A stretch of DNA of 64,000 nucleotides, taken from positions 946,401 through 1,010,400 of the forward strand of contig NC_088654.1 of the NCBI RefSeq assembly GCF_964019385.1. Reading direction: 5' to 3'. A model generated the notes under the pieces. The model saw nothing but the letters and a program-made list of their open reading frames with translations, searched no databases and was not told the DNA's origin. Below, piece by piece: positions 1 to 64,000 of this stretch. The stretch is from Sycon ciliatum. Its lineage: Eukaryota; Porifera; Calcarea; Leucosolenida; Sycettidae. Position numbers and translations under genes: made by a program. How positions within the stretch are numbered: position 1 is the stretch's first letter; each line of letters opens with the position of its first letter.

Positions 1-1399
<1,399 letters not shown>

Positions 1400-1406
1400 A
1401 GGGCGG

Positions 1407-4400
1407 AATACTTCGCTTTCCAGACCCCAGTCGTCGGCCACGGACCGTTCCCGTGCGGCGTTGCACCCTAGAGCCGCGAGTTCTATGCAATCCTCTCAAT
1501 CTGTTGCTGCTGCTTCATCCATGCAGCCCCTGCGTGTGGATCTGCCTGCTCTCGCGTGCTCGGAGGCGGCTTCGATTGATGCTACTGACCCACTGTTGTC
1601 CGCAGGTGCTTCTGCTGATTGTGCTGGGGAGTCACGGGGGTTGCGTGTTGACCTCCCTCCGGTCCGTAGTTCTGAAAATGATAGTACCACGGTTCAGCTA
1701 CCAACCCATATTGCCTCGGCTGCGGCCGATCCCTCCTATGCTGACCCTTCCTCGGCGTCTGTCGCCTCGGTTGCCGCCGGGCCTGTTGCTCGTGGTCGGA
1801 TTTCGATGGGTCAACTGGATAATCAATCCAGCCATGTTCCCCAGGTGGGGCGGTCGGAGTCGGGACCTGGCAGCAATCGTTCTGGTGGTCGGAGTAGTTG
1901 CGGGCCCTGGTCTGTCGGGGACGAGCGGGAGTACGACATTGTCAGGACATTGTTTGACGAAGTTGTTCACTGGAAACGAAACATATTTATGCTTCCACTT
2001 GGATCTGCAGGGCGCGAGTTTGTCATGGAGATAGCCAATATTATATCATTCTTCAACTTGGATACACCCTTGAGTGGCATAGCCTGGACAGTACTCACTA
2101 TTGCCTGCCATTTGCTCCTCCAAAAGCCTCTCGGATCGTCTCGAGGTGGGGAGAACGCTACCATCCTGCGATCCAGGCTCGAGTTGTGGAAAGCAGGGAA
2201 ATTGGAGGACCTACTCCTTGACGCCAGGTGTATCCAGGCTCATCTCCGGCCACGACGGGTCACCAGCGCACGCTCCGAGCGGGGTCATACCGACACTGAC
2301 TTCAGCCGACACGTGTTCAGCGGCAACATCAACTCCGCCATCCGCTGCCTGTCGGAATCTAAGAGTCCGGGTGTTTTGAGACTTGACGACATCGCCGATC
2401 CGGCCACGGGGGAAACGGTCGACGATATCCTGCGGCAGAAACATCCAGCTGGGGCAGATCCAGACCCTGATGTGCTCCTAGAAGGCGAGCCCGAGCCCGT
2501 CCGTACCGTGCTATTCGCGGCCATCACCGCTGATTTAATCAAGAAGATTGCTCGCTCGATCAAGGGCTCGTCAGGTCCATCCGGGGTGGACGCTGATGGA
2601 TGGCGAGCGATGCTGACCTGCTACGCGGCTGCCTCTGACCAGCTGTGTAGTGTACTTGCAGAAGCCGCACGCAGGATATGCACGGACAGTGTCGGCGGGA
2701 GGGATCTCGAGGCGTTCACTGCAGCCCGGTTGATTGCCCTCGACAAGCGTCCTGGTGTGCGTCCCATTGCGGTCGGCGAGGTCCATCGCCGCATCATCGC
2801 CAGGGCAGTCATGCGAGTGGTGGAGAGCGATGTTATGGACGTTGTTGCACCTTCCCAATTATGCGTTGGAATCCCATCCGCCTGCGAGACTTGTGTCCAC
2901 GCTATGCGTGAAGGGTTCAATAACCCCAGCACGGAAGGAATCCTGTTAGTTGACGCATCAAATGCGTTCAATTCCGTCAATCGTAAGGCTGCACTCCACA
3001 ACATTCGGCGTCTTTGCCCAGCACTGGCAACGTTCGCTAGCAATACCCATACGGATCGCGTGCGTTTGTTCGTGACCGGCTCTGGCGAACTACATTCAAC
3101 AGAGGGCACATGTCAGGGTGACCCTCTCGCCATGGCCATTTACGCCCTGGCCATTACCCCGCTTGTCCGCCGCCTGGCTCATCTGCACCCAGATACCTTC
3201 CAGTTGTGGTATGCAGATGATGATGCTGCCCTTGGGAGGCTGCTTCGTCTTCGCGGCTACTGGGACACGATCGCAGCTCTCGGACCACGCTATGGCTACA
3301 ATCCAAATGCTCAAAAGACTGTGCTGGTGGTCAAGAATCATCTGTTGGAGCAAGCCAATACCGTGTTTGATGGCACGGGTGTCATAATCACTGGTGAGGG
3401 GTCCAAGTACCTGGGTGCACCGATCGGGACACCTGAGTACTGCAGCCAACACCTGGCTGCGGAGGTCGGTCGCTTTTCCCGCCAGGTCCGCCGGTGTGGT
3501 GATTTTGCGGAGACCCAGCCACATGCTGCGTATACAGCCGCAGTGAGAGGGCTGGTCCCCAAGTGGAGATATCTCATGCGTGCTTCGCTCTGCTCCGGCG
3601 AGACCATGGCGCCTCTCGACAGTGCAGTGGATAATCATCTTTTGCCTCCGCTGTTGGGTCAGCCAATTGCCTCCGGGAGCGCCTTGCGCAGATTGATGTC
3701 GGCACCTTCAAAGTGTGGCGGCATAGCCATCCCGATGTTGGCGGACACTGCCACGATAATGTACAACGATACAGTTAAGACGACTCGGCCAGTGCGGGGG
3801 CTATACAGGTTCCCGGACGTGCCTGAGACTGGTCGTGTGGGATCAGCTGCTGATGGCGGGGCGGATGGTGGTGGTTCGTCTGGCCTACGGGAGATGGCGG
3901 AGGCGCTCCAGGAGGCGGAAGGCGCACGGCGGGCTGCTGCACAATCAAGGCGTCGGGCTGGCAAAGCATCTTTGGCCGGTCTGCAGGATCATCTATCCGC
4001 CACACAGCAGCTTTTGATGGACGTTGCCGGCTCTGCCGGTGTGTCTTCCTGGCTTACGGCGGAGCCTCGTCTGGCGCACGGCACCGTCTTGAATGCCAGT
4101 GACTTCCGTGATGCACTTGCTCTACGGTATGGTCTGCAGCTCCCTGGGCTACCGTCCACTTGTGTCTGTGGTGATGCCTCCACGATGGACCATTTGCTAA
4201 CCTGCCCCGCCGGCGGGTATCCATCTGCCCGGCACGATAATGTGCGTGACATCCTGGCGGAGACGCTCTCCGAAGCTGTTCGCGATGTCGAGACAGAGCC
4301 ACGTCTCCGGCCGCTGTCTGGCGAGGATCTGCCCTATGCGACGGCTAACCGGACTGATGAGGCTCGGCTGGACATTCGTGCCCGGGGCTTCTGGACAAGG

Positions 4401-4981
4401 CAGCAAGACGCTTATTTTGATGTTAGGGTAACCCACCCTAAGGCGTCTGTGCTGTCTGGTCCAGAAGTCCTTAACCAACTCAGGGCCCATGAACGGCAAA
4501 AGAAGCAGCAGTACGGTGCCAGGGTCACTGAAGTCGAGAGAGGCTCTTTCACCCCTCTTGTGTTCGCCACGAATGGGATGGCGGGGCCGGAGTGCTCACG
4601 ATTCCTGGCGACACTTGCCGGTCGGCTCGCGGAGCGCAATAAAGACATCCGGTATTCAAGAATCGTCAGTGCATTGCGTGTTCGGCTGGCATTCTGCCTC
4701 GTACGGTGGGCAATAACCTGCTTTCGCGGTTGCCGATCATCCTACCAGCGTCGCGTCCGCTCGTCGTTGTTGGTGCAGTGTCGACAGGCTGCCGGCTGAG
4801 ATTCAGTGTCCATGCGTCAATCTGGACAATATAACAATAGCTGAAAGACCTTAACAATTGATTACTTCTCTTGACATACTAGTGCATTCTCTCTTTCTTT
4901 CTCTCTTTCGTTCTTACTCACTCTTTTCCATCACTTGTGTGCTCACCATCATATTTTTTTGCCCGTAAAAGTGGTTTGGTC
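1407..4981 (+). mobile_element. Full-length non-LTR retrotransposon inserted in (AGT)n
   Basis: The element lies between two (AGT)n blocks of the same orientation. Its 5' end is placed at about 1407 because the broken copy at 6487-7640 starts with the same bases (AATACTTCGC...). It contains a short 5' leader, one long ORF (1485-4799) and a 182-bp 3' UTR that runs straight into AGT triplets, with no poly(A) tail. Insertion into simple repeats is known for some non-LTR families (for example Dong in TAA repeats). The C-terminal nuclease-like domain is consistent with a restriction-like-endonuclease type of element rather than an AP-endonuclease type. Clade assignment needs a tree. Confidence 0.85.
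1485..4799 (+). CDS. Reverse transcriptase / putative restriction-like endonuclease polyprotein
   Basis: An open frame of 1,104 codons from the first in-frame ATG (1485), with no internal stop, in a locus otherwise full of broken elements. The N-terminal ~150 residues are Ser/Ala-rich. A conserved block around residues 160-270 (VHWKRN, LLLQKP, LELWKAGKLEDLL) is one I associate with a widespread family of uncharacterised RT proteins in cnidarians and sponges. The RT core follows: PGVRPIAVGE, motif A with VDASNAFNSV (~residue 490), motif B GTCQGDPLA (~541), and the catalytic YADDD (~576). Near residue 893 there is a C-x1-C-x7-H-x3-C cluster. RLDIRARGFW and AYFDVRVTHP (~960-983) resemble the PD-(D/E)xK nuclease core. 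No AP-endonuclease motifs were seen. Intactness suggests recent activity; the nuclease assignment is an inference. Confidence 0.85.
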   Translation: MQSSQSVAAASSMQPLRVDLPALACSEAASIDATDPLLSAGASADCAGESRGLRVDLPPVRSSENDSTTVQLPTHIASAAADPSYADPSSASVASVAAGPVARGRISMGQLDNQSSHVPQVGRSESGPGSNRSGGRSSCGPWSVGDEREYDIVRTLFDEVVHWKRNIFMLPLGSAGREFVMEIANIISFFNLDTPLSGIAWTVLTIACHLLLQKPLGSSRGGENATILRSRLELWKAGKLEDLLLDARCIQAHLRPRRVTSARSERGHTDTDFSRHVFSGNINSAIRCLSESKSPGVLRLDDIADPATGETVDDILRQKHPAGADPDPDVLLEGEPEPVRTVLFAAITADLIKKIARSIKGSSGPSGVDADGWRAMLTCYAAASDQLCSVLAEAARRICTDSVGGRDLEAFTAARLIALDKRPGVRPIAVGEVHRRIIARAVMRVVESDVMDVVAPSQLCVGIPSACETCVHAMREGFNNPSTEGILLVDASNAFNSVNRKAALHNIRRLCPALATFASNTHTDRVRLFVTGSGELHSTEGTCQGDPLAMAIYALAITPLVRRLAHLHPDTFQLWYADDDAALGRLLRLRGYWDTIAALGPRYGYNPNAQKTVLVVKNHLLEQANTVFDGTGVIITGEGSKYLGAPIGTPEYCSQHLAAEVGRFSRQVRRCGDFAETQPHAAYTAAVRGLVPKWRYLMRASLCSGETMAPLDSAVDNHLLPPLLGQPIASGSALRRLMSAPSKCGGIAIPMLADTATIMYNDTVKTTRPVRGLYRFPDVPETGRVGSAADGGADGGGSSGLREMAEALQEAEGARRAAAQSRRRAGKASLAGLQDHLSATQQLLMDVAGSAGVSSWLTAEPRLAHGTVLNASDFRDALALRYGLQLPGLPSTCVCGDASTMDHLLTCPAGGYPSARHDNVRDILAETLSEAVRDVETEPRLRPLSGEDLPYATANRTDEARLDIRARGFWTRQQDAYFDVRVTHPKASVLSGPEVLNQLRAHERQKKQQYGARVTEVERGSFTPLVFATNGMAGPECSRFLATLAGRLAERNKDIRYSRIVSALRVRLAFCLVRWAITCFRGCRSSYQRRVRSSLLVQCRQAAG

Positions 4982-6272
<1,291 letters not shown>

Positions 6273-6570
6273 TTCTGTTATTTTCCATCGGAAGCCTCAA
6301 CACAACTCTTTGAATTGTCTTGCAAAGATAACGCATCCATCAAGATTTCCATTTATACTGCTATTTAACCACTCCCTGACTGTCTGACTCAAGCAGGAGT
6401 TCAGCGAGATAAACACTAGATAACCAGGAAATTGTTTCTAGTATCGTGAGGTGTTTTTCATGGGAACACACCTTTTTGACTTTTTCCGGATCTGCCCCAG
6501 CTGGATGTTTCTGCCGCAGGATGTCGTCGACCGTTTCTCCCGTGGCCGGATCAGCGATGTTGTCAAGTCT

Positions 6571-6630
6571 CAAAACACCCGGACTCTTAGATTCCGATCT
6601 CAAAACACCCGGACTCTTAGATTCCGACAG
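6571..6630. repeat. 30-bp tandem duplication inside the truncated copy
   Basis: Two adjacent 30-bp units (6571-6600 and 6601-6630) differ only at their ends. They duplicate ten codons (SESKSPGVLR) on the minus strand relative to the intact element, so the duplication arose in this copy. Confidence 0.9.
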
Positions 6631-7292
6631 GAAGCGGATCGCGGAGTTGATGTTGCCGCTGAACACGTGCCGGCTGAAGTCAGTGTCGGTATGGCCCTGA
6701 TTGGAGCGTGCACTGGTGACCCGTCGTGACAGGGAAGGGAGCCTGGATACACCTGGCATCAAGGAGTAGGTCCTCCAATTTACCGCTCTCTACAACTCGA
6801 GCCTGGACCGCAGGATGGTAGCGTTCTCCCCGCCTCGAGACGTCCCAAGAGGCTTTTGGAGAAGCAAATTGCAGGCAATAGTGAGTACTGTCCAGGCCAT
6901 GCCACTCAAGGATGTCTCCATGACAAACTCGCGCCCTGCAGATCCAAGTGGAAGCATAAATATGTTTCGTTTCCAGTGAACAACTTCGTCAAACAATGTC
7001 CTGGCAATGTCGTACTCCCGCTCATCCCCGACAGACCAGGGCCCGTAACTACTCCGACCACCAGAAAATTGCTGCTAGGTCCCGACTCTGACCGCCCCAC
7101 CTAGTGAACATGGTTAGTTTGATCATCTAGTTGACCCGCTGAGATCCGACCACAAGCAACGGGCTCGGCGGCAAATGAGGCGACAGGCCCCGAGGGAGGG
7201 TCATCATAAGCGGGATCGGCCGCAGTCGAGGCAACATGGATTGGTTGCTGAACCGTGGTACTATTATTTCCAGAACTACCGACCGGATGGAG

Positions 7293-7494
7293 GTCAGCAC
7301 GCAACTCCCGCGACTCCCCAGCGCAACCAGCAGAAGCGCCTGTGGACAGTGGGTCAGTAGCGTCAATTGAAGCCGTCTCCGAGCATGGAGGGTGGTCAAC
7401 ACGCAACTCCCGTGACTCCCCAGCACAACCAACAGAAGCGCCCGCGGACAGTGGGTCAGTAGTGTCAATTTACGCCGTCTCCGAGCACACGAGA
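7293..7494. repeat. ~101-bp tandem duplication inside the truncated copy
   Basis: The segment beginning GTCAGCACGCAACTCCC at 7293 recurs from 7394 (GTCAACACGCAACTCCC) with several substitutions, so it is older than the 30-bp duplication. The intact element at 1485 onward has a single copy of this stretch. Confidence 0.8.
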
Positions 7495-7646
7495 GCAGGC
7501 AGATCCACCCGCAGGGCTGCATGGATGAAGCAACAGCATCAGATTGAGAAGAATATTGCAAAGAACTTGCGTCTCCATGGTGCAATGCTGCACGGGAGCG
7601 TTCCGCGGCCGACGACTGGGGTCTGGAAAGCGAAGTATTTAAACAC

Positions 7647-7649
7647 AGC

Positions 7650-7733
<84 letters not shown>
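7647..7733. repeat. (AAC)n microsatellite
   Basis: About 29 AAC triplets, immediately next to the 5' end of the truncated retrotransposon copy (7640) and just upstream of the second LINE. Confidence 0.97.
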
Positions 7734-7734
<1 letters not shown>

Positions 7735-7934
7735 CGACATCATCAACACATCAGTCAACTAGCTGGAGAGCGGAAGCAGTTTTTGGAGCTCTGTAGTTTT
7801 TTTAGCATAATAGTCCGCTCCCAGCCCGTATGGCTGTGGATGCACAGGTAGCAAACTAGATCACTTAGAGTGCTGATTCACCACAACCGCCAGGCGTCAA
7901 AGCCGGAAACAGAGCTGATACGGAGCCCTAGTGA

Positions 7935-9209
7935 CAGCTCTCGTCTTCAACACTGAAGAAGAACACTGTTGTATTCCCCTCGCCAGCCCAGGTAAGCGTG
8001 GGGGCCTACATAAAGCTCCTAGAAGAGCAAGGTATCACCGGCATCATTTCGATACAGACAACAAGCAGGGGTCAATGTAGACTTACCGTTGAGTCATATG
8101 AAAAAGCCAAATTGTTGGTCCTCAATGGCTTCGATTGCAACGGCGAACGGGTTTCACCACGCTTCGTTTCCGCACCAACAACACAGTTACACATCCATGA
8201 TGCTCCGATCTGGATCTCAGACTGTGTCCTAAAAGCTGCGCTCTCACCGTACGGAAAGCTTATTGGTGAGATACGACACGGCAAAATCAAACTTTCAAAC
8301 GGCACCCAAACAGCAACTGGTGTGCGATTCGCCACTTTCGAACTCAAACCAGGCAGTTCGATCCCGTCGTACCTGCGTACGACAGAAGGCTCCCACAAGC
8401 ACCGCATCATCTACAACGGCCAGGTAGGCACGTGCAGGCTATGTGGCCAGCTTGGTCACATCGCGCGTACCTGCCGAAACCGTCGCAGTGCACACACCTC
8501 CACGCATGCCGGCAGAGAAGGCAGCAGCACTGGCAGCACAGAGCGGAACATGAACAGCGGAGCTGAAGCGGAGTCTCACCCTACTGATTCGGCACCAACA
8601 GCGCCCCCGAGTTTGACCCACGCCAGCGCCATATCCCAAACGGCCTCCGACGGTGCCAACACTACGCCGAACGCAGACCTGCTCCCGAGCTCGCACCCAA
8701 GCGACCCAGTCAACAACCAGTGCGAGTCGCACGAACACGACATCGCATCGCCCATGTCGGCAACCAGCACGACCGTGCACCCCGGAACGCCGCCAGGCAG
8801 CACAAATACAAGTACGACAACATCCAACTTACCGCACACCGACACAATTATTCCGGCAACCAAGTGTAATCACCCAGATTCGGCAAGTGCTGAAGACCTC
8901 CTCTCCTCACTCGTGACTTACACAGACATGTCTAACCAACCAGCAAACCCCTGGATTACCTCCGAACGACCCAGGAGACCCAGTCCCAATGCGACATCTT
9001 CACCTGATTTCAAAAATTCCAAAAAAACTAAAAGAGAGCAACAACATCGACCCTGGCCAAAGCCAACCCCTTGCCCCAGCACAGGGCTCACGCTTCAGCC
9101 CACTGGTGTCACAGGATACTCAATCCTAGCGCTGTCCTCCACACTATCAGTGAGAACAATACCTTCAATTGCGGAAATACCAAAAAAACGAAACAAATTC
9201 CAAAAATAA
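7935..9209 (+). CDS. LINE ORF1 (gag-like, RRM-like domain plus CCHC knuckle)
   Basis: Open from just after a TGA at 7932 to the stop at 9207-9209. There is no ATG near the start; the first conserved part begins around GTG 7998, so the 5' end may be damaged or use a non-ATG start. The N-terminal half (LEEQGITGIISIQ, YEKAKLLVLNGFDCNGERV) resembles the RRM-like nucleic-acid-binding domain of LINE ORF1 proteins. A zinc knuckle follows, C-R-L-C-x4-H-x4-C (about nt 8430-8475). The rest is low-complexity, rich in Ser, Thr, Pro and Asn. ORF1 proteins of this kind bind element RNA in the cytoplasmic particle. The C-terminus has a simple Lys-rich tail. Confidence 0.8.
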   Translation, partial: QLSSSTLKKNTVVFPSPAQVSVGAYIKLLEEQGITGIISIQTTSRGQCRLTVESYEKAKLLVLNGFDCNGERVSPRFVSAPTTQLHIHDAPIWISDCVLKAALSPYGKLIGEIRHGKIKLSNGTQTATGVRFATFELKPGSSIPSYLRTTEGSHKHRIIYNGQVGTCRLCGQLGHIARTCRNRRSAHTSTHAGREGSSTGSTERNMNSGAEAESHPTDSAPTAPPSLTHASAISQTASDGANTTPNADLLPSSHPSDPVNNQCESHEHDIASPMSATSTTVHPGTPPGSTNTSTTTSNLPHTDTIIPATKCNHPDSASAEDLLSSLVTYTDMSNQPANPWITSERPRRPSPNATSSPDFKNSKKTKREQQHRPWPKPTPCPSTGLTLQPTGVTGYSILALSSTLSVRTIPSIAEIPKKRNKFQK

Positions 9210-9240
9210 ATAAAAAATAATTGAATTCATCAGTTCGAAT

Positions 9241-12160
9241 TTCATCAGCTCGAACGTCAGGTGTCTGTTCAACAAGATGGACGAGCTTAGCCACGTGGCA
9301 GAGTTGCAACAACCGTCAATAATCGCCATCCAGGAAACCTGGGCGGATCCATGGGACAGCGACGGGATGTACGCCATCAACGGCTACAAACTCATAAGAG
9401 CGGACCGGGACACCTTTGGTGGAGGAATCGCCACATACATACCCCACAGCTGCCAACACGAGACAATTACCATTCCCATGACTTAAGCGGAATGTATTTG
9501 GATTAGAATAACAATCGGCCAAGCCTCCCTTGTGGTAGGGAACATCTACCGTCCCCCGCGGTCCGACTCGGCAGAGTTCGTGATGGAACTGGAGAGAGCC
9601 ATAAAGCTAGCTGAAAGACCCCAGGATGAGATACTTCTTCTTGGCGACTTCAACGCCAAGAACTGCTTGTGGCACCCCAGCGACACCACTGATGCCTTAG
9701 GTGAGGACCTTCATTGGCTGTGCGAGACTCGTGGCCTCACACAACACGTCTCCTTTGCCACCCACCTACGCCAACACACACCTACATCGTGCCTGGACCT
9801 GGCCATCTCTAGCCTCAGCCCCAATAACATCACCATCACAAGCCTGCCCCCTATGGGTGCCTCTGATCATGTTGTCATACAAGGCAACCTACGACCCCAG
9901 CAGCACACCACCCACAGAAACAATAATACCAATAATAATAAAAATGAGAGCAGTACTACACAGCAGAGCACCTCGCACACATACTGGTTGTGGAGCGAGG
10001 AACGCATTGCGTCCCTGCGTGAAGCTCTTGCTACCTGCAATCTGCAGTACGATCCACATCCCACTGACCTTCAGCCAGTAACCTCATTCTGGAACTCCTG
10101 GAGAGACCAGATACTGAAACTAGCCATGCACCCCTGCCAAGTGACCAGAAGCAAGTCCGGCAAAAATACTACGCCCACTCGTCACTGGATGACGAAAGAT
10201 CTCCTAAGCCAGATCAAGACAAAGCACAAACAGTTCCACACCTACAAGGCGACCCAACTAGACTCAGATTGGAAACTGTACACAGCCCAGCGTAACCGAG
10301 TAACCGCTCTTTTGCGACAGGGTAAGTCCAATTTTGTCCAGCAACCAACGTCAACGGGTACAAACCTCCACCGTCTACTGAAGCACCTGAAGAAACCGCC
10401 TAAGCAAACAATTCCCACACTATCGACAGCCTACTCCACTGCAGCCACGGCTATGGAGAAGGCAACAGCTCTCAACAAGTTCTTTATCTCCGAAAGCCAA
10501 CAGTCCATCGACAAGACCACCTGTACTACACCAGACATCAACACTACACCTGACATCAGTCATACTCTAAATACAATCGCAGCAACAGTGGAAGAGGTCG
10601 AGAAGCTTCTAAGCAGTCTAGACACTGGCAAGAGCCCAGGCTTTGACAACATCCCAACTCGGCTCCTGAAAGAAACTGCAAAGGAAATCTCCCCATCTCT
10701 CACTAGTCTCTACAATCTGTCCTTCAGAACCGGAGAAATACCACAGGATTGGAAAGACGCAACTATTACACCCATCCCCAAGTCGGGCAACCCCTCCCAT
10801 CCTACCAACTACAGACCCATCTCCCTGCTCAGTATAATATTATACATCATCAAAAACACAAGAAAAAGTCCACTCTTGTCTGTACAATCACATAGCACCG
10901 CACTTACCCTCCAACCAATCCGGCTTCAGGAAACAAGACGGGACCGAACTGCAACTCGCACGGATCGTCCACCAGATATCCACAGCTAGAGATGCGGGGA
11001 AGCATGTTGTTACGTGTTTCTTCGATCTTAGTAAAGCCTTTGATCATGTATGGCATCAAGGCTTGCTGAAAAAGCTGAGCCACTACGGTGTCAACGGCAA
11101 GGCTCACAATTGGCACGAAGCCTACTTGACAAGACGCAGACAGCGGGTGCAGGTTGAAGGCACAACATCCGCCTTCATACCAATACCAGCGGGAGTGCCC
11201 CAGGGCTTGGTCCTGGGACCACTTCTGTTCCTGGCGTACACCATTGACCTGCCCACTGCCTGTGAAAATGCTACAACCTCGTGTAGCCAGTTCGCGGACG
11301 ACACCGCACTAATTGCCATTGCAGGCAGCTACATTGAGTGTGAGGCTGCGCTACAAAGAAGCGTCGATGCCGCAGCAGAATGGCTAGAGCGCTGGGACCT
11401 GCTAGTCAATAAAACGAAAACCGTCATCCTCCCGTTCTACCATGCTAACCGCCCCCCCCCCCCCCCCTGACTACCCGAAATAAAACTTGGGCAAACCCTA
11501 CTAGAAACAGTAACACAACATCGTCACCTCGGCATCATCTTTGAGCACGACCTAAGATGGTCAGCCCACCTTGACTTTGTGCTGAAAAAAGCCGTAAAAT
11601 CTTTTAATATTCTCTTTAGGCTCAAATCAACTCTACACACAAAATCACTCTCTCTTATTTACAAAACATATATCCTGCCTATAGTTGAATATGCATGCAT
11701 TGCTGTCACCCCGCTCTCAATCACAGCCCTTGACCGTCTTGAGCGAATCCAGCGCAAGGCGGCCAGAATCTGCCTCCGTCTCCCCCTCTACAATCCTCTG
11801 AATCATTCAACACTGCTCCATCGGCTCAAATGGCCGACAATGTTCTCTCGCCGCAAAGTGAAGCTCACCCTTCTTGCTCACTCCATAAAATACCAATATG
11901 CCCCACAACACATACGCTTGCTCAACACCCCCCTCAAGTTACGGCCCAGTACAGCCTTCAACACGCACGCACTTGGCACCTCCCACCCTCCAGAACCGAT
12001 CGCTGTAAAGACTCCCCTGTACAAGTCCCTAGAATACTACAATGTCCTCCCTGCTAGCATTCGTGACATCTCCTCCCGACCTGCTTTCAAACAAGAAATC
12101 TGCTCACTGCTGATTAACTCAATCTGCTCCTGCAGCGCTCACCCTCTCCCATACTTGTAA
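9241..12160 (+). pseudogene. LINE ORF2 (endonuclease-reverse transcriptase), broken
   Basis: Endonuclease signatures are clear: IAIQETWADPW, VVGNIYRPPRS, LLLGDFNAKNCLWH, MGASDHVVI. RT follows: TGKSPGFDNIPTRLL, TNYRPISLLS, FFDLSKAFDHVWHQGL, AGVPQGLVLGPLLF, and the catalytic SQFADDTALI near 11290. The C-terminal region (KTYILPIVEYA, RIQRKAARICL) runs to a stop at 12158-12160. Damage: an in-frame TAA at 9484, a frameshift plus loss just after RPISLLS (~10835), and a frameshift at a C homopolymer (11452-11467). Nonfunctional as it stands. Confidence 0.9.
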
Positions 12161-12265
12161 AGTTCAAAGTGATGTAAATCACTTTCCAACTGTTTAACCC
12201 ACAATCTCACTTTCTCATAAAGTTATCTCTTATTGGCGACGGTGCCATCGGGAGAATAAAGAATT

Positions 12266-12845
12266 CAAACGACAACAAGAAATACATTGCAAGTACCTAC
12301 TGGCCGAAACCTGTGGCTGCACCGATGAAGACTGGAGCTTCCTTGACGTTTCTCAGCCTGAAGTTGGGAGAAGATGGCGGCTCTGGGGTTAGCTCAGAGT
12401 GCAACCAATAGTCTCCACGCCCGTCCGAGAGAGGGGAGCGGACGTAGGCTGCACAAGACATGTGTTAGCCGAAGGCTGAACAGCTGGAGAAGCAGTCGCG
12501 GAGGTCCCACAGTGCTTCGCAAGTAGCTGGTATACGGTTTCTGGTATACTTGTAGGACGACATTGACCACAAATCGCACAGTTCTAGGACAACCATCCTC
12601 AAAACTACCAGTGTAACGGAAAGGCCGTTTTCCAAGGAATAATCAACTTCATCAACCCAACAGGTTATATATGACAATAATTATAATAAGTGTGAAAGCT
12701 GGCAATAAGTGTATAGTGTATAGTGTATAGTGTATAGTGCACCTCAGATGCTAGGCATGAGGTGAGAACTGTTACACACATCCGTGCAAGTTTGCGAAGA
12801 TGTGGGAGCTGGGGTCCCGACTTGCTGCTTCATCAAGTCTGTCTC
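12266..12845. other. No recognisable gene; short GTGTATA tandem
   Basis: Nothing identifiable in 12266-12708. At 12709-12736 there are four copies of the 7-mer GTGTATA. The stretch probably contains decayed LTR-element sequence, because an integrase-family retroelement remnant follows on the minus strand. Confidence 0.5.
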
Positions 12846-13310
12846 TCACACCCACATAATCTGGCGTGAAAGATGCACTGGGCCACCCACAAGTAGAGTT
12901 GCCAACGTCATCACCGCCTTCCTTTTCAACTCGATGGGTAGCTCTGCTGGCCTGTGGAGCTCCATGAGAGGCCAGTTCTCCGTCGACTCCCTCAGGAATT
13001 GGTATCCCTGCCACCATGTGTCGTCTACAGCCAGGTCACAGGCCTTCTTGCCGCAGATGCCCTTGCCGGCTGGGTTGCCCTGAACATGCCTCCACTGGCC
13101 TCCATTAGTAGCTGTTTGAATTTCAGCGATCTTGTTGGCCACGTCCACTTCGAAGTCTTTTGTGATCTGATCTAACACAGAACGTTCTGTGAGTCAGTCC
13201 AGAATATGTGCTCCTTGACCGGAATACCGAGTGCTTCTCCAACTACAGCACTCACATGTACTCCGAGGGCCGCACCACGAAGCTCGAGCCTGGGGGTGGT
13301 AACCTTCTTC
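12846..13310 (-). pseudogene. BEL/Pao pol remnant (RNase H region)
   Basis: On the minus strand, from 13304 down, TTPRLELRGAALGVHV and HIFWTDSQNVLC match the RNase H region of BEL/Pao pol, where the family has T-I-P-R-L-E-L and F-W-T-D-S. After a frameshift near 13175 the reading continues with EVDVANKIAEIQTATNGGQW, RHVQGNPAG and TWWQGYQFL, corresponding to the usual V-A-N-R-I-A-E-I, W-R-Y-V-P-G-x-x-N-P-A-D and W-W-x-G-P-x-F-L motifs. Nothing upstream or downstream of this fragment survives. It may belong to the same superfamily as the LTRs at 31.7, 40.8 and 62.2 kb, but that cannot be tested from pol alone. Confidence 0.75.
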
Positions 13311-15030
13311 TTCTTCTTCTTATTACTATTAATACACCTTCCAGTGGCTAAAGATGAATACATAGAATGTGCTGACACCTGCAGTTTGTTGTACATTTTT
13401 GTACACCTAAAAAAGAAAAGGTATCAAAAGTACAAAAGCCATAGACTTCATCACCACCATCTAGTACACTTGCTTATGTTGTAGGTGCTTTTGTTTTTTT
13501 GTTTTTTTGTTTACAACAATCACACATTATAGCTGTAGACGAACATTTTCTTGTCGGGTCTCATACTTCAGTGGGTATCATCCATGTATTCGGTGACCAT
13601 GTAGATCAATACCACAACTATCGCAATTGTTCAGTGGGTATCATCCATGTATTTGGTGACCATGGAGATCAATACCACAACTATCGCAATTGTTCAGTGG
13701 GTATCATCCATGTATTCGGTGACCATGTAGATCAATACCACAGCTATCGCAATTAGCTGTAGACGAACATTTTCTTGTCCGGTCTCATACTTCAGTGGGT
13801 ATCATCCATGTATTCGGTGACCATGGAGATCAATACCACAACTATCGCAATTGTTCAGTGGGTATCATCCATGTATTCGGTGACCATGGAGATCAATACC
13901 ACAACTATCGCAATTGTTCAGTGGGTATCATCCATGTATTCGGTGACCATGGAGATCAATACCACAACTATCGCAATTGTTCAGTGGGTATCATCCATGT
14001 ATTCGGTGACCATGGAGATCAATACCACAACTATCGCAATTGTTCAGTGGGTATCATCCATGTATTCGGTGACCATGGAGATCAATACCACAACTATCGC
14101 AATTGTTCAGTGGGTATCATCCATGTATTCGGTGACCATGGAGATCAATACCACAACTATCGCAATTGTTCAGTGGGTATCATCCATGTATTCGGTGACC
14201 ATGGAGATCAATACCACAACTATCGCAATTGTTCAGTGGGTATCATCCATGTATTCGGTGACCATGGAGATCAATACCACAACTATCGCAATTGTTCAGT
14301 GGGTATCATCCATGTATTCGGTGACCATGTAGATCAATACCACAACTATCGCAATTGTTCAGTGGGTATCATTGATGTATTCGGTGACCATGGAGATCAA
14401 TACCACAACTATCGCAATTGTTCAGTGGGTATCATCCATGTATTCGGTGACCATGTGGATCAATACCACAACTATCGCAATTGTTCAGTGGGTATCATCC
14501 ATGTATTCGGTGACCATGGAGATCAATACCACAACTATCGCAATTGTTCAGTGGGTATCATCCATGTATTCGGTGACCATGGAGATCAATACCACAACTA
14601 TCGCAATTAGTTGTAGACGAACATTTTCTTGTCGGGTCTCATACTTCAGTGGGTATCATCCATGTATTCGGTGACCATGGAGATCAATACCACAACTATC
14701 GCAATTGTTCAGTGGGTATCATCCATGTATTCGGTGACCATGTAGATCAATACCACAACTATCGCAATTAGTGGTAGACGAACATTTTCTTGTCGGATCT
14801 CATACTTCAGTGGGTATCATCCATGTATTCGGTGACCATGGAGATCAATACCACAACTATCGCAATTGTTCAGTGGGTATCATCCATGTATTCGGTGACC
14901 ATGTAGATCAATACCACAACTATCGCAATTGTTCAGTGGGTATCATCCATGTATTCGGTGACCATGTAGATCAATACCACAACTATCGCAATTGTTCAGT
15001 GGGTATCATCCATGTATTCGGTGACCATGG

Positions 15031-15520
15031 TAGGCCTTGACAGATTATGCTAGCATAAATTTTCGCATAATTCCTACCAAAATCGAATAATCGCATTATT
15101 CGAGGCAAATTGCATACGAATCGCATAAAATTGGACTAATCCGCCTGTTCGCATCAAATTCCATACAGTTGTACATGTTCTACAAGTACAAGTACAAGTA
15201 GACACACCAGGAAGGCGTAGGTTTACGACTCCCTTGATAGCATGTCCAGTCCGCTACAATCAGTGACCAGGGTGACGGTCATAGCTAGGTCGGACGGTGC
15301 GTTGACCCCGTTGAACTTTTGCTACTACAGTATAACGCCCTCTACAAAAAAATTCACCTGTTATTTTGCACAGAACCATCATATACATTAGCAGCATATG
15401 TGAGCATAATACCGCATAATATGATAACTTTTCGCATAATAATAGCATAATTCTGCAATTTTTTCAGCAATGCGAAAAGCATAATTTCACGAAAATATTA
15501 GCATAATCTGTCAAGGCCTA
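15031..15520. mobile_element. hAT-type MITE inserted in the satellite
   Basis: A 490-bp element with perfect terminal inverted repeats (TAGGCCTTGACAGATTATGC at the left, its complement at the right), flanked by an exact 8-bp duplication GACCATGG (15023-15030 and 15521-15528) of satellite sequence. Removing the element and one duplication restores exactly five 63-bp units in the block. The 8-bp duplication and terminal TAGG point to hAT. The interior is rich in GCATAAT/TTATGC motifs and has no transposase ORF. Confidence 0.93.
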
Positions 15521-16325
15521 GACCATGGAGATCAATACCACAACTATCGCAATTGTTCAGTGGGTATCATCCATGTATTCGGTGACCATGTAGATCAATA
15601 CCACAACTATCGCAATTAGTTGTAGACGAACATTTTCTTGTCGGGTCTCATACTTCAGTGGGTATCATCCATGTATTCGGTGACCATGGAGATCAATACC
15701 ACAACTATCGCAATTGTTCAGTGGGTATCATCCATGTATTCGGTGACCATGTAGATCAATACCACAACTATCGCAATTAGTTGTAGACGAACATTTTCTT
15801 GTCGGGTCTCATACTTCAGTGGGTATCATCCATGTATTCGGTGACCATGGAGATCAATACCACAACTATCGCAATTGTTCAGTGGGTATCATCCATGTAT
15901 TCGGTGACCATGGAGATCAATACCACAACTATCGCAATTGTTCAGTGGGTATCATCCATGTATTAGGTGACCATGGAGATCAATACCACAACTATCGCAA
16001 TTGTTCAGTGGGTATCATCCATGTATTCGGTGACCATGGAGATCAATACCACAACTATCGCAATTGTTCAGTGGGTATCATCCATGTATTCGGTGACCAT
16101 GTAGATCAATACCACAACTATCGCAATTAGTTGTAGACGAACATTTTCTTGTCGGGTCTCATACTTCAGTGGGTATCATCCATGTATTCGGTGACCATGG
16201 AGATCAATACCACAACTATCGCAATTGTTCAGTGGGTATCATCCATGTATTCGGTGACCATGTAGATCAATACCACAACTATCGCAATTTGTTGTAGACG
16301 AACATTTTCTTGTCGGGTCTCATAC

Positions 16326-18661
16326 TTCAGTGGGTATCATCCATGTATTCGGTGACCATGGAGATCAATACCACAACTATCGCAATTGTTCAGTGGGTAT
16401 CATCCATGTATTCGGTGACCATGGAGATCAATACCACAACTATCGCAATTGTTCAGTGGGTATCATCCATGTATTCGGTGACGATGGAGATCAATACCAC
16501 AACTATCGCAATTGTTCAGTGGGTATCTTCCATGTATTCGGTGACCATGGAGATCAATACCACAACTATCGCAATTGTTCAGTGGGTATCATCCATGTAT
16601 TCGGTGACCATGGAGATCAATACCACAACTATCGCAATTGTTCATTGGTTTTCATCCATGTATTCGGTGACCATGGAGATCAATACCACAACTATCGCAA
16701 TTGTTCAGTGGGTATCATCCATGTATTCGGTGACCATGGAGATCAATACCACAACTATCGCAATTGTTCAGTGGGTATCATCCATGTATTCGGTGACCAT
16801 GGAGATCAATACCACAACTATCGCAATTGTTCAGTGGGTATCATCCATGTATTCGGTGACCATGGAGATCAATACCACAACTATCGCAATTGTTCAGTGG
16901 GTATCATCCATGTATTCGGTGACCATGGAGATCAATACCACAACTATCGCAATTGTTCAGTGGGTATCATCCATGTATTCGGTGACCATGGAGATCAATA
17001 CCACAACTATCGCAATTGTTCAGTGGGTATCATCCATGTATGCGGTGACCATGAAGATCAATACCACAACTATCGCAATTGTTCAGTGGGTATCATCCAT
17101 GTATTCGGTGACCATGGAGATCAATACACAACTATCGCAATTGTTCAGTGGGTATCATCCATGTATTCGGTGACCATGGAGATCAATACCACAACTATCG
17201 CAATTGTTCAGTGGGTATCATCCATGTATTCGGTGACCATGGAGATCAATACCACAACTATCGCAATTGTTCAGTGGGTATCATCCATGTATTCGGTGAC
17301 CATGGAGATCAATACCACAACTATCGCAATTGTTCAGTGGGTATCATCCATGTATTCGGTGACCATGGAGATCAATACCACAACTATCGCAATTAGTTGT
17401 AGACGAACATTTTCTTGTCGGGTCTCATACTTCAGTGGGTATCATCCATGTATTCGGTGACCATGGAGATCAATACCACAACTATCGCAATTGTTCAGTG
17501 GGTATCATCCATGTATTCGGTGACCATGTAGATCAATACCACAACTATCGCAATTTGTTGTAGACGAACATTTTCTTGTCGGGTCTCATACTTCAGTGGG
17601 TATCATCCATGTATTCGGTGACCATGGAGATCAATACCACAACTATCGCAATTGTTCAGTGGGTATCATCCATGTATTCGGTGACCATGGAGATCAATAC
17701 CACAACTATCGCAATTGTTCAGTGGGTATCATCCATGTATTCGGTGACGATGGAGATCAATACCACAACTATCACAATTGTTCAGTGGGTATCATCCATG
17801 TATTCGGTGACCATGGAGATCAATACCACAACTATCGCAATTGTTCAGTGGGTATCATCCATGTATTCGGTGACCATGGAGATCAATACCACAACTATCG
17901 CAATTGTTCATTGGTTTTCATCCATGTATTCGGTGACCATGGAGATCAATACCACAACTATCGCAATTGTTCAGTGGGTATCATCCATGTATTCGGTGAC
18001 CATGGAGATCAATACCACAACTATCGCAATTGTTCAGTGGGTATCATCCATGTATTCGGTGACCATGGAGATCAATACCACAACTATCGCAATTGTTCAG
18101 TGGGTATCATCCATGTATTCGGTGACCATGGAGATCAATACCACAACTATCGCAATTGTTCAGTGGGTATCATCCATGTATTCGGTGACCATGGAGATCA
18201 ATACCACAACTATCGCAATTGTTCAGTGGGTATCATCCATGTATTCGGTGACCATGGAGATCAATACCACAACTATCGCAATTGTTCAGTGGGTATCATC
18301 CATGTATGCGGTGACCATGAAGATCAATACCACAACTATCGCAATTGTTCAGTGGGTATCATCCATGTATTCGGTGACCATGGAGATCAATACACAACTA
18401 TCGCAATTGTTCAGTGGGTATCATCCATGTATTCGGTGACCATGGAGATCAATACCACAACTATCGCAATTGTTCAGTGGGTATCATCCATGTATTCGGT
18501 GACCATGGAGATCAATACCACAACTATCGCAATTGTTCAGTGGGTATCATCCATGTATTCGGTGACCATGGAGATCAATACCACAACTATCGCAATTGTT
18601 CAGTGGGTATCATCCATGTATTCGGTGACCATGGAGATCAATACCACAACTATCGCAATTG
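16326..18661. repeat. 1,266-bp higher-order duplication within the satellite
   Basis: The first 17 units of the 100-unit block copy the 17-unit block at 16326-17395. Shared rare variants are offset by exactly 1,266 bp: GGTGACGATGG, TTCATTGGTTTTCATCC, TGCGGTGACCATGAAG (17041 and 18307) and a 1-bp deletion in AATACACAAC. The length equals 17 units minus 1 bp, plus two leaders, plus 2 units, which fits duplication of one composite block. Confidence 0.9.
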
Positions 18662-21600
18662 TTCAGTGGGTATCATCCATGTATTCGGTGACCATGGAGA
18701 TCAATACCACAACTATCGCAATTGTTCAGTGGGTATCATCCATGTATTCGGTGACCATGGAGATCAATACCACAACTATCGCAATTGTTCAGTGGGTATC
18801 ATCCATGTATTCGGTGACCATGGAGATCAATACCACAACTATCGCAATTGTTCAGTGGGTATCATCCATGTATTCGGTGACCATGGAGATCAATACCACA
18901 ACTATCGCAATTGTTCAGTGGGTATCATCCATGTATTCGGTGACCATGGAGATCAATACCACAACTATCGCAATTGTTCAGTGGGTATCATCCATGTATT
19001 CGGTGACCATGGAGATCAATACCACAACTATCGCAATTGTTCAGTGGGTATCATCCATGTATTCGGTGACCATGGAGATCAATACCACAACTATCGCAAT
19101 TGTTCAGTGGGTATCATCCATGTATTCGGTGACCATGGAGATCAATACCACAACTATCGCAATTGTTCAGTGGGTATCATCCATGTATTCCGTGACCATG
19201 GAGATCAATACCACAACTATCGCAATTGTTCAGTGGGTATCATCCATGTATTCCGTGACCATGGAGATCAATACCACAACTATCGCAATTGTTCAGTGGG
19301 TATCATCCATGTATTCGGTGACCATGGAGATCAATACCACAACTATCGCAATTGTTCAGTGGGTATCATCCATGTATTCGGTGACCATGGAGATCAATAC
19401 CACAACTATCGCAATTGTTCAGTGGGTATCATCCATGTATTCCGTGACCATGGAGATCAATACCACAACTATCGCAATTGTTCAGTGGGTATCATCCATG
19501 TATTCGGTGACCATGGAGATCAATACCACAACTATCGCAATTGTTCAGTGGGTATCATCCATGTATTCGGTGACCATGGAGATCAATACCACAACTATCG
19601 CAATTGTTCAGTGGGTATCATCCATGTATTCGGTGACCATGGAGATCAATACCACAACTATCGCAATTGTTCAGTGGGTATCATCCATGTATTCCGTGAC
19701 CATGGAGATCAATACCACAACTATCGCAATTGTTCAGTGGGTATCATCCATGTATTCGGTGACCATGGAGATCAATACCACAACTATCGCAATTGTTCAG
19801 TGGGTATCATCCATGTATTCCGTGACCATGGAGATCAATACCACAACTATCGCAATTGTTCAGTGGGTATCATCCATGTATTCGGTGACCATGGAGATCA
19901 ATACCACAACTATCGCAATTGTTCAGTGGGTATCATCCATGTATTCCGTGACCATGGAGATCAATACCACAACTATCGCAATTGTTCAGTGGGTATCATC
20001 CATGTATTCCGTGACCATGGAGATCAATACCACAACTATCGCAATTGTTCAGTGGGTATCATCCATGTATTCGGTGACCATGGAGATCAATACCACAACT
20101 ATCGCAATTGTTCAGTGGGTATCATCCATGTATTCGGTGACCATGGAGATCAATACCACAACTATCGCAATTGTTCAGTGGGTATCATCCATGTATTCGG
20201 TGACCATGGAGATCAATACCACAACTATCGCAATTGTTCAGTGGGTATCATCCATGTATTCGGTGACCATGGAGATCAATACCACAACTATCGCAATTGT
20301 TCAGTGGGTATCATCCATGTATTCCGTGACCATGGAGATCAATACCACAACTATCGCAATTGTTCAGTGGGTATCATCCATGTATTCCGTGACCATGGAG
20401 ATCAATACCACAACTATCGCAATTGTTCAGTGGGTATCATCCATGTATTCGGTGACCATGGAGATCAATACCACAACTATCGCAATTGTTCAGTGGGTAT
20501 CATCCATGTATTCGGTGACCATGGAGATCAATACCACAACTATCGCAATTGTTCAGTGGGTATCATCCATGTATTCCGTGACCATGGAGATCAATACCAC
20601 AACTATCGCAATTGTTCAGTGGGTATCATCCATGTATTCGGTGACCATGGAGATCAATACCACAACTATCGCAATTGTTCAGTGGGTATCATCCATGTAT
20701 TCGGTGACCATGGAGATCAATACCACAACTATCGCAATTGTTCAGTGGGTATCATCCATGTATTCGGTGACCATGGAGATCAATACCACAACTATCGCAA
20801 TTGTTCAGTGGGTATCATCCATGTATTCCGTGACCATGGAGATCAATACCACAACTATCGCAATTGTTCAGTGGGTATCATCCATGTATTCGGTGACCAT
20901 GGAGATCAATACCACAACTATCGCAATTGTTCAGTGGGTATCATCCATGTATTCCGTGACCATGGAGATCAATACCACAACTATCGCAATTGTTCAGTGG
21001 GTATCATCCATGTATTCGGTGACCATGGAGATCAATACCACAACTATCGCAATTGTTCAGTGGGTATCATCCATGTATTCCGTGACCATGGAGATCAATA
21101 CCACAACTATCGCAATTGTTCAGTGGGTATCATCCATGTATTCGGTGACCATGGAGATCAATACCACAACTATCGCAATTGTTCAGTGGGTATCATCCAT
21201 GTATTCGGTGACCATGGAGATCAATACCACAACTATCGCAATTGTTCAGTGGGTATCATCCATGTATTCGGTGACCATGGAGATCAATACCACAACTATC
21301 GCAATTGTTCAGTGGGTATCATCCATGTATTCGGTGACCATGGAGATCAATACCACAACTATCGCAATTGTTCAGTGGGTATCATCCATGTATTCGGTGA
21401 CCATGGAGATCAATACCACAACTATCGCAATTGTTCAGTGGGTATCATCCATGTATTCGGTGACCATGTAGATCAATACCACAACTATCGCAATTGTTCA
21501 GTGGGTATCATCCATGTATTCGGTGACCATGGAGATCAATACCACAACTATCGCAATTGTTCAGTGGGTATCATCCATGTATTCGGTGACCATGGAGATC

Positions 21601-23890
21601 AATACCACAACTATCGCAATTGTTCAGTGGGTATCATCCATGTATTCGGTGACCATGTAGATCAATACCACAACTATCGCAATTGTTCAGTGGGTATCAT
21701 CCATGTATTCGGTGACCATGGAGATCAATACCACAACTATCGCAATTGTTCAGTGGGTATCATCCATGTATTCGGTGACCATGTAGATCAATACCACAAC
21801 TATCGCAATTGTTCAGTGGGTATCATCCATGTATTCGGTGACCATGGAGATCAATACCACAACTATCGCAATTGTTCAGTGGGTATCATCCATGTATTCG
21901 GTGACCATGGAGATCAATACCACAACTATCGCAATTGTTCAGTGGGTATCATCCATGTATTCGGTGACCATGTAGATCAATACCACAACTATCGCAATTG
22001 TTCAGTGGGTATCATCCATGTATTCCGTGACCATGGAGATCAATACCACAACTATCGCAATTGTTCAGTGGGTATCATCCATGTATTCGGTGACCATGGA
22101 GATCAATACCACAACTATCGCAATTGTTCAGTGGGTATCATCCATGTATTCGGTGACCATGGAGATCAATACCACAACTATCGCAATTGTTCAGTGGGTA
22201 TCATCCATGTATTCGGTGACCATGGAGATCAATACCACAACTATCGCAATTGTTCAGTGGGTATCATCCATGTATTCGGTGACCATGGAGATCAATACCA
22301 CAACTATCGCAATTGTTCAGTGGGTATCATCCATGTATTCGGTGACCATGGAGATCAATACCACAACTATCGCAATTGTTCAGTGGGTATCATCCATGTA
22401 TTCGGTGACCATGTAGATCAATACCACAACTATCGCAATTGTTCAGTGGGTATCATCCATGTATTCGGTGACCATGGAGATCAATACCACAACTATCGCA
22501 ATTGTTCAGTGGGTATCATCCATGTATTCGGTGACCATGGAGATCAATACCACAACTATCGCAATTGTTCAGTGGGTATCATCCATGTATTCGGTGACCA
22601 TGTAGATCAATACCACAACTATCGCAATTGTTCAGTGGGTATCATCCATGTATTCGGTGACCATGGAGATCAATACCACAACTATCGCAATTGTTCAGTG
22701 GGTATCATCCATGTATTCGGTGACCATGTAGATCAATACCACAACTATCGCAATTGTTCAGTGGGTATCATCCATGTATTCGGTGACCATGGAGATCAAT
22801 ACCACAACTATCGCAATTGTTCAGTGGGTATCATCCATGTATTCGGTGACCATGGAGATCAATACCACAACTATCGCAATTGTTCAGTGGGTATCATCCA
22901 TGTATTCGGTGACCATGTAGATCAATACCACAACTATCGCAATTGTTCAGTGGGTATCATCCATGTATTCGGTGACCATGGAGATCAATACCACAACTAT
23001 CGCAATTGTTCAGTGGGTATCATCCATGTATTCGGTGACCATGTAGATCAATACCACAACTATCGCAATTGTTCAGTGGGTATCATCCATGTATTCGGTG
23101 ACCATGGAGATCAATACCACAACTATCGCAATTGTTCAGTGGGTATCATCCATGTATTCGGTGACCATGGAGATCAATACCACAACTATCGCAATTGTTC
23201 AGTGGGTATCATCCATGTATTCGGTGACCATGTAGATCAATACCACAACTATCGCAATTGTTCAGTGGGTATCATCCATGTATTCGGTGACCATGGAGAT
23301 CAATACCACAACTATCGCAATTGTTCAGTGGGTATCATCCATGTATTCGGTGACCATGGAGATCAATACCACAACTATCGCAATTGTTCAGTGGGTATCA
23401 TCCATGTATTCGGTGACCATGGAGATCAATACCACAACTATCGCAATTGTTCAGTGGGTATCATCCATGTATTCGGTGACCATGGAGATCAATACCACAA
23501 CTATCGCAATTGTTCAGTGGGTATCATCCATGTATTCGGTGACCATGGAGATCAATACCACAACTATCGCAATTGTTCAGTGGGTATCATCCATGTATTC
23601 GGTGACCATGTAGATCAATACCACAACTATCGCAATTGTTCAGTGGGTATCATCCATGTATTCGGTGACCATGGAGATCAATACCACAACTATCGCAATT
23701 GTTCAGTGGGTATCATCCATGTATTCCGTGACCATGGAGATCAATACCACAACTATCGCAATTGTTCAGTGGGTATCATCCATGTATTCGGTGACCATGG
23801 AGATCAATACCACAACTATCGCAATTGTTCAGTGGGTATCATCCATGTATTCCGTGACCATGGAGATCAATACCACAACTATCGCAATTG

Positions 23891-24080
23891 TTGCACTTCC
23901 CTATGGTCCATATTACAGTACTGTGGTAGCATTTTCCGGAATAAAAGTGAAATCCATCATGAGCCTCTAACCCAGGTTATTTATTTATCCCGATGATTGT
24001 GTTGTTGAGGAATACATGATGTTTCAGGGAGATGTGATGCAGCAAAGTAAAAATATTTCAAAAATCATAACCCGGGGTCC
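23891..24080. other. Satellite flank, no feature recognised
   Basis: Unique-looking AT-rich DNA between the last satellite unit and the next MITE; no coding or structural signal seen. Confidence 0.5.
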
Positions 24081-24088
24081 GTTTGGAC

Positions 24089-24497
24089 TAGGGGTGAAAC
24101 AATTATACCGAATATTCGAATACTCGTTTGGATTTTTCAACTATAATCGTACTCGGAATAAATCAGAGTACTCGCTCATACATGGCACATGCATTTACCT
24201 CAAAAGTCTGCAGTTTCAGAGCAGCAGTCAGCAGATATTGATGTGCAGAGTGTGTGGTGAGCATTTGTACATGAGTAGAGAGAGCCCAAATGACCCACTA
24301 ACCAATACACCCGAGAAAAGGACTGCCAATTGGTTCAATCAGGGTTGTACCATGTAATTTCTAAGTTGTACCATGTGATTTTTAAGGCCCTTGGTGTGCG
24401 ATTTTTAGGATATCAAGAATACTCGAATACTCGAATATTCGATCGGAAAAAATCAGAGTACTCGAACTCGGGATCTCAGTGCCAACTTTCACCCCTA
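24089..24497. mobile_element. hAT-type MITE with 8-bp TSD
   Basis: A 409-bp element beginning TAGGGGTGAAA and ending TTTCACCCCTA, flanked by perfect 8-bp duplications GTTTGGAC (24081-24088 and 24498-24505). Inside each terminus is an AT-rich stretch with repeated CGAATACTCG. No transposase. The family differs from the MITE at 15031. Confidence 0.93.
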
Positions 24498-24536
24498 GTT
24501 TGGACCCCACAATCCGGAATGAGGGTTGAATGGTAA

Positions 24537-24795
24537 GGGCGAGTTCAGACTATGGATGAAAAGTGACGGAATGGGAAAGTTACCAAGGTGATTTGATCAC
24601 GTCACGTTACTGGCACGCTACCAGCGGAAACGTTTCACTGCTGCACCTGCTGCGGCAGTAAACTAAAATGCTCAGGCTGGGAAAGAGGGAAAATCCCTTC
24701 TCAGTGTCGCGGAGAGTGTATCAGTAGTGTGAATGTCCTTCATGGTTTATCGCCTTTCACGGTTTGACAGGGGTCACGGTAGTCTGAACGCGCCC
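24537..24795. mobile_element. Harbinger-like MITE with TAA TSD
   Basis: A 259-bp element with inverted ends GGGCGAGTTCAGACTA and its near-complement TAGTCTGAACGCGCCC, flanked by TAA on both sides (24534-24536 and 24796-24798). A 3-bp TWA duplication is typical of PIF/Harbinger. It lies 32 bp from the preceding hAT MITE. A G-homopolymer (about 24809-24821) follows. Confidence 0.75.
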
Positions 24796-25023
24796 TAACA
24801 AGCAAAACGGGGGGGGGGGGGCACAAATTATGCGCTAGAGTCCACCAACTGATATATGTAAGAGTTTTGAGGGCAGTTAGCTTTTTCGAGCTCCGTAGTT
24901 TTCGCAGGTTTTGTAGTAGCCAGCCGACAGGCCGGTCTGGAGAAGGGTAGTTACTAGGTAGTTAAATACATGTAGGTAGTAGTTAGTTAGAGAAGTGTAT
25001 ACGTATGTAGTGTGGCTGCAAAC

Positions 25024-25930
25024 ATGTCTGCAAAAGGTAGATCTAACCTAAGCCGCGGTTCAGGCACCCCCACCGCTTTGAAGTCACGTCGGAGGAACGC
25101 AATCACCCCTCCCGCTGCCCTGCGCACAGCTACAGGAGGTTCGTACAGTGCCTCGTTGTCCTCAGGAAATCATGAGGCCCCCGTGGACATGATGAAAGAA
25201 TTTATCACGTGTATGTCCGAGTTGTTAGACGAACGGTTTGCAAACCTGGTGACACAGGTTGCAGACCTAACCACGGAGGTGACAGCTCTGAAGGCAAGAC
25301 TTGGTGATCTGGAGCGGGAAAAGACGGACCTTGCCGCCACGGTACGGTTTTTGACAGACGACGCCAGCAATAGTAGTACAGCAGTGCAAATCGGACCAGT
25401 TAGTACACCATTGACCTCAGACGTGGCAAATGCAAGACCGGTAGTTCAACTTGAACCATACAACCTCTCCGACATCATTGCAGAGGAGGTTGAGAGGTCC
25501 AACCGTACTACCAGTGTCATAGTACGAGGACTGCCTGCATCATGGAATGAAACCCTATTCCTGCATTGCAGTACTCTGTTCAAATGTTCGCCCTCTGACC
25601 TGCTGGAAGTCGAACGTTTGCGCCCACGCGCTACTGAATATGAGACTCCAGCGCCAGGTCCAACTCCTGTCAGGGTACGCTTTGGAAACAATCGACTCAA
25701 TGCGTCAGCGTACAAGGATCGCCTTGGCCTGAAAATGAATGGACATGATGTGTACGTCAACAACGACCTGACTCGACAACAGCAAACGAAGCGGAAGGCA
25801 GTACTACCGAAGTATGAGCAACTTCGAGCCAAAAAAGGTCAAGTGCTCTCTGCCTTATGATGTCATATTGGATGACAAAGGGACACCTCTCTTTGACAAT
25901 GCCATCCAGGATCTGCTGTCTGCCCAATAG
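25024..25930 (+). pseudogene. LINE ORF1 (coiled coil plus RNA-binding domain), one frameshift
   Basis: The ATG at 25024 opens a frame for MSAKGRSNLSRG. A Ser/Thr/Arg-rich N-terminus is followed by a heptad-like segment (VTQVADLTTEVTALKARL, DLEREKTDLAATVRFL) predicted to form a trimerising coiled coil. TTSVIVRGLPASWNE begins an RRM-like domain with VERLRPRA and PVRVRFGNN. A 1-nt shift in the A-run near 25831 diverts the frame to a premature stop at 25858; in the adjacent frame conserved sequence (LPYDVILDDKGTPLF) continues to a stop at 25928. ORF1 proteins chaperone the element RNA. Confidence 0.8.
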
Positions 25931-28763
25931 GACATATCAGGGAATCCCCAGCCAGACAACCGTGCCGTCCTCAAAGTTGCTCATATAAACATCTGCAGTC
26001 TACGAAACAAAGTTCATGAAATCCATCATATCCTGCATGCCAATAAAATTCACATCATGTCAATTAATGAAACCTGGCTAGACAGCTCAGTATCAGATTC
26101 CCTGCTGAACATCCCTGGATATCGGATATATCGGAACGACAGGAACTTCAGGGGCGAATGTGTGTGCTTGTACGTCATGTCCAGTCTCCGCGCTCGTCTC
26201 ATCATGCCCGCATCCAACACACATCTGGAGTCGTTGTTTGTGTCAGTTCGCATTGCATTGGAGCCAGATGCGTGTAAGCTCCTCGTGAGTTCAGTCTACC
26301 GCCCACCGAGCTCTTGCACAGAATTCTGGGAGCAGTACAGTGCCCAGTTGGATGGCATTTTCGTGGACAGCTCTGACCTGCTAGTTCTGGGAGATTTGAA
26401 CACGAACATCTAACAACCGACTCTACATCATAATCATCATCTACTTAACCTTGTGCGGAACACCAGCTGCAGAACATTGTCCACGCACCAACTAGAGCGC
26501 CGTCAAACACGTGTCTTGGCCTGGCTCTGTTGAACACTACCTTTCCATTGCCCAATCCAACGATCATTCCCATGTCAGATCTTACTGATCACCACCTAGT
26601 CCGCCTTGATATTGTAATACCGGAATGGAAGCCGCCAGCAACCCAGAGAACTAAGGTTGTGAGAAAACCAGGAATAGCTTCTATCAACTACTCTCAGTTT
26701 AATGCTGACCTGAATGATATCCTCGAGGACTCATCCTCATTTTCAACATTGGACAGTCAAACTTGCCATCTTCTAACGTCTATCGCTGCTGTTACTGATA
26801 CGCATGCTCCACCTAAACAAGTTAGACTACCCCTCTGTCCCAAACCTAAGCCTCAACCGTGAGCAACACCAGAGTTGCGGAAACTGCTGCAGCGCAGAAC
26901 TACACTGCATCGTAGAGTCCTTTCGCAGCCTGGGAATATGGTTCTTTTAAGAAAGCAACAGTATCGTTCTGTCAGACGCGAGGGGACGCTTCTGAGTAGG
27001 AGACTGAAATCCCGTTTCCTGATGCACCAGTTCTCGGCACTCCGACGAAATCCTAGAGGTCAGTGGGCTCTTCTTAACAGTCTGTCTGGCAGGCGGAAAG
27101 TAAGAAATCAGCCAATTGCATCTCTCAGTAGTCTCACAGAGACATTTGCTAACATAGTGCACGACATATGTTTACGCCCCAGCCACCCAACATCCAACTA
27201 CTGCTACTCAACTGTCCCATTTTCGACCCCTAACTGTGGCGCACTTCACCACACTGCTCAAAGCAACAAACACAAGTAAGTCACGTGGCTCTGACAACGT
27301 CTTACCAGCCGTACTGAAGCATGGTCGTGATTCCATAGCAGTTTCTCTCACTGATATTATCAATAAATCTCTGAGCACAGGGTGGGTACCAGATATTTTC
27401 AAGAATGCCACAGTCAGCCCAATTTTCAAATCAGGCGATGCAGAAGGCTCTACTAATTACAGACCAGTCTCATTATTTCCCATATGCAGCAAGATATTAG
27501 AACGAGTTGTCTTGGAGCAGCTGATTGCATTCTTTAAGTTACACATTATCATGTACGTGCCTGACAATCAATTTGCCTACCGTACCAACAGCTCGTGTGA
27601 GGACTGCCTAGCGCTAGTGGTCAACGAATGGCTCAAAGCCCTTGATAACAACGAGTACTGCGGCATAGTGTTTGCAGATATGAGCAAAGCTTTTGACCGA
27701 GTTAAGCCTCAAGAGCTCATTGACGAGTTGAAGATGCTTGGCATTGCTGACACTGCACTTGCTTGGTTTGCAAGCTACCTGACCAGACGCGTCCAGCGAG
27801 TAAGAGTAGGGCAACAGCTAGGTGGGGCCCGCCCTTGCACAAGAGGCGTCCCACACAGCTCCGTGCTCGGCCCATTGCTATTAACACCCGTGATGCACCA
27901 CAGTGCTTCCAACATGCATTGAATCAACTTTATGCCGATGATATCATACACAAGTCCATCCAGGCCATCACAACCCAGCTGAGTGATGACCTTGCCGCTC
28001 TGGATCGCTACCTAGATCAGAAGGGACTGGTGTTAAACCTGTCTCAGTTTGTCCTGCTCCGGCGACTGGGCATGGAGCTGCCACCTGGCACCGCAGTCAA
28101 TTGCCGGGGCACTTCCATAGTCCCATCTGCTCACGTTCGGTACTTAGGAATACTGGTCGACGAACATCTGTCTTTCTCAACCCAAGTGGATGCAGTATGT
28201 GCAAATGTCAATAGGAAAGTCAGAGCATTTGTCCACGCAAAGCAGAATATCAGCATTTTTGGCAAACGACTTTTCTATTTATCGATCATTCAGTCCACAT
28301 TTGAGTTTGGCAGCGCTGCATATATTCATTGCTTATCACAAACCCTATATGACAAGCTTCTTACTGCCAGCCGCGTAGCATTAAAGAGAATATTTTCGTT
28401 GGATAGAATTACCCCACCACTCTTCTATACAGTCATACTAACTTGTACGCCCTTGAGAAACACCTCAACTTCAAAACCTATGTATTTGTTTACCGCTGCC
28501 TGAAAAGACTTGCTAGTCCTCTTTTGCGAGACCGCTTTACCTTGCGCGCCCATGGTGCTCGCACTACAGCCACCACCCGTGGCCAAGTCTCTGCTGCTCT
28601 TGTTCTGTCCCCCGATAACACCCGATATGGCTTTAGTGCAATTTCTTATTTGGGCGCTGCCAGGTGGAATACACTTCCACCGGCTTGCCGCATGTCTAGT
28701 TCACCAGCTGAATTTTGCTCATCCATCAAATTATACCTAGGGTTCCCTGTAAAAAGGCACTGA
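25931..28763 (+). pseudogene. LINE ORF2 (EN-RT), multiply broken
   Basis: The endonuclease shows AHINICSLRNKV, SINETWLDSS, SSVYRPPSS, LVLGDLNTNI then a stop (26413). RT begins again at SRGSDNVLPAVLK (27270s), with TNYRPVSLFP, FADMSKAFDRVKP, RGVPHSSVLGPLL, and after a shift LYADDIIHKS (27930). The C-terminal part runs through SAHVRYLGILVDEHLS and ALEKHLNFKTYVF to a stop at 28763. At least one nonsense codon in EN and frameshifts near 26862, 27922 and 28503 make it nonfunctional. Substitution of Q by H in VPHSS (normally VPQGS) also damages RT motif B. Confidence 0.88.
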
Positions 28764-28839
28764 TGCCTGTTGGGAATTCCCTAGTTAAGGAAGAATAAAT
28801 AATAATAACGAGAGAGCTTGGAAGCTCAGGGCCCTACGC

Positions 28840-29553
28840 TATGCTTTTTTGCCTGGATGGCCTAGACAAAAAAAAGCATAGGGATGTTATAAATTCTTTT
28901 AAAAAATCCTTTTTTTAAAGACATAACCTGGGATTCAAACCCGCACTATCGCGCGCCCTGCATGCATCCCCCGATACACTTCGCATACATTTGTTTGTTT
29001 GTGTCACGCCTGGCGCTATCCGTATCTACCGGCAAAAAAATTTTCAATTCTTTTTTTTTCAGGCATATCCTGGGATTCGAGCCCGCACTATCGCCCTACA
29101 TGCATTCCCCCATACACTTCGCATTCATACCCATTCTTCCAAGTTGTTTCACATTGTGATCTTGCATTTGAAAGCCCTATTTGAATATGCATTGTGGCTA
29201 GCCGTCTTTGATGGCACGGTACGGTAGGGGATAGGTACGGGACAGGTACGATCGAGGGTAATACGACACCGTCTCCCGTACCGTACCGTACCATCAAACA
29301 CAGCTGGCCACATACAGCTGCCCGCAATATTCAAATAGGGCTTTCAAACGCAAGATAATAACGTGAAGCAACTTGGAAGAATGGGTATGAATGCGAAGTG
29401 TATGGGGGAATGCATGTAGGGCGATAGTGCGGGTTCGAATCCCAGGATATGCCTGAAAAAAAAATAGGAGAATTGAAAAAATTATAACATCCTATGCTTT
29501 TTTGCCGTCAGATACGGATAGCGCCAGGCGTGACACAAACACACAAACAAATA
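28840..29553. mobile_element. Foldback element with tRNA-like B-box motifs
   Basis: Long inverted arms: about 28988-29240 pairs with 29275-29553 around a centre rich in GGTACGGT/ACCGTACC. Each arm includes the RNA polymerase III B-box-like GGGTTCGAATCCC (plus strand 29430s; antisense near 29075). A further partial direct copy of the inner arm lies at about 28915-28995. No convincing A-box was seen. No ORF. This may be a tRNA-derived SINE that became inverted. Confidence 0.7.
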
Positions 29554-29587
29554 CCAAATTAAAGCTGTGTGGACCCTGGCTAGCGCC

Positions 29588-29609
29588 AGACGTTACTGAA
29601 GTAACGTCT
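29588..29609. other. Short perfect hairpin
   Basis: AGACGTTAC and GTAACGTCT form a 9-bp stem around TGAA. No U-tract or other context gives it a role. Confidence 0.6.
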
Positions 29610-29678
29610 TCTGCATAGCTACGGGAATAAAATTAATTTGAAACTCGGATGTTGAGCCATAAATAAATGAAGAAATGA

Positions 29679-29990
29679 AAAGGACATATGGATAAGAGTT
29701 TAGAGCAACTCTCCATCACTGTAACTGGATACTATATACAGTCAGAAAGTGCAATAACTAGGCACAAAACTGACAGAGTACTGAGACATTCGACGTCCTG
29801 ACACCTAGCTTCAACACATCTCCGTAGCAATAAAATTAATGATAATAACTAAACCAGATTTTGAACAGTCAGACGTGCACTAGGTTGCACCAGACTGACA
29901 AGGAGTACTGAGACATTCCACGACAGGGAAATGAGCCTGAGCACTGCTCAGTAACGCTAACCAACGGCCTTCCAACTTGGAAGGCTTATA
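29679..29990. repeat. Dispersed repeat shared with the inverted-repeat arms
   Basis: AGGACATATGGATAAGAG through CAACACATCTCCGTAGC (29681-29830) matches 46590-46740 in arm 1 and its complement at 56580-56730 in arm 2. The terminal palindrome CCTTCCAACTTGGAAGG recurs at about 29968 and at the inner ends of both arms. This copy is split by extra sequence. Confidence 0.85.
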
Positions 29991-30403
29991 GATATTAGTG
30001 TTAATTAGTCTCAGTTTCATGATAATTATAAGCTCACCGACGATTTACAGTAGCTCACCGACGATTTACCACTCCCTCAAGACTGCAATGTTTTCAGCGT
30101 AGCATTATATTTTGCCACTGGAGAATTAGAAGTGGATCCACTAACCAGAGTCTGCGCACCCACTTCAGTCTCTCTCTCCAAAACGCGCTTACAGTAGGTT
30201 TTGGCCCCTGGTGTTACACAGCCATCGAGACACTTGGCTCTGTTCTCCTTGGTCATTTTTTCCTCAGGCAAAAATATTCAGGATCTCGAGAAATCGAGCT
30301 GTGGAGTCGACTTCTTGCTCACACCAGCGATGCTTTTGAAAACATGCCCTGCTATACCGGCTAAAAAAATGGAAGAGAGAACAACATAAACATCGATGGG
30401 GCC
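29991..30403. other. No recognisable gene
   Basis: Tandem AGCTCACCGACGATTTAC at 30031-30068 (two copies). No supported coding sequence. Confidence 0.4.
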
Positions 30404-31048
30404 TTGGGAAGACTACAGGTGAACAATGAAACATTATTTACTGACATGACTGTTGATCCCGGAGTCAGGTTAAATTTTAGTAAGCTGAGATGGGAATTTC
30501 CCAACTTTTTGCACTTACAACTAGACTTTTGTTCGCAAAAAACAGAGTGCCAGACCGGCTGCGCAGCGCAGAAGGCTAAAGCCTCCTTAATCATTTGTCA
30601 TTTTCAAATGGGTTCAAGCCTGCCCACTTTCTGTCTTGCCAAGGTCAAAAGACGTCTCAGCTCTGCAACGGTTTTGTCGGAGATGATGAATTGTTTCCCA
30701 AGGCAAATGAATCTTTCTACAACGTCAACCACTTCCCCATTGCAGGGTGCATACAGGTTGCATGTAGGGTTCATAGAGTTTTCATAATGAATTAACAGGG
30801 TGTCACTAACTGAAACTGTCATGTACTTTGATGTCGTGTTCAGGTTTATCCAAAACAATAGCCTAACTGTGGATCATCAACTTTGCGGAGCGTTTCCTCA
30901 AGGACGACCAAATATAACCACATTTGAAGCAGACTCTGTAGAATACATACAGAGTAAGCATTCTGTTGGCACATGGGACATTCGAAGCAGTAATAGAGAT
31001 CTTAAGGTTGACTTCGTTTATTGCTGGCTATTTCGGGATATATTTTAG
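30404..31048 (+). other. Unidentified cysteine-containing coding-like stretch
   Basis: Open stretches on the plus strand (RLQVNNETLFTDMTVDPG, LQLDFCSQKTECQTGC, then in another frame FPIAGCIQVACRVHRVF, then LTVDHQLCGAFPQGRPN) look more protein-like than random sequence but need frame changes to join. They could be decayed or intron-split exons of a secreted host protein, since a cysteine-rich exon lies 4.5 kb downstream. I do not recognise the family. 31049-31668 shows nothing further. Confidence 0.25.
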
Positions 31049-31673
31049 TGCTTTGCCTCATCTGTACAATGAGAACACATTTTATTTTGGAAAGCGATAC
31101 TGTCAGGTCTTAATAATATTATGATCACTGATTTGTTCGTTTGAACGCTCTGGCAAGGTATTTTCGGGCCTGGTTTAAATCCGCCTTTGGGAAATTTATT
31201 TTCCAGTGCTATCAGGTTCCGCATCACGTTCTGTGTGCTTCACTGATGTGTCCACAAAGAACAAAACAGTCCTATCCGCCGAATGAGTAATACTATGATC
31301 CATATGTCCTTTCCCTTTCTAGTAAGTTTCTACAATATAAGTAGTAAAATGTGATCACAATATAAGAGTTCATGATACTGTCTGCTTTGTAGTCGGTCGT
31401 TCATGGTATTTGCCGACTGCTTTCCCGATCCCCGTGCTGCGTGACTAGTGCTCACTTCAAGTAACTACCGGTAGTACCTGGATCAGACCACTGTGTTGCT
31501 GCGAGTGCGCAGCACACAATTTGACTCTGGTGCTAGAACAACGAGCTGTACTAATGTCTGTAGTGCCAGCTTTGCTTAGTTGGCAGTTAGGTTATATTAT
31601 ACTGCTAAGCTGCACTGAAAGTCTGATTCGAATCTTCTGGCTGAAACAGCTTGCTGCCTACAGCATTGGGTAT

Positions 31674-32010
31674 TGTTATGAACCCTTTGAGATTCTCTAA
31701 ATATACAAGATCAAACGACCACACGGCACGAAGACAACTCATTCTCTTCCACAGTATATTTCACTTCCTCGAATATAACAACTAACACTAATAATACCAG
31801 CTATTTATGGCATGCAAAACAGCGTACATGCAAAAACATACGCATATAAACAGGACATAGCAGCTTATACAGTAAAACCGTACACAGCACATATAGCGTA
31901 TGCCATGCAGCAACATTAGCGGTACGGCGGAGTCTCGATACAACATTGCAACGATTACAATGCCATAAGCGCGAAGGCCTTTCCCACTTGAGAACTGGTG
32001 GTTTGCAACA
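31674..32010 (-). mobile_element. Solo LTR of the BEL/Pao family, 5-bp TSD
   Basis: 337 bp, TG...CA bounded, homologous along its length to the 339-bp LTRs at 40753-41091 and 62226-62564 and in the orientation of the former. Flanked by a perfect 5-bp duplication GGTAT (31669-31673 and 32011-32015). No PBS or internal region on either side, so this is a solo LTR left by LTR-LTR recombination. Confidence 0.93.
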
Positions 32011-32094
32011 GGTATGCTGATTATCTAAATAATTTTGATCGGCTCCCGTAATCCCTTGGTTGTTTCGAATATTTGATGTGTAGTTGTTCGCAAG

Positions 32095-33175
32095 GTGCTG
32101 ACCCGCATCATCACCATGCGTTCACAACAATCTACCACCTCATATGTACGTGAAAGTCAGGCAGGCTTTACACCCGGACGCTCCACGGCTGACGGAGTTT
32201 TCTATACGCGTGTTATGTGCAAACGTGCACTACTCGGTGACTGGAAATACTCTGCCGCACTATTAGACTGTAGCGGAGCATTTCATACCATTGTCCGTGA
32301 GAAGGCGTTGGCGCGATTTTCAGACTCTGGAGCTGCCACTGATGTCGTTGCCACTCTGATCTCGGACACGACGGTGAGAGTGAAACTCAGTTCTCATGCG
32401 CCACCTTGATCTTATACTATTGCACTTATCTTTACCAGCACCAACCACCCAATATGCAGACGACACAACAATCCATGACACGGAGAGGCGAGAAGTCGAG
32501 GAGATTGTGGAGAAATCAAGTGAAAAATTCAAAGAAGATAACCTAATGTTAAATATTCAGAAAACACAATATATGACAGTAACTAAAGCCGACTCCTCTT
32601 GGCGATCTGTCAAGCTGCTTGGCTCTTTGTTAGGGTCCGCAAAGGATATTCAGGCAAGAATAGGTGCTGCGAATAGAGCGTTCGGCTCCATTTCGTGGAA
32701 GCGTCATAAACTGAGCTCCAGACTTTGTATGTTCTCTGCCCTCATTTTGCCTATCCTGTTGTATAACTGCGGACTGTGGGCCCTGACACAGCAACTCAGT
32801 AATCGGCTGGACGCATGGCACCGCAGAAAATTGCGGTACCTGCTTGGTGTGGTGTACCCCCACCACATGTCGAATGCCAAGGTGTACGCCTCAACGCGAC
32901 AAGGCCCAGTCAGCACTACCTGTCGCAGACGTCGGCTGCTCTGGCTGGGCCATGTTGTTCGCGAAGGACGTAACTCAGCGTCCTACCAAGCACTGGAGAT
33001 GGCAATTAATACCCGGGACATCAAGCGCCCACGTGGCCGACCCCATCTCAGATGGATTGACAATATTAAAAGTGATCTAAAGCACGCCAATATTGATATT
33101 TCTGACTGTTTTGAACTGGCTCTAGACAAGAAAGAATGGCTGATGCTTGTGGAAAAATGTGCTGCGCTTGCGTAG
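32095..33175 (+). pseudogene. LINE reverse transcriptase fragment
   Basis: SQAGFTPGRSTADGVFYTR and ALLDCSGAFHTIVREKAL are RT motifs. After a deletion and frame change near 32400 that removed motif B, TTQYADDTTIHD (YADD) follows, then the RT thumb and C-terminus (RRRLLWLGHVVREG, RPRGRPHLRWIDNI) to a stop at 33175. The C-terminus is of the L-G-H-V-x-R / R-G-R-P type common in LINEs around RTE/Proto2-like clades. 5' truncated: no endonuclease. An (ATT)n tract at 33298-33316 probably marks the 3' end. Confidence 0.82.
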
Positions 33176-33297
33176 TTGTTCTTACTGCGATACGTTCTAA
33201 CAATAATGAGATGCCTTTTGTCGGCTCTTCTGCCTGGATTTCGTTGACAGATGCGTTAAGCCCATGGATCCTTCCATGAGTGACATGCGAACTGTAA

Positions 33298-33316
33298 CTA
33301 TTATTATTATTATTAT
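33298..33316. repeat. (ATT)n at LINE 3' end
   Basis: Six TAT/ATT triplets close the 3' UTR of the preceding LINE fragment. Confidence 0.7.
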
Positions 33317-34296
33317 ATGGCAACACTTGCTGTGTAGCTTTCGACTTTGTAGTTCTCGGCTGCAGTTTATTAGTGGAATAGTACTTCAAATACAATATGC
33401 ATAATTTGCACGTAATAGTCATGCACAACCATGTATGTCCGCGACCTTTGACCCTCTGTACGTCAACGTCAACAATCTGTACAATGTCATGACTGTATCA
33501 TTTGAGAGGTTTAGCATGCCGAATTTCGGAATGTTTTTGGGCTGTGCTTTTCCGAAAAATGTGATTGCCAAAACGGCATTTTCAGTGTTTTGCAACCCGA
33601 ATATCGTATTCGACTTCGTTTCGAAGAGTTGCCATGCAAAACAAAATGAGCGTCAAAGGTGACAAAACCGAAAACGTTTTGCGATTGAGGCCTGCTGGTC
33701 CAACGGCAGCAGCGTGTGGTCTCTGACGAGCTTCCTAATGATACTAGCAAACTTTTGGTCAGACGAGGCTAGAACTTTTGCAGTCTCCTAGAATCCCACA
33801 GAGCCGCGAACAAAGGGTTTGAGCACAAAATAGGAGTTACCTGAGCAGGATCTATTCCATGTGCAGGTCAAACCGAATTTGGGTGCGGTTCGAAGACGAG
33901 GACGAACGGACGGTGGACTGAGTGATCCAACAGCTGAAGGCAAGGTTGGCGAACTACTGTCTTGTACTGTCAGTAGGCTTCATGGCAGAGAAAGATGGAG
34001 TATGAGAAGATCAGGTCAACATGGGGAGATCAGCGAGAGCAGCAAAAACCAGCAAAAACCAAAACTATATACTTGGGAAATTAATTTTTTTTAAACTGTG
34101 ATCAGCGAGAGCAGCAGAAAACAAAAATACACACATGTTCAAATGTGCGCTCCCAACCAGAAAAGAGCCGAGAATGTATTTTTGGAAAACCATGCAGTTT
34201 CGCCAAAACACTTCCGAAAGTTCGACTACTGTTTCGACTCCTGCCACCACATTCCAGAAATAATTCCGAAATTCGGAATGCAAAAACTCTTTAGTA
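33317..34296. other. Non-coding, unidentified
   Basis: No supported gene. A weak inverted similarity (GCCGAATTTCGGAATG near 33520, ATTCCGAAATTCGGAATG near 34263) hints at a decayed foldback. GATCAGCGAGAGCAGCA occurs twice (about 34029 and 34100). Confidence 0.4.
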
Positions 34297-34299
34297 TTA

Positions 34300-34724
34300 A
34301 GCGGGACTCACAAAAGCTTTTTTGCGATGCGACACGCGATGCAACAGGCGCGAAACCGGGAAAACCCCAAATCGCAGCCTTGTAGCACCCCACGCAACTG
34401 CCGCAACTGGGCCATGGCAGGCCATCGCAGAAGTTGAGCTTGGCTCAACTTTTGCGACGCGATGCGATGCGACAAGCGATTTGGCGTACGATTTTGACAT
34501 TTTCTACAGCAAAATTGTACAAAGGTTCAAAACTTGCCTGTAAATTTGTACAAGTTGTATCAAACCGCGCGAATATCATGGTGACGTAGCCAAATCAGCA
34601 AGATGTTGTCGCATCACTGACTTCTTCTCTGAATGGTATTTCGCGAGTTCGCATCGCACGCGTCCGTCGCAGATCGCGTCGCATCGCATGTCGCATCGCA
34701 AAAAAAGCTTCTGTGAATCCCGCT
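34300..34724. mobile_element. Harbinger-like MITE with TTA TSD
   Basis: 425 bp, ends AGCGGGACTCAC and GTGAATCCCGCT, flanked by TTA on both sides (34297-34299 and 34725-34727). Subterminal GCGATGCGACA motifs are repeated in inverted orientation. No transposase. Confidence 0.82.
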
Positions 34725-34727
34725 TTA

Positions 34728-35240
34728 CAGTACAGTACTCAGAGGTTTTTCAAGTTTTATTTGTTGAAGTAAATTGTTGACGGTTCTTTTTTTGTTAGGA
34801 CTGTTTTGATAATTTCTGTTTCGCCTATTCTGCAGTTGCATGCGTATAAGTATCTCATTCCAGCCCGTCCCTATTTCTTCTTTCCATTTGGCAAATGCTG
34901 GTTTTTATACATTATATAAATACTCAAAGCTGACCCATAAATGCTCTGCATTCGGAATCGTCACCTGTTGGGAATATATTGATGATGAGCTTAGTGGAGG
35001 TCTTCGCGAGCAAGCGGAGATCATGACTAAGCAGTGTTATAAGCGGGTAGTTTATTGTGATGTATCTTTTGCATATCTTATTCATAGCGTTATTTGAGAA
35101 GTGTGGAAGATGATGCATGTCGATGATGGGCCGCATCGGCTGCCGCAGCAGCCGTCCATACTAACCATATCTCTGTTGGGCCCACGTCCAATAATTGCAG
35201 TTCATTATCCAACGATTTTAGCTTGTTTTCGTTCTTGCAG
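34728..35240. other. Probable intron, no other feature
   Basis: No repeat or ORF recognised. It ends in a pyrimidine-rich tract and TTCTTGCAG just before the exon at 35241, so at least its right end is probably intronic. Confidence 0.4.
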
Positions 35241-35351
35241 ATCTCAATTCAACATTTTGTTCCCAAAGCTGTGACAATGCACCAAAAGGAGAGTTTACTT
35301 GCAACACTGGCTATAGATGTATCGGTGCTTTATGGAACTATACATGCCACA
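35241..35351 (+). CDS. Single internal exon encoding a cysteine-rich (EGF-like) module
   Basis: A 111-nt exon bounded by a good acceptor (GTTTTCGTTCTTGCAG) and donor (CACA|GTAAGT), phase 1 on both sides, giving 36 whole codons plus the split ones. The peptide has five cysteines in STFCSQSCDNAPKG, EFTCNTGYRC and LWNYTC, in an arrangement like part of an EGF-type domain. Phase 1-1 exons of this type are the classic shuffled modules of animal extracellular proteins. No neighbouring exon could be identified with confidence, so this may be an isolated or relic exon. Confidence 0.5.
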
Positions 35352-35664
35352 GTAAGTACCTGCTGTTAGAACACCAATCTATACATGCCAAAGTAAGTAC
35401 CTACTGTTAGAACACCCTCTATACATGCCAAAGTAAGTACCTACTGTTAGAACACACCTCTATACATGCCAAAGTAAGTACCTACTGTTAGAACACCACT
35501 CTATACATGCCAAAGTAAGTACCTACTGTTAGAACACCCCTCTATACATGCCAAAGTAAATACCTACTGTTAGAACACCACTCTATACATGCCAAACTAA
35601 GTACCTACTGTTAGAACACCACTCTATACATGCCAAAGCAAGTACCTACTGTTAGAACAACCCG
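35339..35664 (+). repeat. Eight-copy ~41-bp tandem array carrying a 5' splice site
   Basis: The last bases of the preceding exon and its donor (TATACATGCCACA|GTAAGT) recur every 40-41 bp. Donor dinucleotides start at 35352, 35393, 35433, 35474, 35515, 35556, 35597 and 35638. Copies 1-5 read GTAAGT, copy 6 GTAAAT, copy 7 CTAAGT (dead) and copy 8 GCAAGT (a GC-type donor). Confidence 0.92.
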
Positions 35665-36969
35665 TTTAAAAGTGAACAGTTTTATCAGGGTCCCTAGACT
35701 TAAGCCCTACGAAGAATTGTGTTGGTCCCACGTCTCTCCTACCACAAGTTTAGACTTGGGGAGTGGTTTTATACCTCAGGAGTCACGCGACGAGAACATG
35801 CTATATAGACACATTCCTGCCATATTGCAGGGTAAAGCTAGCGCAAAAGGAGTCGGTCAAAGGTTTAGGGATCATAAAAGGGCACACTTGATCTCACAAT
35901 GGCAATTGTCGAGCGGGATTATTCTTCGTATGCTTCTTTATAGGTCTCAGCTAATAATCAGTTTCTGGTTTAGGTGAAGCGTAGAGAAATCCCCATTTCA
36001 AAGCAAAGATGAAGCTCTCTGTACTAGGTGGCACCCACAATGAAAATGCCTCTGCATATGCTGGGTATCAATCAAATCAGGCAAAAAACTGACCAGTTTG
36101 AAATGGGAAATTCCCAGTACACATTTCACGTGAGTTACGTGCATGGAAGGGAGTCTCACAATGATATACACGAGTTCTGTCCCTTGACGACAACGAAACT
36201 CGAACGTTGCAGGATCATAAATTAATCTGACCCCTGTTCTTATTTCCCGCCTCTGCAAAGGATACGTCCGTCCCTCCGTCGAGTATGCTTCACCTCTTTG
36301 AAACAACGAACTGAACATAGGAAACATTGACACTTTGAAGTATTGTAAGCATGCATGGTAAGGCAGTATGTACATGGTCGAAAAGTGTGCATTCCTCACG
36401 GCATGGAAAACGTGTTTGTAGCTGCTGAATGGGAAAGTCTTGCATAGCGGCAGCACATACAGTGCTTCGAACTGTTCTACCATATCACGCGCCAATACCC
36501 CAATACCCTCATAGTTTTATCTAAGAGTGCACAACATCCAAACCTTTACCTCCTAGCCACTCACACTGGTCTCTCTGTTTCCGCTCCACTCTGCTACATT
36601 CCATGATCATCACATGGAACTCACTGCCTGCCGCGATTAGGATGATCTGAAACCTGTAGTGTACATGTATTTTAGCCGCCACGTCCCATTTCCACAAGTA
36701 AAGATTTTTTTTAGCGAGGAATCACAACAGTAATTTTTTTCACAGTCCATTTCAAAACTATCAAGAGTCCAAAATCAAGTATAGATTCCCTTCTCGAGAT
36801 TTTCTCACTTCCTGAGTATCCTCCTTCTTTACAAGTACCCTTTGCGTTTGCTTCTACTGAAAAGGGAAGTATACCCTGAAAATGTTTCACCTTGAATTCT
36901 TTTATTCTCACGATGGCCTGTGGCCAATAAGAGAAAAATAATTTCAGGCACGGGGATCAGATACAGAGA
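35665..36969. other. No recognisable gene
   Basis: No coding, repeat or structural element could be supported across this 1.3 kb. Confidence 0.4.
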
Positions 36970-37400
36970 GATCAAAGTTTAGCTGCTTGCTGAGGCAGTA
37001 GCGATGGCAATACTAATTGGGAGTTTATCTGGTAGGCTGGGCGCAATGGAGCTATAGATGTGCTGAGCAATGTGAGCAAGTACATACGGAAGAGATGCCA
37101 AGTGGTAGGATGTTTGCTTTGAAATCTCGTCTGGGGTTGATTTGCCGGAGGCTGAGTGGGATGCTATTAAAGAGATCAAGAGAAGCATAGATGGGGGAGT
37201 CTCTTAGCCGGTTTGTACGTGTTGTGGGTAGCTCAAAGATTCGGGGGAAGCTGAGCGTGCGAAATGGGTTGTATTCGGGGTAGGTGAATTGCAAGAAGGT
37301 GTGGTGGTGCATATCTATGATGCAGGCTATGTGCAAGAAGGATATGGGAGAGGGTACGGCGGCTACTGAGTGATGGCCATTTGAGTCGCCTTGTAGTCTT
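36970..37400 (-). pseudogene. LINE ORF2 C-terminal fragment
   Basis: On the minus strand, LKWPSLSSRRTLSHILLAH, HHRYAPPHL, ELPTTRTNRLRDSPIYASL and LFNSIPLSLRQI match the extreme C-terminus of LINE ORF2 proteins such as the one at 11.8-12.1 kb (LKWPTMFSRRKVKLTLLAH). Truncated by the foldback element that starts at about 37400. Confidence 0.7.
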
Positions 37401-37935
37401 TGTTGTGCTGAGTCGAATGGTCTTGGTCCAAGGAAGCTGAGACGCTCCCCTTCTCCTTGATTTCCAATCTAATTCGCTCACTTCCACCGAAACTGGATGA
37501 CTGCGCCCTACTAGATGGGGATTTGTATGCAAAAGTCACTAAAAGCGGCGTTGAAGCCTTGAACCTTTGAGTTGAACCTTGGTGTGCACGTTGTAGCCTG
37601 TATGCATGTTGACCAGGTGAGTGGTATACGCATGAGCACTTGACCGCTTACTCACCTGTGTTCGATTGGGAATAAGGGTGGAAAGCTGCATCGCGTTCGG
37701 ACCAAACCCAGTCGACTCAGCGTCCACAAGACTATAGGATATCGACCAATCCCGGTCATGCGTGCTTTTATAAGAATGAAGCGGTGCTTTTAGTGACATT
37801 TTCCATACATACATCACCATCTAGTAGGGCACAGTCACCCAGTTTCGGTGAAAGTGCGCGAGTTCGATTGGAAATACAGGAGGAAGGGAGCGTCTCAGCT
37901 TACTCGGACCAAGACCATTCTCTGAGAATACCAAA
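37400..37935. mobile_element. Degenerate relative of the TTAA foldback element
   Basis: Inverted segments containing GTGCTGAGTCGAATGGTCTT (37406) and the opposite GGGCGCAGTCACCC/CCGAAACTGG motifs match the arms of the foldback at 41512-42372. It lacks the terminal AGGGGAAGTTAAGG and is more diverged. Like the intact copies it abuts LINE ORF2 C-terminal sequence. Confidence 0.75.
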
Positions 37936-38107
37936 GTATGTGAACACGTCGATCCCTACGATTTCACACTAAGTTTGCAGGTAAGTTCCCTTTGGGGTGT
38001 AAACCGACTAAGCAAAGCCCTTGAAAAGGTTTCTGAAGGCAAACTTGACATTTCCATAATAGCACCCGTACAAAATGGTCGAAAATCATTATATTTATGG
38101 TATGGTA

Positions 38108-38109
38108 TG

Positions 38110-38141
<32 letters not shown>

Positions 38142-38825
38142 TCTCCTTTATTCACTTCTTTCGAAGGCGATAAGCCAGACCCACCGGGAAATATTTCCAT
38201 GGGTGGGACAGCAAAAAGAAAGTGAAAAAACAAAAACAAAAATAAATAAATAAATAAAACCTAAAAACCAAAGGGACAAGAACTAGTTGAAGGAAGAGGA
38301 AGAAAGGAAAGAAACTCAATCCGAACTCCAACATCAAAACAATAATGAAGAATTTGCAGCGACAGGCAAAATACATCAACCAATGAAGGGAGTAGTAACA
38401 AAGGAAATATCAGTCTTTATCAGTCGTTATTCAAGTCTCTTAGCTATTGAACATGCAAACGCAGCAGAGGTGCATCTACATGTTAAGGATAGTTCTCAGT
38501 ATTTTAATCGAACCTTGTATAGCCTCCTGTTGCACAATAGCCAGGTCTCCTCCCTGCACAGTCCGAAGGCATTGAGGAGTCTCCCCCACCAAGCCTCCCA
38601 GGGCACCGACAACCACAGGGACCACGTCAACCTGGTTGAGGGACCAAATCCTCGAAATCTCCCGCTTCAAATCATAATATTTCGAGCGCTTTTCAGCCAT
38701 TTTCTTATTGATGTTGTTCTCACCAGGAACGCTGATGTCTATAATGTAGGCGATGCGCTCCTTGTCATCAACAAGGAGCAGATCGGGCCTGTTTGCTGAT
38801 TATTATTATTATTATTATTATTATT
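38108..38825 (-). pseudogene. RLE-type LINE 3' fragment within (AAT)n
   Basis: On the minus strand RPDLLLVDDKERIAYIIDIS, VPGENNINKKMAEKRSKYY, DLKREISRIW and VDVVPVVVGALGGL form the C-terminal domain of R2-group-like LINE proteins, with an R-P-D...D-I-S pattern resembling the restriction-like endonuclease core. The frame ends at 38476; the 3' UTR ends in GAATAAAGGAG followed by (AAT)n (plus strand 38108-38141). Its 5' truncation point also abuts (AAT)n (38801-38825). Flanking of a LINE by the same triplet repeat on both sides parallels the element at 1407. Confidence 0.75.
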
Positions 38826-39157
38826 TGTAAGAAAAGGGTTTGCTCCCCACACCGGAGCTCGCGCTATTCCGCCGACTTTACTTGACACTTGACTGACTCA
38901 CGACTGCCATCCAGAGCACAGGAGAAGTCCATCGAACCTTCGACTCGGCAAACCTGCAAGAAAGCACCACTCCCTGCTCAATACACAGTGTTTCGGGGAA
39001 TTCACCCCTCATCAGTTGAGCTTGAGTAGGCTGAGGAAGATTGTGCCTGAGGAGCACCACTTATATAGTGCTCTCCAGGCTGAAGTGAAGAAAGGAATGC
39101 GCTGCCACGAGGCAAGCAAAACTGAAAATGTGTTTGTTCTCTTTCGGGCATGCACAA
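38826..39157 (-). mobile_element. Penelope-like element remnant
   Basis: The minus strand carries a TATA-like CTATATAAG (about 39060), a complete hammerhead ribozyme (38976-39021), and conserved peptide-like pieces LMRGEFPETLC and AFLAGLPSRRFDGLLLCSG, which I associate with the terminal repeats of Penelope-like retroelements. Type I hammerheads with very short helix III are a documented feature of such elements. No GIY-YIG or RT domain remains. It joins (AAT)n at 38825. Confidence 0.7.
38976..39021 (-). ncRNA. Type I hammerhead ribozyme
   Basis: Read on the minus strand from 39021: helix I GCUCAA pairs perfectly with the final UUGAGC; the core CUGAUGA is present; helix II is GGGG/CCCC closed by UGAAUU; GAAA follows; helix III is three base pairs (A-U, C-G, A-U) closed by CUG; then the cleavage nucleotide A (GUA) precedes helix I's 3' strand. 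Every invariant core position is present, so self-cleavage is plausible. The predicted cut is between 38982 and 38981 on the minus strand. Confidence 0.9.
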
Positions 39158-39596
39158 CACACAGGACGGCGTGACTGGATAAACTGGACTCCTGGACTGT
39201 GAATAGGGGACTTGTAGAAAAAGGTGTACTCCTTACAGGGGATTGGGGCAGGATGAAGCTGATCAAAACTGAGTGGACTCCTGGACTCTGTATAGTGGAT
39301 TTTGGATCAATGGACTCTATATAGGGTGCTGGACATCATATAGTGCATGGACTCTATACTGAGTCGAACATATGTATATGTAGGACTCAGTATAGAGTCC
39401 ATGCACTATATGATGTCCAGCACCCTATATAGAGTGCATTGGTCCAAAATCCACTATACAGAGTCCAGGAGTCCACTCAGTTTTGATCAGCTTCATCCAG
39501 CCGCGCAATCCCCTATAAGGAGTACACTTTTTCTACAAGTCCCCTATTCACGGTCCAGGAGTCCAGTTCATCCAGTCACGGCATCCTGTGTACAGT
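39158..39596. mobile_element. Foldback element with GGACTC-rich arms
   Basis: Arms of roughly 190 bp: CACACAGGACGGCGTGACTG... at the left and its complement ending CAGTCACGGCATCCTGTGTA at the right, around a short centre near 39365. Motifs such as TATATAGAGTCC and GGTCCAAAATCCAC recur at 51.8-52.1 kb. No ORF and no clear target duplication. Confidence 0.85.
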
Positions 39597-39637
39597 GTAG
39601 GGAGTAGTAGGTATTTCCTACTCCTTTGTTTTAGCTA

Positions 39638-40507
39638 AGGCCGCGGTCACACCGAGCTCGATTCAGCCGTTCAGCCGAAACAAGCGCTTGTTTACGTCAC
39701 TATTACCATGGAAATGGCTGAAAAATGTCCTACAAGCGACTTTTAGCTGTGGCTGACTCTCAGCCGTTTTTTTCGGCTTGTTTCAGCCACAGCTTGTACA
39801 AGCGGCTGAAAGCCGAAATTCAAAAAAATTGAGTGCGCTTGGAGCTCCGGAGCACACCATGTAGCTAGTTGACATGATGAACTGATATTGATGTTCTTTC
39901 TTGTGTCCGTGGAACCTATCCCTGTGCCTTTGGTTTTGACCGTGAGTCTGTCTACCCCAACTACACTGTATTCAGTTTGATTTGGATTTTGTCCGACGAC
40001 CATGGATTTCTGCCGCTGTGCCTCTAGACTGCTGCGTAGATTGTTGGAGCTGTGGTTTGAGGCCAAGACAAGGCACCACACTCACGACCGAATTCATGAA
40101 GAAAGCGGGGTACGAAGAAGAGAGTGGATTGCAACTGAGTTCAATAAAGGCAACCGGCGGGGCAGAAAGCTCGACATCAGGAAACACCACCCGAGCCATC
40201 GCGTCCATGCACACCGAACAAATAAAAGGAGCACGACTTCGCAATTCAGAATCCGGGTTTCCTTTGCTTCTTCATCAAAACTGAACACTAGAACAAGTAC
40301 AGTTTTAGATCGCGAACGTTCTGCTCTCCAGTTTCTTGCAAACATTGGTGTGTTTCGAGATATTCAAAATTTGGCGGGTAAGAAAAACAAGCCATTCAAG
40401 CTTTGCACTCAAAGTCTGGTGTGACCGCGTCACAGGGATCACGCAAGCCAGCTGAGAGCCAGCGATAACAAGCCCAAAGTGGCTTGTTTCGGTGTGACCG
40501 GGGCCTA
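39638..40507. mobile_element. Terminal foldback/MITE, arm 1 copy
   Basis: Ends AGGCCGCGGTCACACC and GGTGTGACCGGGGCCT are inverted repeats; the interior also has CAGCCG/CGGCTG-rich inverted segments. On its right is BEL integrase sequence, on its left unrelated DNA. The interior open frames (up to 140 codons) match nothing I know. Confidence 0.8.
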
Positions 40508-40689
40508 AGCCTTGTAGCGGCGGCATGTAACACATCGCTGAGTAATGTTGCGTAGCGCTCGTCGACCACCGATAATCCAGAATTTCTGACGGATGAAGGA
40601 CAAGACTCCTTCTACACCTTGGTGCATCCTTTCAACATGCTTTTTCTCCAACAGCAACTCGGTCAGATGATGTTTGCCTAACAGGACTG
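40508..40689 (-). pseudogene. BEL/Pao integrase zinc-finger fragment, arm 1
   Basis: Complement of 62628-62809: HHLTELLLEKKHVERMHQG ... CVTC is the H2C2 finger. It ends at the foldback, and no integrase catalytic core follows in this arm. Confidence 0.88.
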
Positions 40690-40700
40690 GGTGCTTGGCT

Positions 40701-40750
40701 CCTGACTGCGAATCAGGAGATTCCAGGTTCGTATCCTGGCGTGGTCGCCA
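40701..40750 (+). other. tRNA-Arg 3' fragment (nt 27-76) as primer-binding-site extension, arm 1
   Basis: Sense-oriented copy of the anticodon arm, variable loop, T arm, 3' acceptor strand and CCA of a tRNA-Arg. The 5' acceptor and D arm are absent, so it cannot be a tRNA gene. It is the complement of the PBS region at 62567-62616. Confidence 0.88.
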
Positions 40751-40752
40751 AA

Positions 40753-41091
40753 TGTTGTGAACCCTCTAAGATTCTCTAAATTGTCAGGATCGTACGACCA
40801 CACGGCACGAGGACAACACTTTTCCTTTAGACAGTATATTTCACTTCATCGAATAATTAACAATGAACACTAATAACATCAGCTATTTATAGCATGCAAA
40901 ACAGCGTACATGCAAAACATACGCATATAAAACTGGACATAACAGCGTATACAGCAAAACGCACACAACGCATATAGCGTATGCCATGCAGCAACATCAG
41001 CGGTACGGCGGAGTCGAAATACAACATTTCACCGAATACCATGCCATAAGCGCGAAGGCCTTTCCCAATTGAGAACTGGTGGTTTACAACA
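40753..41091 (-). mobile_element. BEL/Pao LTR, arm 1 copy
   Basis: 339 bp, complement of 62226-62564. It reads TGTTGTGAACCC...TTTACAACA on the plus strand. Confidence 0.92.
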
Positions 41092-41205
41092 CCAGCCATG
41101 GCAAAAAAGAAGAAGAAGAAAAAAGAAGAAAGAAAAACAAGTGCAAATCAGAACAACAACAATAAAAGAAGAGATTGGGCTGCAAGTCAAGTTGTATTAT
41201 TAGGT

Positions 41206-44200
41206 TTACGGGAAATGGTCCGAGAGATCACGAACAAAGGCAGAAATGTTTTCACATGATTGCATTTTTTGGGGAAGCGAGTCCCAGAGACAATAGCTAA
41301 TGAAAACAGGCGAGCGACTCATTGAGTTATTTCTTGAAATAGGGAATCTAAATTTATTACGACTTGACGAAGAGGAGTTAAACCAGTTAACTGCATTTTG
41401 AATATGCATTGGGGCCTTCAGCAGTTTGATCTGATGGATAAATCTACAGCAGAGTCTGTTAATTATGGTTTGTAAAGGACAGGTTTTGCAATGAGAATAC
41501 AGAATTGTTAAAGGGGAAGTTAAGGCAAAAATTAAAATTTCACCAGTTGTAGTCATCGGGGTGCTGAGTCGAATGGTCTTGGTCCGAGAAAGCTGAGACG
41601 CTCCCTTCCTACTTGAATCCCAATCGAACTCGCGCACTCCCACCGAAACTGGGTGACTGCGCCCTACTAGATGGGGATTTGTATGCAAAATGTCACTAAA
41701 AGCGCCATTTCGTTCTTATAAAAGCACGGATGACCGCGATTGGCCCATATGTTGTAGTCTTTTGGACGCTGAGTCGACTGGTTTTGGTCCGAAAAGGCTG
41801 CGATGCAGCGTTCCTCCTTTATTCCCAATCGAACATGGTTGAACAAGCGGTCACGTGCTCCTGCGTACACCAGTCAGCGGGTCACCGTGCCTGCAGGGTA
41901 CAACTTACTAGCCTGTTTGACCTTTTTTGGGTGCAGTCCTGTCACTCGAGTTGAACTCGAGTTGAACCTTGGTGTGAAAGTTGTCGCCTGCTGGCGGTGT
42001 GACCGGGTGATTTGGGCACCCAGGAGCACGTGACCACTTGTTCAACCATGTTTGATTGGGAATAAAGGAGGAACGCTGCATCGCAGCCTTTTCGAACCAA
42101 AACCAGTCGATTCAGCGTCCAAAAGACTACAATATATGGGCCAATCGCGGTCATCCGTGCTTTTATAAGAACGAAACGGTGCTTTTAGTGACATTTTGCA
42201 TACAATTCCCCATCTAGTAGGGCGCAGTCACCCAGTTTCGGTGGAAGTGCGCGAGTTCGTTTGGGATTCAAGCAGGAAGGAAGCGTCTCAGCTTTCTCGG
42301 ACCAAGACCATTCGACTCAGCACCCCGAAAACTACAACTGGTGAAATTTTAATTTTTGCCTTAACTTCCCCTTTAATGGGGTGTCAAGTGGTAAGCGAAA
42401 TATCGCTCTCAAAATCCTGCGATGCATTAGTTCAAGCCGCGGAAGCATTCCTGCTCCAACACTGCACCACACAATGCTACAGTATAAAATGATGGGTAAG
42501 ATATAGGAGGCGTAGAAAGCCCGACGACATACTAGTGGTAAATGGCTCATGTGACTGTATAGAAGACCAACAGTGGAACTTGTTCGGTGCTCGAGATACT
42601 CCAGATGGTGGGCCTGAGCCAAAGATGACTCCAAGGTGTTTGTGGTGGCTAACAGTTGGGATGGGCGTCCGGTCGTCAGGGAAGTGGAATAGGTACTGGT
42701 CGATGTAGGAAAGATCGGAACGCGGTTGAGGTGGAATGCACAATATGACAGTCTATCCAGCATTCGGTCGAAGTTTCCAGAGATGCATCCATTCAACCAC
42801 TGAGCAAATTTCCGACTGCAAAGAATTACACGCCATGGGCAGGGCAAGTTTAGATGCCACAAGGGTAGTATCATCGGCGTACAGGGAGGTATTTGGAACA
42901 CGAGTTTTAAAAGTCATTTACATAGAGCAAGAAGAGAAGAGGCCCGAGTATTGAGCCCTGTGGCACACCGGAACATACTTCGAGCGGTTGGGACAGCGAG
43001 CCTGACACCCTGACCTGTTGGATCCGGAAGGATAGGTAGCTTTCGAGCCACCGCAGAACATTGCCACCGATGTTAAAGGAGGCGACTTTGGCCAACAAAC
43101 CACGGTGCCACACTGTATTAAAGGCCTTTGATAGGTCGAAGAAACAAACTAGGCTAAAGTTGTGCTGATGTCTGCGTTTCAACAGGTTCTGAGTAAAGCG
43201 TGCAAGTTGCCACGCGGTAGAATCTCCTTTGCGGAATCCAGACTGGGCTGGAGATAGTAGAGGATTTACATGGGCATACAATTGGTCGTACATGACGCGC
43301 TCACACAGTTTAGATATTGCAGAAAGGAGGGATATAGGACGGTAATTTGTTGGATCGGATTTGCTGCCCTTATTTTTGTAAATGGGGACAACAACGGAGC
43401 GTTTCCAGACAGATGGAAAAACACGAGATGAGAAGGACAGATTAAAAATTAAACTCAGTGGATCGCAGATTGACGGACCAAGGATCTTTAGTAGTTCGTT
43501 TGTGATACCATCCAGGCCAGCTGCCTTGCGCAGCTTGAGGCGTTTGATGTACTTGGCAACGCTGGTAGGAGTTGTTCTAATGTCTGTGAAGAAGGAGGTG
43601 CTATCAGCATCAGCAATGGGCGGGATAGTCCACTCTGGATTGTTGGAGGTGCCAAATGCTACGAACTGCTTGTTGAAAACATTTGCAATGTCAGAAGGTG
43701 ACGTAAACGTTTCATCCTGAACAGTTAGTTGCTTAGTGGGCTGTCGCTGGCTGGGTGGTGAACGTAATGATCGGATAACAGTATGTAGCGTTGGCCGTGA
43801 TGTTGGCGTTGTGGCATGTGAGTGCAGTGTAAGGGAGTTAGCGTAAGCACGGTGCTCTGAGCGGGGGAGAAGGCGGGTGGTGTTCCGTTCTGTCTTGTAT
43901 CTGGCCTGATTTGCGGGTGTTGGGAATTTTTTGTACGGACTGAATGCATCACGCTTGCGTTTGATCTGAGCTCGCAGGGCTGGTGTCAGCCAGGGAGGTT
44001 GGGAAAATTGTGGGCGATTGGATGGCTGTCGGATGCAGCGCATAGGAACGTTCGACGATATTATGTTCATCAGTATATGGTTAAGTAAGTCCACTGAATG
44101 GGATGGGTTACCAAGAGGAATTTGGAGCTCGCTGAACCAATCGATAGTCGATAAGCACTGGCCAACGAGGGACCACTCTTCGTAGGCTCTGAGGGATGTA

Positions 44201-45273
44201 TCGAATGAAGAAAAGTTGAACTGACTTGGTTTGTCTGGGATGGCAACACTTCGTGTGTCTCGCTGACCTTGTAATTGGAGTCTGGCGGGGACAATGTCGT
44301 GGTCGGAGGTACCCAGCGGTGCGGCAGTTGAGAGGTTAGAAAGAAGTAGTGGGTGGTTGGTTATAACCAGGTCTAACGCACTGGCATGACCACTGTGTTG
44401 GGAGTAATGCGTGGGAAAGGTAACGAGCTGTGATAGGGAGAGCATTTGAAGCAGACAAAGCAGTTGATGACCAACCGCATCTGTGGTCGATCCATACCAT
44501 TCCGAGCAACGAGCGTTGAAGTCCCCAGAGACGAGAAGCATGGAATCGGGCATAGATAAGCGTTGCAAGATGGATTGAAATTGAGTAAGGAAATTATCGG
44601 TTTGGCGGTGTGTCAATGATGGCAGCCTATACACCGGTCCTAAATAGAGTTTGGTGAGCTGAGAGTTGGAAGATAGGGTAAATTCAACCCACGCTGCCTC
44701 CAGATCGGGAAGGTGCAGGTCAGTCCGGTGACGGACTTTAATAAATATTCCAGTGCGGACTAAAATAGCCACCCCACCGTAGCCCCGGAAATCATTCCTG
44801 TTGTGCCGGTTTTCCTGTGTTGGCCGGTCCCTGCGGTAACAGTCATAGCCAGGAACTGTGAGAGGCTGGCTTGCGGATAGCCATGTTTCTGTGAGACAGA
44901 CAACTAGGGGGTTGTATGTCATAAGAAAATCCGCGAGATCGGCCAGTTTGTTATTTATGGAGCGAGCATTTATTGTGGCTACAGTATAGTCGAATAGATC
45001 AGCATTTGCGTGTGAAGTTGTGTGCGTGGTTGTGGGTGCAAGACGGAAAGGTGGAGCCAATGGGTTGAGTGTTAAACTCATTGTTTCTCGTCTGTTGAGT
45101 AGCGACGCTGGTCTACACTGCCTAAAGTGCGATCATCATCGGATTTAAATTTCCAGGGTCGGGCAGAGACGTTTGACGGCCAGAAGTCGGGTTTGCTGAC
45201 TGTATCCATGTCCTTTGCGTCTATCAGCACATGTGCAAAAGCGGCAATGCGTGCACATGCTACGAGATTGAGT
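41206..45273 (-). pseudogene. LINE, arm 1 copy (5'-truncated, foldback-interrupted)
   Basis: Complement of the arm 2 LINE (58044-62111). EN-RT frame 45081-42907, frameshifted YADDTT region to about 42373, foldback insertion 41512-42372, C-terminus 41507-41206. It differs from arm 2 at only a few residues (for example RNTTRLLPRS versus RNNTRLLSRS, LSQPLEV versus LSQTLEV). The (AAT)n at 45275-45296 marks its 5' junction. Shared lesions show it was dead before the duplication. Confidence 0.9.
41512..42372. mobile_element. TTAA-flanked foldback element, arm 1 copy
   Basis: 861 bp, ends AGGGGAAGTTAAGGC and its complement, TTAA duplicated on both sides (41508-41511 and 42373-42376). Arms of over 400 bp and a short centre; no transposase. 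Inserted in the LINE ORF2 C-terminus. Confidence 0.9.
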
Positions 45274-45708
45274 TTAATAATAATAATAATAAAAAACAAT
45301 GACCTTGATCCTGCAATGCAGTACAATGCGGTATAGGCTAAAGCATAATACTAGAATTACAAGGATATGTCGTACATGAAGAGAAACTATTGCGTGGAGA
45401 ACACGATCAATAGATTGTAGACCTCCTAACCGGTCTATGATCTACACATATACACGAGGTCCCTTGTTGTAATATATTTATACCTCTCCATGCGCAAGCT
45501 CAAGGGCAAAAAGGAGTGAATATAGCTTTAGGGAAAGAAAGCTATAATTATTCACTCCTTTTTAGAGAAAGAAGGCTATATTCACTCCTTTTTAGAGAAC
45601 GAAAGCACCTTAGTGGTGTATACACCTCCTTAGTGGTGTATATTGAACAGTTTATATGGTAATTTATAAACTTCATGGGAGATCTGGTATATGAGTGTGG
45701 GTTTATAT

Positions 45709-46117
45709 TAGGGCTCAAACGGTCACGGTTTTACCCCTGACGGTTAACTGCTAAGCTAACGGTCGGTTAACCGGTTATAACCTATAAGCCACGGCAATCC
45801 TGCGGACTCGTTTTTAACCGTATATTTGACTATACTCATTCAAAAAATGTAAACTATTCAGTACAACGCACACTTGTACATTCTCTTGCATGCTCATTCA
45901 TACATACTCTCACACCAAGAGACCAGATATGACCGAGTTGACAGCCCAGAAATTGCGTACGCGTGCGACAGCCCGCGAAAGTGCACACTTTGCAACGACC
46001 TGATACTTGAAAAATTGACTGAAAGGTTACTGCGTTAACCGTTATCTTTATCGGTTAACCGTTAATTCTTCGTAACCGGTCTGCAACCGGTTAATCGGAC
46101 TAATCGTTTGAGCCCTA
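45709..46117. mobile_element. hAT-type MITE, arm 1 copy
   Basis: 409 bp, TAGGGCTCAAACG ends, 8-bp duplication GTTTATAT (45701-45708 and 46118-46125). Interior rich in GGTTAACCG. Confidence 0.93.
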
Positions 46118-46766
46118 GTTTATATGGAGTGAGGTATAATTCTCGATATACACGAGGTCCCTTGTTATAATATATTTATAACTCTCCATGCGCAAGCTCA
46201 AGAGCAAAAAGGAGTGCATATGGCTTTCTTTCTCTAGAAAAGAGTGAATATAGCTTTAGAGAAAGAAAGCTTTATTCAAATAATCTACGTGGAGATAATA
46301 ATTTTAATTTAATCATAGCTATGAATAGGATGAAGGCCGCATACATCGTTACTTGTTTGACATAATTATGTCCAACAGTTGAAAGTCCTTGAGGCAGTTT
46401 GTATACGTATTCATAAGTCTGTTTTGTGCAAGCAGTGCGAGCACGTTGTTGCACTGAAGTTGACACTTCGTTCAGTGCCTTCTCACCTTTGGTAACGTAA
46501 TGTTGTTGCCTTTTTGCGTTTCCTCTAGTGGTTTTATTGCATTTGTATCTTGATGTTATTTCGAACACCTTTCTCTTTAGAAATGTAAAGGACATATGGA
46601 TACGAGTAACTCTCCATCACTGCAACTGGATACTATATACAGTCAGAAAGTGCAATAACTAGGCACAAAACTGACAGAGTACTGAGACATTCAACGTCCT
46701 GACACCAAGCTTAAACACATCTCCGTAGCGCTAACCGACATCCTTCCAACTTGGAAGGTTGAAGGT

Positions 46767-47351
46767 TATGGAAAGACCAAAGAGGGGAAGGCAAGCGTGA
46801 CGAAACGAGCAAAAGCTACAGTCCCAACGGAACAAAGAATGTCGATTGTTACTGGACGATGACGAGACCAGTGCGATACTTGACAAAGCATATCTCTCGT
46901 AACTCGTATCAATTATGTTCTTTTCCTTTCTATATATATTTAGGGCTCAACATCCGAGTTTCACATTTCTAATTACAGTACTTAACTTCAGTTTCTCTGG
47001 TTGTATCCTTTAGTTTCGTATTTTTTCCCACTGATAATAGGAACAAGAAAATCGATTCTGGGTTTTCAATATTATTTTGTTATAAAATACACAGTACTTA
47101 TGTCAAACAAGTAACGTAGTTGCGTGATGTCTGCGGCCTTCATCCTATTCATAGCTATATTAAAGCTATATTCACTCCTTTTTTAGAGAAAGACAGCTAT
47201 ATTTACTTCTTTTTAGAGAAAGAAAGCTCCTCAGGGGATTTTTTGATGGTTTTCCTCAGTGGTGTATATACCTTCTTAGTGGTATATAACAGTGGTATAT
47301 AACCTAACCAGTTGATTATATGGGAAATATAAACCTGTATACAAACCGACG
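46767..47351. other. Inner spacer, left end
   Basis: Contains a diverged extra copy (about 47100-47245) of arm sequence: GTCAAACAAGTAACG, GCGGCCTTCATCCTATTCAT and AAAGCTATATTCACTCC blocks, in the orientation of arm 2. No gene. Confidence 0.6.
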
Positions 47352-47437
47352 CGAAGCCGAGGTTTGTATCTTGGTTTATATTTCCCATATATTGGTTTAT
47401 ATTTCCCATATAAACCAAGATACAAACCTCGGCTTCG
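47352..47437. other. Perfect 29-bp-arm palindrome
   Basis: Arms 47352-47380 and 47409-47437 (CGAAGCCGAGGTTTGTATCT...) are exact complements around a 28-nt AT-rich centre. Likely a small foldback/MITE end product. Confidence 0.9.
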
Positions 47438-48582
47438 CCTCCTATTCCATTATCGTTGTCTGATGATTGGTTCAGCCATGAAACTCTGAGTCACAACGGA
47501 ATTAATGTGCCAAGGTTTTCATTGTGTGCCTTTGTATATTTCCCATATAATCAACTGGGTAGGTTACATTATGCTTATACTGAGCTGATATACAAACTCC
47601 CCTCTCCCCCACAAAGGTAGAGATTGGAATTCCAACCCACAACCATGGATCGACGAGTCTTCCTTTCACCAACCTGTGCGGAGCAAGTACAAGACTACCA
47701 CTGACTCCGTGCAGTGCATGCAGTGCAGTACATGTACCATCATCCATCACACACTCTTTGTGACTTCAGTTTAGTGCTAGTTACATCGGAAGTAACAGCT
47801 ATGCGCCAAGTAAGTTAGTTTGAACCTCACAGTGCTAGTGACCGTTACCGCGCGCAGATCTCACAGCGGGCTCTGTAAAAGAACCGTTTGTTCATTAGAG
47901 ACATAGAGTTCGTCTCCTTTCTAAAGTAAGAGTAAAATGAATCAGCACGAGCCTGTTGAATCGACTCCCAAACGTTTCTTTGGTTCTTCTGAGGACGACC
48001 ACGAATTAAGATGCCATTATTCAAGCAGCAGTTTCCAAGAACACTGACAGTGCCACGGATTATGGCTGCGCATGTTCCGTCCGCTCTGCGAGGGACGCGG
48101 AAAGGAGAACATCGATTGGAAAACCGTCTGGAGTAAAGTTCCGTCGCCCCTGCTATCTGCATTCGATGTCGATGCAAAAACGCAGGAGGGCTCGCTTTCT
48201 CCAAGAATTGTCTCAAAGTAGCGGCACGCGGGGCTCTTCAGCCGCACATGTCGAGTGCTGCCCTTGACAGACGAAGTGCTGAAACAGCGAAAGAAGGACA
48301 GCCTCGAACGTCAGGTGCAGCACAAGGCACCTGTTACACGATCATTTTAGCGATATCGACGACACCTATGGCAACGACGCAGTAAAACTTACCTATTACG
48401 AATGCTTCTATCTGATGTTGCGCTTTGTCTTCGTGGAGGCGAAATGTAAGCCTCCATCAAAAAGGACGACGTTGTATTCTTCATCGTTGACATGAAAGAG
48501 ATCCTGAGGTTGGGACCGTCGTGCATGTCGAAAAACCATCAAGGCGGACTGCGGGTCGCTAGTGTGATCCTAAAAAAAAGGA
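47438..48582. other. No recognisable gene
   Basis: A minus-strand frame of 123 codons (48216-47845) is open and fairly basic, but I recognise no domain and see no supporting splice or polyadenylation signals. Confidence 0.35.
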
Positions 48583-48640
48583 GTTTATATACCAGTTTAT
48601 ACACCAGTTTATATACCAGTTTATATACCAGTTTATATTC
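48583..48640. repeat. 12-bp tandem repeat (GTTTATATACCA)
   Basis: Four to five copies of a GTTTATATACCA-type unit, one reading GTTTATACACCA. Confidence 0.88.
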
Positions 48641-48796
48641 TCGTCATCGAAGTACCTGTTATAAAAAAATATGCAAAATACAAGTCTGGAGTGTTGTGTG
48701 GGGAGAGACGGGAGTTTGTATACAAGCTCAGTATAAACATCCTTAGTGGTGTATATTGAACAGTGTTTGTATAGAATAAACACCGATGTCGTAGTG

Positions 48797-48873
48797 TTTA
48801 TGGGAATATAAACACTGCTTTAAAACCGAGGCGTAGCCGAGGTTTTTATAAACAGTGTTTATATTCCCATAAA
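48797..48873. other. Perfect 21-bp-arm palindrome
   Basis: TTTATGGGAATATAAACACT(G) at 48797-48817 pairs exactly with 48853-48873; the 35-nt centre contains GAGGCGTAGCCGAGG. Same GGGAATATAAAC vocabulary as the palindrome at 47.35 kb. Confidence 0.9.
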
Positions 48874-48969
48874 AACAAGACAGAGGTGTTTATTCTATTT
48901 ATACTTAGCTTCGGTTTTGGCCTGAAATACTGGTCCGAAATAGCTATTTTAGTATCCCAGTATACTATA

Positions 48970-49071
48970 AAGTTGATTATTCCAACTAGGAACACATGCT
49001 TCTTGCCGAACTTGACACTTGACCGTCAAGTTCGGCAAGAAGCGTGTGTTCCTAGTTGGAACAATCAACTT
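48970..49071. other. 47-bp-arm hairpin
   Basis: Arms 48970-49016 and 49025-49071 match at 45 of 47 positions, both mismatches being G-U compatible, around an 8-nt loop. It could be a MITE-derived hairpin or a small-RNA precursor; transcription is unknown. Confidence 0.9.
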
Positions 49072-49167
49072 CATGACTATTACCGCCGAAGTCGCAACTT
49101 CTAAGTTGTGTAGGTAGCATTGCGTGTTCAAGACCTAAGACCTATCTTTCAACCAACATCTGCATCA

Positions 49168-49300
49168 ACACCCTGGTGGCTTGATGGTCAAGATAGGTGC
49201 TTGGGAGTCTTATGGTTGCAGGTTTGATTCCTGCTGAAACTTCTTTCTTTTCCTCAATTTTTTTCTTTTTCAATAGATGACTTGCACAAAGATCCGAGCC
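49168..49300 (+). mobile_element. Candidate tRNA-derived SINE head
   Basis: A-box-like TGGCTTGATGG (49177-49187) and B-box GGTTTGATTCC (49221-49231) at tRNA-like spacing, followed by a pyrimidine-rich tract. The tail GATGACTTGCACAAAGAT recurs inverted near 51660. No 3' simple repeat or target duplication identified. Confidence 0.5.
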
Positions 49301-50371
49301 GCGAATGAGACGGGGCAAGTGCACCCTGTGCACCCAGGCTACACTGCGGGCACCCTACACAGTCTGCAGTGTACTTTTTTGTCAGCGTGAATCAACCGTG
49401 CACGGCATGATCAGTACCGTCACTGTCTTCAGCAGCTCATGAGTCATGCATGTGCACTTGTAGGGCTAGTGGAAGTACACGAGTGTATATTATGTGAAGA
49501 GAAGCCAGGCGTCCAAACCAACCCAAAATACTCTTGCCCTATTCTTCGGTGAAACAGTTATAAAAAATTGTTTTACCAAACAACAGTGAGCATAGAAGCA
49601 ACCTCGATGCACCCAATAATATGGCATCCGGGAGCAGCAAGTGTTGCACGAGAATCTCAAGAACACGTCAAGTTCCATGCTACCCGCCGCCATCAAAAGA
49701 ACGAAGGATAACTGTGCTAGCCTAGTTCATATTCAATGCAACGCTAACGGTACGGGATATAGGAGCCTGTTGGGAAGGCGTGGGTGAGCTGTAAAATCTT
49801 GTACGGTTCGCACAGCACAACATACATGCAGCAGTTATTGTGACAGTTAACGTCGATGGACGAGAGTCATAAAGCACAGTCCATGGGGGTTGACGTTTCT
49901 GGGCTTCGTTTCCGAAAGAAAAGTTTTATTTCTTCTCAAATAAAGCAGAATCATGCTGGTTATACCAGTCTGTTATGAAGACAAGAAAGCAGCCATGGAC
50001 ATCGCGCCATTCTAAAGGAACGACAGGTAAAAGACAAAGCACTTCATCCGAAAACTCAAGGACTATCCATAAATCCAACAAAATGATAATCCTAGCCTGA
50101 TAATGTCCAACTCCGTCATGTGAGCCATTCAGTGGGTTATCATGGGAAGCATAATGTTCGAAATGCTGAAATTTGAACAGTTGCAGTTGTGTTCGTCGCC
50201 ACACAATGCCATCGCCAGTTCACATTCGAAATGTAGCCATTTTTACGCCTGTGTCCCTGTACACGGCATGGCAGGTTGAACAGACTCAACTCTTCCATCG
50301 CTTCCTGATCTGTATAGTAGTGCGGTTGCGTTCCCGTTCCTGACACTCACATCCGGCTCCGCTAACCACCA
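49301..50371. other. No recognisable gene
   Basis: Nothing supported. The right part may be decayed transposase sequence downstream of the fragment at 50372-50700. Confidence 0.4.
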
Positions 50372-50700
50372 TCATGAGCACTCCAATGGTTCCCGCCGCT
50401 CCTTCCGCATCGTCCCAGCGCGCCCCGTCAAAATGTGAACTGCTATAGGCAACGGAGCCAATGTATGATGAAGGTGAATGCACTGTTTGATGATGCTCCA
50501 ACAAATCCTTTCACCGTTGTATGAAAATTTGTAAGAAGAGTAGTGACTCAACTGTAGGTCCAACGCAGAAGGTACCTCGCAGCGCAGTTCTGTTACGTCC
50601 ACTATAATGTGCACACCCAGCAGACTGTGATGTGTATCAGACACACTCTGGCATCATTTGTTCCACCTTCTCCCAGGAGGAGATAAAACGTAGTTCAATC
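50372..50700 (-). pseudogene. DDE transposase remnant (DDE_Tnp_4-like)
   Basis: Minus strand: SWEKVEQMMPECV, then after a frameshift LGVHIIVDVTELRCEVPSA and LQLSHYSSYK, which resemble the first catalytic-Asp block of DDE_Tnp_4 transposases, typically V-I-I-D-C-T-E-x-x-x-x-x-P-S ... Y-S-x-Y-K. The rest is not readable. Could derive from a Harbinger- or ISL2EU-type transposon. Confidence 0.5.
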
Positions 50701-51789
50701 ATGCCTTCAGTACATGGGGTACCGTTGCCTCGTTGCAACTAAACAGGTATGCAAGTTACTTTCCCATGAGACCCAGCCAGAGTCGCATCGTCGTCATTAC
50801 CAGCTAATCACGGAGAGGTATAATGTGACTTTCCACCACTCCCTGATTCAATCATAGTTTGCGAGCCTGCGCCAAACTGCTTTCTCACTAGAGCCAGGCA
50901 TTGGATACATATGGCTTCAGTAAGGTTTACAATGCTATGTCTCTGGCCTAAGTCCAAGTCTAGATACAGCTGCTCAGAGTCAGGGCTGAGGAAATGTTCA
51001 TATCGGAACAAGTGAGACTTCAATAGTAGCTAGTACACATCAGGCCTGAGGACTTCGCAGCGTTTCTTCAGCACACTTGTTCTCTCCTTCAACTCAGATA
51101 CTACTTGAAGTACTACTAATGGCCATCTGGCTCTCACACTCAGTCCTTCCACCCTTCATTTTCGTGGTTTGGGCTTCCACTCGTGACTCGGCAGGTTCCT
51201 GGCCTCTCCGCAGTCTGTCCTCAGGAGAGGGTCGTTATGGAGCTAGTGCAGCCGAATAAAAGGGAATGGAGTTCTTTCTCAGACGTCCACAAACTTTCGT
51301 TGTGCTTGACTTCGCTTCCACTGCGTGTAAGTAGTCACACTTCAGGACCACGATGTGCTTGTTGCAGCCTACACTAATGATACTAAAATAATATTCCCTC
51401 ATTTTTCTGCCTCCCGGCCCACCGGCTCGACAAGGAACGTATGGTATGGGAGTCGCAGTTCCATCTCTTGTCTGCTAGTGCATTCAGGAGCGCAGCAGCG
51501 CTTCGGCATGACGATACAAGCCGAATCAAAACAACTCTACTCTCTAGCCAAAAAACTAGCTCAGTGTTCGTCGGGCAAAAAGCCAAACGGTCACGAACTC
51601 AAAACTAAAGGTGGGGAAGTCAGACTCAGGGTCAGAAGGTCCACTTGCCCCGTCTCCCCAAACAATCTTTGTGCAAGTCATCTATTGGAGAGAAAATTTC
51701 TAAGTTCCTTGAAAGTTGAAAAGTTACAACCTCTAAGTGGGTAATATAGCAAAGTATATACTCCAAGTTAAAGCGGTGAATATGGAGAT
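50701..51789. other. No recognisable gene
   Basis: Only the inverted match to the SINE tail (about 51640-51690) stands out. Confidence 0.4.
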
Positions 51790-52080
51790 ATATGTTGGAC
51801 TCAGTAGAGCGTCCAGCCCCTATATGATGTCCAACCTCTATATAGAGTCCATTGGTCCAAAATCCACTGTACGGAGTCCAAACTTGGAACCAACTGTGAG
51901 CTCGAAGTTTAGATAAACATCACTCCCTGTATAGAGTCCAGCCAATTGACTTCACCCTATATAGAGTCCACTGGTCCAAAATCCACTGTACAGAGTCCAA
52001 ACTTTGAAATCAACTATAAAGAGTCTTAACGTGGACAACACCAGGCAATTAGGCATTCACTATACACAGTCCAATATTAA
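51790..52080. repeat. GGACTC-type tandem repeat related to the 39.2-kb foldback
   Basis: Two copies, about 122 bp apart, of TATATAGAGTCCA...GGTCCAAAATCCACTGTA...GAGTCCAAACTT (51837-51890 and 51959-52010), plus partial copies. Matches arms of the foldback at 39158-39596. Confidence 0.8.
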
Positions 52081-52175
52081 AACACACACACAGGCACCCC
52101 CACCCACACGGCAAGAAAACAATAAGAAAGAACCAGGAACCGGAAAGGGAATAGGCTCTGATGGAGAGCCAAGGA

Positions 52176-52181
52176 TTTATT
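52176..52181 (-). promoter_or_regulatory. Poly(A) signal of the integrase gene
   Basis: AATAAA on the minus strand, about 180 nt after the stop codon at 52358-52360, giving the gene an ordinary short 3' UTR. Confidence 0.65.
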
Positions 52182-52357
52182 TACAGGACAGAAAAGAACA
52201 ATGAAAAGAGGCACAATTGATGCAGAGAATTGTTATTATTATGAAATGACCCAAAGGCAATATGCCTATCGAGGTGTTCGTTAGATTGAAAGAACAGTTC
52301 TAGTAGTACTAGTATGTACACAGATCATCACCGATAATACCGCTTGCGAGCGGGTCC

Positions 52358-55300
52358 TCAGTATGGCTCTGGACCCCTGTACCAGTCTTCTGGCACGGGG
52401 TCCAGAAACTGGTCGTGCCAAACGTGCACAGGGGAAACGTGACGAGGCCGCAGATGAGCCCCTGCGAAGGAAGCTTTGGCTCCACCATCATCGGCCTCAA
52501 CTTCATACAGGAGGAATCCTCCCTCCTGCATATCATGGCGAACGACAACACCTTCGCGCCACTGTGGGCGAAGGGCAGCCACACCTGCAGCACCGCCAAG
52601 ATTGGCAGCGCGGTAAAACCACACGGTTTCACCCACAGCATACTGGGCCTGCTCTGTCCGGCCCTCCGGGTTATTCGCCCATTGAAGTTCAACAGGATAG
52701 GACTCTGCGTCACCATACGCTTCATCTGAAAAGACACAAGAATTAAAGCGCAATTAAATAAAACATTGGTAAAAACTCATGAAATGCACACTTGTTAAAA
52801 AAAGAAGATACTCATTGTAGGTGAGATAGGTATTGACAAGGAAATCTGTTTAAAAATACATGGTGTGTCAAATAATAAATAAAGCAACCTACCTTGGTCA
52901 CACGAGGTTGGTGAGGTTGAAGAGGCAGCTGATACGGCTGTGGTAGGCGCATGTCGACCTACATGAATGAAGCAAGCGCAAGACACCATATTCAGGGTGG
53001 AAGTAGAAACGTTTTCTTAACAAAGGACAGAAATCAAGTAGCTACATTGCCAGTTCACACAAATCATATTGCCGTAATTCCATTTTCTGTACACGTACCA
53101 CACTCATAGGACTTATGTATGTACAAGCACATGTTAGATGGTGCTGCAAAAAATGAATAAAGCAACCTACCTTGGTCACACGAGGTTGCTGAGTCTGAAC
53201 ATGCAGCTGATATGGCTGTGCTAGGCACGTGTGGACCTACATGAATGGAGCAAGTGCAAGACACACGATTTCGAGTGGAAATAGAAACATTTGGCATACA
53301 AAAGTATAGAAATATGGTAACTACATTAGTGACAGTTCACAAAAATCATATTGTCGTAATTCAATTTTCTGTACACGTACCACACTCATATGAGTTTCCT
53401 GTGTTGATTGTTTGAGAATCCAAAGGCTCAAGATCCATGTCGTAATCTAAAAATACAGGAAACAAAAGAACCATCAATTCGTGAATAAGACAAATAAACT
53501 CAAACAGCTTGTAAACAAACAACATGACACTGGAAAAGCACAACGTCATCATAATCAGCGTTATTTTGTCAACTTACCAGCTGCCAGTTCAAAGTTAGGT
53601 GCACATGAGGTTGCACCTGCTGTGCTAAGGGCATTGCCACACACATCTGTACAGGGAGACAATAGTATAGTTAGTGATCGTAAACATAACACAATCACTC
53701 TCCAGGGACAATACACCCACATTTAATGATATCCACAAAAGTTCAATAATTATTAAAAGTAGAATAAAGATCTAGTCATTAGAGACATCACTGATTACTA
53801 TCAACGACCTCCAACCCAGGCTCACAGATGCTTGCAGCAGCGAGCGTACCTCCAAGGGCATGGGAGGCATCATAAGCTGGGCCCGTGATTCCAAGCACAT
53901 CACTGGATACACCTACAAGCCACCGCACAAAACACACAGCCCCAAAATTAAAAGAATGACTGAACACAACTGATCAGCCAGCATGCATGTACATGTACTT
54001 TCAACAAATACATGTTGAGAAAGCAGAGGATATATTGCTAATCAAGATTATGAAACTCACTGCTATCGTCAACATCAGAGTCACCGTCAATATCAAGGTG
54101 AGCCTCATCCAGATACTGGCGTTCATCTTCAGTCAGCTGTGTGCGAGAAGGCTCAACAAAGATGCTGAAGTTGGGCCTTCTCAAGTACACCTCAATGGGG
54201 CACTTTCCCTTGAGAGATCGATGGACCCTGGAGTTACAGACAAAAATTAGGCGGACAGAATTAGCTCAACTCAAGTTTCATGCTCCAAAGCGTTCATCAT
54301 GAGACCGGAACTATTCTACGGATTACACGGTCTTGTTCACCTGACGCACAGACTCAGCTACTTGAAAGTAGTAAGTGTAGAGATGGTACCTGCAATTGTA
54401 GGTGAAGTAAAAGTACTCCAGACGAGAGGGCCAATCGGGTTCCTTCTGGAGGTCCCGGCGGAGAAAATTGGCTAGCGTCTGATTAAGACGCTCGACACGA
54501 CCTTGTGATTGCGGATGGTACGGCCGTCCATTAATCTTCAGTGCACGCATTTCGTCCATGACAGCTGCTAGACTAGAGTTATTAAACTCTCTGCCATTGT
54601 CAGTCTGCAATATACGAGGTGCACCATACCTATGAGCAATACACACACACACGCACACACACGCACGCACACGCACACACACACACACACACACACAAAC
54701 ACCCATGTACACATACACGCACGCATACACAGGAATCCAGAGTTATTGTAAGTTATCACCCATCATGCCACCTAACACACAAAAGGACATGGGGTGCAAT
54801 GAATAACGAGTCAATTAGCACAACGTAAGTAAACACTAAATGAAATACAACAGACAATTTTAAATACATAAAAGGCAAGCTCACCTGTACATACAGCTGA
54901 CAATAACATTGCAGACGTCCTTAGCGCTCTTGCTCTTGATAGGGCCACCCATAGCAAACCTAAATTTTACACAAATTGAAATCAATCACATGGAAAGGCA
55001 TAGAAATCACTTTTTCAAATTGATATGGCAATTCATTTTCAGTTAACTTAAAACAAGCATTGCACGTCCTATCCACATTACATTGTGTTGACACTGTAGA
55101 GACAAGTTGCACTGTGAGCTACTCACCTGGAGAAGCAGTCCACCACATTGCAGCAGTACTCGTAACCCCGTACACTCGGCAGCTTCTTCAAGTCCATTTG
55201 CCACCTACTGTTGGGGTAGTTAGCCAAGATGCTGCGCCGTGTGAGGGTGGTTTTCGGTAGAGGTGCCTGTCGATGGCAAGCAGTGCAGTTGACGTTTGTC

Positions 55301-56182
55301 TTAAATAATGCTAAAACTGTGTCACGCACAACTGCATATAAAAAAAACACACATAAACATATGGCAAACCAATGAATACATGAGCAGATATATGGCAATA
55401 ATTAGCTCTTTTATGCCACATAACAGCAATTAAAAAAACATGCACAACATCGCTGACTACACTATAGAGTGAGCTTCAGAATAAACTAACCTGGATAATA
55501 GTTAGCCCGCAGCGTGTTGTAACAGGCCTCCTCCTGGCGATGGTCGTGCTCGTGCTCACTGATGATGAGGTCAATAAGCGACTGGCGAGTGACACAACTG
55601 CAAGCGATCAAGGACATGACCATTAAAAACTAGACTATGACATTGTATTGTATTCCTAATTTGGATGTGATCTCCCATATTTTTGTAAACTCATGAAGAA
55701 TTCACATTCACCCAGCTATCTAAACGTGCGTTTTCGAGTTCCTATTATGTACAGTACCACGGAAAAAGGTTATCAAAGGATCCTGACATGTGAAAGGTGA
55801 CCACGCAGGTTCATGGACGTACTAAAATTCAAACTGTAAAATGTACAATAAATGTACCAAATAATTATAGAATCAAATTAATATTGACTTACCGACGATG
55901 GATCTCTGTGAGCTCCGTGGACTTGTGGAATAGGCAGTCTTCCTCCAAGTCAAACAAGAAAGTCTCGTAGTACCTCTGTACTGTGGAGATTGACACTGTC
56001 GTCGATTGTTCTGCCAGATGACTTGCGATTTAACGTTTCCCCCACTTCGGGTTCTCTGCCTTCAGCTTGCAGACTTTCTTTATTTCGTCGAAGGACGACC
56101 AAAAACTCTCGGCGTTTCTGTCCTTCGTCTTGGACACCGCTCGCTTTTTAGTTCCAATGCGGATTCCTCCATCCTCCGCCAT
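52358..56182 (-). CDS. Spliced DD35E retroviral-type integrase gene, 13 exons
   Basis: Exons on the minus strand: 56182-55893, 55597-55491, 55331-55127, 54959-54885, 54629-54390, 54227-54061, 53912-53850, 53646-53578, 53446-53381, 53236-53171, 53143-53099, 52958-52893, 52725-52358. All introns are GT-AG and phases agree, giving 609 codons with the final TGA. Exons 2-3 encode an HHCC finger (SEHEHDH, NCTACH). Exons 3-5 hold the catalytic core: WQMDLKKLP, LQTDNGREF and GRVERLNQ, with exactly 35 residues between the second Asp and Glu. Exon 6 continues VHRSLKGKCPIEVYLRRPN. Exons 7-12 are short, phase 1-1 and Ser/Thr-rich; exon 13 (YAVGETVWFYRAANLGG) resembles the C-terminal domain of gypsy-type integrases. 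One in-frame TAA (56032-56030, codon 51) interrupts exon 1. It is either a Ginger-like transposon gene or a domesticated host gene (KRBA2-like); no terminal repeats are evident. Confidence 0.85.
52893..53446 (-). repeat. Tandemly duplicated intron-exon module in the integrase gene
   Basis: Exon 9 tail (SYEC), intron and exon 10 are repeated as exon 11 tail, intron and exon 12. Exon 10 (HVPSTAISAACSDSATSCDQ) and exon 12 (HAPTTAVSAASSTSPTSCDQ) are paralogous, and the introns share GTACGTGTACAGAAAAT and ATTCATGTAG. All phases are 1-1, so duplication kept the frame. Confidence 0.9.
54640..54698. repeat. (AC)n microsatellite at a splice acceptor
   Basis: AC/GC dinucleotides in intron 4 of the integrase gene. 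On the gene strand it is a (TG)n tract that ends 10 bases before the exon 5 AG, in the place of a polypyrimidine tract. Confidence 0.93.
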
Positions 56183-56551
56183 GGTGTAGACGTAAATGGA
56201 AAGAAATCATATCAATTTTTGGACAAGCACGCCCTTATCTGGAGCTCTCATCTTGGTCAAGCTCAATGGTTTGTACACAGTATACAGTTCTTCTTTGACT
56301 GAAGTCCATATGGGACGCACTGCGCGAGAGGCCACATGGCCCACCAATGTTTGAAAAGGTGTAGAGACCAGAAAGTCGTAAAATCCCGTTTTTGACAACA
56401 CCCTGCTACAGACAGTACGTGCACTCGTCGCCAACAAAGGAGTAGACAGATCGATATTTGGACAAGTAGATCTATGGCCTTGGAGCTTCCCATGGCCCAC
56501 TTGGTCCAGTTCATGGGACGCATTGCGCGAGAGGCCACATGGCCCACCAAT
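56183..56551. repeat. Upstream flank of the integrase gene with ~205-bp spaced direct repeats
   Basis: TGGGACGCACTGCGCGAGAG and on through GGCCACATGGCCCACCAAT at 56308-56346 recurs at 56513-56551 with one change. The second copy ends exactly at the inner boundary of arm 2. GGACAAG-containing sequence is also repeated (56219 and 56458). The gene's promoter should be here, but no TATA box is evident. Confidence 0.75.
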
Positions 56552-56722
56552 ACCTTCAACCTTCCAAGTTGGAAGGATGTCGGTTAGCGCTACGGAGATG
56601 TGTTTAAGCTTGGTGTCAGGACGTTGAATGTCTCAGTACTCTGTCAGTTTTGTGCCTAGTTATTGCACTTTCTGACTGTATATAGTATCCAGTTGCAGTG
56701 ATGGAGAGTTACTCGTATCCAT

Positions 56723-57046
56723 ATGTCCTTTACATTTCTAAAGAGAAAGGTGTTCGAAATAACATCAAGATACAAATGCAATAAAACCACTAGAGGAAAC
56801 GCAAAAAGGCAACAACATTACGTTACCAAAGGTGAGAAGGCACTGAACGAAGTGTCAACTTCAGTGCAACAACGTGCTCGTACTGCTTGCACAAAACAGA
56901 CTTATGAATACGTATACAAACTGCCTCAAGGACTTTCAACTGTTGGACATAATTATGTCAAACAAGTAACGATGTATGCGGCCTTCATCCTATTCATAGC
57001 TATGATTAAATTAAAATTATTATCTCCACGTAGATTATTTGAATAA
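56723..57046 (+). other. 107-codon open frame in the arm repeat
   Basis: ATG-initiated frame (MSFTFLKRKVFEITSRYK...) with a hydrophobic segment YAAFILFIAMIKL near the end; identical in arm 1 (46595-46272). No family recognised. A diverged copy in the spacer (about 47100) does not keep the frame, which argues against a protein. Confidence 0.25.
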
Positions 57047-57047
57047 A

Positions 57048-57870
57048 GCTTTCTTTCTCTAAAGCTATATTCACTCTTTTTTAGAGAAAGAAAGCCATAT
57101 GCACTCCTTTTTGCTCTTGAGCTTGCGCATGGAGAGTTATAAATATATTATAACAAGGGACCTCGTGTATATCGAGAATTATACCTCACTCCATATAAAC
57201 TAGGGCTCAAACGATTAGTCCGATTAACCGGTTGCAGACCGGTTACGAAGAATTAACGGTTAACCGATAAAGATAACGGTTACGCAGTAACTTTTCAGTC
57301 AATGTTTCAAGTATCAGGTCGTTGCAAAGTGTGCACTTTCGCGGGCTGTCGCACGCGTACGCAATTTCTGGGCTGTCAACTCGGTCATATCTGGTCTCTT
57401 GGTGTGAGAGTATGTATGAATGAGCATGCAAGAGAATGTACAAGTGTGCGTTGTACTGAATAGTTTACATTTTTTGAATGAGTATAGTCAAATATACGGT
57501 TAAAAACGAGTCCGCAGGATTGCCGTGGCTTATAGGTTATAACCGGTTAACCGACCGTTAGCTTAGCAGTTAACCGTCAGGGGTAAAACCGTGACCGTTT
57601 GAGCCCTAATATAAACCCACACTCATATACCAGATCTCCCATGAAGTTTATAAATTACCATATAAACTGTTCAATATACACCACTAAGGAGGTGTATACA
57701 CCACTAAGGTGCTTTCGTTCTCTAAAAAGGAGTGAATATAGCCTTCTTTCTCTAAAAAGGAGTGAATAATTATAGCTTTCTTTCCCTAAAGCTATATTCA
57801 CTCCTTTTTGCCCTTGAGCTTGCGCATGGAGAGGTATAAATATATTACAACAAGGGACCTCGTGTATATG
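57048..57870. repeat. Direct repeats flanking the hAT MITE (arm 2)
   Basis: A ~110-bp block (TTCTCTAAAGCTATATTCAC ... GGGACCTCGTGTATAT) at 57052-57172 recurs at 57780-57870 with few changes; AAAGGAGTGAATATAGC motifs lie between them in both orientations. The mirror image is in arm 1 (45450-46275). Probably the two sides of a small composite repeat later split by the MITE. Confidence 0.75.
57201..57608. mobile_element. hAT-type MITE, arm 2 copy
   Basis: 408 bp, TAGGGCTCAAACG...CGTTTGAGCCCTA, with perfect 8-bp duplication ATATAAAC (57193-57200 and 57609-57616). Confidence 0.93.
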
Positions 57871-58020
57871 TGTAGATCATAGACCGGTTAGGAGGTCTAC
57901 AATCTATTGATCGTGTTCTCCACGCAATAGTTTCTCTTCATATACGACATATCCTTGTAATTCTAGTATTATGCTTTAGCCTATACCGCATTGTACTGCA
58001 TTGCAGGATCAAGGTCATTG

Positions 58021-58043
58021 TTTTTTATTATTATTATTATTAA
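58021..58043. repeat. (TTA)n at LINE 5' junction, arm 2
   Basis: Short TTATTA run directly before the truncated LINE; mirrored at 45275-45296. Confidence 0.85.
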
Positions 58044-58239
58044 ACTCAATCTCGTAGCATGTGCACGCATTGCCGCTTTTGCACATGTGCTGATAGACGC
58101 AAAGGACATGGATACAGTCAGCAAACCCGACTTCTGGCCGTCAAACGTCTCTGCCCGACCCTGGAAATTTAAATCCGATGATGATCGCACTTTAGGCAGT
58201 GTAGACCAGCGTCGCTACTCAACAGACGAGAAACAATGA
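58044..58239 (+). pseudogene. LINE ORF1 C-terminal remnant
   Basis: The last ~60 codons of ORF1 (SKPDFWPSNVSARPWKF, typical of LINE ORF1 C-termini with F-W-P-x-x-V) end in TGA overlapping the ORF2 start as ATGA (58236-58239). The 5' part is lost at the (TTA)n junction. Confidence 0.7.
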
Positions 58240-61200
58240 GTTTAACACTCAACCCATTGGCTCCACCTTTCCGTCTTGCACCCACAACCACGCACACAAC
58301 TTCACACGCAAATGCTGATCTATTCGACTATACTGTAGCCACAATAAATGCTCGCTCCATAAATAACAAACTGGCCGATCTCGCGGATTTTCTTATGACA
58401 TACAACCCCCTAGTTGTCTGTCTCACAGAAACATGGCTATCCGCAAGCCAGCCTCTCACAGTTCCTGGCTATGACTGTTACCGCAGGGACCGGCCAACAC
58501 AGGAAAACCGGCACAACAGGAATGATTTCCGGGGCTACGGTGGGGTGGCTATTTTAGTCCGCACTGGAATATTTATTAAAGTCCGTCACCGGACTGACCT
58601 GCACCTTCCCGATCTGGAGGCAGCGTGGGTTGAATTTACCCTATCTTCCAACTCTCAGCTCACCAAACTCTATTTAGGACCGGTGTATAGGCTGCCATCA
58701 TTGACACACCGCCAAACCGATAATTTCCTTACTCAATTTCAATCCATCTTGCAACGCTTATCTATGCCCGATTCCATGCTTCTCGTCTCTGGGGACTTCA
58801 ACGCTCGTTGCTCGGAATGGTATGGATCGACCACAGATGCGGTTGGTCATCAACTGCTTTGTCTGCTTCAAATGCTCTCCCTATCACAGCTCGTTACCTT
58901 TCCCACGCATTACTCCCAACACAGTGGTCATGCCAGTGCGTTAGACCTGGTTATAACCAACCACCCACTACTTCTTTCTAACCTCTCAACTGCCGCACCG
59001 CTGGGTACCTCCGACCACGACATTGTCCCCGCCAGACTCCAATTACAAGGTCAGCGAGACACACGAAGTGTTGCCATCCCAGACAAACCAAGTCAGTTCA
59101 ACTTTTCTTCATTCGATACATCCCTCAGAGCCTACGAAGAGTGGTCCCTCGTTGGCCAGTGCTTATCGACTATCGATTGGTTCAGCGAGCTCCAAATTCC
59201 TCTTGGTAACCCATCCCATTCAGTGGACTTACTTAACCATATACTGATGAACATAATATCGTCGAACGTTCCTATGCGCTGCATCCGACAGCCATCCAAT
59301 CGCCCACAATTTTCCCAACCTCCCTGGCTGACACCAGCCCTGCGAGCTCAGATCAAACGCAAGCGTGATGCATTCAGTCCGTACAAAAAATTCCCAACAC
59401 CCGCAAATCAGGCCAGATACAAGACAGAACGGAACAACACCCGCCTTCTCTCCCGCTCAGAGCACCGTGCTTACGCTAACTCCCTTACACTGCACTCACA
59501 TGCCACAACGCCAACATCACGGCCAACGCTACATACCGTTATCCGATCATTACGTTCACCACCCAGCCAGCGACAGCCCACTAAGCAACTAACTGTTCAG
59601 GATGAAACGTTTACGTCACCTTCTGACATTGCAAATGTTTTCAACAAGCAGTTCGTAGCATTTGGCACCTCCAACAATCCAGAGTGGACTATCCCGCCCA
59701 TTGCTGATGCTGATAGCACCTCCTTCTTCACAGACATTAGAACAACTCCTACCAGCGTTGCCAAGTACATCAAACGCCTCAAGCTGCGCAAGGCAGCTGG
59801 CCTGGATGGTATCACAAACGAACTACTAAAGATCCTTGGTCCGTCAATCTGCGATCCACTGAGTTTAATTTTTAATCTGTCCTTCTCATCTCGTGTTTTT
59901 CCATCTGTCTGGAAACGCTCCGTTGTTGTCCCCATTTACAAAAATAAGGGCAGCAAATCCGATCCAACAAATTACCGTCCTATATCCCTCCTTTCTGCAA
60001 TATCTAAACTGTGTGAGCGCGTCATGTACGACCAATTGTATGCCCATGTAAATCCTCTACTATCTCCAGCCCAGTCTGGATTCCGCAAAGGAGATTCTAC
60101 CGCGTGGCAACTTGCACGCTTTACTCAGAACCTGTTGAAACGCAGACATCAGCACAACTTTAGCCTAGTTTGTTTCTTCGACCTATCAAAGGCCTTTAAT
60201 ACAGTGTGGCACCGTGGTTTGTTGGCCAAAGTCGCCTCCTTTAACATCGGTGGCAATGTTCTGCGGTGGCTCGAAAGCTACCTATCCTTCCGGATCCAAC
60301 AGGTCAGGGTGTCAGGCTCGCTGTCCCAAACGCTCGAAGTATGTTCCGGTGTGCCACAGGGCTCAATACTTGGGCCTCTTCTCTTCTTGCTCTATGTAAA
60401 TGACTTTTAAAACTCGCGTTCCAAATACCTCCCTGTACGCCGATGATACTACCCTTGTGGCATCTAAACTTGCCCTGCCCATGGCGTGTAATTCTTTGCA
60501 GTCGGAAATTTGCTCAGTGGTTGAATGGATGCATCTCTGGAAACTTCGACCGAATGCTGGATAGACTGTCATATTGTGCATTCCACCTCAACCGCGTTCC
60601 GATCTTTCCTACATGGACCAGTACCTATTCCACTTCCCTGACGACCGGACGCCCATCCCAACTGTTAGCCACCACAAACACCTTGGAGTCATCTTTGACT
60701 CAGGCCCACCATCTGGAGTATCTCGAGCACCAAACAAGTTCCACTGTTGGTCTTCTATACAGTCACATGAGCCATTTACCACTAGTATGTCGTCGGGCTT
60801 TCTACGCCTCCTATATCTTACCCATCATTTTATACTGTAGCATTGTGTGGTGCAGTGTTGGAGCAGAAATGCTTCCGCGGCTTGAAATAATGCATCGCAG
60901 GATTTTGAGAGCGATATTTCGCTTACCACTTGACACCCCATTAAAGGGGAAGTTAAGGCAAAAATTAAAATTTCACCAGTTGTAGTTTTCGGGGTGCTGA
61001 GTCGAATGGTCTTGGTCCGAGAAAGCTGAGACGCTTCCTTCCTGCTTGAATCCCAAACGAACTCGCACACTTCCACCGAAACTGGGTGACTGCGCCCTAC
61101 TAGATGGGGAATTGTATGCAAAATGTCACTAAAAGCACCGTTTCGTTCTTATAAAAGCACGGATGACCGCGATTGGCCCATATATTGTAGTCTTTTGGAC

Positions 61201-62111
61201 GCTGAATCGACTGGTTTTGGTTCGAAAAGGCTGCGATGCAGCGTTCCTCCTTTATTCCCAATCAAACATGGTTGAACAAGTGGTCACGTGCTCCTGGGTG
61301 CCGCAATCACCCGGTCACACCGCCAGCAGGCGACAACTTTCACACCAAGGTTCAACTCGAGTTCAACTCGAGTGACAGGACTGCACCCAAAAAAGGTCAA
61401 ACAGGCTAGTAAGTTGTACCCTGCAGGCACGGTGACCCGCTGACTGGTGTACGCAGGAGCACGTGACCGCTTGTTCAACCATGTTCGATTGGGAATAAAG
61501 GAGGAACGCTGCATCGCAGCCTTTTCGGACCAAAACCAGTCGACTCAGCGTCCAAAAGACTACAACATATGGGCCAATCGCGGTCATCCGTGCTTTTATA
61601 AGAACGAAATGGCGCTTTCAGTGACATTTTGCATACAAATCCCCATCTAGTAGGGCGCAGTCACCCAGTTTCGGTGGGAGTGCGCGAGTTCGATTGGGAT
61701 TCAAGTAGGAAGGGAGCGTCTCAGCTTTCTCGGACCAAGACCATTCGACTCAGCACCCCGATGACTACAACTGGTGAAATTTTAATTTTTGCCTTAACTT
61801 CCCCTTTAACAATTCTGTATTCTCATTGCAAAACCTGTCCTTTACAAACCATAATTAACAGACTCTGCTGTAGATTTATCCATCAGATCAAACTGCTGAA
61901 GGCCCCAATGCATATTCAAAATGCAGTTAACTGGTTTAACTCCTCTTCGTCAAGTCGTAATAAATTTAGATTCCCTATTTCAAGAAATAACTCAATGAGT
62001 CGCTCGCCTGTTTTCATTAGCTATTGTCTCTGGGACTCGCTTCCCCAAAAAATGCAATCATGTGAAAACATTTCTGCCTTTGTTCGTGATCTCTCGGACC
62101 ATTTCCCGTAA
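58236..62111 (+). pseudogene. LINE ORF2 (EN-RT), arm 2 copy, interrupted
   Basis: ATG at 58236 opens 724 codons. Endonuclease: TVATINARSINNK, CLTETWLS (Glu 65), GPVYRLPS, LLVSGDFNARCSEW, LGTSDHDIV. RT: KAAGLDGITNELLK, NYRPISLLSAISKL, AQSGFRKGDSTAWQLA, CFFDLSKAFNTVWHRGLL, GVPQGSILGPLLF, then a premature stop at 60408-60410 caused by a frameshift just before the catalytic motif. YADDTTLVASK resumes in another frame at about 60438. Further shifts follow; the foldback 60945-61805 splits the C-terminus, which finishes in SLPQKMQSCENIS at 62111. Broadly Jockey/CR1-like. Confidence 0.92.
60945..61805. mobile_element. TTAA-flanked foldback element, arm 2 copy
   Basis: 861 bp, inverted arms over 400 bp beginning AGGGGAAGTTAAGGC, flanked by TTAA (60941-60944 and 61806-61809). 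TTAA target with AGGG termini suggests Kolobok-type mobilisation (piggyBac being the alternative). Non-autonomous. Its insertion point lies in the conserved LINE C-terminus. Confidence 0.9.
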
Positions 62112-62225
62112 ACCTAATAATACAACTTGACTTGCAGCCCAATCTCTTCTTTTATTGTTGTTGTTCTGATTTGCACTTGTTTTTCTTTCTTCTTTTTTCT
62201 TCTTCTTCTTTTTTGCCATGGCTGG

Positions 62226-62564
62226 TGTTGTAAACCACCAGTTCTCAATTGGGAAAGGCCTTCGCGCTTATGGCATGGTATTCGGTGAAATGTTGTATTT
62301 CGACTCCGCCGTACCGCTGATGTTGCTGCATGGCATACGCTATATGCGTTGTGTGCGTTTTGCTGTATACGCTGTTATGTCCAGTTTTATATGCGTATGT
62401 TTTGCATGTACGCTGTTTTGCATGCTATAAATAGCTGATGTTATTAGTGTTCATTGTTAATTATTCGATGAAGTGAAATATACTGTCTAAAGGAAAAGTG
62501 TTGTCCTCGTGCCGTGTGGTCGTACGATCCTGACAATTTAGAGAATCTTAGAGGGTTCACAACA
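62226..62564 (+). mobile_element. BEL/Pao 5' LTR, arm 2 copy
   Basis: 339 bp, TGTTGTAAACC...GGTTCACAACA. A TATAAATA box is near 62428 and there are repeated GCATG/GTACGCTG motifs upstream. It is followed by TT and a PBS matching the 3' end of tRNA-Arg, so this is the 5' LTR of a plus-strand element. Homologous solo LTR at 31674-32010. Confidence 0.93.
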
Positions 62565-62566
62565 TT

Positions 62567-62616
62567 TGGCGACCACGCCAGGATACGAACCTGGAATCTC
62601 CTGATTCGCAGTCAGG
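62567..62616 (+). other. Primer-binding site extended over tRNA-Arg nt 76-27
   Basis: TGGCGACCACGCCAGGAT starts a 50-nt complement of a tRNA-Arg: CCA, discriminator G, 3' acceptor strand CGTGGTCG, T arm CCAGG-TTCGTAT-CCTGG, variable AGATT, anticodon arm CCTGA-CTGCGAA-TCAGG. A normal PBS covers about 12-18 nt. The tract stops at nt 27 and joins integrase sequence. Confidence 0.88.
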
Positions 62617-62620
62617 AGCC

Positions 62621-62809
62621 AAGCACCCAGTCCTGTTAGGCAAACATCATCTGACCGAGTTGCTGTTGGAGAAAAAGCATGTTGAAAGGATGCACCAAGG
62701 TGTAGAAGGAGTCTTGTCCTTCATCCGTCAGAAATTCTGGATTATCGGTGGTCGACGAGCGCTACGCAACATTACTCAGCGATGTGTTACATGCCGCCGC
62801 TACAAGGCT
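62621..62809 (+). pseudogene. BEL/Pao integrase zinc-binding domain
   Basis: KHPVLLGKHHLTELLLEKKH, VERMHQGVEGVL, FIRQKFWIIGGRRALRNI and QRCVTCRRYKA form the BEL integrase N-terminus: H-x4-H (HVERMH) and C-x2-C (CVTC). Gag, protease, RT and RNase H coding regions, normally between the PBS and this domain, are absent. It is cut by the foldback at 62810. Confidence 0.9.
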
Positions 62810-63685
62810 TAGGCCCCGGTCACACCGAAACAAGCCACTTTGGGCTTGTTATCGCTGGCTCTCAGCTGGCTTGCGTGATCCCTGTGACGCGGTCACACCA
62901 GACTTTCAGTGCAAAGCTTGAATGGCTTGTTTTTCTTACCCGACCAAATTTTGAATATCTCGAAACACACCAATGTTGGCAAGAAACTGGAGAGCAGAAC
63001 GTTCGCGATCTAAAACTGTACTTGTTCTAGTGTTCAGTTTTGATGAAGAAGCAAAGGAAACCCGGATTCTGAATTGCGAAGTCGTGCTCCTTTTATTTGT
63101 TCGGTGTGCATGGACGCGATGGCTCGGGTGGTGTTTCCTGATGTCGAGCTTTCTGCCCCGCCGGTTGCCTTTATTGAACTCAGTTGCAATCCACTCTCTT
63201 CTTCGTACCCCGCTTTCTTCATGAATTCGGTCGTGAGTGTGGTGCCTTGTCTTGGCCTCAAACCACAGCTCCAACAATCTACGCAGCAGTCTAGAGGCAC
63301 AGCGGCAGAAATCCATGGTCGTCGGACAAAATCCAAATCAAACTGAATACAGTGTAGTTGGGGTAGACAGACTCACGGTCAAAACCAAAGGCACAGGGAT
63401 AGGACGGTTCCACGGACACAAGAAAGAACATCAATATCAGTTCATCATGTCAACTAGCTACATGGTGTGCTCCGGAGCTCCAAGCGCACTCAATTTTTTT
63501 GAATTTCGGCTTTCAGCCGCTTGTACAAGCTGTGGCTGAAACAAGCCGAAAAAAAACGGCTGAGAGTCAGCCACGGCTGAAAGTCGCTTGTAGGACATTT
63601 TTCAGCCATTTCCATGGTAATAGTGACGTAAACAAGCGCTTGTTTCGGCTGAACGGCTGAATCGAGCTCGGTGTGACCGCGGCCT
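62810..63685. mobile_element. Terminal foldback/MITE inside the integrase gene, arm 2 copy
   Basis: 876 bp, inverted ends AGGCCCCGGTCACACC / GGTGTGACCGCGGCCT, flanked by AAGGCT on both sides (62804-62809 and 63686-63691). Removing the element and one flank restores an open integrase frame, so the 6-bp repeats may be the target duplication, though the superfamily is unclear. Confidence 0.8.
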
Positions 63686-63691
63686 AAGGCT

Positions 63692-64000
63692 GCCTCAGAA
63701 GTCTGCCCGCCGCTGCCAGAAGACCGAGTTGTTCACGAGAGGCCGTTCGCAACTACCGGCATCGACTATGCTGGTCCGTTGTACGTGCGCCGTGGTGAGT
63801 CATCTCCGAAGGTATGGATAGCATTGTTTGTGTGTGCCACCACCAGAGCAGTTCACTTGGAGGTGGTCGATAGTTTAAGTACCGAGTCATTCTTGATGGC
63901 ATTTCGGAAGTTTGTCGCGAGACGTAGTTTGCCGTCTCGGATCAGGTCTGACAACGCTACAACGTTCAAGGCGGCATCTGACAAACTGAGTGTGCCATGG
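63692..64000 (+). pseudogene. BEL/Pao integrase catalytic core, continues past window
   Basis: ERPFATTGIDYAGPLYVRRG, KVWIALFVCATTRAVHLEVV, SFLMAFRKFVARRSLP and RSDNATTFKAASDKL hold the first two catalytic Asp residues. No stop occurs to the window end; the Glu and the C-terminus are beyond it. Confidence 0.92.

What the first reader, a model, noticed from the sequence alone, without database searches (positions are those of the whole stretch)
62567..62616. Genomic fossil of a reverse-transcribed, modified tRNA-Arg primer
The PBS continues for 50 nt as an exact-structure antisense of tRNA-Arg nt 27-76. Against the usual eukaryotic tRNA-Arg(ACG), three changes sit at known modification sites: position 34 reads G (inosine is copied as G), position 37 reads A instead of G (m1G), and position 58 reads T instead of the near-invariant A (m1A, a classic RT misincorporation site). 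The tract ends at nt 27, next to nt 26, often m2,2G and a strong RT block. Together they look like a cDNA of a mature, modified tRNA, made when plus-strand strong-stop synthesis read past m1A58. The tRNA identity and stem pairing are visible in the sequence; the modification reading rests on general tRNA knowledge and my recollection of tRNA-Arg sequences.
Basis: partly seen in the sequence, partly recalled or inferred. Interest (0 to 1): 0.87.

Follow-up and report, generated by a model that had tools for sequence, protein, structure and literature searches.

The report
Retrotransposon fused to its tRNA primer
A deleted BEL-type retrotransposon carries, right behind its primer-binding site, a DNA copy of two thirds of the tRNA that primes it, and two of its bases are what a copying enzyme would write when it reads chemically modified tRNA bases; the host's own tRNA genes still have to be checked.

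Summary
The 50-nt tract is real and at the stated place. It is antisense to nt 76-27 of an arginine tRNA: Rfam calls it a tRNA, and nt 27-58 match the recalled fly tRNA-Arg(ACG) at 27 of 32 sites (maximum in 200,000 shuffles: 19). It lies two bases behind a 339-bp LTR. The next bases are in-frame BEL integrase. Relatives P0013 and P0203 read Y-G-A-K-H-P where the window reads S-G-A-K-H-P, so the tRNA copy is joined to mid-integrase at 62615-62616 through a shared GG, and codons before 1204 of P0013 are gone. Best reading: plus-strand strong-stop DNA overran m1A58, copied the primer to the m2,2G26 border, and made an illegitimate second strand transfer. G34 (inosine) and T58 (m1A) fit copying of a mature, modified tRNA. 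A37 is not good evidence: real tRNA-Arg(ACG) genes encode A37, and the m1G37-type signature I found is G-to-T. The decisive test, host tRNA-Arg genes and other BEL copies, could not be run: the genome service failed in 23 of 23 attempts. The window's second tract is an inverted duplication, not an independent case. Copied primer tRNAs are known from retroviruses; a germline BEL fossil recording base modifications would be a new variant.

The parts
62226..62564 (+). LTR of a BEL/Pao-type element (TGTTG...AACA, 339 bp), taken as the 5' LTR
   Evidence: Ends fixed by a related solo LTR at 32010-31674 (minus), 86.8% identical, flanked by a 5-bp direct repeat ATACC
62565..62566 (+). TT spacer between LTR and PBS
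   Evidence: read directly
62567..62584 (+). conventional PBS, antisense of tRNA-Arg nt 76-59 (includes the CCA end)
62585..62616 (+). read-through part, antisense of tRNA-Arg nt 58-27: T58 at 62585, A37 at 62606, G34 at 62609, C27 at 62616
   Evidence: RF00005 32.2 bits; 27 of 32 against recalled fly tRNA-Arg(ACG), shuffle maximum 19 of 32; positions checked
62615..62616 (+). GG shared by the tRNA copy (C27, C28) and the integrase Gly codon: junction microhomology
   Evidence: window S-G-A-K-H-P against Y-G-A-K-H-P in P0013 and P0203; a Tyr codon cannot end in the A found at 62614
62615..62811 (+). BEL integrase N-terminal zinc-binding coding sequence, joined out of place to the tRNA copy
   Evidence: Pfam Integrase_H2C2 1.7e-10; 63 of 65 residues identical to P0013 from its residue 1204 on
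62812..63684 (.). 873-bp terminal-inverted-repeat element (GGCCCCGGTCACACC...GGTGTGACCGCGGCC) inserted into the integrase, flanked by TTA and TAA; PIF/Harbinger-like MITE by recalled criteria
   Evidence: read directly; P0013 reads RRYKAKAASEV at the corresponding place
63685..64000 (+). BEL integrase core, open to the window's end
   Evidence: P0002; Pfam rve 4.9e-05, 24 bits, below its curated cut-off of 32.6; 37 of 37 residues identical to the end of P0013
40701..40750 (-). second copy of the tract in the other arm of a 7.1-kb inverted duplication (39635-46766 against 63688-56552, 99.55%); not an independent event
   Evidence: 620 nt around the tract identical in both arms

Best explanation
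This is the integrated product of one faulty round of reverse transcription by a BEL/Pao element primed with tRNA-Arg. Plus-strand strong-stop DNA, started at the polypurine tract, copied the LTR and the 18-nt PBS part of the tRNA still attached to the minus strand. It did not stop at m1A58 but went on to nt 27, next to the m2,2G26 block. Its 3' end (...CAGG) then did not land on the minus-strand PBS but on minus-strand DNA inside the integrase, through a 2-nt match (GG). Most likely the minus strand had stopped there, so that both 3' ends could prime each other and give a complete two-LTR DNA fit for integration. The result is LTR-PBS-tRNA(58-27)-integrase, with what corresponds to codons 1-1203 of P0013 deleted. 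I34 was copied as G and m1A58 was misread as T. Shown: tract, LTR, junction, microhomology with the protein-level parent, deletion. Inferred: polymerase path, modification reading, end at G26, integration with a second LTR (outside the window).
For: Tract is a tRNA and follows LTR and PBS without a break. The distal joint is the element's own integrase, in frame, with GG microhomology. The copy ends at nt 27 beside position 26, and m2,2G26 is a partial RT barrier (PMC12140624 passages). Overrun past A58 happens in HIV-1 when the m1A58 methyltransferase is mutated (PMC13191261 section 10), and copied tRNAs in retroviral DNA with deletions are known (PMC12220202). A34 and A58 in 5 of 5 bacterial tRNA-Arg genes found with a pattern that allowed G34 and T58; no tRNA-Arg(GCG) genes in human, yeasts and fly; m1A read as A-to-T; I34 consistently read as G. 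If 2 to 4 random later substitutions fell on nt 27-58, the exact pair A34G and A58T would arise with probability 0.0002 to 0.0011. The copy is little decayed: 100 of 102 integrase residues identical to P0013, though only 57 of 65 to P0203, which is itself a broken fragment.
Against: Host tRNA-Arg genes not seen. No second independent copy found: the one further protein hit (P0203, 1 of 14 candidates) lacks the tRNA part. A37 gives no support. Reading m1A58 and the anticodon-loop positions in one pass should be rare: HIV-1 RT on native tRNA stops mainly at m1A58, with minor stops at 55, 54 and 37. The probability rests on an assumed reference with A34, A37, A58. The solo LTR differs by 13%, so family age is uncertain. 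The 3' LTR and target-site duplication lie outside the window. Folded alone, the tract does not show the tRNA arms as its lowest-energy structure.
Confidence: 0.66

Rival explanations
1. The overextension happened as above, but on an unmodified or partly modified tRNA, and G34 and T58 are ordinary substitutions made later or RT errors at unmodified bases.
For: In HIV-1 overextension is best known when m1A58 is missing. The related solo LTR differs by 13%, so the family is not all young.
Against: Only 2 of 102 integrase residues differ from P0013; the exact pair has probability 0.0002-0.0011 for 2-4 random substitutions, given an assumed reference; neither change is a CpG transition (read directly).
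Confidence: 0.17
2. The host has a tRNA-Arg gene, or a tRNA from a pseudogene, that encodes G34 and/or T58; nothing records a modification.
For: Host tRNA genes were never reached. Some animals do have tRNA-Arg(GCG) genes, e.g. nine in cow (PMC5372738, passages).
Against: No tRNA-Arg(GCG) genes in human, budding and fission yeast, fly. T58 would break the near-invariant T-loop A58 and the B box (recalled). 5 of 5 bacterial relatives have A34 and A58.
Confidence: 0.09
3. An extended PBS (a primer over-extension sequence) is an old, inherited feature of this BEL family, and a later DNA deletion joined it to the integrase.
For: Primer over-extension sequences beside the PBS are known in lentiviruses and spumaviruses (PMC13191261 section 10).
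Against: As I recall, those are a few nucleotides long, not 32. A later deletion would have to end by chance exactly where the tRNA copy meets nt 26, with GG microhomology.
Confidence: 0.06
4. A tRNA-derived SINE, tRNA gene or tRNA pseudogene was inserted beside an LTR.
For: tRNA-derived sequences are common in animal repeats (recalled); Helenus TRIMs carry tRNA-like sequence in their LTRs (PMC10886601, passages).
Against: The tRNA is placed to the base as a PBS, antisense to the LTR's reading direction, with the CCA end that eukaryotic genes do not encode (recalled), without D-arm or A box, and outside the LTR.
Confidence: 0.02

Closest known systems
Moloney MLV circle with a copied tRNA-Gly between the LTRs (Colicelli and Goff, as told in PMC12220202; original not read)
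   Same: A tRNA used as a primer stayed attached, was copied during plus-strand synthesis and kept in retroviral DNA; deletions in other cloned forms
   Different: A spurious, not the usual, primer; a cloned unintegrated circle of a mutated laboratory virus; tRNA copied except four bases. Here a germline retrotransposon copy, nt 76-27, joined to integrase
HIV-1 MN provirus with retrotranscribed tRNA-Gly and large deletions (PMC12220202: abstract, passages, background and part 1 of 2 of the discussion read)
   Same: Mature tRNA copy with CCA beside deleted proviral DNA; microhomology suggested
   Different: Non-cognate tRNA beside the 3' end, self-priming proposed; here the tRNA that fits the PBS, at the 5' PBS
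HIV-1 plus-strand strong-stop overextension without m1A58 (PMC13191261, section 10 read)
   Same: Plus-strand synthesis runs past A58 into the tRNA
   Different: Biochemical and cell data, no inherited product; here an inherited product that seems to show read-through of the modified base
Helenus TRIMs (PMC10886601, passages read)
   Same: LTR elements that contain tRNA sequence
   Different: There the tRNA-like part is inside the LTR and is taken to work as a promoter; here it is antisense after the PBS
PBS mutations in mouse ERVs examined for tRNA-modification errors (PMC7472051, passages read)
   Same: Same question: do RT errors at modified primer bases become fixed in genomes
   Different: There the positions did not match known modifications; here two do, because the copy goes past the PBS

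Membership tests
BEL/Pao LTR retrotransposon | BEL/Pao polyprotein with Pao-type protease domain, RT, integrase | tested here: met
   The window's element holds only the integrase part, most similar to P0013, which has Peptidase_A17 (3.3e-39), RVT_1 and Integrase_H2C2
BEL/Pao LTR retrotransposon | LTRs beginning TG and ending CA, short target-site duplication | tested here: inconclusive
   LTR TGTTG...AACA; the related solo LTR has 5-bp repeats. For the element itself the 3' end is outside the window
BEL/Pao LTR retrotransposon | PBS complementary to a tRNA 3' end beside the 5' LTR | tested here: met
   TGGCGACCACGCC... two bases after the LTR; that BEL elements often use tRNA-Arg is recalled
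Autonomous BEL/Pao element | intact gag and pol between LTRs | tested here: not met
   What corresponds to P0013 codons 1-1203 is absent and an 873-bp element interrupts the integrase
Overextended primer-tRNA cDNA (as in MLV and HIV reports) | tRNA copy contiguous with U5/PBS and longer than 18 nt | tested here: met
   50 nt contiguous
Overextended primer-tRNA cDNA (as in MLV and HIV reports) | tRNA identity equals the family's normal primer and differs from the gene only at modified sites | not tested
   The genome search unanswered in 23 of 23 tries; no host tRNA gene or full-length PBS seen
Helenus TRIM | tRNA-like sequence inside the LTR | tested here: not met
   tract lies outside the 339-bp LTR whose end is fixed by the solo LTR
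Lentiviral-type primer over-extension sequence | short inherited complement to the tRNA after the PBS in replicating genomes | not tested
   no DNA of full-length family members could be read

The most novel reading that the evidence does not exclude
A germline DNA record of the modification state of an animal's tRNA at the time a retrotransposon copied it: inosine 34 and m1A58 are written into the genome as G and T because the element's RT read through a fully modified primer and stopped at m2,2G26. If other BEL copies show the same, extended PBS tracts would be a fossil archive of tRNA modification, and a failed second strand transfer of an overlong plus-strand DNA would be a regular source of internally deleted LTR elements.
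Probability: 0.4. Interest if true: 0.78.

Novelty: new variant of a known kind. Interest (0 to 1): 0.56.

Why it matters
In HIV-1 m1A58 of the primer tRNA is the stop signal that gives plus-strand DNA the right length. What happens when it fails is known from in vitro and cell-culture work and from single cloned or integrated DNAs. An inherited case in an animal LTR retrotransposon would show the failure in the germline, show how it can delete elements, and turn the question whether primer-tRNA modifications leave heritable base changes (looked at without a match in mouse ERV PBSs, PMC7472051) into a genome search: find PBS tracts longer than 18 nt and compare nt 58, 34 and 26 with the tRNA genes.

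Tried and rejected
Host genome: the genome search (own, window:62500-62700) was sent 23 times and never answered, so host tRNA-Arg genes, the DNA of other BEL copies, the 3' LTR and the host's name are unknown.

Other copies: viral contigs with P0013 (one pattern match, no relative), an LTR pattern (2 contigs, about what chance would give by my own estimate), the tract (0). tRNA genes with the same arm: (genome contigs) 0, (viral contigs) 0; (looser pattern, genome contigs) gave 5 loci titled Fibrobacteria, Fibrobacteres or 'bacterium', each a tRNA-Arg(ACG), 5 of 5 with A34 and A58; A37 was demanded by that pattern. Protein search for further copies of the joint: 1 hit of 14 candidates, without the tRNA part; weak evidence, because such copies need a predicted protein.

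Considered and dropped: the tract and its twin at 40701-40750 as two independent cases (one inverted duplication); the D-arm in the Rfam match (integrase coding); A37 as m1G37 trace; a prokaryotic tRNA as source (no match with G34). Host identity: the best-scoring named LINE relative is from the sponge Sycon ciliatum, 32%, too distant to name the host. Literature: in ten searches I looked at titles and starts of abstracts of the rows listed (20 of 92 papers; 28: 12 of 12; 34: 20 of 57; 35: 20 of 20; 40: 20 of 21; 58: 20 of 36; 59: 20 of 21; 75: 12 of 17; 81: 2 of 2; 82: 1 of 1). None of these rows reports such a germline fossil; the unlisted rows were not seen and most subscription journals are not held.

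Full report
What is there. At 62226-62564 lies an LTR (TGTTG...AACA). Its ends are fixed by a relative elsewhere in the window, a solo LTR at 32010-31674 on the minus strand, 86.8% identical and flanked on both sides by ATACC. After TT comes 62567-62616, the reverse complement of an arginine tRNA from its CCA end to nt 27. Rfam scores the minus strand as tRNA, 32.2 bits, gathering score 29. In the part beyond an 18-nt PBS (nt 27-58) it matches the recalled fly tRNA-Arg(ACG) at 27 of 32 sites. No other place in the window on either strand reaches 20, except the duplicate described below, and 200,000 shuffles reach at most 19. The anticodon stem and T stem are complementary over all five pairs each, with C27-G43 where fly and human (recalled) have T-A. 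Folded alone, the 50-nt strand prefers another structure (z -1.88); without its 5' third that says little.

The distal joint. From 62615 the frame reads GAKHPVLLGKHHLTELLLEKKHVERMHQGVEGVLSFIRQKFWIIGGRRALRNITQRCVTCRRYKA, an integrase zinc-binding domain (Pfam Integrase_H2C2, 1.7e-10). One search found 298 relatives (best 120 listed; 28 aligned). The most similar here is P0013, a BEL protein with Pao protease, RT and integrase domains: identical at 63 of 65 residues and at 37 of 37 further ones after the insertion. P0013 reads ...RLQHSELAY-GAKHPV, and a second, more diverged relative, P0203 (57 of 65), reads ...FRY-GAKHPV. The window reads ...SPDSQS-GAKHPV. A Tyr codon cannot end in the A at 62614, so integrase sequence starts at 62615 or later. 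The tRNA copy fits up to 62616; at 62617 it would need C, the complement of G26, but has A, which fits a Gly codon. The two sequences therefore overlap in GG, 62615-62616. What corresponds to P0013 codons 1-1203 is missing. The parental DNA was not seen, so the overlap rests on protein relatives. The Rfam match to 62632 runs over this joint; its D-arm part is integrase.

One event, seen twice. The tract at 40701-40750 belongs to a 7.1-kb inverted duplication (39635-46766 against 63688-56552, 99.55%) and is identical over 620 nt. It is not a second event. I cannot tell whether the inverted duplication is biological or an assembly effect; the tract itself does not depend on it.

How it most likely arose. 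In HIV-1 plus-strand strong-stop DNA copies 18 nt of the primer tRNA and stops before m1A58; when the methyltransferase is mutated, synthesis runs on, and of the five described strong-stop products only those ending at 58, 55 or 54 serve further (PMC13191261, section 10). A plus strand that had copied the primer to nt 27 would end exactly as found: LTR, PBS, tRNA 58-27, then a 3' end CAGG. The next template base is position 26, usually m2,2G (recalled for tRNA-Arg), a partial RT barrier in tRNA sequencing (PMC12140624, passages). The joint to the element's own minus-strand sequence inside the integrase by GG is what an illegitimate second strand transfer would give. I favour a minus strand that had stopped inside the integrase, because then both 3' ends prime each other and a normal two-LTR molecule results. 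That step is inferred.

The modification reading. G34: in human, budding and fission yeast and fly there are tRNA-Arg(ACG) but no tRNA-Arg(GCG) genes; cow has nine of the latter, so this is not a law (PMC5372738, passages). A-to-I is consistently read as G (PMC11417395, passages). T58: m1A is typically read as A-to-T or A-to-G (PMC8163159, passages). In PMC4787781 misincorporation of dATP, seen as T, depends on the 3' neighbour and is very efficient before U, while before A or G the C signal is low (passages); here the neighbour at 59 is A. The 5 prokaryotic tRNA-Arg genes found with the same arm have A34 and A58 although the pattern allowed G34 and T58. If 2 to 4 random substitutions fell on nt 27-58, the exact pair would arise with probability 0.0002 to 0.0011, given an assumed encoded state A34, A37, A58. 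A37 I do not count: it is encoded in real tRNA-Arg(ACG) genes (5 of 5, but the pattern demanded it; also recalled yeast), and the m1G37-type signature in PMC8163159 is G-to-T, not G-to-A.

What speaks against it. The host's tRNA genes and the DNA of other BEL copies were not seen; the genome search did not answer in 23 of 23 tries. Protein-level search found no second copy of the joint, which is weak either way. Reading through several modified positions in one pass should be rare. The family might have an inherited extended PBS; over-extension sequences exist in lentiviruses and spumaviruses.

Compared with what is known. A copied tRNA-Gly in an MLV circle (Colicelli and Goff, as described in PMC12220202, original not read), tRNA-Asp or tRNA-Glu stretches in two HIV variants (same source) and a retrotranscribed tRNA-Gly beside a deleted HIV provirus (PMC12220202) are the nearest cases. 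They share the copied tRNA, and some share the deletions. They differ in being laboratory infections and in involving tRNAs other than the virus's usual primer, while here the tRNA is the one that fits the PBS. A study of mouse ERV PBS mutations found that known modifications did not match the mutated positions (PMC7472051, passages). Helenus elements carry tRNA-like sequence in the LTR and are a different thing (PMC10886601, passages). Among the rows listed by my ten literature searches (titles and starts of abstracts; one search listed 20 of 92, 20 of 57, 20 of 36, 12 of 17, the rest all or all but one) I saw no report of a germline LTR retrotransposon with an overextended primer copy. Most subscription journals are not in that library, so I claim only that I did not find one.

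Verdict. Tract, tRNA identity, continuity with the PBS and the integrase joint are shown. Overextension with faulty strand transfer is the best explanation.

Noticed in passing
39635-46766 and 56552-63688: 7.1-kb inverted duplication at 99.55% identity with about 9.8 kb between the arms; the homology ends within a few bases of the right end of the inserted terminal-inverted-repeat element. Could be a young duplication or an assembly effect.
   Followed up: partly
62812-63684: 873-bp element with inverted ends GGCC(C/G)CGGTCACACC, flanked by TTA and TAA, inserted into the integrase; P0013 reads RRYKAKAASEV there. Looks like a PIF/Harbinger-type MITE (recalled criteria). A copy lies in the other duplication arm.
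   Followed up: partly
1-1399 and 4982-6272: Two nearly perfect AGT trinucleotide arrays of 1.4 and 1.3 kb (99% and 100% matches), unusually long and pure.
   Followed up: no
13567-23892: About 10 kb of a 63-bp minisatellite (about 160 copies in the larger block); one frame overlapping it stays open for 1872 codons.
   Followed up: no
58185-60985 and 42332-45132: LINE frames of 741 and 193 codons in both arms; relatives carry endonuclease and RT domains, and the best-scoring named one is from the sponge Sycon ciliatum at 32% identity.
   Followed up: partly
41508-42376 and 60941-61809: 869-bp near-palindrome (about 89% self-complementary) in each arm, with a diverged relative at 37391-37920.
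   Followed up: no
62552-62811: The integrase frame stays open through the tRNA tract and PBS back to 62552 (86 codons), so the joint makes no stop codon; probably chance over so short a stretch.
   Followed up: partly
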